DNA from: Warburgia ugandensis
Taxonomy: Eukaryota > Streptophyta > Magnoliopsida > Canellales > Canellaceae
Assembly: GCA_035236585.1 (NCBI GenBank)
Contig: CP141132.1
Coordinates: 41,419,880 to 41,483,879 of the forward strand
Direction: 5' to 3'
DNA length: 64,000 nucleotides
Made by a program: the position numbers and the translations under genes. Of the stretch, positions 1-64,000 are shown one piece after another; the stretch's first letter is position 1, and each line of letters opens with the position of its first letter. The notes under the pieces are model-generated. The model was given only the letters and a program-made list of their open reading frames with translations, was not told the origin of the DNA and searched no databases.

Positions 1-849
1 CAATGCTTGGACATTGTGCCAAAGATCATGCTTGGAAAGTTTAGTCATTTTGCTTGGGTGCTTCACAAAACTTGATATGATTTGAATTTTGTCCCAAAAC
101 TTCCAAGTACATGTATGTCTTGGTATTGTTTCTTGGGATTTCGTAGTGCTTAACGTTGTTGGATGTTGTGCAAAGGATCATCTAATGGCTTGAAAACTTT
201 AGACATTGTGTTTGGAGACTTTTCAGGACTCGAGGTGATTTAACATTGTGATTAGCAACTTCCAAGGCAATAAAAGTTTAAACATTACACTTTAGGAATT
301 CACAGTGATTAAAATGTTTGGACATTGTGCCAAAGAACATCCAACAGCTTGATAAGTTCAAACATTGTGTTTAGGAACTTGCCAAGACTCGAACTAATTA
401 GACTTTTTGTCTAGGGACTTTCGAGGACAAGTATTGTTTTGACATTGTCCTTTGGGAGGTTCAAGAAATTAATGTTGTTGAACATTGTGTAAAGGATCCT
501 CTAGTAGCTTGAAAAGTTTAAACATTGTGTTTAGGGACTTTTTGGGCTCAAAGTCATTTGATTTTGTTGCTAGTGATTCTAAGGGCATACAATTCTTTGA
601 CATTGTTCCTTAGGACTTACCATCGGTTAACGTGCTCAAAAATTATTCGAAGGATCATCTAACACCTTGAATAGTATAGACATTGCATTTGAGAACTTCC
701 TAAGACTCAAAATGTTATGACTTTGTGGATAGGTATTTCACAGGATAGAAATGTTTTGACATTGTGCCTTGGGACTTACCAATGCTTAAAGTGCTCTAGT
801 ATTGTGCCAAAGACCATCCAATGGCATGAAATGTTAGACATTTTGTTTG
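1..849 (+). repeat. Satellite block 1 (160-bp monomer)
   Basis: Diverged tandem monomers of about 160 bp fill this stretch. The recurring phrases are GACATTGTGCCAAAG, TTTAGGGACTT, GGACATGTAATG and variants, spaced about 40 bp apart and repeating as a set of four about every 160 bp. The left edge of the window lies inside the array, so the block starts earlier. It is interrupted at 849 inside subunit b (after GACATTTTGTTTG) by the family-D solo LTR. The small reading frames here are accidents, because a 160-bp period shifts frame at each monomer. I see no gene or promoter. Confidence 0.88.
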
Positions 850-1099
850 TGTAGTAATCCTAATTTTTTAAAGCTTATTCAATTTAAATTTTATTGACAA
901 GGAAGAAGAAAATAGAATTTTCAATTTTGGAATCCTAAGAAACAAATTTATTGTAGCCAAATCAAGTCTTAAAGCCTTAATATTTGGATTGTGGTCTAAA
1001 AAATAAATCTAAGAGCACTAATAATGCTGATCAAAGCTTAAGACGAAGAAGTTAGGAAATTTTGAAATAGAGAGGCATTTTGGTAAAAAGGCCCAAAAT

Positions 1100-1985
1100 G
1101 GAGGGTATTTTTCATAATGACTAGATCTGCGAAGCGTCTTTGCATATGGGATCTCTCCCTTCTTCACTACTGGCGATGCAAGCAATTATTGGCAACGATT
1201 GCGTGGCAAAACACCTCATTGTCACGCGCCCTATTGGAAATACCACAACAGCCAGTAACGAGAGAACTCCTTCCTCCTCTTGCACTATCCCTTACCTGCC
1301 TCATCTCCATCTTTGGTTGCCAGAGAGAGTCGTTGGGAAACCGTCTTATTGTCAAACCCATGAAGCACATCCTCTTGCATGTAAAGTGCCACTGTAAAAG
1401 CCTCCGCCACTAATTGAGATGCCACCAGCCGATGCATGGTTTGGCCATGACACACCGCTTGACTGACAACCTTTTCCACCTCATTCTTTCCCCTCCTCCT
1501 CCGGTGTTTCCCTTCCACGCATTTTCTCTCCCACGCTCCTCTCATCTGCTCTCTTCCTTTTTGCTCCCTTTCCTTTGGCCACGCCTATGACTGCAAGATG
1601 GTGGCTGCTGCTGCTGATCGTGCTGCCCAAACCCATGAATCCCTTGCATGTGTTAACCCCCCTAACCCCATCCTCCGTCTTCTCCCTTCTAGATTTTTCT
1701 CTCTCTCATTACCGTGTTCAGCTCGTCATTGGCATGTTGCTTCCCACACCAACCCAAATCCGCCTTCTCTGGCCACTCACATTGAAACCCTTTCCTTTCC
1801 TTTTTCTTGGTTCTGGTCCCAAGCGCGTGACTGAGCCAAGGGCTACCGACCACTGCCGTAACCCACTTCCCATCTCCCTTTCTTTCTGTCTCTCGCTCTC
1901 TCTCCTTTGCTCTCCTCAGGCTGGCCCAGCCCGAACGGCTTGCCAGTCCTTTTCCCCCTTCCTCGCTCTACCAACAATAGCCGAT
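1100..1985 (+). other. GC- and pyrimidine-rich block of LTR-D
   Basis: This segment is clearly richer in C and CT runs than its AT-rich surroundings, with a long CTCTCTC-type tract near 1880-1915. Open frames of 137 aa (1575-1988) and 98 aa (1117-1413) occur on the + strand. Neither shows a recognisable domain, and the pyrimidine bias alone keeps stops rare. Comparable blocks occur in the LTRs of family C (about 11840-12540, opposite strand) and family E (about 24750-25790). I read it as LTR transcript leader sequence (R/U5-like), not a gene. That role is inference. Confidence 0.5.
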
Positions 1986-2164
1986 TGAAGATCAAAACAT
2001 TTATTGTGATCTCTCAACGCAAGGGACAAATCCCATTAATTGATTTGATCATCGGCGCAGATCTGTGATGAGGAAAACTTGGATTGAAGATCAAAACATT
2101 TATTGTGATCTCTCAACGCAAGGAACAAATCCCATTAATTGATTTGATCATCGGCGCAGATCTG
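1984..2164 (+). repeat. Local tandem duplication, period 99 bp
   Basis: An 82-bp segment at 1984-2065, starting ATTGAAGATCAAAACATTTA and ending GGCGCAGATCTG, recurs at 2083-2164 with one visible difference (AAGGGAC versus AAGGAAC). The copies are separated by 17 bp. Near-identity implies a recent duplication inside an otherwise diverged LTR. Confidence 0.9.
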
Positions 2165-3764
2165 ACAGAGTCTAGAGAAGGTAGTGATGCACGATCAAGA
2201 TCAATCAACATCGCATTAGTCAGATGCATCTGGAGACTAATGGGATATGGGTTGGAGTGATTAGAGGTAAGATTTTTTGTAATCTCTAAGTTCTCAACAT
2301 AATTAAATTTGGATCAGCATAAACAATCAGATCGTGGTCCATCGGATGTTCATTAGTTAAATTAATCATTGTTTTTTGACTCAAATATCAAATTTAAGAA
2401 TATATGGACCAGATCTGAATATTAGATTAGTTTGTAATAGTCAGGTCCGTGAAAAAACCCAGATCATACCATCATCCAAGCATAGTGTGTGGTCCATCGA
2501 TCTAAGAGCATGATCAGTGGATCAATGCATTGCCCCATGACTAGTGGACCAGATCTACAATAATTCAGCTGTCTAAATGTAGATCAAAGTGTAGATTTGA
2601 TGATCTGCTACCCATCATGATGATCTAATGGATGTGAACCATCAAATCATTGTCGAATGCATAGATTAGGGACTTGAAATATTATTTTATGCTAATTAGA
2701 TCGAATTTGAATGATGACAACCATAAGATCATAGTAAGACACTTAGAAAGAGACCTTGTAATACTTTTTGCTTGATAAATAAAAATCAGACTACTGGATA
2801 GTTAAATCAACTAAGATCTAACTTATGATAATAAAAAGGTAACCCTTTGATCACCAATTAGACCATGCAAATGGTTGATCGATGGTTAAAGATTGTTATA
2901 GCAACTTCTAACTATATGGATAGGTAAGACTAGATTATTAATATATAAATTGCACCATTTATTAGGAGATCAAAGGCTTAGATCTGAGTTACTCATGCTT
3001 GAGAAACGTTTGATCAACAATCCATGGTTGGGAAGGTAGATCAATATCCTAAATGAGTGAGATTGCGAGACCTAAAATGTATTTAAGATAAAATTATAGA
3101 AATTTGATGGTTCAATGATTTGGGATGATCTGGTTTGTTAGATCATAGTTAAATTTGATTATCTAAATGTATATAAGTGTATTGAAAATGAAATTGATAT
3201 GTCTTGTATAGTAGATTAAGGCACAAATGATTGATTCATTATTGGATCATTGCAAAAGCCACGGGAAAAACTTGAGGAATTTGTGCATTTTGATATCTAT
3301 TTGCCAATTGGAATTTGACTATGCCATCAATTTTATTAAAATATGTAGATTTTCAATAATTGAACCATAATGATTATTTGATTATTATGCATTTGTTTGA
3401 AATTAGTGGCTCTCATAAAATTAATATCTTGTTTTGTTATGTTATTTTTGCTTTTAAAGTATGCAAATACTTATAAATGAGGCATGAAAGTTGATGTATC
3501 ATTTTAAATTCATAATGCATACTTTAATCTTGAAAGAAAGATGAAATTGTTCATTCTATTGCATACAGTTATGCATATTATTTATACCCGTGGGAAAGAT
3601 ATGATTTGTAAAATGCATCAATTCCATATTTTTTAGATGAGTTACAGAACTGCATGGTTTTGCATGAGATATATATTATATGATAAAATGACATTTGAAT
3701 TAAGAAAATGAGCCTGGTGGCCACTATACTAAGAAGTTGTATTAGGTTTGGCCCCCCAGCCTTT

Positions 3765-3849
3765 ACCCACCAAAGGTGGTATGTATTTGTACCCAAAGAA
3801 ACACCTATTTTTCTCAACTATTGTAGTAGAAATAACCACCAAAGGTGGT
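3765..3849 (+). repeat. Paired ACCACC/GGTGGT hairpins
   Basis: A perfect inverted repeat ACCACC-AAA-GGTGGT lies at 3835-3849. A near copy (CCCACC-AAA-GGTGGT) lies at about 3766-3780, roughly 69 bp upstream. The spacing and repeated sequence suggest a short local duplication in LTR-D. No function can be assigned. Confidence 0.5.
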
Positions 3850-4739
3850 CACTGTGCCGTTTCGAGAAGTATTTGTAGTCACTGTAGAGGCTATGGTGCA
3901 TCTTTAGATATTGGGAACACATGATTTAGTGACCTAGTCATGAGCAGCATTCTATGAGATTTCTATTTTCTGATAGTATGTATGATGAGATTATTGATGG
4001 TCTTTAAATGGCTAATCACAACCAACTAGCTTATGTGTTTGTTAGGGTGTACGTGTGCACATAATGATATTGTCTGTTTGGGATCGTTGACGTTTGTGGT
4101 TTAATCAATTACTACTTTAATATTTTGAGGATCTTATGACATTTGAATTATCAATTTAAATTATGCACATATGCAATTTTATGATAATTATACATTACAG
4201 TTTATGTGAGATTTCTGTGCAGATTTGATCATTTGAGAAATATACATTCAAATTTGTGCATGTTTTATGTTGGTTCAATCTGCAATGTTTTAGCATGAGA
4301 TTGCAATCCTGAACTAATACATGATTTCAAATTATATTACATGTCTTTGAATTGAAGAATCTATTTTTCACAATTGCATAAAAAAATGTTTGAAATATTA
4401 TTTTAGACTACATTCCTAAAATTAGTATATTAGATGTGATCTATGATTGGCTGAGATATTATAAATTATTTACAATATTTCAAGACTTTGAATAATATGA
4501 CTTGAGGCAGAGCAATTCAAGGTGGATGCAAAATCTCAAATGAAGACAATGGTGTGTCAAAATGTATAAACAATATAAGTGTAAGGCTTATTTTTTCTTT
4601 GGACATGTATATGTAATTATTACATTTGGACTTTGACCTATGACTAGCTAGATCTGAGATGCATGTATTTTTTTTTATTTAAAAAAGGTTTCCAGTTTTT
4701 TTTTTCTTGAAGGTAAATGAAACTTAGGTCATCATATTT

Positions 4740-4755
4740 TGCATTTAAAAATGCA
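4740..4755 (+). repeat. LTR 3'-terminal hairpin
   Basis: The sequence TGCATTTAAAAATGCA has arms TGCATTT/AAATGCA around AA and lies about 23 bp before the LTR-D terminus. The same 16 bases occur near the end of both family-A LTRs (16824-16839, 22836-22851). This links the two LTR families. A role in RNA 3'-end formation or packaging would be speculation. Confidence 0.6.
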
Positions 4756-4778
4756 TATGAAAAACCTAGGTCATCATA

Positions 4779-5532
4779 TTTTGAGAACTTCACAGAACTT
4801 GATGCTACTTAACTTTGTGCCCAAGTACTTTCAAGGAAATGTATTTGACATTGTGCTTTGCGACTTCCTAGCACTTCACATGCTCGGACAATGTCACAAG
4901 GATTGTCGAGGGCTAGAAAAGTTTACATTGTGTTTGGGAACTTCCCAGGATTTGAAGTGATTTGACTTTTTTCCTAGGGACTAGCAAGGACATGTAATGT
5001 TTCAACATTGTGCCTTAGGATTTCCCACCATTTAATGTGCTTGGATATGCAAAGGATTATCCAATGGCTTGAAAAATTTAGATATTGTTTTTCCAAACTT
5101 CTTAGGACTCAAAGCAATATGACTTCATGAGTAGGGATTTCCAAAGACATGTACTATTTTGCCATTATACATTGAGACTTGCCATTAGTCAAAATGCTCG
5201 CCCATTGTTCTAAGGATCATCCAAAGGATGGAAAGTTTAGTCATTGTGTTTGAAAACTTCTCTAGACTTTTTATGTTTAATGAGTTCCAAGGACATGTAA
5301 TTCTTTACCTTGTGCCTTAGTAGTTCCTTGTGCTTAAATTGCTTGAACATTGTGTAAAGGATTATCCAACGGCTTGAAAAGTGTAAACATTGTGTTTGGG
5401 GACTTATCAGAGCTTAAAGGATTACCAACCCCTTGATTGGGGACTTCTCAAGACTCGAAGTGATTTGACTTTATGCTAAGGGATTTCCAAGGACATGAAA
5501 TGCTTTAACATTGTGCCTTAGGACTCCCTAGC
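4779..5532 (+). repeat. Satellite block 2
   Basis: About 750 bp of 160-bp satellite monomers, resuming at TTTTGAGAACTTC in the same subunit (b) that block 1 left off, so blocks 1 and 2 were once continuous. The block ends at GGACTCCCTAGC in subunit d, where element C begins. No gene is seen. Confidence 0.88.
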
Positions 5533-6773
5533 TATAACACCTTGTGTTTTCAAAATACTTTTTGAAAACTATTATGAAATTTAGGATATCCCTTCTTTGA
5601 AATTCTTTATGAAAACGAAACAATGAATTTTTTTTTTTAATGAAAAGCCTTTCTAAAAATCTCGTGTCATTTCTTACAAAAATACAAGGATTTTATGGTC
5701 AAATGAATGTTTTATTTCTACCAAAAATGAGGCAAAGTTTCCTCTATTTACAAAAATATGCACATTTAATGCATTAGGGTGGAGTTTTCTCTATTTTTGC
5801 GGATTTAATGCGGTCGTGTGGAACACCTAGTAAACAACACAAATAATTTTCATTATTTTGATAACAAATACATAAAAACTTATCAGATCCTTGAACCTCT
5901 AGTCACAACCATATCACAACATATTCCACTAAATACAAATGAGTCCACAATCATGAAAGTAAATATACGTTCCCATTTTCCAATAAATCATAAAGTTGAC
6001 ATGAAGTTGTAAAGCTCACCCTTTAGATACTAAAAAATCTCAATGCTCTAAAATTTTAAACTCCACAGCTGCTTTCATGTTTGACCTCTGTTTCTAATTC
6101 ATCAAATTTAAAAGATTGTAAAAAATTACAATGTCTCAGCAAGCTTGCACTTGTGTAGGTGAAATAAGTCATTATTTTTCTCATGCAGTAAGTACATGAT
6201 TTACATAATCATCAGCATTGTGACAATCCCTGATAGGTCGAGGAAGAGGAAGAGAAGGGAGAGTGGAGAGAGGGGTTGCATGCCAACTGACCGACCATGA
6301 TAGTCTTGTCACCGTGCCCATGAAACAAAGAAGAGGGCCAGGGGACATGGGGGTTTTATCCTTTTTCTTCGGTATACTTGCATTTTTCTTCATTTTGGGT
6401 TGTTGCACAATGCAGAGGAGCTGGGTTGATCCATGGTAGCTGTTCGTTGGTGTGTTGCACCCACTCCTCACATGAGGTGTCCACTGCAGGCCTCAAACAA
6501 ACAAAATTGTGGCTGCCTTATCGATTTGGATCCTCCCTTAACTTAGTAAAAATTTGGGGATTTCTTGCCCAATCTTTGTTTCGTGCAAAATTAGTGTGGT
6601 TGGAATCGTTTTGGCATGTAGTTTTCATTTTTTATAGTTTCAAAATCAAATTTTGAGTTTTTGAGGGGTTCACTTCTTTGAAATTTACTTCCAAGAATTA
6701 AATTTTCAATTTTATTCCAATTAAAATATGTTATAATTACTTAGAAATTAACTCAAAATTTGAGGTTGTTATA
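5533..6773 (-). repeat. 3' LTR of element C, internally deleted
   Basis: Positions 5533 to about 6060 match 7932 to about 8450, and about 6185-6773 match about 12500-12986, so both LTR ends are present. The middle 3.8 kb found in the 5' copy is missing, giving 1.24 kb instead of 5.05 kb. The junction lies somewhere in 6060-6200. The small frame 5818-6012 (64 aa) has a translated twin at 8173-8394, which shows only that the nucleotide repeat is conserved. The minus-strand start is TATAACAACC, a decayed TGTAACAAGC. Confidence 0.75.
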
Positions 6774-6785
6774 TTCTTTCCTCCT
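6774..6785 (-). other. Polypurine tract of element C
   Basis: The minus strand reads AGGAGGAAAGAA directly before the 3' LTR, the position where plus-strand DNA synthesis is primed in LTR retrotransposons. It fits the orientation set by the primer binding site at 7917-7928. Confidence 0.6.
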
Positions 6786-7916
6786 ATAGAAATTTTGGCC
6801 TCAAAATTTATTCTTTGTCATTTCTTAGGTTTCTTTATACCATTCCCCAAACAGGGCTGGATTGGATATTCATCTCGTCTATTTATTTATCCTAGTTTTA
6901 TTTTATGATCTAGGCTAGAATGATTTCATGATTTAGTTTAACCAATGATTTTCGTTCTTGTTTCTCATTTTCTCTCCCTTTTTTGCATAGATTACATTAC
7001 TAATCTTTGAAAATTTTAATAGCAACTATTTCTCATGTACTTGTTAGATTCATAATTTCTTACTTTACTTCTTCCCCTTTTTCTTATGTGTTTCTCTTTT
7101 AATTATGTTTGTAAAAGCATCTTAATCTAATCGTCTGACTAGGTTTCATATTCTTTTTGTTCAAACCCTTTTTATATCTATCTTTTTTCTCATCAAAATT
7201 CCATTAAATTGTCAAGTTTTCTAGTTTAACGCAAGTTCTTTGTAAAGAGTTGGCAATTTTCAAGTTTATCCTCTTAGAAAGAACTTGATTCTAAGATTTA
7301 TATTTGGATAGTCACCCTATCATACTTATTTTATTTTATTTATTTTTATACACTTCCTCTTCATAGTGGTTATTCTCTATCCTATTTCTATTCTTCTCTA
7401 ACTATATTTTACATAATGAAGTTATACATATTTTGCTAAGTTGGTCAAAATTCACTATTTAGACTTATATTACTATTATAAATCATTTATCTCATCTACA
7501 TCAACCTTACAGTGTTTCGTGGCTACACATTTTACTATTGATCTTCCATAGCACCTAGATTATTAGTAGTAAAAGTCCACTATGTATTCAGACCAATCAT
7601 ATGACTCCAAGTTGCTAAGGAAGTTTTGATCTTATAACCATTTCCTAATCCTTTATATAATGATTCTCAACTTAGTCTTACACTATAGTTGTTGAACTCT
7701 TAGGAGATTGTCTATGAAGATGAATCTTCCATCATATATCAATGCTTTCACTTAATGATACTAACTCCTTCATTTTCATATTTTGATCATTTCTCCCAAA
7801 AATCATACACTACACAAGATTCTCTTCTTCTTACTTTCACAAGGACCACTCTCCTTATTTCTTGGAGTCTTAATAACTTTTCTTATTGTGATTACTTGTG
7901 AGTGGATTGAATCTGA

Positions 7917-7928
7917 GCTTTGATACCA
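7917..7928 (-). other. Primer binding site of element C (Met-tRNA type)
   Basis: The minus strand reads TGGTATCAAAGC, one base different from TGGTATCAGAGC, the usual plant site complementary to initiator Met-tRNA. It lies three bases beyond the 5' LTR end (GGGGCATCGCA, minus strand), the normal spacing, and so fixes the element's orientation. Confidence 0.82.
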
Positions 7929-10500
7929 AACTGCGATGCCCCAAGTTTTCAAAATACTTTTTGAAAACTATTTCAAAATTTGGGATATCCATTGTTTAAA
8001 ATTCTTTTTGAAAACAAAACAATGAACATTTTTTTCATTCAAAAGCCTTTTGAAAATCTTAAGTATCATTTCTTACATAAAAAGAAGAATTTTATGGTGA
8101 AATGAATATCTCATTTCTACCAAGAATTCGACAGAGTATCCTCTATTTTTCAAATATATATGCATTTCATGCATGCATGAGAAACACCTGATAGACAATA
8201 TAAATAATTTTCATTGTTTTGAAAATAAATACGTAAAAACTTATTACATCCGAGAACCTCCAATCACAACCATATCACAACATATTCCACTAAATACAAA
8301 TGAGTCCGCAATCATGAAAGTAAATATGCATTCGCATTTTCCAATAAATCATAAAGCTAACCTAAAATTGTATAGCTCACCCTTTAGATATTGAACCTAC
8401 ACAATCTTCTAAAATTCAAACTCCATAGATTCTTTCATGTTTGACCTATTCATCCTTTTATTATAAGTAGTTAGTCATTCAATGGTTAAATTAACTTACG
8501 AATGAGGTATATAACATTCTCATTATCATATGTAAATGTAGTTATCTAAAACCTTAGTCTTCATGAACACAATGCATTTTCATATGTAAGAATTAATCTG
8601 TACATGACAATGCAGAATTGGTCATAATGCTGAAGCAATCAAAAACCTTACTAAATTGACCATGGCAGAACCGTTAGTTTACAAAAATCAACACGTATTA
8701 TAATATGAATGGCAAACTCAGTAGTTAGATGTTAGCATCAAAGTAAGATATGGAGAAAAATAAAGTCAGTTGATAAGGTTGTTACCAAACCAATGTCTAA
8801 TAGAACTTCGATCTGGCAAAACCAAAAGTTATTTGTGGTTTTCAAAAGCATAATCATCAATTCACATGCAAAATAGTTCTCTCCGCCTCAAATCATATTG
8901 GAAACGATAATTATGAAAATCGGTCTCACAGTTGTGAGGTCAAAATCCACAAGAAAAATCTAGTAACCCAAGTCATGTGCAATATCCAAAAGAAATGGAA
9001 AAACAATCAATTCAGTAGTCTCAAATATGTAAACAACAACAATATGAGGCATAGCCCTCAGTCCATAATGCAAAAATTAGAACCCACATTATCATGGAAA
9101 ACTAATTTCTCCATATCATAGTGGGATACTGTCCTACCACCTTGGACTAGTCTAGACTCTCAAGAAATGACTAGCATGCTTAACATGTTCAAACTACACA
9201 GACACCTACTTGTAGGGCCTTTCAGTTACCCAATGGCAATTATAGCAAAATCTATATGGGCACATGAATATCCATGACCAAAAACTCACCGGACTTCATC
9301 GAGTCTACGTAGCTATAACTCAGAATGGTTTCTCATAAGAAGCTACTCCTACTACCTTTCTGTCTTCATCATAGGGCTAGTATCAATGTCATTTCAAAGG
9401 TCATTAGCTAACTAAACCTCCTGGCATAGGGTCTCTAGGACTTAAAGCGGCACATAGCGCACCTACCTCCATGTTTTACTGTGCCCTAATCATGCATGCC
9501 TCTGGTCTTATGGTACTCTTAGAGGACCTACCAAATAGCGATTTGGGACTTGGGACATCTAAGAGTGACTACCCAAAATATCAATGAAATCTATATCCAC
9601 AAGGACTTACAACTGCTCGTAGAGTGCTTGCCTAAAGCGTTGATAACCCATAACTATTGGGGCTTATAGCTGCTTACGCAACGCTTGGTTAAATGTCAAC
9701 AATTTTGCATCTATCAGGACTTACGACTACTCGTTGAGTGCTCACCCAAATCATAAATCACATTCATCTCCAAAACCATTTTATGAAGATAAAATTGTTA
9801 TTCCTATTTTTTATGAGAAACCATTCAAATGTATTCATTTTCAACCCATATTCTCAACAAACTATAAAAACATATCTTCGTGAACATTCAAACCACACAC
9901 TCTTTATTCATATATTAGATAATGCTTTTTCTTAGTTCCCAAAAGCATGCATCCAATGCAATGATTATAAAAGACAAATCTTTAAACAATATCGTAAAGA
10001 TGAAAGTTGCTAAGTGGACCATAGTTAAACTGGTGATAAAGCTTTTACTAGTAAAGACAAACTTATGAGTTTAACATACTAATTTTTAATCTATCTTGGA
10101 ACCAATCATTATATCATTATCTAGTTGATAAGTAGTAAGTATGACATTTTCTAACAAACTTACTTAGGGCTTCCTATAGTTCAACCTTATGAGCTACTCT
10201 AAAATCTTAACTTTGTTACTAACATACTTATTAGCATTCCATAGTATTTGAGAATTCCAAATGTTATAGCATGAAATATGTAAGTTCTTTATGTGTTAGT
10301 AGCGTGAGTAAAGTCTAACTATGTTCAAGGTATTGCAACGTCTACATAAGTATAGATTTTTACCTTGGTCATTAGTCTGATTACTCTTCTGTCCTAATGT
10401 TATAATTTAGATAAACCGAATATTTTAAGTTCAATTTTCCTTTGTAGCTAGTCCAAAGTAAATAATGTTTCTAAGTATTTCCAGCATCAACCAAAAGTGA

Positions 10501-10524
10501 GTGTGTGTGTGTGTGTGTGTGTGT
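10501..10524 (+). repeat. (GT)12 microsatellite
   Basis: Twelve uninterrupted GT dinucleotides lie inside the 5' LTR of element C. A perfect run in a diverged LTR suggests recent slippage, and its length is probably polymorphic. Confidence 0.95.
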
Positions 10525-12253
10525 ATGAAGTTCCAATCAAAGAGTATAACATTAATTCTTTTGTTTGGGTGAAACAATTAGGTTATCATTAACATTTTCT
10601 ATTTAGATTAAATCATTCATTTTGACTTAATAAAGTGAAATGTATCACAAAATAACCACTAAATCTATAAACCATCATTTGCATTAAGTCATTATTATAA
10701 ACATATGGCAATTATTGAACTTTTTAAAATAGTAAATCTTAATCCACCTACCTTACATCGCATTTAACTATGTTCTCGTGTGTACCTCCTTTAGCTAGAT
10801 CTATTGATAGACCAATTTGTAGGTTTCATTGTCAATCCATAAATGGATGGTCTGATCATGGATCTATCATCAATTAGTGTACTTGAAAAGTAAAGATATG
10901 TTGGTCTATGGCTCCAACCATGGAACCACTACAAATTAAAAAGAGATGCAGTGCCTGATCACACAGATCTGACACTAGATGGTCAGTCAATGGTCAAATC
11001 TTAGGAACAAGCTAGATATGTCATTGTTCTTGGGGTTTACTGATAGATCTACAGTCAGATTAGAATGAATCCTTAAATTAAGTATGGATCTAAGGGCATG
11101 TTCCCTAATATACTGTTAAATCAAGATGAAGGGTTAGATCTGATCACATATCAGATGATTTGGTGTGAAATCTACATCTAGACCTAAAGGGGAGCTCATA
11201 TTGATTGCGGTTCTATGTATTAAGTGGTAATTAATAGTTAGATAAGCTCTTGGGGGTGGATTAGTCAAAGATCTGATGTTTCAATGACCAATCTACGATT
11301 AAATCTTCATAGATGGAACATATCAACCATAGATTTGGTTTCTGGTAACTAATCAATAGTTGGATCTTGGTGACTGCATCAAATTGTTCATAGATCAGAG
11401 TGTCCATGATCGATCAATGGTTGGATTATGTGAGGGTTTATGAATCAATCACATATCTGACTTTGGAGGCAGATCAACGGTCAGATTACAATGAATTGTT
11501 GGAATAAGTTTAAATCAGCTATATAGTGGCAGATCAATAATTAGATCATGGAAAATTTTGCAAAATACTCAAATATCAATATTCAAAGATAAATAAATGA
11601 CTAGATCACGACAAATATTCAGATGGGTCATAGATAAGGAGATCTGGTGTGACCATGGGTCTAGTCACAACCAATGGTTGGATCTTCTCTGATCAATGAA
11701 CAGATACATGCAAGGATTGCAATAATTGTCTCATATATGTGAAATCCTTCTTGGATTGGATAGTAGAAGGTGTCTAAGTCTAAGGGTGTAAGATGGGGTT
11801 CACCGCATCAACATAGCTCACCAAAGTGAGTTAGGAGAATGTGACATGAGCAAGTCGCCTAGCCTTACTTCGCTAAAGGAAAGGAATAGGGTGAAGGAGA
11901 TAGTGGAAAATCAGCTAGCCTGTGTGCACCAGTATGTCAGGTCAGCAGCCCTCATGGGAACCCAACCAGGGGAAGGGAGAAGGGGAATAAGTGCGGGGCT
12001 GGCATGCCTGCTAAGCTACCCCAGCCAGTGGTGGAGGCAGAAGGGAGGTGGAATGGCAGTGGAGGCTATGCTAGCCATAGGGAGAAGTGGAAGGGGTAGT
12101 AGGACTAGTGCGGTTTGCTAGCTAGGTTGATCTTTCCTAAGAAGAATGGTGGCAGATCAAGTGAGGGAGAGGACGAGGGTGGGTGGAGAATCTGGACAAA
12201 TGCAGCCGATTGGGCTATTCTTGTCAAAGGAAGACAACAAGGAAAGTGAGAGC

Positions 12254-12269
12254 GAGAGAGAGAGAGAGA
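12254..12269 (+). repeat. (GA)8 microsatellite
   Basis: Eight GA units lie within the GC-rich block of LTR-C. On the minus (element) strand this is a CT run, like the pyrimidine tracts in LTR-D and LTR-E. Confidence 0.9.
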
Positions 12270-12505
12270 TAAAGGGAAGGGGTTTTCGGGATTGTTGGCA
12301 ACCCTTGGCTTGGTCACCTCCTAGGCCAGATCTAAGAGGAAAAGGTGGGAAGAAGAGAGAAAAGCAAGGGGGTTCTAGACGGGCAAGTGGTGGTGCCATT
12401 CGGCTCTGTATTAGTCACCAAAGGAGGAAACCAAGAGAGGGATGGGAATAGGACTAGTGTGGTCATTGGCTATGCAAGTCCCCTACAGGTCAAGGTAGAG
12501 GAAGA

Positions 12506-12525
12506 GGGGGGGGCGGGGGGGGGGG
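12506..12525 (+). other. G-tract, possible G-quadruplex
   Basis: Twenty bases hold 19 G and a single C, an extreme outlier in this AT-rich window. In LTR sense the element strand would be C-rich and the opposite strand G-quadruplex-capable. The 3' LTR has only a purine-rich counterpart near 6240-6275 with no such run, so the tract expanded in the 5' copy or was lost from the 3' copy. Assembly or sequencing error in a homopolymer is possible. Confidence 0.7.
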
Positions 12526-12986
12526 CGCGACTATGACGGTCCTGTCACTATGCTGATGACCTATGGCTTTTCCCTTTTTCTCCAGCATCCTAGATTTTTA
12601 TTTGTTTTGGGTTGCTACCTAATGTAGAGGAGTTGGGCTAATGCATGGCAGCCATCCGCCTACATGTTGCACCCACTCCTCGCATGGCGCGTCCATTGCA
12701 GCCCACAAACAACCCAAACTAGGGGTGCCATTATCAATTTGTACCCCTTGATTTAGTAAAAAATTGATGATTTTTTACCCCGATCTCCAATTCTTGCAAA
12801 ACTAATGTCATTGGAATCATCTCAACTTGTAGTTTTCATTTTCAATAGTTTTAAAATCAAAATTTGAATTTTCAAAGGGGGTCACTTTCTTGAAATTTAA
12901 TTTTTAAGGAATTAGATTTCAATTTTATTCTAATTAAAATATGTTATAATTACCTAGAAATTAACTCAAAATTTAAGCTTGTTACA

Positions 12987-14255
12987 TGCTCAAAGTACTC
13001 TAATATTGTGCCAAAGATCATCCAATGGTTTAAAAGTTTAGACGTTGGTTTCGAAACTTCCACAAACTAAGTGAATTGACTCTGTGCCTTGGTATTATAA
13101 AGCACATGTAATGTTAACTTAATGTGTTGATACATTGTGTCAATGATCATCCAAGGGCTTGAGCAGCTCAGCTATTTTGTTTCGAATCTTCTCAAGACTC
13201 AATGTGATTTGACTTTGAGGCTAGGGACTTCAAAGGACATATAATGTTTGACATTGTGCTTTGGGACTTTATACACTGTGCAAAGGAACATCCATCTACT
13301 TGAAAAGTTTAGACATTATATTTGTCAACTTCCCAAGAAAGGAAGTAATATGACTATACCTAAGGATTTTCAAGGGCATCTAATATTTTGACATTGTTCC
13401 GTGGAACTTACTGACATTTAAAATGCTCGTACATTAAGCCAAGTCTCATCCAATGATTTGAAAAATATAGAAATTGTCTTTGGGAAGATCCACGAGCTCA
13501 AAGTGACTTGACTTTGTGCTTAGGTACTTTCCAAGACATGTAATGTTTAGACATTGTGCCTTAGCACTTATTGGTACTTAAAATTCTCTGCCATTGTCAT
13601 TGTCCCATGGGAACTTCCTAGGACGCTAAGTGATATGACTTTGTCCCTATGGATAACCAAGGACATGTAATGTTTTCTCATTGTGCCTTGGGACGTATTT
13701 GGAAACTCCACAGGACTCATTATGGTTTGGCCTTGTGTCCAGGGACGTCCCAGGACATTGTGCCTTGGGACTTATAAGCATTTAAAATGCTCGTACATTA
13801 ATACAAGGCTTATCCAGTGGCTTGAAAAGTATAGACATTGTCTTTGGGAAGTTCCAAGAGCTCAAAGTGACTTGATTCATTGTGGTTTTTGCATTGGTCC
13901 TTAGGAGTTCCTAGTACTTAAAGAGCTCGCACAATGGGCCAAGGATCATAAACCAACGTGACAAGTTTAGTCATTGTATTTAGTAATATCCTAGGACGCA
14001 TTATGATTTGACATTATGTCTAGCGACTTCTAAGGATATGTAATGTTTTAACAATGTGCCTTGGGAATTCCTAGTGCTTAAAGTTGTTAGACATTTTTCC
14101 AAGGATCATCTAATGGCTTGAAAAGCTTACACATTGTATTTGGGGGCATCCCAGGACTCAAAGTGAGTTCACTTTGTGCTTGAGGACTTGTAAGGGCATG
14201 TAATGTTTTGACATTGTACCTTGGGAGTTTCCCTCAATTAAGGTGTTGGATATTG
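12987..14255 (+). repeat. Satellite block 3
   Basis: About 1.27 kb of 160-bp monomers runs from the end of element C to the family-A element. Two segments 364 bp apart (AAATGCTCGTACATTA at 13421 and 13785, each followed by ATTGTCTTTGGGAAG and GAGCTCAAAGTGACTTGA) share variants absent from neighbouring monomers, a sign of multi-monomer duplication. The frame at 13683-13904 is a satellite artefact. Confidence 0.88.
14251..14255 (+). repeat. Target site duplication, left (TATTG)
   Basis: TATTG directly precedes the 5' LTR of element A and is repeated exactly at 22874-22878 after the 3' LTR. Joining the flanks restores a normal satellite phrase (GGATATTGTGCCAAGG), which proves insertion into the satellite. 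Confidence 0.95.
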
Positions 14256-14577
14256 TGTAACGACCCCAATTTTTGTAATATTACAATCCCATGAAAAGTT
14301 CAGTTTTGAAGATAAGGGCATTTTGGTCATTTCACTAGTCACCTTGATTGAACCCAGAAACATGGTCCTGAAAATGATTCCATTAGATGCATCTCAGAGA
14401 AAGGAATCCAACAAGACCAAAATCACCCAAAACGGAGTTAAAATGAACAAGTTATGGCCCTTTGAAGTTCAGGGGCAAAACTGTAATTTTTACAAAAACG
14501 GATTTAACTGCAAAAACACAGGGGTCCGTTTTGATACGGGCACCCCTTCATCTTCAACCTCTAGAGGGTTCTAGAGC

Positions 14578-14605
14578 GGCGGTGATTGGAGGAGAAATCA
14601 CCGCC
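14578..14605 (+). promoter_or_regulatory. Inverted repeat upstream of LTR-A TATA box
   Basis: The arms GGCGGTGATT and AATCACCGCC are perfect 10-bp complements around an 8-base loop. A second small inverted repeat (GGAGGT...ACCTCC) follows at 14611-14627, and CACCGCC...GGCGGTG is perfect in the 3' LTR near 20587-20607. These lie 60-90 bp before the TATA box, where transcription factor sites are expected. Binding of a dimeric factor is inference. Confidence 0.7.
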
Positions 14606-14667
14606 ACTCTGGAGGTTTCTCCACCTCCATTCAAAGGCGGTGAGAGCCCCCTCCAGAACCCTCTCAT

Positions 14668-14685
14668 AGCTCTATAAATAGAGCT
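14668..14685 (+). promoter_or_regulatory. Palindromic TATA box of 5' LTR-A
   Basis: AGCTCTATAAATAGAGCT contains TATAAATA (14673-14680), with AGCTCTA and TAGAGCT as perfect 7-bp inverted arms. The same 18 bases occur at 20632-20649 and, inverted, in the solo LTR at 39615-39632. A transcript starting about 30 bp downstream would begin near 14705-14715. Promoter activity is predicted, not shown. Confidence 0.8.
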
Positions 14686-16863
14686 CTTGGGCGCCTCTAA
14701 TGGCAGCTCAAAACGTTGAAGAAAACCCATTGAGGAGCAGTGACCTAGAGGAGAAAACAAGGAGAAAAATCTAGCAACGAGCCAGGTACGCCCAAGATCC
14801 CTCAAAACCCGTCTCCACCATAGTTCCAAGATTAATTTCCCTAAGTTTTTGCATGAAAAACCATGCAAAACGGAGCCCGGGAGAGCCACCAAGGATCCAG
14901 GGACATCCCCTGGGCCGCACTGGTTCGACAGGGTTGAACCAGGGTGTCCTGAGGAAGCCCCGGTCCCCCAGTCGACGAAAACGTTCCAGTTGGAACGTGA
15001 CGCATCGAACGCGTCTGAAGAAAACCAACGCATTTGCAGACGCGCCTGCTGAGGCGCACACCGCATATACGCAGCGCGTTAGCAAACCGAGACTTTTTCC
15101 ATCTTAAGGAAGCCGGTGCGCATGCAGCTGGTGCGCAGCACCCTAGCATTCTGTTTTTTCATTCTTAAGACGCCTATGTACGTGCGACACTAAAACGCTT
15201 ATAACTTGAGATCTAGAGCTCCGATTGAGGCACAGCAAAAGGTGTTGTGTCTGTGTCGACGACGCGGACACACCTAAACTATAAAATCTCTAATCAAGCC
15301 CCAATCAAAGGTGGGAATGACCCTTAGAATAGGATGGTGGCGCATGGCCACTAGACCTTTGGAAAACTAAGGATACCAAGGCCCAATTAGGACCTTAGGA
15401 TACCCATAGGCATAGGGATGGACCCCTAATGCCTAAGTAATAAGACCCAACTACTCTAAACCCATAAAAGATAGGCCAAACTAACCTTAATTCCCCAAAC
15501 CATGTTCAGGAGCGTCCGAGGACAAAGGGGTTAGCGCAACCTAGTCAGGTAGGTGCTCTATCACTATTAGATTTTTTTAAAAGAACTATTATTGTTTTGG
15601 GACACATATGTTTTAAGTATATGACTTGTCTAACATGACTTAATTCAGCATGCATGTGATAAATGCTTTGTACATAGACATGTTTTGTAAATGATTGCAT
15701 ATACATTATGCACATATATGTTTTGCAAACTATTGCATACATTGCACGATTTGTGAGCATTAAGTTCTTGCATAAATTGCATGTCCTTGAGTGTTGCCAA
15801 AAGACGCTGGAGTGCCGAGGGCCAGGCAGTTGTGAGGGACCCAAAGAGGATAGGATTTGAAAAGAGGTTTTGGCTTATTTGATCTTATGTGATTTGGGCT
15901 AGAAAGCCCGTGGGTGCTATGCTGAGGGGTCTGGGTTGGCCACCCGGCCTCTACCACTATTAGGTGGATGGGTACCACGCCCAAAAAGAGGCAAGTCCCT
16001 ACGTCGACTGCATGCGGTACAGGGGGCTACCATTGGTGTCACGGCACTGGGTTGACGTGTCATAAGCCCCGTGGAGGCTATGACCGAGTGTCCTCAGGTA
16101 CCCGGGGACCACACGGCGAGGAGGTCGTGGGCATAGTGGACCCTATGGTTTGATGATTTATGTGCATTGCATATGGCATGATATGAGGTTGGTCGACCAT
16201 ACCATACTAGAGATCCATGAGTTGGATTCAATGAAGCATCTTATGCATATCATAATGTTATGATATATATATGTATATGATACTTTCGATTTTGGATTAT
16301 GTGATCCTTTAAATCGATAGTATTTTAGTTTGACAACGGATTTTTATCGATATTGAACTTGAGAGTTCAGACATGCACATGTTTTGGAAAGAGCATATGA
16401 TTTTAAACACATCACATGCATTATAAAACTAGTAGTGATAGACTCCTACTGAGTATAGTATATACTCACCCTGTCCTTAACATTTTTCAGGATAATTCCA
16501 TCCACGAGTGGAGGACATCTATGTTAGTGCTACGAGCAAGTGAATCAAAAAGGAAACACTTATACATGTGAGTAAACTCTCTATCCTTTGGACATGTATT
16601 TGTATTTAATTACAGTTGGGCTGTGTGCTGTGACTGGATAGACCTGGGAAAAAACATTTATAATTTCTGAAGTTTTTCAAAAACCACTTTGGCTGTTGTG
16701 AAGGCAAATGACACTCGAGGTTTTCAAAATGAGTTTAAAACTAAAAGATTTTTTGCTGCATTGCAAGGTTTTTATAAAATGGTTTTCAAATAGGGATGCA
16801 TCCCGCCTTAGGAAATTAGGTATTGCATTTAAAAATGCATGAGAAAACCTGGGTCGTCACAAT

Positions 16864-16875
16864 TGGTATCAGAGC
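16864..16875 (+). other. Primer binding site of element A (Met-tRNA)
   Basis: TGGTATCAGAGC, the standard plant site complementary to the 3' end of initiator Met-tRNA, lies two bases after the LTR terminus CACA. It defines the 5' LTR and the element's + orientation. Confidence 0.95.
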
Positions 16876-19800
16876 CCAGGTTTTATCCTTTCACAGCCAG
16901 TCCAGCATGTCCAAGGGTCATGAACAATAAAGAAAATCAAGAATAAGTAGTATAAGTAGGAGTAGTAGAGATGACTACTTCTATTTGAGGATTATAATAT
17001 TAATGCTCAAGGCATTTCACCATAAACACATAGGTGAAAAAGGAGATAGTCCTAGCAAATACTTGGATATTGGATTGATTGAATCCTATCAAAATCATAG
17101 GAAATAAGGATTGTTGTGCAGTGGTGCAAAGATGAAATTTCATATAAGGATCAGATTATGATGAAAATGAATGAATGAAGATGATTATTGTACTTGTTAG
17201 TAGATAGTGTTGACCTGCATTAAAGTAATCTTATCAAAGGTGAGGAAATCAAAGAACCTAGATGGCTATCTTACCATTGTAAAGAATACCAGTATATGAG
17301 TACACTATCACAAGGGATATGATATGAATATGATAAGAGATATAAAAGAAAGACTTTGAGGAAATTTTGATGATAATAGTGATAAGCATACAAGATGATA
17401 CTAAGGGATAACTGTGACTTGTACTAGATCACAAAGGTATGAATCTTGAAAGACTTAGCTCAATTTTGGATACCTTAATTAGAGTCTCATGAAGAGAGAA
17501 GTGCTATCGAATAATAACTACCTGAATATTATGAAACAAATCAAAAGATGTATATAAGTGACATATTATGTGATAGGGAAATGAATTCGACTAAGTTATC
17601 AAAAGATTTTGATGATAATACTAAGGATGATAATAGATTGATCCTAACATGAACTTGTAAGAAAAGTATAGCATGATCAAAACGTCAATACCATTGTATG
17701 AATTTTATTGAGGCTATAGGCAATTGAGGATTTCAATGATCTTAAGACAGGTATTCAGTTTATCATATCTAAGTAAAGGAATAGACGAAGTATCAATTAT
17801 ATGCACTAAAGCTTATAGAGACATTGATCTAGGTAGACCAAATGAGGATTTTGAAGAAAAGAGAGAAAGAGATAGAGATGTAACTATAAGTATTCAATAT
17901 TAGAAGATCATGACCTTATGATGATACATACAAATCTTTCATCTTGAAGATATCCAATCAACCTCAAAGGAATAATAGTTGAGTTGGCAATGATACGTAT
18001 AATAGAGAGAAAGCATATGGGATTTAAGACTTTGAGTGGAGTATCGAATTTCAGGAGATTATGCGATAAGAAATTTTCAAAGAAGAATGGCGACCAACTA
18101 GAAATTAAAATGGTTTGATATCAATAAGATTCTTATCAAGATCCATTAGCTTATGGGGGACACCAATGGATATAATCCATAAAAAGGAAAATTTGGTGAT
18201 ATCTCACCTTGCCACTACATGAGTAAATAAAGTTATATTGAAAAAGAAAATAGGCCAGGACAGTAACTTATCCATTTAGCAAGTAGGGTACCATCAAGGA
18301 TCAAATTGAGGTCTCGCCATCATAGATTGGAAGACCAAATATCTTAAAACCATCATTGAGTGTTGTTGGCTAAATAGAGGCATCCCACCCTAATTAATCA
18401 GGTATGTTAGTGTCCCTGAATTAGTAGTTGAAGTTATATACTTAGAAGGATGTTATAAGTCTTTAGACTTGAGTACTTGTTAGGCTAAGTCATTTGAGGG
18501 TATAAGGCCAGTTGATTAGGCCATATCATGAAGTTGATTAGGCCACATCATGGAGGAGCTACAAGTACAATAAATATAGTAACAACTGAGATAGGAGCAA
18601 AAATAAGAAGTGATCTAAACCAATGTGAAAGGTTTTTCAAACCTTAGTGGCTACCATGACAAGGTGAAGAAATTACTTTGGGTCTGAAAACTACTACAAA
18701 CTTGGATTGAAAGGAAGGTAGATAAGTACCGATCACTCTAGAGGCCCTTGAGCTTATAACGTATCTGGGAAGAAATCAATAGGTAATCACATAAAGTCTT
18801 TCTATGTTTAAGAAAATGTTTATGCTTATCTGAGTATTGTAAAACTTGTTGAGTAAACAACTTCAGTACAATTTGATATAATCGCTATTGAAGGAGAATT
18901 ATTGCTATTATAAACTAAGTATAAGAAGGCACTTGAAAGATAAAATAAGGAGGCACTTGAAGAATAAAATTTGAGGAATTGAGAAAATCACTACTTACGA
19001 GTGTACCTCGTGACAATATGGACTGCATGATTGACAATAAAGCCTTGATAGAAGATTGCACAACATATTGACATAGGGGATGGAAGGAGAAAAGGTGAGA
19101 TGGCTAGCACACTATAAGGTGAGATCTGATGTTACATTGCCTTTAGACAAATAGTTAGTTGTTATGAGCATATACCAAGTACTAAAAATCAATTAAAGGA
19201 ATTTCTTAAGGACTAACCCTACTAGATTGAGTATAGAACTTTTGAACTAGAAGGAAACGAAGAAAACCATCAAGTAAAGAAAGGACAAAGAGGATGATGA
19301 CAAAGGATTCAACCATAAGGGTATCCGGTGATGAATAAGAGACTTTTTGCTTTGCATGAATAGGAACATTATTAACACTCCTAATGACAAATGGATGAGA
19401 ATAGTGAGATAGGCTTCTAGACATATGACCCTTGATGATGAATCAACTATTAACATTTGACATGAGTTTGGATAAGATCCTCACAGAGGAAAGCGTTTAA
19501 TGAATTCAATAATTATGAAACTGGGTATGAAGTTAGGACATTTTACTTTCAGTATATGATAAGGTCCTCGATGGAAGATGCTACTAATTGGCTTTCATTT
19601 TCGAATGTAACCTTGGTCAAGGAAATCAAGTCACATATGGAAAATGACAGACAGTTGAAATTCAAAGTTAAGTAAGAGTTTGACTATAGAGCAAATGATA
19701 CCATATCATTTATTGAAGTATCTTGGAGACAAATATAAGAAGCAAAGTTAGACACAATAGAGAGAAGGTAACTTTTGATGGGCTTGTGGATGATGAAGGA

Positions 19801-20206
19801 GATCACTAGATTATCCTATGATATTCGAAATGAAATAGGAGAAATAAGATAATATGATCTTGAAAGAAGTATATATATATATATGAACAAAGAAGCATGA
19901 TCTTACGAGGAGACTATCTTATACATGATAAGATAAGTATAGGAATCTAAGGAATTCAAGATAGATGAAGTACTGCTAGAAAACGGTATTGTTAAATTGG
20001 CACGTATGAGAGTATGGCACTGCATCAGAGTACGCAGCGAAAACAGCCCTTATAGGTGAGGCCTTATAGGAGGAACAATAGAAATGATAAATTGAGGATG
20101 AACCTAGATTTGATTCCTAAGGGGGAATGCATTCACCAAGAAATCATCTAAGAGACAAATACCTGGAAGATGATAATTTATGGAATTTTGAGGACGAAAT
20201 TCTTTT

Positions 20207-20213
20207 AAGGGGG
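20207..20213 (+). other. Polypurine tract of element A
   Basis: AAGGGGG precedes the 3' LTR by six bases and follows TTTTGAGGACGAAATTCTTT. This arrangement is characteristic of plant chromovirus-type Ty3/gypsy elements and supports that lineage for the coding-free element A. Confidence 0.85.
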
Positions 20214-20219
20214 TAATAA

Positions 20220-22873
20220 TGTAATGACCCCAATTTTTGTAACATTAAAATCCCATGAAAAGTTTAGTTTTGAAGATAAGGGCATTTTGGACATTTCACT
20301 AGTCGTCTTCACTGAACCTAGAAACTTGGTCCTAAAAATGGTACCATTATATGCGTCTTAGAAAAATAAATCCAACAAGACCAAAATCACCCAAAACGGA
20401 GTTAAAATGAGCAAGTTATGGCCCTTTGAAGTTCAGGGGCAAAACTGTAATTTTTACAAAAACGGATTTAACTACAAAAACACAGGGGCCCGTTTTGATA
20501 CGGGCACCCCTTCATCTTCAACCTCTAGAGGGTTCTAGAACGGTAGTGATTAGAGGAGAAATCACTGCCATTCTGGAGGTTTCTCCACCGCCATTCAAAG
20601 GCGGTGAGAGCCCCCTCCAGAACCCTCTCATAGCTCTATAAATAGAGCTCTTGGGTGCCTCTAATGGCAGACTAAAACGTTGAAGAAAACCCGTTGAGAA
20701 GCAGTGAACTAGAGGAGAAAACAAGGAGAAAAACCTAGCAACGAGCCAGGTATGCCCAAGATCCCTCAAAACCCGTCTCCACCATAGTTCCAAGATTAAT
20801 TTTCCTAGGTTTTTGCATAAAAAACCATGCAAAACGGAGCCTGAGAGAGCCACCAAGGACCCAAGGACGTCCCGTAGGCCGCATTGGTTTGACAGGGTCA
20901 AACTAGGGTGTCCTAAGGATGCCCCGGTCCCCCAGTCGACGAAAATGTTCCAGTCGGAATGTGACGCGTTGAACGCGTCTGAAGAAAACCAATGGGCGCG
21001 TCCGGGGACTTGCCCGCAAAAGGGGAAAAAGGCAGAAAAGTTAAGCGCGTCTGTAGACGTGCTCACTGAGGCACACGCTGTAGACGTGCAGTGCGCTAGC
21101 AAGCCAAGACTTTTTTTGTCTTAAGGAAGCCGGTGCGCATGCAGCTGGCGCGCAGCACCCTAGCATTCCATTTTTTCATTCTTAAGACGCCTATGTACGT
21201 GCAATACTAAAACGCTTATAACTTGAGATCTAGAGCTCCGATTGAGGTACAGCAAAAGGCGTTGTGTCCGTGTCGACGACGTGGACACACCCAAACTATA
21301 AAATCTCTGATCAAGGCCCAATAAAAGATGGGCATGACCCTTAGAATAGGATGGTGGCGTGTGGCCACTAGACCTTTGGAAAACTGAGGATACCAAGGCC
21401 CAATTAGGACCTTAGGATACCCATAGGCATAGGGATGGACCCCTAATGCCTAAGTAATAAGACCCAACTGCTCTAAATGCATCAAAGATAGGTTAAACTA
21501 ACCTTGAGTCCCCAAACCATGTTCAGGAGCGTACGAGGACAAGAGGGTTAATGCGACCTAGTCAGGTAGGTGCTCTATCACTATTAGATTCTTTTAAAAG
21601 AACTATTGTTATTTGAGAACATATGTTTTAAGTATATGACTTGTCTAACATGACTTAATTCAGCATGCATGTGATAAATGCTTTGTACATAGACATGTTT
21701 TGTAAATGATTGCATATACATTATGCACATATATGTTTTGCAAACTATTACATACATTGCACGATTTGTGAGCATTAAGTTCTTGCATAAATTGCATGTC
21801 CTTGAGGGTTGCCAAAAGATGCTGGAGTGCCGAGGGCCAGGCAGTTGTGAGGGACCCAAAGAGGACAGGATTTGAAAAGAGGTTTTGGCTTATTTGATCT
21901 TATGTGATTTGGGCTAGAAAGCCCGTGGGTGCTATGCCGAGGGGTCTGGGTTGGCCACCCGGCCTCTACCACTATTAGGTGGATGGGTACCACGCCCAAA
22001 AAGAGGCAAGTCCCTACGTCGACTGCATGTGGTACAGGGGGCTACCACTGGTGTCACGGCACTGGGTCGACATGTCATAGGCCCCGTGGAGGCTATGACC
22101 GAGTGTCCTCAAGTACCCGGGGACCACACGGCAAGGAGGTTGTTGGCATAGTGGACCCTATGGTTTGATGATTTATGTGCATTGCATATGGCATGATATG
22201 AGGTTGGTCGACCATACTATACTTGAGATCCATGAGTTGGATTCAATGAAGCATCTTATGCATATAATAATTTATGATATATATGTATATGATACTTTCG
22301 ATTTTGGATTATGTGATCCTTTAAATCGTTAGTATTTCAATTTGACAACGGATTTTTATCGATATTGAACTTGAGTATTCAGACATGCACATGTTTTGGA
22401 AAGGGCGTATGATTTTAAACACATCACATGCATTATAAAACTAGTAGTGATAGACTCCTACTGAGTATAGTATATACTCACCCTATCCTTAACATTTTTC
22501 AGGATAATTCCATCCACGAGTAGAGGACATCTATGTTAGTGCTATGAGCAAGTGAATCAAAAAGGAAACACTTATACATGTGAGTAAACTCTCTACCCTT
22601 TGGACATGTATTTGTATTTAATTACAGTTGGGCTATGTGCTGTGACTAGATAGACTTGGGGAAAAACATTTATGATTTCTGAAGTTTTTCAAAAACCACT
22701 TTGGCTGTTGTGAAGGCAAATGACACTCGGGGTTTTCAGAATGAGTTTAAAACTAAAAGGTTTTCCGCTGCATTGCATGGTTTTTATAAAATGGTTTTCA
22801 AATAGGGATGCATCCCACCTTAGGAAATTAGGTATTGCATTTAAAAATGCATGAGAAAACTCGGGTCGTCACA
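20220..22873 (+). repeat. 3' LTR of element A
   Basis: It begins TGTAATGACCCC and ends GGTCGTCACA, matching 14256-16861 along its length with scattered transitions and one extra segment of about 50 bp (20998-21060, rich in GCG). The palindromic TATA box is at 20632-20649 and the terminal hairpin at 22836-22851. The 194-aa minus-strand frame at 20518-21102 parallels 14554-15066 in the other LTR but is interrupted differently, so it is an LTR shadow and not a protein. Confidence 0.93.
20632..20649 (+). promoter_or_regulatory. Palindromic TATA box of 3' LTR-A
   Basis: The same 18-base palindrome as at 14668-14685. In the 3' LTR it could drive read-out into satellite block 4. Confidence 0.75.
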
Positions 22874-22878
22874 TATTG
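22874..22878 (+). repeat. Target site duplication, right (TATTG)
   Basis: An exact repeat of 14251-14255, followed by TGCCAAGGATTATCC, the continuation of the interrupted satellite monomer. Confidence 0.95.
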
Positions 22879-23159
22879 TGCCAAGGATTATCCAACTACA
22901 TGTAAAGTTTAGATATTGTATTTGAAAACTTTTTAATATTCAGAATAATTTGTAATTGTGCTTAGGGACTTGCAAGGATATGTAATGCTTTGTCATTGTG
23001 CTTTAGGACGTCCTAGCACGTAAAGTTCTTCGACATTGTGCAAAAGAAACTCCAATTGCTTGAAAATTTTATATATTGTGTTTTAGAACTTTCTATGACT
23101 CGAAGTCATTTGATTTTGTGCGTAGGGATTTCCATGGACATGCAATGTTTTAACAATGG

Positions 23160-23530
23160 GATAGTTGAATCTTATCCATAGTAACTATATTAGATGGATT
23201 GGTCTCTCTTTAAATTAGATGTGAAGAATGCATTTCTTCATGGTGACTTGCATGAGGTTTTGCAAATCCTCTGCATCACCATCTCAGTTAGAGCAAGACT
23301 CACCTTGCTTGCTCCTCCCATGTCCAAGGACCTTGCTTGTTCCTCCCATGTCCAAGGATTCACCATTCTCAAGATTCATCACTCTATCCATACTCCTACC
23401 CACACTTCTTTTCACTAAAGCCAGAGCCATCCTTTCTTCCAAGGTGAAAATAAAATACATAGCTAAAGACCAGTTCCTAAATCAGGGGCACCAGACAAAA
23501 AAGACACAATTGCTTAAAAGTGCTTGAGCA
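23160..23530 (+). mobile_element. Foreign insert with copia scrap in satellite
   Basis: About 370 bp of non-satellite sequence interrupts the array between TTTTAACAATGG and TTAAAAGTGCTTGAGC. The first 110 bp carry a Ty1/copia RT motif (see 23194-23270). The remainder includes a 27-bp duplication of CCTTGCTTG(C/T)TCCTCCC followed by ATGTCCAAGGA (about 23307-23360). There are no LTRs, poly-A tail or evident target duplication, so filler DNA captured during break repair is a reasonable reading. Confidence 0.65.
23194..23270 (+). pseudogene. Ty1/copia reverse transcriptase fragment
   Basis: The frame reads DWSLFKLDVKNAFLHGDLHE, which matches the highly conserved Ty1/copia RT block around (Q/K)LDVKNAFLHGDL(E/H)E. 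The D of LDVKNAF is the first catalytic aspartate of the polymerase. Only about 25 codons are recognisable; the next copia motif (xVYMxQPPGF) is absent and the sequence diverges at once. It is a dead fragment and the only Ty1/copia trace I see in the window. Its parent and how it was captured cannot be told from here. Confidence 0.8.
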
Positions 23531-24259
23531 TTGTGATGTTCATCCAAGGGCTTAAAAGTTTTGTCATCTTGTTTAGAAACTTCCTAGGACTAATTGTCAT
23601 CTAACTTTGTGCCTAGGGACTTCCAAGGACATTTAATCTAATGTTTTGACATTGGGCCTTAGCAGTTCCTTGCACTTAAAGTGTTCTAATATTATGCAAG
23701 GATCATCCAACACCTTGAAAAGTATAGGCATTGTTTTTGAGAACTTCCCAGCATTCAAAGTGATTTGACTTGATGCCCATGTACCACCAGGGACATGTAA
23801 TGTTTTGATATTGTGCATTAGGAGTTCCAAATGCTGAAAGTTCTAAGATGTTGTGTGGAAGATCATCCAATGGCATGAAAAGTTTATAAATTATGTGTAG
23901 GAACATCGTAGCTTTCAAGTGTTTTGACTTCATGCCTAAGGATTTTCAAGGATAAGTAATGTTTTAACATTGTGCCTTAGGACTTTCTAGTGTTTAACGT
24001 GCTCAGGGATTGTGCCAACGATCATTCAATGGCTTGAAATGATTAGACAATGTGTTTAAAAACTTCCTAAGACTCGAAGTGACATTATCCTTAGGCCTTT
24101 GTACTAATTAATGTGCTTGAAGATTGTGTCAAGGATCATCCAATGGCTCAAGGTGTTTAGGCATTTTTTGGTAACTTGCCAAGACATGAAGTGATATGAC
24201 TTTGAGCCTAGTGATTTCCAATGTTATGTAATGTTTTGACATTGTGCCCTGAAACTTTC

Positions 24260-26500
24260 TTTTAATTATTAAATTTTAGTGTTCAATTAGATCATGTAAT
24301 TGTTCAAATTTGTGAAATTTAGGTTGATTTTGAATTTATCTGCAATTGACCATCCAATCAATAATTTGTCAAAATTAACAGTCAGATGATCATCTGAGCT
24401 AATCAGATACTTAATGTACGGTTAGATGACTCTGATCTAGTCTAATATCTTGCAGATCAAATAAAGGAGGCTTGGATGGCTTAGATCGATCTTCAATAGT
24501 ATAGATTATCCAAGGGAGCATTAACAAACCAAATCATTGATAAAGTATAATTGGAAGGTTTCTTAAAAGAAGAAGAGTTCTAATCATAAGAGGAGACTAG
24601 AGATAAGATTTGGAAGAAGAGAAAGTTTCCTAGGAGGAAAATAACTACTAGAGGATAAGGAAAGAAGGGGAGGAGAATTAAAAGGGTGGAAAATTATAAA
24701 TGGAGGAAAACATGGAAGTTTGGGAAGTTTTGCGGTTTTTTCTAGTTATTTGCTTGGAGTTTCCTCTTGCTTGCCATTCCTTTCTTTCCAATCAAGTGCT
24801 TTCATCGTTAATTTCTCTCTCTTTGATCTATTGCTTCTGTTTCCATTCTACATCAACCCGTCTCCAATCTCTCTCCTATCCTTCTCTGCTTTCTATCCCT
24901 CATCAGTTTCTCTCTTCACCACCTGAACCAGCACCAGTTCCCTTTGTCCCATTCTGTTTTTTCTCACTGCACCTGATTGTCTACCTCCCCAGTGCCAACC
25001 CCCTTTCCACTTTTTTTCTCAACTATCTCTTTTCTTCTCCATCTCTCCTCTCCTCTCCTCAGCCACTGCCCAGACCATCTCCTTCTTCTTAACTCTAGCT
25101 TTCACTGTTACTGATTCCCCATCCAGGCATGGCGATGCCCCAATGCATCGGTTAGCCTCTCCATCATGTCAGCTGCCAATTCCAAAGCCAAACGATGCCC
25201 CAGACTCCCTTATTTGCCATGTTTCAACGTGTTGGCCCTGTTCCCTCTGTTTCCATGCACCAGCACCAGCATTATCTCCATTCTCCAACTCACACCATTA
25301 GCTACCCAGTTCTGCTTCATTATCAATGGTAGATCACCGTCTACCATTCCTCTGCCCTGGCAGCACCAGACTTCACCATCTCTAAACTCCAATCAGTGAC
25401 TCTACTCCAACACCGCACCCCCCAGGCTACCCAACCAACCCAGTCCCATCTCTGTTTGTGCTCCCATATTTCTATTTCACTTCCTACCACCCAGTTCCCT
25501 ATGCCTCCTTTCCTCTTCTCCACTTGCGTCGCATCTGTCTCCACTAGCACCAGGTGCACCACCTCTGTCACCACAACCCTGGTCGTCATCTTCCTCCATC
25601 GTGCTTCCCACGAGAATCAACGCCCCAATCTTCCCATGTTCTTTAATGCCAGAGCTCCACCATCCATTTCATGGTATAGTCATCGCTCCAACACAATCCC
25701 AATTCATTGGCCCAAGCAGAAAAGCACCAGATGTCCAAATCTCCACCATCTTCAGCTTCCACCTCCTCTATTGGGTTTCTATTTCTAAATTTTTTTTACT
25801 TTAAATTTCATTTCTACCCTATAGAAATTTTATTTAATTACATTTGTGTCCCTGTTCATATCCCAGTTCTATTTTATCTTCATTTTGCTTATCTAAGAAC
25901 TGCCTAATCCAAATCAAATTAGTTAAGGCTTAACCCAATCAATGAGTTAGCCTTAAGCAAAAAAGATTTCTCAATATCTCCTCTGTTTTAGATCATATTT
26001 TCAATTAACTTTCAGACATCATTCTTAGGACATCCCTGAGCTTAATTAACATCTTTGGTCTTTAATTTGAAATTAAGAACTTGATCTAGACTGTCCAAAT
26101 CCCAAAATCACCATTTACACTAAATCTTTAAGATTTTGAGGAATCTAACAAATCCAACCATCAAATCTTTAATCAAGGACATCATAAAGACATTGATAAA
26201 GGTTGATCAACTCCTAGAAGACCAGATTTGAAAAAAATAATGATAATAAATCTAGGGAAGTGAAATTTTGTTATTTGTTTAGTTAAATTTCTGTATTTTT
26301 GGATTAGACCCCTGTAATTTCATTGATTAAGCATATTTGAAGTCTGGTTGAACATTTGGTTAATTTTTTCATTTAATTTCAATTTTTGAATAATTAAATT
26401 TTATTAAAACTCTAATTTCTTAAAGCGACTCCCTATGGGATTGACCTGTACTTGTATTAGCTACACTACAATAGGCCGTACACTTATAGTAAACACAACA
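24260..26500 (+). repeat. 5' LTR of element E (2.24 kb)
   Basis: It aligns with 33798-35961 from the shared TTAAATTTTAG near the start to ACACAACA/ACATAACA at the end. The first dinucleotide has decayed to TT. A candidate TATA sequence (TTATAAATGG) lies at about 24694-24703. A pyrimidine-rich block follows (about 24750-25790) in which the 130-aa frames 24700-25092 and 25396-25788 occur; they are proline/serine-rich because of base bias, are not preserved in the 3' LTR and show no domain. I do not call them genes. Confidence 0.88.
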
Positions 26501-26506
26501 TGTTTT

Positions 26507-26525
26507 TGGCGCCACTACCAGAGAA
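26507..26525 (+). other. Primer binding site of element E (Asp-tRNA type)
   Basis: TGGCGCCACTACCAGAGAA lies six bases after the LTR. It resembles the TGGCGCCGTTGCCGGGGA-type site of Athila elements, complementary to Asp-tRNA, with several decayed positions. Confidence 0.75.
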
Positions 26526-27735
26526 CCCGTAATGGAGTTTTTATAAAATTTAATTAAAAAATCCAAAAAAATTAAAAAAAATCTAGAAAAGTAAAAAAAT
26601 TTAGGAATTGAATGCTTTTAGAATTTTAGTCATTTTTAGGTGCATTTTTCAATGTTTTTGCACATAATCACCATGTTTCTTGAATTTGATACTTATTTCT
26701 ATTTTTCCTTTTTTGGAAAATTGAAAAGTGGAGTAATTTGGCAAGGCAAGTGGATCTTTATCAAAATAGAAATTTCCCTACTTTCCTGGATTAAGATTTT
26801 CCTTTTCTTTTAAGTGAATCTTGTAGTGAGGATCTTTGTAATTTGCAATCTACATTTCAATTTTTAAAGGTCTATATAATACAAGGCAAGTGTGGGATAA
26901 GGTGGCCCACACTTGATCTTCATCAAAAACCCCACTGTAAGTATGCCTCGCTTCTTTTATTTCTTAGATTAGGGTTTGCATGTAGGATAATTTTATATTG
27001 TTTAGTAGAATAATTGCATATAAAAAGCATATTTGATAATTATTGAACTTTTAGGGTTTTGCATTAGTTTACTGTTTTAATTGCATTCATAGGCTATGCT
27101 TAATGACTTAAGGTGATATATATGTTAATTGAACTGCTATGGAGTGTGGAAATTAATTTGTAAGGGCACCCTACCCTCACAAGATTAAGAGTGGATTTCA
27201 TCACCACTCCTTGGCCCACTTGGGATAATCATCTCAAGCACGCAACCCTACCTTTCAAATTAATCAAAATCAATTAGAAGAGACCTATAGGGCCATCACA
27301 TGCCATAAGACCCTCTTACTAAGACGTGATCTATTATCACTCCAATGGCTTTTGAGCACTATGGTTATAGTGGGTGTCTTAAAATCCAAGTGGTTTTCCC
27401 ACACTTTATATTAATGTTTGTTGAGGTCTAAATGCCTTCTTACATGAGGATTGTAGTAACCACCTTGTGCATAACCTAATTGGTAAGCAGCAATCAAGTT
27501 TGAAAGAAAGGAGAAGCACTAGATTAGGCTAATCTAAAAGCATTATCTCCACATAGATTCAAGAAAGTCAAAATATTGTTGCTTATTAGCCTAAGAATTA
27601 TTTGCTTGTGGCCTTTGTTTGTGCATCACATAGAGTTAGAGTGAGCATTTAAATTAGGACATTTTAAATTAGGCTAGTTTATTTAAGGGCTTCGATCTTA
27701 AAACCCAAAGCTAATAACTTTCAACCAAGAGATTC
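26526..27735 (+). mobile_element. Leader region of element E
   Basis: About 1.2 kb of AT-rich sequence without open frames lies between the primer site and gag; a long leader is normal for Athila elements. A possible splice donor context (CACTGTAAGTATG, about 26933) is followed by a T-rich TTTCTTAG (about 26958-26972), too close together to be a usual intron. Positions 27423-27469 match 52573-52619 in a family-B LTR (see findings). Confidence 0.6.
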
Positions 27736-27739
27736 AACG

Positions 27740-28680
27740 CAACCAATGACAAAGGGAAAGAAACCTTATTCCTATATCCATGGCTGAACCCTAGGAGAGA
27801 TTGAGCAAAAAATAATTATAGATTTATATGCTCCTCTACAACTTAATACCCCATCCTACATAGCTTTACCTCCCTCCTTACTTTTAATGGTCTAAACCGA
27901 GAAGACCCTTACCTACATATCAATGAATTCCTTGATATTTGTGCCACATTTAGGTTTTGAAACGTTTTGGATGATTCAATTAGGCTTAGGCTATTCCCAT
28001 TCTCACTTAAGGATAAATCAAAGTCATGGCTTAATTCCTTGGAGGTAGGTTTCATACATACATGGGACCAATTATTTAAGAAGTTTTTGAAGAAGTTCTT
28101 CCCTGTGCTCAAAAACAAATGCCCTTCATCATGAAATTATCAATTTCCAACAAAGGGATGATGAACAATATTATGAATGTTGGGAATGGTGGAATGAACT
28201 ACTGGAAAAATGCCCTCATCATGGATTTGAGAAATGGTAGCAGGTTCAATACTTCTATGTGGCATTAACACCTCAAAATAGATAAATGATAGATGTAGCA
28301 AGTGGAGGGACCCTCATGTTAAAGGATGAAAGTGAGGCACAGGAGTTCTATTAGACAATGGTCGATAATTCTCAGCAATAGGATTATTCAAATAGGAGAG
28401 AAAGAACCAACCAGCCCACTAAGAAAGGAGGCCTCTATGAGATAGGAGTGCATATTGATCTATCTCATAAGCTTGACTCTGTCGCTGAAAAACTAGGTGG
28501 AAGAATGGACAAGCTTGAAATTATGTTTCAATCTTTCATGGCTACTACATTATCCCATAAACCACCATAAGAGGTATGCGCTACTTGTTCTAGTCTAGCT
28601 CATTTAACTTCAGCTTGTCCATCCAATAAAGTATTCCATGAATACCTTGTAGAGTGAGTGAATGCATTGAATGCATATCA
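27740..28680 (+). pseudogene. Athila-type gag, decayed
   Basis: Gag forms the virus-like particle and binds the element's RNA. The frame at 27978 onward reads IRLRLFPFSLKDKSKSWLNS, then a TWDQL...KKFFP segment, the signature of the plant retrotransposon gag domain. Further on, FQQRDDEQYYECWEWWNELL (about 28143-28205) follows in another frame. A zinc knuckle CATCSSLAHLTSAC (C-x2-C-x4-H-x4-C) lies at 28577-28618. Stops and frameshifts separate these parts, so no full Gag can be made. It lies upstream of the protease as usual. Assignment to the Athila type rests on motif resemblance recalled from the family, not on an alignment. Confidence 0.85.
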
Positions 28681-29248
28681 CCAACCTAGCAACAACCCGT
28701 ATTTTGAGACCTAAAATCTTAGATGTGCTAGCGATCCCAAATTTTCCTTGTCAAAGAATAATCATTAAGGGGGGTCACTACTGAACATCCCTACCCAAAA
28801 TTTTCCTCATAGGCTTATACTTCCTCAATAGCCACCTGGCTTCTAACAACCTTAGCAACAAAAGAAACCACCTTTAGAGGATAGAATTAAGAGCTTGATG
28901 GTAAAATAGAATGAAGAAAGAAAAAGGACTCTAAACCAATACCAAAATGTCAACTCTCAAGCCATATCTAGGTTAGAGATGCAAGTAAGCCAATTGTTAG
29001 CTAAACTATATAATAGAGGAAAGGGTCAGTTCCCTAGCCAACCCATCCCTAACCCTAATGATCAATTTGTGATAGGGTCAAGTTCTTAAAACCCTAACCC
29101 TCATGAGCATGCCAACTCCATAACCACCCTTAAAAGCAGTCGTTAGATTGATAATGAAGAAGAGCATGCTAAAGAAACTGCAGAGGAGAAAGAGGCAATT
29201 AAAACATAGGAGAAAGAGAAAAGATAAAAAAACCTTGTAGAACCTATA

Positions 29249-30199
29249 GTGGAGGCACCCTATGTTCCTAAAGCCCCTTTTCCTCAATTATTGAACAAAG
29301 TTAGAAAGGGAACAAACTTCAATGAGTTAATGGAGGTATTCAAACATATACAAATCAATATACCATTGCTCAATGCAATTAAAGACATCCTTGCCTATGC
29401 TAAGTTCTTAAAAGAGCTCTGCATAAGAAAAAGATAGTTAAATATACAAAAAAAAGCTTTCCTCACTGAGTAGGTAAGCTGTTTGATTCAACATAAAACC
29501 TCACCAAAGTTTCGAGACCCAAGATGTCCTACAATTACTTGCATCATTGGAGATCATGTCATAGATAGGGCTCTTCTTGACTTAGGAGCTAATGTTAACT
29601 TGTTGCCATACTCTCTCTATGTGCAACTAAAACTTGGTGAGTTAAAACCAACCACTACCGTGCTACAATTAGCGAACAGATCTGTCAAAATACCTCATGG
29701 TTTGGTAGAAGATATGTTGATATAGGTGGATAAGTTTTATTATCCTTTTGATTTCATTGTATTAGACTCCCAACCTATATCCGATCCTAGTAGTCAAATC
29801 CTAGTCATCATTGGATGTCCATTCTTGGCAACATCTAACGCCATTATTAACTATAGGAATGGTGTAATGAAACTCTCATTTGGAAAGATGAAGGTTAAGC
29901 TTAATGTCTTCAATGCTAATCAACAACATTTAGACCTCAATAATTCATGTGATGTCAATTTGATAGAGAGTCTAATTAATGAGATTCATTCACCATTGTC
30001 CATTTCTGACCCACTAAAGGCTTGTCTCATGCACTTTAATAGAGAAATTGATATAGACAGGTCTATTGAGGAGGTAAACAATCTTTTAGATGTTGCACCA
30101 ATCATGGATACCTCCAAGTGGGGTCCTTATATGGAACCACTCCCACTGTCTAAATCTGTCTCCATACTCTCAATAGAGACCCACGATCTTTGGACCTAA
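29249..30199 (+). pseudogene. Athila-type gag C-term and aspartic protease
   Basis: The segment 29249-29437 reads YVPKAPFPQLLNKV...NIPLLNAI...YAKFLKELC, the conserved region before the Athila protease. The protease follows in the same frame: DHVIDRALLDLGANVNLLP has the catalytic Asp at 29579-29581 in a D-L-G triad, then GELKPTTTVLQLANRSVKIP and GLVEDMLI. A TAG at 29723-29725 interrupts it, after which VDKFYYPFDFIVLD and IIGCPFLATSNAIINYRNG (the LGRPFL...I-type closing motif) continue in frame to 30199. Retroviral-type proteases act as dimers to cut the polyprotein. Stops also lie between 29437 and 29483. The gene is dead, but only lightly broken in this part. Confidence 0.88.
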
Positions 30200-31304
30200 A
30201 ACCCTTGCCTAACAACTTGAAATATTCATACTTAGGCCTAGATGAAACCTTACCTATAATAATAGCATTAGACTTAGATAAAGAACAGGTGGGTAGACTT
30301 AGATAAAGAACAGGAGGTTAAACTTTTAGATGTTCTTAAGGAACATAAAACTACTCTAGGGTGGACAATAGCAAACATAAAAGGGATTAGTCTAGGATAT
30401 ATCTAGAAGAAAATGTAAAACCTTCTAGGGGACCCAAAGACAAATGAACCCCCACATGAAGCACGTGGTTAGAGATGAAGTCCTAAAGCTTTTAGATGTT
30501 AGTGTCATATACCCTATCTCTAATAGTACTTGGGTTAGCCCCGTTTAGGTTGTACCTAAGAAATCTGGGGTTGCGATAGTCAAAAATGAGGATAACAAGT
30601 TATTCCCCACCCACATGACCGCTGGGTAGAGAGTTTGTATTGACTATCAAATGTTGAATGTAGCCATGAGGAAAGATCATTTTCCTCTACCCTTCATTGA
30701 CCAAATGCTAAAGAGGTTGGCTAAACATAGCTATTACTATTTTCTAGATGGATATTCTAATTACAACTAGATTCATATAGCACCAGAGGATTAGAAGAAG
30801 ACCACCTTCACCTACCCTTTTGGAACCTTCACCTACAGACATATGCCTTTTAGGCTTTGTAATGCTCCATCTACATTTCAAAGGTGTATGTTGAGCATTT
30901 TCTTTGACATGGTAGAAAGATTCCTCGAGGTGTATATGGATGACTTCTCAGTATTTGGTTCATCATTTGATGAGTGCCTATACCACTTAAAGTTGGTTCT
31001 TGCAAGGTGTCAGGAAAAGAATCTTGTCTTAAATTGGAAAAAGTGCCATTTCATGGTGAGGAGTGGGATAGGATTAGGCTACATAATATCACCCAATGGG
31101 ATAGAAGTCGATAAGGAAAAAGTGGATTTAATAGCCAACCTTCCTCCACCAAGGACAGTGAAAGAAATTTGCTCCTTTTTAGGATATGCTGGCTTTTATA
31201 GATGCTTCATCAAGGATTTTAGAAAATTTGCCATGCCCCTATGTAATTTACTTACAAAGGAGCCCACTTTTTATATTGATGAAAATTGTAAGAATGCATT
31301 TTAG
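30200..31304 (+). pseudogene. Athila-type reverse transcriptase, decayed
   Basis: Reverse transcriptase copies the element RNA into DNA in the particle. After a frameshift near 30200, YLGLDETLPIIIA and WTIANIKGIS (linker to RT) are visible, then VLKLLDVSVIYPIS, RVCIDYQMLNVA, RKDHFPLPFIDQML, FLDGYSNYN and TFTYPFGTFTYRHMPFRLCN. From 30843 to 31304 the frame is open: NAPSTFQRCM, YMDDF (catalytic box at 30933-30947), LVLNWKKCHFMV, GYIISPNGIEVD and FLGYAGFYRCFIKDF. In-frame TAG codons occur where family members have Gln or Trp. A 26-bp duplication (AGACTTAGATAAAGAACAGG at 30270 and 30296) adds damage. The active-site aspartates are still encoded. Confidence 0.92.
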
Positions 31305-31652
31305 TGACTCAAGGCCGAGTTGACTTCTGCACCTATTATCCAACCACCAGATTGGAACACACTATTTGAGATAATGTGTAATGCATTGGATTATGCCATT
31401 AGAGCTATTTTGGGGCAGCACATTGATAAACTTCCCCATTTGATATATTATGTTAGTAAAACACTAACTAATTCACAACTCAACTATTCAACTACTGAGA
31501 AAGAGTTGTTAGATATAGTGTTTGCTCTGGATAAATTTAGATTTTACCTATTAGGGTCTAAATTTATAGTATACTCAGATAATGTGGCCTTAAAGTACCT
31601 CCTTTCTAAAAAGGATGTAAAATGTAGGTTGATCCATTGGATGCTACTGTAA
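31305..31652 (+). pseudogene. Athila-type RNase H
   Basis: RNase H degrades the RNA strand of RNA-DNA hybrids during reverse transcription. It continues the RT frame after a tandem TAG TGA at 31304 onward. Visible parts are LTSAPIIQPPDWNTLFEIMC, ALDYAIRAILGQH, YYVSKTLTNSQLNYSTTEKE (with the catalytic Glu region), FALDKFRFYLLGSKFIVYSD and LKYLLSKKDVKCRLIHWML. The frame ends in TAA TAA at about 31650. In the first part the usual first catalytic Asp is replaced (FEIMCNALDYAI), so the enzyme may have been damaged beyond the stops. Confidence 0.88.
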
Positions 31653-31999
31653 TAAGAATTTGACTTAGAAATTATGGAAAAGAATGGTTTAGAAAATGTA
31701 GTAGCAGATCACATATCCAAAATATGTAGTAGCAGATCACTTATCCAAATTAGTGTTGGAGCACACTAGCACGATTGTACAAAGATCGAATGAAGGCAGT
31801 ACATGATAGACATATTTTAAGGAAATCCTTCACACTTGGTCAAAAGGTCTTATTATATAACTCTATATTGCACCTATTCCCCAAAAAACTTAGATCTAGA
31901 TGGACTAGACCTTACATGGTTTGCACGATCTATCCTCATGGGGCCATCAAAATTGAAATGATGGAGAAATCTAAAAAGTCAATGGTCAAAGGTTAAAAC
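31653..31999 (+). pseudogene. Integrase remnant with core deleted
   Basis: After RNase H the sequence reads EFDLEIMEKNGLENVVADHI, the normal RNase H-integrase linker. It is followed by a 27-bp duplication (ATGTAGTAGCAGATCAC at about 31697 and 31724) and then jumps directly to the integrase C-terminus: YKDRMKAVHDRHILRKSF...GQKVLLYNS...FPKKLRSRWTRPYMV...YPHGAIKI (31775-31996). The zinc-binding HHCC domain and the DDE catalytic core are absent, so I estimate about 1.3 kb was lost (inferred from usual family spacing). The element therefore cannot integrate its own DNA. The deletion may predate its arrival here if it moved in trans. Confidence 0.88.
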
Positions 32000-33797
32000 C
32001 TTTTCTAGAATTGCCTAACCCTGAAATTGAAGAGACACTTTTAGAGGCACCTCAATATCATGACCCACCTTAGATTACCACTCTAGGAGCATTGCAATAT
32101 CATTGCACTCATCATTCTATGTGGCTAAAGATGTAAAACTCAGCACTTCCTGGGAGGCAGCCCAGATGTTTTTCAAATCTCCATCTTCTACATCCTTCCA
32201 TTATCATATAGGATCATATGTTTTCCAATACATTGAAGACAATGTTTCATTTAGGTTGGGGGTGTAGATGCATATAGGGATTTTGAATTTTCTTGATTTT
32301 TCTTTTGAAAAAATAAAAGTTTTTAAGGTAGAGTTCCTTTACTATGATGAGAACTGGATATTCAGGATTTAGTAATTCTATGATTTTCACCTCCTAATGG
32401 GAATGCATATGATTAGTTTTGAATATCATTTATGTCTTGAAGCATTTTATGAAAGTTAATTCTCAAAAACCATTTACACACTGCACATAGTGAAGACTAA
32501 TAGAGAGGTATGACTTAGAGACCCTGAGGAAAACCAATGGAGACTTATAACCCAGTGAGATTTAGAGAATATCTTCTTTCAGAGAGTTATACGTAATTTC
32601 ACAATGTCTTCAATGTACATAACTTAGTGTGATCCTATTATCCTTGTTTTGGTTAAACATCAAGAATAAATAGGAGTAATAGCTTTATTTCCCAAAGATT
32701 TATTAAATTTCATAGGCTTTAGGAAACCTAAGAAATCATATACACCATCCATGCTCAGCCTAGAGCTATAAAGCCTATCTAGTATATCATACTAATAGTT
32801 AGCCCTTTTGAGCCTATTATTAAAACTTTTCATTGTTAACCCCACTCACCTTAACCCAAAACAAGTTAGTAAAATAAATATCCACTACCCATCTTCAAAA
32901 TGAGTAGAGTTAGTAGAAAAAGTTCAAAAACAGGACAAAAAGTCAAAGAAGAGAGAAAAATGAGTAGACTTTCTTCTAAAGAAATCTAAGAAAAAAAAAG
33001 CCAAGGAAAAAGAAAAAAATAAAATTGAAAAAGAAAGACAAAAATATGAAAGAGATATTCACTTCAAGTACAACCCAAAAGAAAAGTTATCCTAACAAAT
33101 ATTCATTGAAGACCTTTACTCAATTTTGAATCTTTGAAATTGTTATATCCTTCTTATCTAAATGTGTCCCAAGCCTACGTTTTATCCTAATTAAAAACCT
33201 ATTGAGGTCCCTAATATTCTTGATAATTACATCCACTCTTAGGGATCACTTTCCTTTGTCTCATGAGCATTCAAAATATTTATGTGAACCATTAGCGTGT
33301 TGGACTTGGTCACATATTGAGAAAAAAATGTTTAAACCCTTATCTGAGAGTTTCATTTTTGAGAGTATACTTTTGAGGATTTGAGGTCGAGACATATTTC
33401 CAATGAAATTTAAGCATATCCAATTAGAAGTCAATATTTATGTGACTATACACACACACCCTAAGAAATAACTCAAACAAAATGTCTTTAGTATGTGTAT
33501 GATGTGTAAAATTGCCAAATATTCTCCATTAAGTCATGAAAAACTAGTAGATTGCTAATAAATGAGGATTCTCTAAGATAAAATAAGAGACTTAACCTCG
33601 TTAAATTTTGTGGGCATATTCACTACAAACCCTCATAAGGCCTAACTCATCCATTAAGGTGACATAGGGGTTCAAGGGCTTGTTGCATGTGCTAAATGCA
33701 ATCATGAGTACCTAGGAAAGTGGCACTTTGTACCAATTTTTGTAAAATAGTTTTCTGCATGTTTTGCTTAGGACTAGCAAAATTCTGGTTGGGAGTA
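32000..33797 (+). mobile_element. 3' non-coding region of element E
   Basis: A region of 1.8 kb without credible frames. It includes CTTCCTGGGAGGCAGCCCAG (32145-32164) and TTTAGGTTGGGGGTGTAG (32250-32267), both phrases that recur downstream of pol in Athila elements. An A/purine-rich stretch lies at about 32900-33070. The GGTTGGGAGTA just before the 3' LTR (33788-33797) is the likely polypurine tract. The 60-aa frame at 33202-33384 has no recognisable content. Confidence 0.7.
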
Positions 33798-35961
33798 TGT
33801 TAACTGTTAAATTTTAGTCCAAATACCCCTAATTTAGCATTTAATTAGATCATCTAACTGTTCAAATTTGTAAAATTTAGCTTTATTTTGAATTTAGTTC
33901 CAGTTGACCACCCAATCAATAATTTGTCAGACTTAACGATTAGATGATCATCTGAGCTAAATAGACACTTAATGTATAGTTAGATGACTCTGATCGAGTC
34001 TAATGTTTTGTAGATCAAATAAAGGAGGCTTGGATGGCTCAAATTGATATTCAATGGTGTAGATTATCCAAGAGAGCATTGATGGACCAGATCATTGATA
34101 AAGCAGAATTGGAAGGTTTCCTAAAAGAAGAAGAGATCTAATCAGAATAGGAGACTAGGGATAAGATTTGGAAGAATAGAAAGTTTATTAGGAGGAAACT
34201 AACTACTAGAGGTATAAGGAAAGAGGGGAAGGAGAATTAAAAGGGTGGAAATTATAAGAGGAAAACGTGTGAGTCTAGGAAGTTTTGAAGTTTATTTTTT
34301 ATAGTTTTTCTCTTAGAGTTTCCTTTTGCTACCTATTCCTTTATTTCCAATCAAGTGCTTTCATTGCTATTTTCTCTCTCTTTGATTTATTGCTTCTATT
34401 TCCATTGACCACATCAGCCATTCTCCAATATCTTTCCTCTCCATCTCTACTTTCTATCCCTCATTGTTTTCTCTCTGCTTCCACCACCCGAACCAGCACC
34501 AGTTCCCTTTCTCATGTTCTGGTTTTCTCACCGCACCTGATTGTCTACCTCCCCCGCATTAGCCCCCTTTCCACTTTTCTACTCAACCATCTCTAATCTT
34601 CTCCATTTCTCTTCTCCCCTCAGCTACTGCCCAGACCATCTCCTTCTTCTTAACTCCAACTTTCACTGTTACTGATTCCCCAGCCTGGCATGGTGATCCC
34701 CCAATCCTGCCAACCTTTCCTCAAAGTTGGCTGCCAATATCAAAGACAAATGACGCCCCAGACTCACCTGTCTACCGCATTTCATTTCATTAGCCCTGCT
34801 CCCTCTGTTTCCAAGCACCAGCACTAACATTATCTCTGTTCTCTAGCTTGCACCGTTGGCTACCCAGCTCTGCTTCATCATCAATGCCAGATCACCGTCT
34901 ACCATCGCTCTGCCCAGGTAGCGCCGGACTTCATCATCTCTGAACTCCAATCATCGGCTCTGCTCCAACACCGCACCCCCCAGGCTACCCAACTAGCCCA
35001 ATCCCACCTCTATCCATGCTCCCCTATTTCAATTTCACTTTTGACCACCCAACTCCCTATGCCTCCTTTGCTCTTCTCCACTGTGTCGCATCTACCACCA
35101 CTAACACCAAGCGACGCCACTGCCTCTGTCACCACAACACTAGTCGTCAGCTTCATCCATCGTGCTTCCCATTAGAACCAACACCCCAGTCTACCCATGT
35201 TCTTCAATGCCAAATCTCCTCCATCTTTGGCTTCCATCTCCTCCTCTGTCGGTTTTCTATTTCTAAAAATTTTTCCTTTAAATTCCATTTCTACCCTTTA
35301 CAAATCTTATTTAATTACATTTGTTTCCCTGCTACTATCCTAGTTCTGTTTTATCTTCATTCTGCTTATCTAGGAACTATCCAACCCAAATCAGATTAGT
35401 TAAGGCTTAACCCAATCAATGGGTTAGCCTTAAGCAAACAAGATTTCTCAATACGTCCTTCATTTTAGATCAGATTTTCAATTAACTTTTAGACATCATT
35501 CTTAGGACATCCTCTATATTAATTAACATATTTGGTCTTTAATTTGAAATCAAGAACTTGATCTAGACTGTCCAAATTCTAAAATTACCATTTATTCCAA
35601 ATCTTTAAGATTTTGAGGAATCTGACAAATCCAACTGTTAGATCTTTAATCAAGGATAGGATGAAGACGTTGATGATGGCTAATTAACTACAGAAGACTA
35701 GATTTGAAGAAATTGATGATAAGTAGTCTAGGGAAGTGAAATTTTCTTATTTCTTTAGTTAAATATCTGTATTTTTGGATTAGACCCTATAATTTCATTG
35801 ATTAATCATATTTGAAGTTCGATTACACATTTGGTTATTTTTTGTCATTTAATTTCAAATTTTATTAAAAACCAAATTTCTTAAAGCGTGTCCCTATGGG
35901 ATCAACCTGTACTTGCATTAGCTATACTACAATAGCTCATGCACTTGCGAAAAACATAACA
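33798..35961 (+). repeat. 3' LTR of element E (2.16 kb)
   Basis: It starts TGTTAACTGTTAAATTTTAG and ends AACATAACA. It matches the 5' LTR throughout with clear divergence, so the insertion is older than element A. Frames 34285-34596 and 35016-35399 lie in the pyrimidine-rich block and differ from those in the 5' LTR, which argues against them being genes. Confidence 0.88.
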
Positions 35962-36414
35962 CTTCCCAATGCTTAAACTACTTAGACATTGTACTAAGGA
36001 TCATTGAAGGCTTGAAAAGGAGTCATTATGATTTGACTTTGTATCTAGGGAGTTCCAAGGACATATAATGCTTTGACATTATGCCTTAGGATTTCCCAAC
36101 ACCTAAAGTGATTGGGTGTTGTGCAAAGGATCATCCAATGGCTTGAAAATTTTTGGAAATTGTGTTCAATAATTTCACAGGACTCATGATTTGACTTTCA
36201 GTCTAGGGATTTCCAAGCATTAAATGTTTTGACAATGTGCTTTAGGACTTTGCAGTGCTTAATGTTCTTAGTCATTGTGTAAACGAACATCCAACGGGTT
36301 ATAAAGAACAAAAAATATGTTTGGAAACTTCTTAAGACTTGAAGTCACTTGACCTTGTGCCTATGGATCTCCAAGGTCATGCAATATTTTGACATTGTGT
36401 CTTGGGACTTACCA
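35962..36414 (+). repeat. Satellite block 5
   Basis: About 450 bp of satellite resumes at CTTCCCAATGCTTAAACTAC (subunit d, in phase with the end of block 4). It carries the marker GGGTGTTGTGCAAAGG near 36115, also found in block 6, and so belongs to the same higher-order family. It ends at TACCA, the target of the family-B solo LTR. Confidence 0.88.
36410..36414 (+). repeat. Target site duplication, left (TACCA)
   Basis: TACCA before the family-B solo LTR is repeated exactly at 44008-44012, and the joined flanks give a normal satellite phrase (GGGACTTACCAATGCTTAAA). Confidence 0.93.
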
Positions 36415-37431
36415 TGTGACGACTTGGGTTTTTGTAACACATTTTGCAATACATTTTTTGGAGGTAGGGCCCTTAGTAATAAAAAAATTTCGCAAAACAA
36501 AGCAGCAAAAATTCTTTTCTTTAGAACTTGTTTTGAAAAACCTAAATCATCACTTCATACATAACATAAGTAGAATTTTTACACAAGTTAAAATTTCATT
36601 GAAGGAATATACTTTTATTAAATTTTAAAATCCACCCAGTGGTTCATAGTATAGCCTGAGTATTAGTACAATACTTGTCCAAATTATATAATCCAAATTT
36701 CAAAGCTCACCATACAATAAAAATTCTCAATAGAATACAATGCTCTCAAATAAAATACATGTCTTCAAAGGGATATACGCTGATTGATTATTCTTCCAAG
36801 TCTTCTTAAGTCTTGAGCTCCTAATTCTCCTTCTTTATATCTGAGATATTGTAAATATTAAAACATTTATAATATCTCAACAAGCAATGCCTAGTAGGGG
36901 ATTTAAGAAGCATAATAATTTGACAATATAATCCTAATACTTCATAATCCCATTATTCATACTCATGGATTAATCTCTTTACTTTGTCATATATGTACAT
37001 CCTTACACATACACACTGTATACTTTGTATAGATACGATTAAAACCATGAAAAATAGTTAATATCTCAAACATAATCATACCCAGCTTATACTAAGTTGA
37101 TAAATCATCTAGACTTTGTTGGAAATACTCCCTCCTTTGGACAGTATCAGTAATCCATGATTACCTGGCATCTCATCATGCAATATTATAAGGTATTTCA
37201 CTATACCATGCATCATAATGCAAAAATACTCAAAGAACTACTACGAATACAGTCCGAATCCATACCAGCATGCCCAAATAACTACCCAATAATCCACCTA
37301 TACCATCCTTGGCGGAAATCACAATATCCATGCCCGTATGGGAAGAACCATGGCTTTTCACAGTGGCGGCCTTCTCATAATTGCCCCACCTGACTTTTGG
37401 CCTCATTTAGGCTTGGTATCCATATAATAAC

Positions 37432-40055
37432 TGTGACGACTCGGGTTTTTATATGATACAATTTTGATAAAAAGGTTAGATCTCTTGTTTTATAAGTATG
37501 AAATGCATGAAAATCTTTTTCTTTTTGGAAAACAAGCTTTCATAAAAACCCCGAGTGTCAAAACACATTCTCAAATTATCTAGCCATGGCAAAGTTTTAA
37601 ATCAACATTATTCCCAAGAAAGTGTTAGTCATAGCCTCAGCTATAGAGAGTAACTACAATCAAGTAACATTGAAAGATAAGGTAGGGGTTTACTTACTTG
37701 CACTTAGTCTGGTTGTCTTTTGTCACAAGCATTCCTTGCCCTTAGTAGGAGTCTGAAAAATGTTGAGGATTGGGTGAGTATATACTATACTTAGTAGGAG
37801 TCCATCACTACTAGTTTTATAATGCATGAGATGTTTAAAATCATATGCTCTTTCAAAATATGTGCATGGTTGAACACTCAAGTTCAAGATCAGAATTAAA
37901 AACCATTGTCAAACCAAAATACTAACGACTTAAAGGATCACATAATCCAAATCAAAAGTATCATATATATATATATATCATAACATTATGATATGCATAA
38001 GATGCTTCATTGAATCCAACTCATGGATATCTAGTATGGTATGGTTGACCAACCTCATATCATGCCATATGCAATGCAAATAAGTCCACAAAACTATAGG
38101 GTTCAACTATGCCCACGACCTCGCCGCCATGTGGTTCCCGGGTACCTGAGGACACTCGGACATAGCCTCAACGGGGCTTATGACACGTCGACCCAGTGCT
38201 GTGACACCAGTGGTAGCCCCCTGTACCATATGCAGTCGACGTAGGGACGTTGCCCTTTTTGGGCATGGTACCCATCCACCTAATAGTGGTAGAGGCTGGA
38301 GGTCAACCCAAACCTCTCGGCATAACGCCCACAAGCTTATCAGCCCAAATCATAATCAGATCAAACAAGTGAAAACCTCTCTTTTTTTCAAAACTTGTCC
38401 TCTTCGAGTTCCTCACAACTGCCTGCCTGGCCCTCGGCAGTCCAGCGTCTTTTGGTAACCCTTAAGGACATGCAATTTTTGCAAGAACTTAATGCTCACA
38501 AATCATGCAATGTATGCAATTGTTTGCAAAACATATCTATGCATAATGTATATGCAATTATTTACAAAACATGTCTATGCATAAAGCATTTATCACATGT
38601 ATGCTGAATTAAGTCATGCTAAACAAGTCATATACTTAAAACATGTATTCTCAAAACAATCATGGTTCTTTTAAAAAGTCTAGTAGCGATATAGCACCTA
38701 CCTGGCTAGGTCGCGCTAACCCTTTTGTCCTCGTATGCTCCTGAACATGGTTTGGGGAATCAAGGTTAGTTTGGCCTATTTTTTTATAGGTTTTAGAGTG
38801 GTTGGTCTTATTACTTAGGCATTAAGGGTTCATCCCCATGCCTATGGGTGTCCTAGGGTCCTAATTGGGCCTTGGTATCATCAGTTTTCCAAAGGTCTAA
38901 CGGCCACGCGCCACCATCCTATTCTAAGGGTCGTTCCTACCTTTGATTGGGCCTTGATTTGGGATTTTATAGTTTGGGTGTGTCTGCATCATTGACACGG
39001 ACACAACGCCTTTCGCGGTGCCTCAATCGGAGCTCTAGATCTCAAGTTATAAGCTTTTTAGTATCACATGTACATAAGGCCTTTAAGAGTGAAAATGCAG
39101 AATGCTAGCGCGCTGTGCATCAGCGGCATGCGCCCCAGCGACTTTAAGAAGTGGAAAATCCGGATTGCTAGCGCATTGCGCATCAGTGGCATGCACCCCA
39201 GTGGGCGTGTTTGCAGACGCGCTGGATTTCCCGCTTGTTTGTTCCTTTTGCGGGCGCGTCCACGGACGCGCCCGTTTGGTTCTATCGAACGCGGTCGACG
39301 TGTTTTGTCCAAGGGGAACATTCTATTCGTTGGGGGACCAGGGCATCCTCAGGACACCCTGGTTCGACCGTGTTGAACCAGTGCGGCCCAGGGATCGTCC
39401 GTGGGTCCTTGGTGACTCTCTAGGGTTCTATTTTGCATGATTTTTCATGCAAAAACTTAGGGAAACTGAGCCTAGAACTACTGTGAAGACAGGTTTTGAG
39501 GGATCTTGAGCATACCTGGCTCGTTGCTGGGTTTTTCTCCTCGTTTCTCCTCTTGGTTGCTTCTCCAAAATGGGTTTTCTTCATGCTTTCGGGCTGCCAT
39601 TAGAGTTGCCCAAGAGCTCTATTTATAGAGCTATAAGAGGGTTCGTGAGGGGGCTCTCACTGCCCTTGAATGGCGGTGGAGAAACCTCCAAAATGGCCGT
39701 GATTTCTCCTCCAATCACCGCTGTTCTAGAACCCTCTAGGGGGTTGAAGATGAAGGGTGCCCGTACCAAAACGGGCCCCTGTGTTTTGCAGGCTAAATCC
39801 GTTTTTTAGTAAAAATTACATTTTTACCCCTGAACTTCAAAGGACTATAACTTGCTCATTTTAACTCTGTTTTGGGTGATTTTGGTCTTGTTGGATTTCT
39901 ATTTCCAAGACGCACCTAATGGTACTATTTTCAGGACCAAATTTCTGGGTTCAGTCAAGGTGAATAGTGAAATGACCAAAATACCCTTATCTTCAAAAAC
40001 TGAACTTTTCATTGCTAACTTGGGATTTTAATGTTACAAAATTGGAGTCATTACA
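37432..40055 (-). mobile_element. Solo LTR, family A, nested in LTR-B
   Basis: A 2.62-kb inverted copy of the family-A LTR. The minus strand starts TGTAATGACTCC at 40055 and ends CGAGTCGTCACA at 37432. Flanks ATAAC (37427-37431) and ATAAA (40056-40060) form a 4/5 target duplication. The palindromic TATA box is kept at 39615-39632. It is more diverged from 14256-16861 than the two LTRs of element A are from each other. It was inserted after the host LTR-B and later recombined to a solo LTR. Its frames (38041-38458, 39064-39440, 39570-39809) correspond to LTR-A shadows. Confidence 0.9.
39615..39632 (-). promoter_or_regulatory. Palindromic TATA box in solo LTR-A
   Basis: The minus strand reads AGCTCTATAAATAGAGCT, identical over all 18 bases to both LTRs of element A although the surrounding LTR has diverged. 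Confidence 0.75.
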
Positions 40056-41520
40056 ATAAAATTTTTTGAAGAGTGAGTGGCTAAACCCTACTGACTCTCC
40101 TAGCATAGCAATCCCAGGACTACGGCTATTTAAAACAAAATCACAAGCCTCCAAGCTTGTATGTAAAGTAATTCTCATATGTATCAGACAATCTGTCTGT
40201 TTACTTAAGTCTGGAATATCATCTAATTCCATATTCACTTAGAGTATATTCCTCAATTCTGACTTAACCATTTTGTTGGATCATAAGGGTTTTAGGGGAT
40301 TTAATACAAGTATTAACATTACACTTGTCAACATTTCTATACATAAGATCATGTATTTAACATGTACATCCCATGTAGATGCATTCATAAAATCCTCCTC
40401 CCTTTAAGAAGTGATTTATCTCTTCAAATCTTCCACGATCCTAATTGACGTATGAAATTAGTAAATCCATACATACTATTAATATTTATACAATCTGAAT
40501 AATCCTATATTTTTTATCCTATCTATATTGTTTGTTTAATCTTGTCCTTTGATATAAAGGATATAGATCTATTATCCTATCATGATCTATCTCTCTCAAA
40601 TAATGTCTATCCTATTGATCAATAGATCTGATGGTTAGAATGATCGTCTAATCTTTCAGATCTAAGTATTTTCTATTCTAAGTCTTTGTGTATTCCTTTC
40701 TTTGATCTTGATCTTTCATAGATCCTTTGATTAACAATTTATACTTGTTAACAAAGGTCAAGGGCTTAGATATTCTATCATCTAGTTCTTCTTTAATCTA
40801 AGTTTAGTTGTTTGATCATCGTTAAGGAGGATGATCTTGGTTCTCTTCCTTCAATCATATTTGATCAAGGGTTTGGATTTTCTATCTAGATTTGTCTACA
40901 ACATATATACATACATACATAATAAAATAAGACATTAGGATTCTTATTGTTCTTGATCATTCAAGATCCTATGGATCTTGTTTGATTATCCTTATCTTAC
41001 TTACATTTTTTTATTAAGATTACATAATTTACTAACCTTTTATACTCTTATTATTATTATTCAACTAGTTATTGTTTTACTGATTGAAGATAATTTATTT
41101 CATCTTAAGTCTAAACTGCTCCTTTTATTTCCAATTGGGTAAGGCTTACTATCTGAATGGTTGAACACAACGTCAACGGAAGGTAAAGGAAGAGCAAGGC
41201 TCTATTAGAAAACCCCCTTAACCACCATGTTCAGCATTCACTAAAGTGACCTTAGCTTAACCTTTCATATGATTCCTATGAGCATTTTAACCCTAAGTAC
41301 TCTTTATAATTGATTTTAGTTAAATCCATGAACATTTAAAATGTCATTCATGGGGTTTATTATTCTCCTAGTTTGGGCCAAGGATTTTATAATCATTATA
41401 TTGTCCTACTAATTATAGCCCTTATTAATATTAAGTCAAAGTCATTCACTCATCTTAATTGTCCATGAATCTTTATGTTCCATTAGTTTGCATTTTTGGT
41501 GATTTATTCTCAATATATCT

Positions 41521-41700
41521 TAACAACTACTTAACATTTGAATCTACTAATAAAATTTGATAATAAATAAATCATAAACTTTAAAGCATAAATCCAATAT
41601 AAATTTAACAACTACCTACTTAACATTTGAATCTACTAATAAAATTTGACAATAAATAAATCATAAACTTTAAAGCATAAATCCAATATAAATTTAACAA
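41521..41700. repeat. Local tandem duplication, period 89 bp
   Basis: About 85 bp starting ACTTAACATTTGAATCTACT at 41529 recurs at 41618 with one visible change (TTTGATAAT versus TTTGACAAT). It lies in the family-B solo LTR. The near-identity shows it is recent. Confidence 0.88.
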
Positions 41701-44007
41701 CTATTTATACTAACATGCTTCCTATGAATGTAACTTATCCTAATGAAATAAAACTATACTTAAACTAGCATGATCCGAAGTTATGAAATACATGAAATTT
41801 ACTACTAATCAAATGAAATCACACCAAAATCTCAAATTTAAACTATCATGGCCCTAGGATAATTAAATCTACCAACCTATTAAAACAATCTAATAACATA
41901 TAGAGCATAGCATGTGAACATTTAAGAATTATACTATCATGCTTCCTAATTTATAACATAAATCACATTTCCAATTCTATTATCAAATAAAAGACAAGTA
42001 AACTAATTAGATTAGGATTATTAGAATATTTTACTTATGATCCAACCATTAGATCTTAGATCTTTTCCTTTTAATCAAGGGTTTTAATTACATATAGGGG
42101 TTTTGCTCCATTTAGATCCAAAGCTCATATCCACTTGTTTTTGTCACATTTAATCCATGATCTAACTGGATTTCATCATAATCCCATTCATACAACCCAT
42201 CCAAAGGGTCTAATCGTGCTTGGTCTTAGTGAGTCCCTTGGTATTTTTAGGGTTTTTCTACTATAAAGGGTAGATTCCTCATTTTATGTTAGATCTGTCA
42301 AAATAAATCATGGATATTACTTGATTTCAACATTATATCATCATTGCATTAGATCCCCCTCAGATCTTGAAGATCATGAAAATTAGAAACTTAATTCCTA
42401 AAAACCAAAAGTTTCTTGAATCATTTTGTCAATTTTACGATTTCAGAAGAAAATAAATGTTATAAGAATTCCATAGCCTCTTCCAGATCTTTATTTGGAG
42501 TTCAGATGACTCCAAAATTAAGGATTAAAGTTCACAGTCATTTCAAGGGTCCGGATTTGATCTATGCCTAGCAAAACAGACAGTTGTGTTTAGTCGAGTG
42601 GAGCGGGTCAGTCGAGCAGAGCGGTTGGCCCGCTCCCATCACCAAGATGCACGTCGTAACGCATTCCTAGGACTAGGGCTATCGCATGGTCATTCCGTCG
42701 AGACGGCATCACACACAGAGATGCTCCTGCAAGGCATGTTTTCGTGCGGCATCCTGCGATGGCGTCCCGAGATCCAATCTTTTTAGGAAGATCGGATAGT
42801 CCTTTTGGACCGTCTAATCAATTCCTTTTAATAAAAGGCTCAAAACTTGATTAAATTGCATGAAAATTCTAACCTAGGGGTTTTGGACCCTTCTGGATCA
42901 ATTGGACGGCTTAGATTTTCCATCTGAGTCCTCCGTCATCTAGAATTTAAGGGTTCTTATCCTTACTTGATTTTTATTTTATTTTTAACCTAAAACTAAT
43001 TTTAGAAAAAAAAATTATATAAATTAACATGAAATAAGTGTGGAAAGAATTTCCACCTACCTGGTTGGAGAAAAACATAAGTTTTGTAGCCTAATTTAAA
43101 AGAATATCCACTTGATGTTAAGATCGCCCAAGAACCGCTTGTCTTGTGAATTCCTATTGTTTGAACTATTGGATCTTCAAATTTCTTTTGTAGTTTTGTT
43201 GATAGAGTAGTCTGGGACAATCTGAATGGTAGGATTTGTGAGATTTGATTTGGAATAGAGTGCCTAATTGAATTTAGGTCTCTTGTTTCAATTAGAGAGA
43301 GAAAAAAGAAAATGAAAGAAAAGAGATTTTTCAGAGTTTTGGAAATTTGGGAATGAATCTAGATCTAATTTTGTAGGAGAAGCAAGAAAATTTTGTGCTA
43401 AATTTTATGAACATTTTTGGAGGATTTTTGGGGGTGTTTTTGTAGATGTTTTTGAATTTTTCATAATTACTTGTAATAATTATGTTTTAATTCTTTTGAA
43501 TATTAAATTAACATTGAATCCTCCACTACCACCTCCTTATCTGCTATCAGCTGGTAGTGGTTTGACCACTCATTACATGTTTTCTGGCCGTTGGATTCAT
43601 TTATGGTCCCCAAGAGGTGTGGAAGGACCATTTTGCCCTTTGTGGAGAAAAATCTATTTTATTCTCTCAAACTCAAAATTGACCATACTTAGTGGCGCTG
43701 GAATCGTATTTCTAACTACATTCTAAATATTAAAGTCTTAGATCTCGGTTATGGGTAAAATTACCATTTTACCCTTTTATTCATAAAAATGGAGAAAATT
43801 AGGGATTTTTCATTTTAACTTGGAATTGAACGTACTTAGTGTCATTTCGATCAGTTTTTCAAGCACATTCATAATTATAAGTTTTGAATCATGTTTTAAT
43901 CTCTATGAAAAGAGAATTCCCAATAACATAATATTGTAGCCTAGAATTTTTGAAAATTCAAACTAAATTGATTTTCTTAATCAATTTACAAAATTGGGGT
44001 TATTACA

Positions 44008-44012
44008 TACCA
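44008..44012 (+). repeat. Target site duplication, right (TACCA)
   Basis: An exact repeat of 36410-36414, at the junction of the family-B solo LTR and satellite block 6. Confidence 0.93.
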
Positions 44013-47000
44013 ATGCTTAAAATACTTACATTTTGTGTGAATGATCATTCAAGGACGTGAAAAGTTTAGCCATTGTGTTAGGGAACTTCCTAGGACTCAT
44101 TGCGATTTGGCTTTGTGTCTAGGGAGTTAAGACATCTAATGTTTTGGCATTGTTCCATGAGAGTTCCAGTGCTTAAAGTAATTAGATGTTGTACAAAGGA
44201 TCATTGAATGGCTTAAAAAATTTAGTCATTGTCTTTGCATTCTCCCATGACCTGAAGTGATTTGACTTTGAACCTAGGGATTTTCAAAGACATTAAATGT
44301 TTTGACATTGTGCATTGGGACTATCCAGCACTTACTGTTCTTAGACATTGTGCCAAGGAACAGACAATGGCTTGAAAAGTTTAGACTTTGTGTGGCAGAA
44401 CTTCTGTGGACTTCAAGTGACTTGATTTTGTGCCTAGATACTTCCAATGACATGTAATATTTTCACTTATGCTTTGAGACCTACTAGCACTTGAAGCGCT
44501 GGCACATTATTCCAAGAAAACATCCAACAACTCAAAAAGTATAGACATTGTGCTGGGGAGCTTCTTAGGACTAGAGGTGATTTGACTTTGTAGTTTGGGA
44601 CTTCCAAGGATATGTAATTTTTTGACATTTTGCTTTGGTAGTTCCAAGCACTAAATGTGCTTCGATATTGTGCTAAGAAACATCCAACTTCTTAAACTTT
44701 GAACCCTTACTATGCTCTGATGTTGTGCCAAGGATCATCCAAGGGCTTTTAAAGTTTAAACATTGCATTTGGAAACTTCCTAAGACTCAAAGTGATATGA
44801 ATTTGTGCCTAAAGACTTACAAGGACATGTATTGTTTTGGGATTGTGCCGTGGGACTTAGTAGCACTTAACGTGCTCAAAGATTTGTGTCTATGATCCTA
44901 CAGCTTGAGGACTTTAGACAATTTTGTTTTTTGTTTTTTTTGGCTACTCTTTGGGTTTGAAGTGATATAACTTTGGGCCTAGGGATTTTCAAATATATGT
45001 CATGTTTTGGCATTGTTCCTTGGGACTTATCAGTGCTTAAATTGCTTGCACTTTGTGCCAAAGATCGTCCAAGTGCTTGAAAAGTTCAGTCATTGTATTT
45101 GGGTACTTCTTAGGACTCGTGAATTGACTTTGTGTCTATGGAGTTCCAAGGGCATGCAATTTTTTGACATTGTTCCTTAGGAGTTTCTAGTGCTTAAAGC
45201 GATTGGTTTGTCCAAAGGATCATCCAACATCCTGAAAAGTTTAGACATTATCTTTGGGAATTTCCTAGGACTCAAAGTGATTTGACTTTGATCCTAGGGA
45301 TATCCAAGGATATTAACTATTTTGAGATTGTGCCTCAGGACTATCCATCTCTTAAAGTGTCTAGACATTGTGTCAAGTATTGTACAATGGCTTTAAAAGT
45401 TTAGACAATGTCTTTAGTAACTTCCAAGGACTCAAAGTGACTTGACTTTATGTCTTGGTACTTCTAATGACATGTAATATTATGACTTGTTCTTTCAGAA
45501 TTGCATGCAATTAAAGTGTTCATTTATTATTCTAGGAAATATCCTACATCTTGAAAAGTATAGACATGGTGTTCAGAAACTTTTCTGGACTCCAAGAGAT
45601 TGGACTTTATGGCTAGGGACGTCCAAAGCATTTAATACTTGGACATTGTGCTTTGGAACTTTCCATCACTAAACATGCTCTGATATTGTGCCAACAAACA
45701 TCCAACTACTTGAAAAGTTTATACAATGTGTTTGGGAACTTCTGCGGACTCTAATAGATTAGACTTTGAGCATAGGGATTTCAAAGGACATATAATGTAA
45801 TGACATTGTGTCTTGCAACTTACTAGTGCTTAAAGTGCTTGAACATTGTGCCAACAATCATCCCAAGGGCTTGACAAGTTTTTTTATTTTGTTTAGGAAC
45901 TTCCAAGGACTAATATTGATTTGACTTGGGAAATGTAGTGTACAGACATTATGCGTTGGGAGTTCCTAATGCTTAAAGTGATGGGGTGTTGTGCAAAGGA
46001 TCATTGAGTGGCTTGAAAAGTTTAGACATTGTGTTTGGGAATTTCACAAAACTCAAAGTGTTTTAAATTTGGTCTAGACAACAAAGATTTTAATTTTGTT
46101 CCTTGGGACTATCCAGCACTTAATGTGCTTGGACATTGAGCCAAGGATCTTAAACAATGTGTTCTCAAGCTTCCATGGACTCGAAGCGACTTGAATTTGT
46201 GCATAGGTGCTTCCCAGCACTGAATGTGCTCCAATATTGTGCCAACAATCATGCAACAGCTCAAAAAGTTTGGACAATGTGTTTGGGAACAACTCAAGAC
46301 TCCAAGTGATTTAACATTGAATCTAGGGATTTCCAAGGACATGTAATGTTTTGCATTGTAAGCTATGACTTACCATTGCTTAAAGTGCTTGAAAGTTGCC
46401 CCAAGGATCATTCAACAGCATGAGAAGTTTAGACATTGTTTTTGGGAATTTTCCAAGACTTGAAGTGATATGACTTTGTGCATAGGGATTTCCAAGGATA
46501 TGTAAGGCTTCATCACTATGACTTGGGACTTCCTAGTGCTTAATGTGACTAGGTACTTTCATGGACATGTGATGATATGACATTGTGTTTTGGCATTTTT
46601 GAGCACTTAAAGTTCTCAGACGTTGCACAAAGGATCATCCAGCGTTTGAAAAGTTTAGATAGTTTGTTTGCGAACTTCACAACATTTCAAGTGAATTGAC
46701 TTTGTGCTTATAGATATCCATTAACATTGTGCCTTAGGACTTCCCAGCACTTAAGCATGCTTGAGCATTGCACCAAGGATCATCCAAGAACACTAGAAGT
46801 TTAGACATTATTTTTGGAACTTCCTAGAACTCAAAGTGATATGACTTTGTGCATAGGGTTTTACAAGGATATATAAAGTTTTGACATTGTGCGTTGCGAC
46901 TTCCTAGCACTTAACATGCTTTAACATTTTGTCAATGATCAACCTAAGGCTTAAAAAGTTTAGACATTGTGTTTAGAAACTTCTTAAGACTCAAGGTGAT

Positions 47001-47934
47001 ATAAGTTTGTGCCTATGAATGTACAAGAACATGTACTGCTTTTTCATTTTGTGTGGGACTTTGTAGTGCTTAATACGCTCAGAGGAGTTTAGATATTATT
47101 TTTGGGTACATTCCAAGACTTGAATTGATATGACTTTGGGCCTAAGGAATTCCAAATATATGTAATGCTTTGACATTGTGCCTTGTCAATGCTTAAACTA
47201 CTTGGACTTTGTGTAAAGGATCTTTGAAGGGCTTGAAAAGTTTAGTCATTTTGTTTGGAAACTTCCCAAGATTCATTGTGATTTGACTTTGTGTCTATGG
47301 GGTTTCACAGACACATAATGTTTTGACATTGTTCCTTGTGAGTTCCTAATGCTTACAATGACTGGGTGTTGTGCAAAGGATTGTCTTTGGGAATTTCCTA
47401 GGACTCGATGTGATTTGACTTTGAGCCTAGGGATATCCAAGCACATTAAAAGTTTTAACATTGTTCCTTGGGACTATTTTGTGCTTAAAGTGCTTGGACA
47501 TTGTGCCACGGATTATGCAATGCCTTTAGAAGTTTAAACATTGTGTTTGGAAACTTCCATGGACTCGAAGTGACTTGATATTGTGTCTAGGTACTTCCAA
47601 TGTCAGGTAATATTTTATCTTGTGCTTTGGGACTTCCAAGAACTTAAAGTATGTGTATATTGTGCCTAGAAACATCCAACCACTTTAAAAGATTAGACAT
47701 TGTACTCGGGGAGACTTCCAATGGCATTTAATATTTTAACATTGTGGTTTAGAACTTCTTAGTAGCAAACATGCTCCTATATTGTGCCAAGAAACATCCA
47801 ACTACTTGAGAAATTTAGAATTGTGTTTGGCAACATCCCAAGACTCCAAGTTATTTGACTTTGAGTCTAAAGATTTCTAAGGGCATGTATTGTTTTGACA
47901 TTGTGCCTTGTGACTTATATAATGCTTAGGGTAA

Positions 47935-48455
47935 AGAACATCCAATGCAAAGCAACCTTTCATTCCCTTGTTTCATCATGGCACACTCCCCCTCCCCAAG
48001 CACACCTCAAGGAAGGGGGGACCAAAAAGGGCCTTTTGTTTTCCTCCCCAAGTGTGTTGTCATTAGATTTTGGGGCAATGTGAGCCAACATCAGCAAAAA
48101 GGAGCTTGGGCAAAGTCAAAGCTGTATTCCAAATCTATGTCAGAATTTTCCTAGCCTCCTTAAATTACCATTACATAATAAGGATTTGTTATGCATGATA
48201 TGCCAACAACTCACTACTGGGAAATGTGGGTGTTGTAGAGCTTCTCATGAAAATAGAAAAATGTATCACCCACTTCCTACAATCTTGCCTGAACCTTTGG
48301 GTAGGTTCTATGGGATCAATAGCCACAACAACCTAGTGTACGGTAGAATTCCCCAATACAGTCATTCGAAAAGTCCCTTCAAGGATAACTCCCATACAAT
48401 TCTTGTGAGAGCTAGAGATGCGTCTATGGGTAAAGCACGGTATCCATATAACTTG
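47935..48455 (+). other. Unassigned insert in satellite
   Basis: About 520 bp lacks the satellite phrases and begins and ends abruptly (after TATATAATGCTTAGG, before ACTTGGACATTGTGCC). It is more GC-rich than the array and contains C-runs near 47990. A frame of 116 aa at 48186-48536 (MLCMICQQLTTGKCGCC at its start) runs into satellite sequence at its end, so it is not an independent gene. The Cys pairs C3/C6 and C14/C16/C17 are not enough to name a domain. I recognise no transposon ends. It may be captured host or organelle DNA. Confidence 0.6.
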
Positions 48456-49479
48456 GACATTGTGCCAACAATCATCTCAAGGGCTTCAAAAGTATTATTC
48501 TTTTTCTTAGGATCTTCTCGAGACTTAGTGATTTGACTTTGTGTTTAAGGACTTCCAAAGAAATGTAATGTTTTGACTTTATGCCTTGGGAGTTCTTAGC
48601 ACTTAAATGATTAGGTGTTGTGCAAAATATCATCCAACGATTTGAAATGTATGGACAATGGTTTTCAAAATTTCCTAGGACTCAAGGTGATTTTGCTTTG
48701 AGCTTTGGGATTTTCAAGGACAATAAATGTTTTCATATTAGCCTTGAGACTATCTAGCACTTAATGTGCTTGGACAATGTGCCAAGGTTCAAACAATTGC
48801 TTAAAATGTTTAGATATTGTGTTTGCAAATTTCCACTAAATTGAAGTAACTAGACCAATGACATGTAATTTTATGACTTGTGCCATGGGACTTTTAGCAT
48901 TTAAAGTGCTCATACATTGTGCCATGAATGATCCAACAACTTGAAAAGTAGAGACATTGGCTCAAGAACTTCCACAAGTCAAAGTGATTTGACTTTGCCA
49001 ATAGGTACTTCTAAGGACAGGTAATGTTTTGACATTGTGCTTTGGGACTTCCAAGCAATTAAAGTGCTCAAACATTGTACCTTAAAATATCCAATGGCTT
49101 GAAAAGTTTAGACATTATGTTCAAAAACTACCCAGGACTTAAAGTGATTTGACTTTGGCCAAGGTACTTCCAAAGGAATGTAATACTTTGAAATTGTGCC
49201 TTGGGAATTTTGAGTATCTAACATTGTGCCAAGGACATTCCAACACCTAAAAAAGTATAGACATTGTATTTGAGAACTTTCCATGACTTGAAGTGATTGG
49301 ACTTTGTGCCTAAGGACTTCTAAGGACATGCAATGTTTTGACATTCATGCCTTGGGACTTCCCAACACTTAACATGCTTTGAGTTGTGCCAAGGATCATC
49401 TTACGGTTTGAATAGTTTAGACATTGTGTTTATGAACTTCCCAAGACTTAAAGTGATATGATTTTGTGCCTCAGGATTC

Positions 49480-49690
49480 CAAGACTTCTTGATAGCCTCA
49501 GGACCATAACTTTCTCCAATAGGTTGTCCACTCTAAGACACTTATGCTCCCCTAAATCAACAATCACATCAACTTTTGTTGCACCAGCGAGGGTCCATAA
49601 CCTCTACCTCATCCCCTATAGGGGGAGCTCAATGACCTCATCAGTCACATCACTCTGATGCACTATTACCTTGCCCATCCAACGGAGGTG
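49480..49690 (-). other. Unassigned insert in satellite
   Basis: About 210 bp of non-satellite sequence lies between GTGCCTCAGGATTCCAAGAC and GAATTTTACAAGACTTAGAG. On the minus strand one frame reads VKFHLRWMGKVIVHQSDV, then after one stop ATKVDVIVDLGEHKCLRVDN and LLEKVMVLRLSRS, which looks protein-like but matches no family I can name. The 66-aa + strand frame 49458-49658 starts in satellite and is less convincing. This is probably a fragment of a gene or transposon captured in the array. Confidence 0.5.
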
Positions 49691-50337
49691 GAATTTTACA
49701 AGACTTAGAGTGATTTGGCCTTGTACCTAGGGAGTTGTGGGGGCATGTAATACTTTTACACTGTGCCTTAGGACTTCTTAGGGCTTAATGTACTTGGTCA
49801 TTGTGCAGAGGAACATCAAATAGTTATAAATGTTTAGACATTATGTTTAGGAACTTCCCAGGAGTCATATTTTGATCTGACTTGGTGCGTAGGGACATCC
49901 AAGGATGTTAATGTTTTAAGATTACGATTTAGGACTTATTAGCACTTAATGTGCTTGAATATTGCACCAAGGATCATCCAATGGCTAGAAAAGTTTAGAC
50001 ATTGTGTTTGAGAATTTTCCATGACACGAAGTGATTTAACTTTGTGCCTAGGGAGTTGTGAGAGTATGAAATGATTTAACATTATGCATTGGGACTTCCT
50101 AGTGCTTAACGTGTTGGCCATTGGGAGAATGAACACTCAATAGTTTGAAAATTTTAGACATTGTGTTTAGGAACTTCCCAGGACTAGAAGTGATTCGACT
50201 TTGTGCCCTGGGATTCTAAGGACATATAACATTTTAACATATTACTTTAGGACTTCCTAGTGGTTGAAGTGTGTGGACATTGTGCCAAGGATCATTCAAC
50301 GGTTTGAAAAGATTGGATATTGTGTTTAAGAACTTTA

Positions 50338-50660
50338 GTAAGGAGACTGAATAAATAATGAAATTAAAAGTTTCAAAAAAAATCAGGCTACAATATGAGG
50401 GTTATTAAAAATGCACTTCTTCTATAAGTTGAATCAAGATATGAGACATGTATAATTGAAAACATCCTCAATGAACCCTTCAGAATGACAACCCTAACTT
50501 TGGTAAGGAGACTGAATAAATAATGAAATTGAAAATTTCAAGGAAAATCAGGCTGGAATATTGGGGTTATTAAAAATGCACTTCTTATAGAAGTTGAATT
50601 AAGATATAAGATATGTATAATTGAAAACATACTCAACGAACCCTTCAGAATGACTATAAG
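50338..50660 (+). repeat. Tandem duplication of LTR-B start, period 165 bp
   Basis: GTAAGGAGACTGAATAAATA occurs at 50338 and 50503. Both copies continue through TGTATAATTGAAAACAT to GAACCCTTCAGAATGAC with scattered differences, so the duplication is not brand new. Confidence 0.9.
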
Positions 50661-53600
50661 AATGACAAATCCTAAGTTTCAATGAAAAATCCTTATTTTT
50701 CTCCATTTTTAAGAATAAAAGGGTAAAGTGATAATTTTACAAATAACTGAGACCTAAGACATCAAAATTTGGAATGTACTCAGAAATACAAATCCAATGC
50801 CACTAAATACGCTTAATTCAAAGTCCGGGATAATAAAATGGATTTTTCTCCATAAAATAGCAAAATTGTCTTTTGATACCTCTGTGGGGCCCACAAAGGG
50901 ATCAAATTGCCAGAAAACATGTCATCATGAGTCAGACCACTACTAGCTACTAGTGGAGAAGGAGGTGGTAGTGGGAATCCAAAGACAATTTAATAATAAA
51001 AAGAAGTCAAACATGATAATTATAAGTAATCATGGAAAATTCCAAAACTCCCTACAAACGTGCGAGTTGCCAGATCTGACCCTGGTACACCCAAATTTGA
51101 TCTCAGCCGTTCAATTTTAATCTAGGATCTTATATATTCAATTAGGAGCTCAATATAGCATTGATTTTAGATCTGAAAGCTTCTGTAGATTCCTTATCAC
51201 TTGTTTAAGGTACTGAACTCATGAAATATATGTTTTAAATTGTATTTATTGGTTATAATCACAAAAATCCATAGTAATAGGATTGGATCATGATCAAGTT
51301 GATCTCAAAATTGAGATATGAACTGATGGATGGGTTTAGGAGGTCCCAAAACCTTACAAACCATGATAATGTAAAATTTCTGCATTTCTAGATCAAGAAA
51401 ATAAACAAAAACAGTAAGATAAAAATTTAGCCCTTAAAATAGGCTGAAATCTTAAAAACCCAATTATGATCTCAATTTAACTCCAAATTGAGATCGAAAA
51501 GATGGTTTGGATTCCTCTTGATGAGAAGAACCTATTGAACCAATAAAATCATAAGGTTAATTCATTAAATGTTCTAAATTTAAATAGATAAGTGTACTAA
51601 CATCCTTGATCTACAAAGATCTGGGATGATCAGACCATTCAAACCATGTTGGATGGTGATATAATAATATAATAACTTAAATAAATGGGTTAGATGTAAT
51701 GGAATTGGTAGATCTTAAGAGATTTAGCCTTAAAAGTAGTAAAAACCATAAAATTGAATGGTAATCTCCTTGATCAAGTTGATCAAGGATGATTGGATAG
51801 TATAGATGTGTTTAGATGAAGATATGAAGTTAATATCATATAGATTTATGTATTGGATGATGATGATTTGGGATAGATCAAGATCTATGCCCTTCTTTTG
51901 GATAAGAGGACTTAAGATCTTCTTGATCGGTTGGATCAAGGAGGATCAAATCACTTGATGAGATGCATCAATGATCTAATAATAAAATTACATTAAGAAG
52001 ATGTAATATATCTAAAGGAACATGAAAGATCAAGATCTAAACCCTAAACGAGATGAAAAATGAATAAGGATTAACTATGACCATTGGATCATGATGAATA
52101 GTTATGGCATGTTAAATTTTTATTTAAATTATTGGATGTTAGTATAATTTTCTTTTATTGCTTAGTATATATAATTGCAGATTTATTTATTTATACTTTT
52201 ATTTATTTATGCTTTAATGCTTATGTTATGAAAATTACATTGAAAATGTAATTAAATGAAAATAGAGTTGAAGAACAATTACATGGAACGAATGACATGA
52301 ACTTAATGATAGTCAGGGCCATAGTTAATAGGATAATATAAGGAATATGAATTCCTTAGCCCAAAATAGGAGAATAATGAAACTCCATGAATGACATTTT
52401 AAATGTTCATGGATTTAATTAAAATCAATTAGAAAGAGTACTTAGGGTTAAAATGATCGTAGGAACCTTATGAAGGGTTGACTTAAGGTCACCCTAATGG
52501 ATGATGAACATGGTGGTCAAGGGGGTTCTCCAATAGTGGCTCGCTCTTCCCCCACCTTCTATTGACCTTTGTGAGGTCTAAATGCCTCCTTACATGAGGA
52601 TTGAAGTAACCACTTTGTGTTGAACCATTCAACTAGTAAACCTTAGCCAATTTGACATAAGAGGAGCTGTCTAGACTTAGGATGAAATAAGCTATCCTCA
52701 ACCAATAAAACATTAACTGGTTAAGTAATAATAATAAGAGCATAAAAGGTTAGTAAATTACCTAATCTTAATAAAAATTGTAAATAAGATAAGGAAGATT
52801 AAATAAGATCTAAGAGACATCTTGAAAGATCACAAACAAAAAGAAAAGAAATATAATGTAGATTGTAGTGTTCTTCTATTATTTTAGTTATAGTGTAGAT
52901 TGTGAACTTAGAAGATTGGAAACCTTGATCATATATGATTCAAGAAAAGTTAGGGCATCCCTCATAGGATAACCCAAATACATGTAGAAAGAATACTTGT
53001 ATAGAAGAATAATTATATATATATATAGTTTGACAAATGTATGAATCAAGATCATGATGGACAATATGGAGTAAATACCACTTGAGATGTATGGATCAAG
53101 ACATGATACCACTTTGAGGTAGGTGGATGTATAAGAATGTATTAAGAATTCAGGTGTATACATACATGATCTTCTGTCTAAAATTATAGACCTTCATGAT
53201 ATAAGTATACTTGGTACCTTATCTTATTCATGATCCAATCATATGATCCAACTAATTTCTCCAAACCTATAATCCAATTCAACTTATCCAATCTAATGAT
53301 CTAATCCAATGAGGTGAAAGTAATGAGATATGTAGACTAAGGAAACCCTAAGAATAGGGCATAAAAAATATTGCAGCCTTAGTTAAATAGACAAATCGTC
53401 TAATATGTACAATGTATTTTATATACAAGCATAGTGTCTTATGATTTTTCTTTACATAGTACTAGGACTGGGGATGCTATGCTAGGGGAGTTATGAGGGT
53501 TTGGCCACTCACTTCCTAAAATTTATATGATGGATACCATGCCCAAAGAGAGGCTAAATGTCAGGTGGGGCAATCATGGGAAGGCCGCCACTATGACAGC

Positions 53601-54507
53601 CATGGTCCTCCCCATGCGGACATGGAGTTGTTATTTCCATAGTTAGTATCAGTGGATGATTATGTAGTTATCCAAGCATGCTGTATGGATTGAGACTGCA
53701 GCATAGTAGTCCTAACGTATTTTGCATTATGATGCACATATGATAGGCATAGTGAAATGCCATGGCATGATGAGATGCCGCTAAATGAGTTCATGGAAAG
53801 AAAATCTTCGTATGAGAATTGGCTGAATATTGATCTCCTAAGTGGAAGTATAGTGAGGGGAAGGAACAAGTTTTGAGCAATCTTCGCCATTTTAACTAAT
53901 TTATCCTATACTACATAAATAACGTACATACTGTATGTTGAGATAACTCATGAGTAGATAACCATAATGGAATAATGACTGAAGTATGTATTCTTATATT
54001 GGTGAAGTAGTATATTTTTGTATCCCCTACCAAGCATAGCTTGTTAAGATATTGTAAATATTTCAATGTTTACAATATCTTAGATAAAGAGAATGGAGAA
54101 TTAGGAGCTATAGACTCAAGAAGATTTGGAAGAATAAGCAATCAGAGTATATCCCTTGAAAACATGTATTTTTATTTTGAAGCATTGTATTGTATTGAGA
54201 GTTTTTAATGTATGGTGAGGTTTGAAATTTGGATTATGTAATTTGGACAAGAATTGTACTGATACTATCCTGTACTGTGAACCACTGGATGGATTCTAGA
54301 ATTTAATAAAATATATTCCTTCAATGGAATTTTATCTTGTACAAAAATTCTACTTATGTTATGTATGAAGTGATGACTTGGGTTTTTCAAAACAAGTTTT
54401 AAAGAAAAGAATTTTTGTTGTTTTGTTTTGCAAAATGTTTTTACTAAGGGCACCCAGCCTATGAAAAATGTATTACAAAATGTGTTACAAAAACCTAAGT
54501 CGTCACA
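50338..54507 (+). mobile_element. LTR of family B, rearranged left border
   Basis: About 4.17 kb, + orientation, ending CCTAAGTCGTCACA at 54507. It is collinear (inverted) with the solo LTR at 36415-44007: the counterpart of 41221-41300 is at about 52440-52530. There is no internal domain, so it is a solo or truncated LTR. The left end is unusual: the first 150 bp or so of the LTR is present twice (50338-50502 and 50503-50660), and the better LTR terminus, TGACAACCCTAACTTTG, starts at 50486 inside. About 20 bp of satellite is missing across the insertion and I see no target duplication, suggesting repair-associated rearrangement. Frames 51730-51939, 52888-53163 and 53660-53890 show no domain. 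Confidence 0.85.
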
Positions 54508-57500
54508 CTTGATTTTGTGCCTAGGTACTTCCAATGACATATAATGTTTTGAAAATATGTTTTAGGACATACCAGTAGTTGAAGTGGATGGATATTGTGT
54601 CAGGATAGTCCAATAGCTTGAAAAGATTAGGCATTGTTATTGGGAACATCGCAAGACTCATTGTGATTTGGTTGTGTCTAAGGCTTTGAAATACTTGTAA
54701 TGGTTTGACATTATACTTTGGGACTTACTAGCACATGAAATGCTCTCACATTGTGCCAAGGATCATTTTCAAAATTTTAGACATTGTGTTTGGGTATTTT
54801 CTAGGACTCGAAGTGACTTGACTTTGTACCTAGGTACTTCCATGGAAATGCAATGTTTTGACATTGTGCTTTGGCACTTCATAGTGCTTACAATGCTCAG
54901 GCATTGCACTAAGCAACATCCAATGGCTTGAAATATACATTGTGCTTAGAAACTTTCTAGGACTTGAAGAGACTTGACGTTGTGCCTAAGGATTTTAAAG
55001 AACGTGTAATATTTTGACGTTGTGCTCTGGGACTTCCCAGCTACTTAATATGCTCAGATATTGGCCAAGGATCATCTAATGGTTTGAAAATTTTAAACAA
55101 TGTCATTAGGAAGTTCTTGAGAGTTAAAGTGATATAACTTCGTTCCTAAAGGAGTTGTGAGGGCATGTAATGTTTTGACATTGTGCTTTGGGACTTCCCT
55201 GCACTTATAATGCTCAAAAATTATGCCATGGGAGAACCAATGGCTTGAAAAGTTTAACCATTTTTTTTTGGGAACTCCAAGGACTCGAAGTGATTTAACT
55301 CCATGCCTAGTGACATTCACGAATATGTAGTATTTTGAAATGTGCTTTAGGACTTCCTAACACATAAGCTTCACTAATGTTGTGCCAAGAAACACCCAAC
55401 AGCAAGAAAAGTGTACACAATGTGTTTGGGAACTTCCCAAGACTTGAAGTGACTTGGTTTTGTGTGCCTAAATACTTTAAAGGATATGTGAAGTTTTGAC
55501 ATTGTGCTTTGTCACTAGCGCTTGAAGTGCCTATACATTATTTCATGGATCAATCAATAGCTAGAAAAGTTTTGACAATGTTTTTGGAGACTTCATAGGA
55601 CATAGTGATGTGACTTTGTGTCTAAGGACAAATAATGTTTTGACATTGTGCTTTGAGATTTACCATCACTTAAAGTGCTTGGACATTGTGCCAAGGATCA
55701 CCAAATGACATGAAATATTTAGAAATTGTGTTTGGGAACATCCCATCACTCAAATTGACTTGATTTTGTGACTAGGGATTTCTAGGGACATGTTATATCA
55801 TGACATTATGCTTTGGGACTTCCTAGCACTTATAATTCATAGACATTGTGCCAAGGAACATCCCTAGCTTGAAAGTTTAGACATCATGTTTAGGAACTTC
55901 CCAAGACTTGAAGTGATTTGAAATGCATGCAAAGGTACATCCAATGATATATAAATTTTTCACATCTTGCTTTAGAACTTCTCAATGCTTAATTAGCTCA
56001 GAATTGCACCGAGGATCATACAACAGCTTAAAAAGTTTAGAAATTGTGTTTGGAAATTCCCTAAGACTTGAAGTGATTTAACTTTGTGACTGTGGATTGT
56101 GAGGACATGTAATGTTTTAATATAGTGCCTTGGGACTTTCTAATGCTTAACATGCTCAGCCATTGTGCCAAGGAACATCCAATAGTATGAAAAGTTTATA
56201 TATTATGCTTGGGAATTTCCCAGGACTCAAATTGATTAAACTTTTTGCCCAAGGACTTCTAAGGTCATGTAATGTTTAGAAATTGTGCAATGGAACATCA
56301 CCAAAGCTTAAAGTACTTGAACATTGTTCCAAGGATTGTCCAATGGCTTAAAATGTTTATACATTGAGTTTGGAAAGTTCCACAGACTTAGAGTGATTTG
56401 ACTTTGTGCCTAGAGCGTTGTGAGGGCATACAAAGTTTTAACATTTTGACTTGGAACTTCCTAACACTTAACATGCTTGGTCATTGTGCTAGGGAACATC
56501 CAATGGTTTCAAATGTTTAGGCATTGTGTTTGGGAACCTCTGAGGGGATGAAATAATCTAACTTTGTGCCTAGGGAGATCTAAGGACAATAACTATATAA
56601 TATTGTGATTTGGTACGTCCGAGCACTTAATGAGCCTAGAATTGCAGCAAGGATCACGAAAAGGGTGAAAATGTTTAAACATTGTGTTTAGGACATTCCT
56701 AAGACTCAAAGTGATTCAACTTCATGCATAGGGAGTTGTGAGGGTATGAAATACATAAATGTTGTGCCTTGGGCTTTCTCAGTGCTTAACATGCTCGGGC
56801 ATTGTGCCAATGAGCACCAAAAAGTTTGAAAATTTTAGACATTGTGTTTGGGAACTTCCAACGACTGAAAGTGATTCAACTTTGTTCTTAAGGACTTCTA
56901 AGGACATATAATATTTTTATATTTTGCTTTAGGACTTCGTAGTAGGTGAAATGGGCAAACATTGTACCATGGATCATTCAACAATTCAAAAAGATTAGAC
57001 ATTGCATTTGGGAACTTCCCAGGACTCGAAGTGACCTGATTTTGAGCCTAATTACTTTCACTAACATATATTATTTTAACAATATGTTTGGGACTTAGAA
57101 GTGGTTGTAGTGCTTGAATGTTGTGCTAGGATCTCCCAATGGCTTGAAAAGATTGGACATTGTTTTTGGGAACAACGAAGGACTCATAGTGATTCGATTC
57201 TATGTCTAGGGATTTGAAACACCTGTAATGGTTTGACATTATGCTTTGGGACTTACCAGCAGATGAAGTTCTCCCACATTATGTCGAAGATCATATTCAA
57301 AAGTTTAGACATTGTATTTGGTATTTCCTAGGACTCAAAGTGACTTGATTTTTTCTTAGGTACTTCCATGTAAATGTAATGTTTTGACATTGTGCTTTGA
57401 GACTTTATAGTTCATATAGTGCTTAGACATGGAACCAAGGAACATCCAACAACTTGAAATGTACATTGTGTTCAGAAACATCATAGGACTCAAAGTGACT

Positions 57501-59042
57501 TGACTTTGTGCCTAGGACTTCAAAGCACATGTAATATTTTGACATAGTGCTTTGAGAGCTCCCAACTAGTTAATATGCTTGGACATTGTGCCAAGGATCA
57601 TCCAATGATTTGAAAATTTTAAACAATGTCTTTGGGAAGTTCCTAAGACTCGAAGTGATTTGACTTCATGCCCAAGGAGTTGTGAGGGCATGCAATGTTT
57701 TGTCATTGTTCTTTGGAACTTCCCTATGCTTATTATGCTCAACATTGTGCCATGGGACATCCAATAGTTTGAATAGTATATATGTTGTTTTTGGAAACCT
57801 CCAAGGGCTCAAAGTGATTTGACTTTGTGCCTAGGGACATCCATGGACATGTAATATTTGACATGTACTTCAGAACTTCCTACCACATAATATTCTTCAA
57901 CATTGTGCTAAGGAACACCCAACTACTTGAAAAGTGCAAATAATGTGTTTGGGAACTTCCCAAAACATGAAGTGGATTGAATTGTGTGCCTAGGTACTTC
58001 AAAGGACGTGATGTTTTGACATTGTGCTTTGGGACCAATGGCTAGAAAAGTTTAGACATTGCTTTTGGGGAATTTGAAGGACTCATAGTGATATGATTTG
58101 TGCCAAGGACATTAAATGTTTTGACATTGTGCTTCGTGGCTTCCCACCGCTTAAAGTTATTAGAAATTGTGCCAACAAATACCCAATGACTTTAAATATT
58201 TAGGCATGGTGTTTGGGAATATCCTAGCACTCAATGTGATTTGACTTTGTTCCTAAGGACTTCCAAGGACATGTTATGTCTTGACATTATGCTGTGGGAC
58301 TTCCTTGCTTTATAGTTCTTAGACATTGTGCCATAAATCGTCCTCAGTTTGCAAGTTTAGAAATTGTGTATAGGAGCTTCCCAAGACTCGAAGTAATTTG
58401 AAATTTGTGCCAAGGTACATCCAAGGATATGTTTTCTTTTGACATTTTTCTTTGTAACTTCTTAGAGCTTAATGACCTTAGACCTTGCTCCAAGGATCAT
58501 CTAACTAGTTGAAAAGTTTAGAAGTTGTGTTTGGGAATTTCCCAATACTTGAAGTGATTTGATTTTGTGACTACAGAGTTGTGAGGGCATGTAATGTTTT
58601 AATATAGTTCCTTGTGACTTGTAAGTGCTTAAGGTGCTCAGCCATTGTACTAAGGAACATCCAATAGATTGAAAAGTTCAGATATTGTGTATGAAAACTT
58701 CCTAAGACTCAAAGTGATTAGACTTTGTGCTTAGGTTTGGATGTTGTGCAATGGGACGTCCCTAGAGCTTAAAGTACTAGGAAATTGTTCCAAGGATTAT
58801 CCAATGGCTTGAAAAGTTTAGATATTGTGTTCAGTATGTTCGAACTACTCAGAGTGATTTGACTTTGTGTGTAGGGAGTTCTGAGGGCATGTAATGTTTT
58901 AAAATTTTGCCTTGGGACTTCGTAGTGCTTAACATGCTTGGTCATTGTGCGAAGGAACATCCAATGGCTTCAAACATTTAGACATTGTGTTTTGGAGCCT
59001 CCCATGAGTCAAAGTGATCTAACTTTGTGCATAGGGACATTC
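54508..59042 (+). repeat. Satellite block 7 with 2.5-kb higher-order repeat
   Basis: About 4.5 kb of satellite between two family-B insertions. Shared rare variants show a higher-order period of about 2.46-2.53 kb. A GAGTTGTGAGGGCATG-like phrase at 55152, 56095, 56415 and 56733 has counterparts at 57677, 58576, 58876 and (upstream, with the 4170-bp insertion at 50338-54507 removed) 49732 and 50053. A second marker, TGGTTTGACATTAT at 54701 and 57229, gives 2528 bp. At 160 bp per monomer this is 15-16 monomers per unit. The + and - strand frames here are artefacts. Confidence 0.92.
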
Positions 59043-59902
59043 TATAATGACTTGGGTTTTTGTAACATGTTTTGTAATACATTTTTGAAAGGCAGGGCCC
59101 TTAATAGTAAAAAACTTTCACAAAACAAAGCAACGAAAATTCTTTTCTTTAGAACTTGTTTTGTAAAACCCAAGTCATCACTTCATTCATAACATAAGTA
59201 GAATTTTGTACAAGATAAAATTCCACTGAAGGAATATACTTTTTTTAAATTCTAGAATCCATCTAGTGGTTCACAGTACAGCCAAATCCATTACAATACT
59301 TGTCCAAATTACATAATCCAAAACTCAAAGCTCACCATACAATGAAACTCTCATTACAATACAATACTCTCAAACAAAGCAAAATACATGTCTTTAAGGG
59401 GTATACCTTGAAGATTATTCTCTTCAAGTTTTCTATCATCTTGAGCTCCTAACTCTCCTTCCTTATATCTTAGATATTGTAAACATTGCAACATATGGAC
59501 CCCACATAGTGTAAAAAGACCATTTTTTCCCTTTATGTGTAAAAATTAGGGTTTATTCCCATGATCTCAGAATTGAGCGTACTTAGTGGCGTTGGATTTG
59601 TATTTCTCAGCACATTCTAAATTTTAATGTCTAAGATCTCGATTATGGATAAAATTACTATTTTACCCTTTTGTCTATAAAATAAAGAAAATTAATGATT
59701 TTTCATCCGAATTTAGAATTTGTCATGCTTACAGTCATTTTGAAGGGTTCACTGAGTTTAATTTCAATTATACATGTCTTCTCCCTTGATTATACTTCTA
59801 TAAGAAGTACATTCTAAATAACCCTAATATTCTAGCTTGAAATTTTTGAAACTCAAACTTTATTGATTTTCTCAATCAATTACAAAAATTGGGATTATTA
59901 CA
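59043..59902 (-). repeat. 3' LTR of element B, internally deleted
   Basis: On the minus strand it begins TGTAATAATCCCAATTTTTG at 59902 and ends CCCAAGTCATTATA at 59043 (a decayed CGTCACA). The left part (59043 to about 59490) matches 36415 to about 36870 and the right part (about 59490-59902) matches about 43590-44007. The 4.1 kb in between in the solo LTR is missing here, with the junction near 59490 (ACATTGCAACATA followed by TGGACCCCACA). The element thus carries an 0.86-kb LTR while its relatives carry about 5 kb. Confidence 0.88.
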
Positions 59903-59919
59903 ATCTTCCCCCCTTACAA
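59903..59919 (-). other. Polypurine tract of element B
   Basis: The minus strand reads TTGTAAGGGGGGAAGAT immediately before the 3' LTR and follows TTTTGAGGACAAAATTA, the same arrangement as in element A (20190-20213). It marks 59902 as the LTR start. Confidence 0.85.
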
Positions 59920-59951
59920 TAATTTTGTCCTCAAAATTTGTAATACAATAC

Positions 59952-61251
59952 TTAATCAAACAAACTAGGGTGTGGCTTCCTCATTTCTACTTCTATTTCC
60001 CACGTGGCTTCCTCAACAAAGTGATGTTGCCATAGGACTTTGACTAACAGAATGAGTTTGGTCCTTAACTTCTGTTCTTTGCGGGTCCAAAATTTGTATT
60101 GCCTTCTCTTTGAATTTTAGGTCTGGCTTTAGCTCTTCTGACACCCTTTGAACTACATGTGTGCCATCTTGGAGGTATTTCCTTAGCATAGACACATGAA
60201 AGACACTATGTATTTCTAAGAGTTGGGGTGGTAAGGCTAATTTGTAGGCCACTGAACCAACTCTTTCTAAGATTTCAAATGGACCGATGAATCTAGCACT
60301 AAGTTTTCCCTTGCTTCCAAACCTCATTACTCCTTTGACAAGTGATACTTTTTGAAATACGTGCTCCCCCACATCAAAGTCCAGGTTTCTACGTCTTTTA
60401 TATACGTAACTCTTCTGTTGACTATGTGTTGTTAACAACCTCTTCTGTATCAATCTAACCTTGTCTATACACTGTTCCACTAGTTCTGACTTTATCAGCT
60501 TTCTCTCTCCAACTTCACTCCAACAGGTTGGTGATCGACATGGCTGTCCATACAATGCTTCATATGGTGCCATACCAATACTTGCTTGAAAACCGTTGTT
60601 ATATGCAAATTCTACTAACGGAAGATGTTCATCCCAACTCCCTTTCCAATCTAATGCACATGCTCTCAACATATCTTCTAAGGTTTGAATAGTCCTTTCT
60701 AATTGACCATATGTTTGGGGGTGAAATATTGTACTGAACTTAAGTGAGATTCCCAAGGCTTGTTGTACACTCTTCCAACATCTTGAAGTAAATCTTCCAT
60801 CCGTATCGAAGATAATGGATAGTGGAATCCTATGAAGACTTACTATTTCTTTGATGTATAACTTAGCTAGACTGTGAGCTGATTGGTTCTGCCTAATGGG
60901 TAGGAAATGTACTCACCTTGTTAGCCTATCCACAACCACCCAAATCATGTCATGGCCTACTTGGGTCCTCGGCAATCCTACTACAAAATCCATAGTGATA
61001 TTGTCCCATTTCCATTATGGAAGTTCCAATGTTTGTAACATTCCAGCTGGTCTTTGGTGTTCAGCTTTTACTTGTTGACAATTTAGACATTTAGCCACAA
61101 ATTCTCCTATTTCTCTTTCCATGCCTTCCCACCTAAAGTTTCTTTTTAAATCTTGATACATCTTTGTACCCCTAGGGTGTATAGAAAATTTTGACTGATG
61201 GGCTTCATGTATCAGTTCCTTTCTCAAGTATGTATTTAAAGGAACCACCAA
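59952..61251 (-). pseudogene. Chromovirus-type integrase, broken
   Basis: Integrase joins the element's cDNA to the chromosome. On the minus strand 61251-61015 encodes the zinc-binding part (HEAHQSKFSIHP...CLNCQQVKAEHQRP). A TAA at 61015-61017 follows, then the catalytic core: [16 protein letters not shown] (first Asp), a TGA at 60913-60915 within VDRLTR/VHFLP, FDTDGRFTSRCWKSVQQALG (second Asp) and FHPQTYGQLERTIQ (Glu). The open frame 60756-60013 continues through the C-terminal domain (KLALPPQLLEIHSVFHVSML). A one-base shift near 60050 puts the conserved ending FVEEATWEIEVEMRKPHP in another frame, with its stop at 59952-59954. The DDE residues are still encoded, but Asp is replaced by Tyr in HPQTYGQ. 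A chromodomain proper is not evident. Confidence 0.92.
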
Positions 61252-61661
61252 TCTCTCTTGAAAACGTATACCCCATCTATACCCTTAATAACTCCTTTCT
61301 TTTTACACAATTCCTGAGTTATTGTATCTTCTTCTTGGGCTTTAAGGACTCTTTCTACAAAAACTGATTTAATTATGATGTTTGTAAGTAAAGCTCTTGG
61401 CTGTCTACTTAATGCATCAAATCCTACATTTGCTTTTCCAGGAAGGTATTGGATGGCAAAATCGTAGTCTTTGATATACTCTATCCATCTTCTTTGTCTC
61501 ATGTTCAAATCAGCCTGAGTGAAGATGTATTTAAGACCTTTATGATCTGTGAATACATTGAATTTTTCTCCATACAAATAATGTCTCCAAATTTTCAATG
61601 CAAAAACTACAGGTGTCAATTCTAGGTCATGTACTAGGTAATTTATTTCATGTTTCTTCAA
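61236..61661 (-). pseudogene. Ty3/gypsy RNase H (C-terminal part)
   Basis: It digests RNA of the RNA-DNA hybrid in reverse transcription. The frame reads [40 protein letters not shown] (with the catalytic Asp of TDHK) and [19 protein letters not shown], then [19 protein letters not shown] and DALSRQPR. The usual VADALSR is GFDALSR. A frameshift at about 61660 separates it from the preceding domain, and the end overlaps the integrase frame. It is part of one broken pol. Confidence 0.92.
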
Positions 61662-62803
61662 TTGTCTAGATGCATAAGCAATGACCTTCCATTTTGCATC
61701 AACACACCCTCTAACCCTTTTCCTGAAGGATCACAGTATATTTCATATCCTCCACTTCTAGATGGCAAAGTCAATACTGGTGTTGTAGTTAACCTCTTCT
61801 TTAGCTCTTGAAAACTATTTTCACATTCTTCTGTCCAAGTGAATTGTACCCCCTTTCTTGTCAAGGAAGTCAAAGGAAGAGCTATACAAGAAAATCCTTG
61901 AATGAATCTACGTTAGTATCTTACTAGTCTAAGAAAACTATGTATTTTTGTTACTGTTTTAAGTGTCTCCCCATTCATTACTGCTTGAATCTTGGTGAGG
62001 TCCACTTCTACTCCAATTTTGAAAATTACATGACCCAAGAAATTGACCTTCTCTAACCAGAATTCATACTTACTAAATTTACCAAATAGTTTACGTGTTC
62101 TGAGGGTATTTAGTACAATTTGTAAGTGTTCTTAATGTTCTTTGATACTGGTTGAGTAAATCAGTATATCATCAATAAATACAATCACAAATTTATCCAA
62201 AAATTCTTTGAAGATTATATTCATCAAATCCATAAACACTGCTGGTGCATTGGTCAGCCCGAAAGGTATGACTAGAAACTCGTAATGCCCATATCGAGTT
62301 CTGAATGCTGACTTGGGTATGTCTTCATCCTTAATATGCAATTGATGATATCCTAATCTAAGGTCAATTTTGGAAAAGACCTTAGCAGATTGGAGTTGAT
62401 CAAAGAGATCATCAATGCAAGGTAAGGGATACCTATTTTTCACTGTGACACTGTTCGACATTCTATAATCAATGCATAATCTCATAGACCTATCCTTCTT
62501 CTTCACAAATATTACTAGTGCTCCCCATGGTGAACTACTTGGTCTAACAAATCCTTTGTCTAACAATTCTTGCAATTGACCTTTCAACTCTGCTGGGACC
62601 ACCCTATAAGGTGCTTTAGAAATTGGAGTTGTACTAGGAATTACTTCAATGGTAAACTCGATTTTTTTGTGTGGGGGTAATCCTAGTAGCTCTTCAAGAA
62701 AAACATCTTGGAATTCCCTAATTACTTCAATTTCTGTTATCTTGGGCTGTTCAACATCTAAGGAAATCACTGTTGCTAGAAATGTTTGACACCCCTTGGA
62801 CAT
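61658..62803 (-). pseudogene. Chromovirus-type reverse transcriptase, broken
   Basis: The minus-strand frame 62803-62132 reads [94 protein letters not shown] and [16 protein letters not shown]. It ends with the active-site box FIDD (62168-62179) and [11 protein letters not shown] before a TAA. The same frame continues as EHLQIVLNTLRTRKL, FSKYEFWLEKVNFLGHVI and, after a further stop, RRFIQGFSCIALPLTSLTRK and the first RNase H part ([18 protein letters not shown], 61873-61658). It is a retroelement polymerase with the catalytic aspartates kept but at least two stops. Confidence 0.93.
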
Positions 62804-62927
62804 ATGTTTGACGCCTTCATAGTTGAGATAATGGATTGGTCTAAGTCATTGTGTTTCCCATACAATACTAATACTTCCTCACCCGGTTACTAAATGTGAT
62901 TTTCTTCTTGTGACAGTCCATAACTAC

Positions 62928-64000
62928 TCAGTATTTTGCTAACCATTCCATTCCCAGTATGATGTCAAAATCCACCATGTTCAATAAAATGAGGTCTATG
63001 TCCATTCTTTTTCCCAATACTTCTATAGGTAAATTATGTAAGTATTCTTGTAATCTAACTATTTTTCCAACTTGAGTTGTTACATCTAGATTAAATCCCA
63101 AGTTTTTCACTGACGATTGTATACTAGATGCAAATTCGCAAGATATAAAGGAATGCGTAGATCCAGAATCAAACAATACTTTGACATAGTTGTCCGCTAC
63201 AAGTTGTGTACCTTCAATCACCGCATTGGATGGTCTAGCTTGGCCATTAGTGATGGCGAAGACCCTTCCTTGGTGTTGAGGGGTAATTTCTCGTTTTGCC
63301 TCCTTGACTACCAATGGTTTGGTACAGTAGGTGGCGGCATGTCCGTACTCCCTACAATTATGGCACTTGATTGGAAACCATTGTGGTTGTTGTTGTATAG
63401 GTCTAGGGCAAATAATGCCTTGGTGAAATCTTCTGCATCTTGGACATGGTTGTCTATTTTGCCTTGGTGCATTGTTCCTCTGATTTCTTTGGGGCTTAAA
63501 ATTGTTCCAAGGTCTATTATTTATCTGGAAGGGCTTTGGGTTATTGTTTCCTCCTCCACTAAACTTGGCAGTTTGACTCTTTTTGTATTCTTCTTCAAAC
63601 TTGGAAGCCATTTCCACACATTCTGCCAAGGTAGTGGGTTTAGTACCCAGTACCTTTATTTTCAGCCCTGGGGGCAGCCCTTCAATGAATCGATTCATGG
63701 TGTGTGTTTTAGTGTTACACACATGAGTCACAAATCACCTTAATTGTGTGAACTTGTTATCATACTCTACCACCGATATATTCCCTTGTCTTAGATCCAA
63801 AAGCTCTATCAACTTTCTTTCTTGTACATGAGAAGGGAAATATTTGTGGTTAAATACTTCCTTAAATTCCTCCCATGTAGTATCTTTAGAATTTGGGATA
63901 TGTTGTTAGCTAATATCCACCAAAATGTAGCTTCTTGTTTTAATAAGTAGGTGAAAAATTTCACCTTCAACTCTAGAGGAGTATGGAGTGCACTGAAAGT
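62928..64000 (-). pseudogene. Chromovirus-type gag and protease, partial
   Basis: Gag packages the RNA; the protease cuts the polyprotein. Reading leftward from the window edge: KVKFFTYLLKQEATFWW, then (shifted by one) TWEEFKEVFNHKYFPSHVQE and LDLRQGNISVVEYDNKFTQL, a TGA at 63735-63737, then FIEGLPPGLKIKVLGTKPTT. Residues C123, C126, H131 and C136 of the frame beginning at 63731 form a CCHC knuckle (CHNCREYGHAATYC), preceded by a Cys/His motif (CPRCRRFH...C). The protease has VLFDSGSTHSFIS with its catalytic Asp at 63168-63170 and MVDFDIILGMEWLAKY near the end. The stop lies at 62928. The 208-aa frame on the opposite strand (63117-63743) is its shadow. Confidence 0.92.

Follow-up and report, generated by a model that had tools for sequence, protein, structure and literature searches.

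The question raised by this locus is whether the monomers of a plant satellite are arranged in a higher-order repeat (HOR), and if so, in what state that repeat is found and how it may have come about. The window, i.e. the whole stretch of 64,000 nucleotides (64 kb) analyzed from Warburgia ugandensis, carries a satellite of ~160-bp monomers, in which the original prediction placed a HOR of about 2.5 kb (15-16 monomers) in three successive copies.

The 160-bp satellite and its interruptions

A profile of the ~160-bp monomer gave 106 plus-strand matches in the 64-kb window, amounting to 14.2 kb of satellite; two weak minus-strand matches were left out. The matches are head-to-tail tandem monomers of one family, as in HOR satellites, and form plus-strand blocks at 3-851, 4780-5532, 12988-14303, 22865-24259, 35961-36414, 44005-47947, 48452-49481, 49690-50335, and 54473-59042. 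Mean identity over all monomer pairs of the window was 0.682, compared with 0.611 for shuffled monomers. These values come from a stricter identity measure that took over from a first one with too lenient gap costs, which was discarded after scoring shuffled monomers (0.748) above the real mean (0.738) of the same stretch. At four of the nine interruptions examined, the position in the monomer model resumes no more than 7 positions from where it stopped (106/101, 37/38, 33/28, and 35/28), and a fifth, at 14256, carries a 5-bp target duplication, so the blocks read as a single array broken up by insertions; in the remaining four cases the satellite join is inexact. Searching for words of the satellite in the full-text literature, a collection mostly outside subscription papers, gave no matches; likewise, no plant satellite in the literature surveyed could be matched to it. 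The core of the CENP-B box had no exact match on either strand of the whole window.

The monomer itself consists of four related, old subunits of ~40 bp. In 54508-59042 the raw autocorrelation has its highest peak at 40 bp (0.428), followed by 80 (0.399), 160 (0.381), and 120 bp (0.359), and the consensus matched itself at an offset of 40 bp with 0.541 vs. a maximum of 0.414 among 2000 shuffles. An aligned measure that had no shuffled control gave subunit likenesses of 0.384-0.426 at one to three steps, 0.653 at four steps, and 0.775 at 64 steps; because of the low likeness between subunits and the nature of this measure, it is the autocorrelation that carries the 40-bp tier. Together with the higher-order period described below, the tiers are 40, 160, and ~2,500 bp (16 x 160 bp).

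Among the insertions, an LTR element at 14256-22874 lies inside a satellite monomer and has LTRs of about 2.6 kb (K2P 0.065), while another at 24275-35946 has LTRs of about 2.1 kb (K2P 0.164) and a reverse transcriptase piece at 30795-31304. A 5-bp target duplication together with TG/CA ends was found in two of the nine insertions, TATTG at 14256 and TACCA at 36415. Within the latter insertion (36415-44004), the stretch 37753-40055 lies in inverted orientation and is related, at about 85%, to the LTRs at 14256 and 20220. The LTR-derived insertion at 50336-54509 splits one monomer of the higher-order unit: its flanks align to the paralogous monomer that is still intact at about 56909-57060, except that the left border lacks about 18 bp of satellite. 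It is related to 36415-36956 and 59043-59925, and no target duplication with TG/CA ends was found for it. A 165-bp tandem duplication (50331-50654, 89% matches) is seen at its left end. The array is ended by a Ty3/gypsy-type LTR element on the minus strand (59043-63734, continuing towards the window end), in which Pfam recognized domains of protease, reverse transcriptase, and RNase H and a Tf2-type SH3 domain, each in its own open piece, and whose LTR-like part at 59043-59925 has further related copies within the window. Among the best 120 of 7935 relatives of its reverse transcriptase above the threshold, the named hosts are flowering plants, bar one Picosynechococcus row; those listed include Tanacetum, Hevea, Prunus, Cucumis, Helianthus, Gossypium, Malus, and others, which makes a flowering-plant host very probable. 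Short tandem duplications are also present outside the satellite at 1983-2164 (99 bp) and 41527-41703 (89 bp), with 98% matches.

A higher-order period of 16 monomers

A period of 16 monomers (2.46-2.53 kb) runs through the satellite at 49689-50335 and 54508-59042, which confirms the predicted HOR of ~2.5 kb and narrows its "15-16 monomers" to 16. For the 30 monomers at 54473-59042 the mean identity was 0.796 at lag 16 (13 pairs; a fourteenth, in which a monomer is partial, was left out) vs. 0.683 at lag 1, and did not exceed 0.697 at the other lags from 2 to 28. Monomers 16 apart are thus far more alike than neighbours, which is the mark of a HOR; the outcome named in the original prediction as speaking against it, that monomers 2.5 kb apart are no more alike than adjacent ones, is not what the array displays (79.6% vs. 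68.3%). None of 5000 permutations of the monomer order reached the lag-16 value at lags 1-20, the best giving 0.736, and the lag-16 partner of the earlier pair member was its top match window-wide in 12 of 13 pairs and the second in the other. A measure from the multiple alignment gave 0.794 at lag 16 vs. 0.659-0.692 at the 24 other lags reported. A maximum-likelihood tree was built from those 94 of the 106 monomers that are at least 95 bp long; in it the lag-16 pairs are cherries (sisters) in 13 of 13 cases, with bootstrap values of 90-100 and SH-aLRT values of 79-99, and 16 of 74 doubleton variants are found at lag 16 where 2.4 are expected. By four separate tests the higher-order period is real. 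Lag 16 was also leading with the discarded lenient measure (0.818); a run-of-5 scan with that measure had a top value of 0.826 and did not clearly beat its null (95% point 0.822, maximum 0.835 of 200).

In the ungapped self dot-plot, which had been proposed with the prediction, there are 373 windows of 150 bp with at least 75% identity at offsets 2450-2540 and none at 150-170, so the 2.5-kb lines are indeed stronger than the 160-bp ones; weaker lines are seen at 300 (97 windows), 639 (56), 2143 (32), and 2782 (25). The distances between occurrences of a marker phrase, from which the period had been proposed, are arithmetically right. With at most 3 mismatches of 16, this phrase has 13 plus-strand matches in the window and none on the other strand; nine are in the two satellite stretches (49732, 50053, 55152, 56094, 56415, 56733, 57677, 58576, and 58876) and four elsewhere (14185, 45141, 47872, and 53488, the last inside the insertion). 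The further marker pair 54701/57229 (2528 apart) holds as well, with one base different of the 26 shown. Chain alignment at the monomer level joined 21 pairs with a score of 107, where 40 permutations gave a median of 16 and a maximum of 23.6. The monomers at 49021-49481, which take part in this 21-pair chain (0.76, 0.69, and 0.73), were not counted in the 16-monomer unit, since among 82 registers for that block the best one is elsewhere (45793, 0.723).

Of the predicted three successive copies two are near-complete, but the third is a weaker stub of four monomers. The first copy (54508-57033, ~2.5 kb, plus strand) was delimited by alignment to the second (57034-59042, plus strand), which has about 13 monomers, those of the 13 cherries, and is ended by the Ty3/gypsy-type element. 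The identity between 54508-56587 and 57034-59042 is 80.9% over 1999 aligned sites (K2P 0.223), and the later copy has gaps of 39 and 21 bp that explain most of the drift in offset from 2526 to 2461. The stub (49689-50335, plus strand), placed by alignment and register, comprises part of one monomer and four monomers at unit positions 13-16, and is 76.2% identical to 56371-57017 over 644 aligned sites (K2P 0.292). Among 58 registers this one ranks first with 0.755, followed by one of 0.737 (mean 0.692, sd 0.017). None of its four full-enough monomers has the partner at 56-57 kb as single top match, the best match of the monomer at 49747 being 58891; in the tree three of the four join the partner expected for them, in one case at an SH-aLRT of only 2, and the fourth does not. 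Over the 209 bp where the three copies overlap, shared-site counts of 14, 21, and 26 single out no closest two. The satellite belonging to the unit thus comes to about 647 + 4,535 bp in the window, i.e. about 5.18 kb or about 2.06 units of 2.51 kb.

Divergence of the copies and a second monomer order

Divergence is even along the 13 monomer pairs (chi2 9.7, df 12, P 0.64), as would be seen after a single block event that no patchy conversion followed. The copies of the unit differ by 19-24%, unlike those of homogenised arrays, and the very high copy identity by which a live HOR array is recognized is not seen. Adjacent monomers have a mean identity of 0.684 (82 pairs) vs. 0.675-0.679 between block groups and 0.682-0.687 for the other pairs within groups, and local homogenisation is no longer left among the monomers. 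High unit divergence (K2P 0.223-0.292) together with this loss of local homogenisation is characteristic of divergent HORs, as is an invasion by mobile elements after homogenisation stopped, which is likewise found here. The paralogous site in the next copy is free of the insertion at 50336-54509, and this insertion is therefore younger than the 16-monomer duplication. Both LTR pairs (K2P 0.065 and 0.164) have diverged less than the copies of the unit (0.223), a comparison that gives an ordering and not a date, as rates may differ between sequences. The observed/expected ratio of CpG is 0.20 in the 16-monomer repeat and 0.33 in the window, and of the 22 aligned dinucleotides that are CpG in at least one copy, one is CpG in both and 15 are paired with TG or CA, a depletion that would fit decay of methylated sites.

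A second order was seen in the same satellite at 44005-48855 (plus strand), where irregular a-b-c trios start at 44005, 45000, 45793, 47162, and 48452. These five occurrences have a spacing of 5-9 monomers and are independent of the 16-monomer unit; a-b occurs once more at 35961. The mean identity within a, b, and c was 0.760, 0.759, and 0.746, compared with 0.687 for random sets, and the shares of 20000 random sets reaching these values were 0, 0, and 0.035%, respectively. Since the "a" set had been chosen from the data themselves, the followers b and c constitute the test. The pattern fades beyond the trio, with a null fourth position (0.691, P 0.41) and a slight fifth (0.718, P 0.03). The monomers b (with 36066) and c come out as clades in the tree at 99/97, and a forms no clean clade (50/0). 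Chain alignment of the a-b-c stretch gave two chains (28.0 and 23.7) above the null maximum of 23.6, and three more in the same register (19.7, 16.8, and 13.0) under the null 95% point of 20.7. Partial block copies of other sizes are found nearby, e.g. 44005-44696/45025-45714 at 74.3%. Short non-satellite inserts are present in the array at 47948-48451, where 504 bp interrupt the a-b-c stretch, and at 49482-49689; the open frame at 48084-48536 had no Pfam match.

Origin and relatives of the repeat

Judged from the sequence, the unit is probably a relic ("divergent") HOR in an old plant satellite invaded by retrotransposons. The difference of 19-24% between copies is in line with a 16-monomer block that was duplicated in tandem long ago and is homogenised no more, and the same register is seen a third time in the stub, although the window has only about 2.06 units and the support for the stub is weaker. 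The presence of only about two units is also what a one-off tandem segmental duplication would leave in a decaying monomer-type satellite that was never within a larger HOR array, and both the evenness of divergence along the copies, such as a single event would leave, and the nearby block copies of other sizes agree with such an origin; the third partial copy in the same register, however, asks for two events with one period, and we regard a one-off duplication as rather unlikely. That the repeat could be the worn edge of a live, homogenised HOR array beyond the window has a parallel in human centromeres, where, in the accounts cited, divergent HOR layers flank active arrays (PMC9549924, PMC2729386), but nothing is homogenised in the 14.2 kb of satellite with its mean pair identity of 0.682, making this origin very improbable. 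Least credible of all is a chance likeness of AT-rich monomers or a false duplication by the assembler: with 3 mismatches or fewer, the marker phrase does occur at four places outside the region, but chance is excluded by the permutation, tree, and doubleton tests, and copies made by an assembler would be nearly identical and not 19% apart.

A relic HOR of this kind would have begun with a ~40-bp word built into a four-part 160-bp monomer, the monomers then drifting apart. Unequal exchange, we infer, or a similar replication-based event may have made a tandem copy of a block of 16 monomers that already differed from each other. This would have happened at least once, and probably a second time in the same register, before homogenisation ceased. 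The copies would since have diverged by ~20% through point mutation, in part through decay of presumably methylated CpG sites, would have lost short pieces, one of them subunit-sized, and would have been split by LTR retrotransposons. The repeat would presumably lie in heterochromatin and may have had some past role at a centromere. It is a doubtful but conceivable extension that it represents a fossil plant centromere akin to primate dead layers, in which 16-monomer and a-b-c orders would stand side by side on a 40-bp-based monomer, with ages readable from the nested LTR elements.

The view that HORs are less often described in plants is out of date. According to the survey results of Melters et al. 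2013 (PMC4053949), 76 of the 171 species for which Sanger data were available have clear HOR structure, which is described as widespread in plants and animals, and HORs are described in Populus (PMC12046899) and Brachypodium (PMC10910784). As far as these accounts go, HORs are widespread in plants and the present repeat is of an already known, fairly ordinary kind. The parallel that had been drawn to human alpha satellite holds for the higher-order period, but with 19-24% copy difference and about 2.06 units this is not a typical such array; copies in live human alpha satellite are given as differing by 1-2% (PMC9549924). Closest in state, as portrayed in the sources, are the divergent HORs or dead layers of human alpha satellite (PMC9549924, PMC2729386), which have in common with the Warburgia repeat a readable higher-order order, diverged copies, ceased homogenisation, and mobile-element insertions. 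The Warburgia repeat differs from them in coming from a plant, in its presumably unrelated monomer, in its 40-bp subunits, and in having no CENP-B box by the core pattern.

The centromeric HORs reported for switchgrass, Populus, and Brachypodium (PMC4053949, PMC12046899, PMC10910784) likewise consist of head-to-tail monomers of ~155-175 bp in higher-order units, and the switchgrass units resemble the Warburgia repeat in including truncated monomers. As described there, these HORs are called from closely similar monomers, whereas the Warburgia copies differ by about 20%. Strict settings may miss relics, the Populus HORs being called by the HOR program with maxdiv 5 according to the stated parameters (PMC12046899). 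Old, diverged HORs record how satellite arrays once expanded, and should such relics be common in plants, much of what now passes for monomeric satellite may be decayed HOR, and the primate-derived model of centromere expansion could be tested in plants. Closest in build is the CficCl-61-40 family of Chenopodium with its ~40-bp basic word in longer units, outlined in PMC6429384 as a 117-bp monomer of three 39-bp subrepeats with units up to 332 bp; compared by build, the Warburgia repeat has four subunits giving 160 bp and a further tier of 16 monomers.
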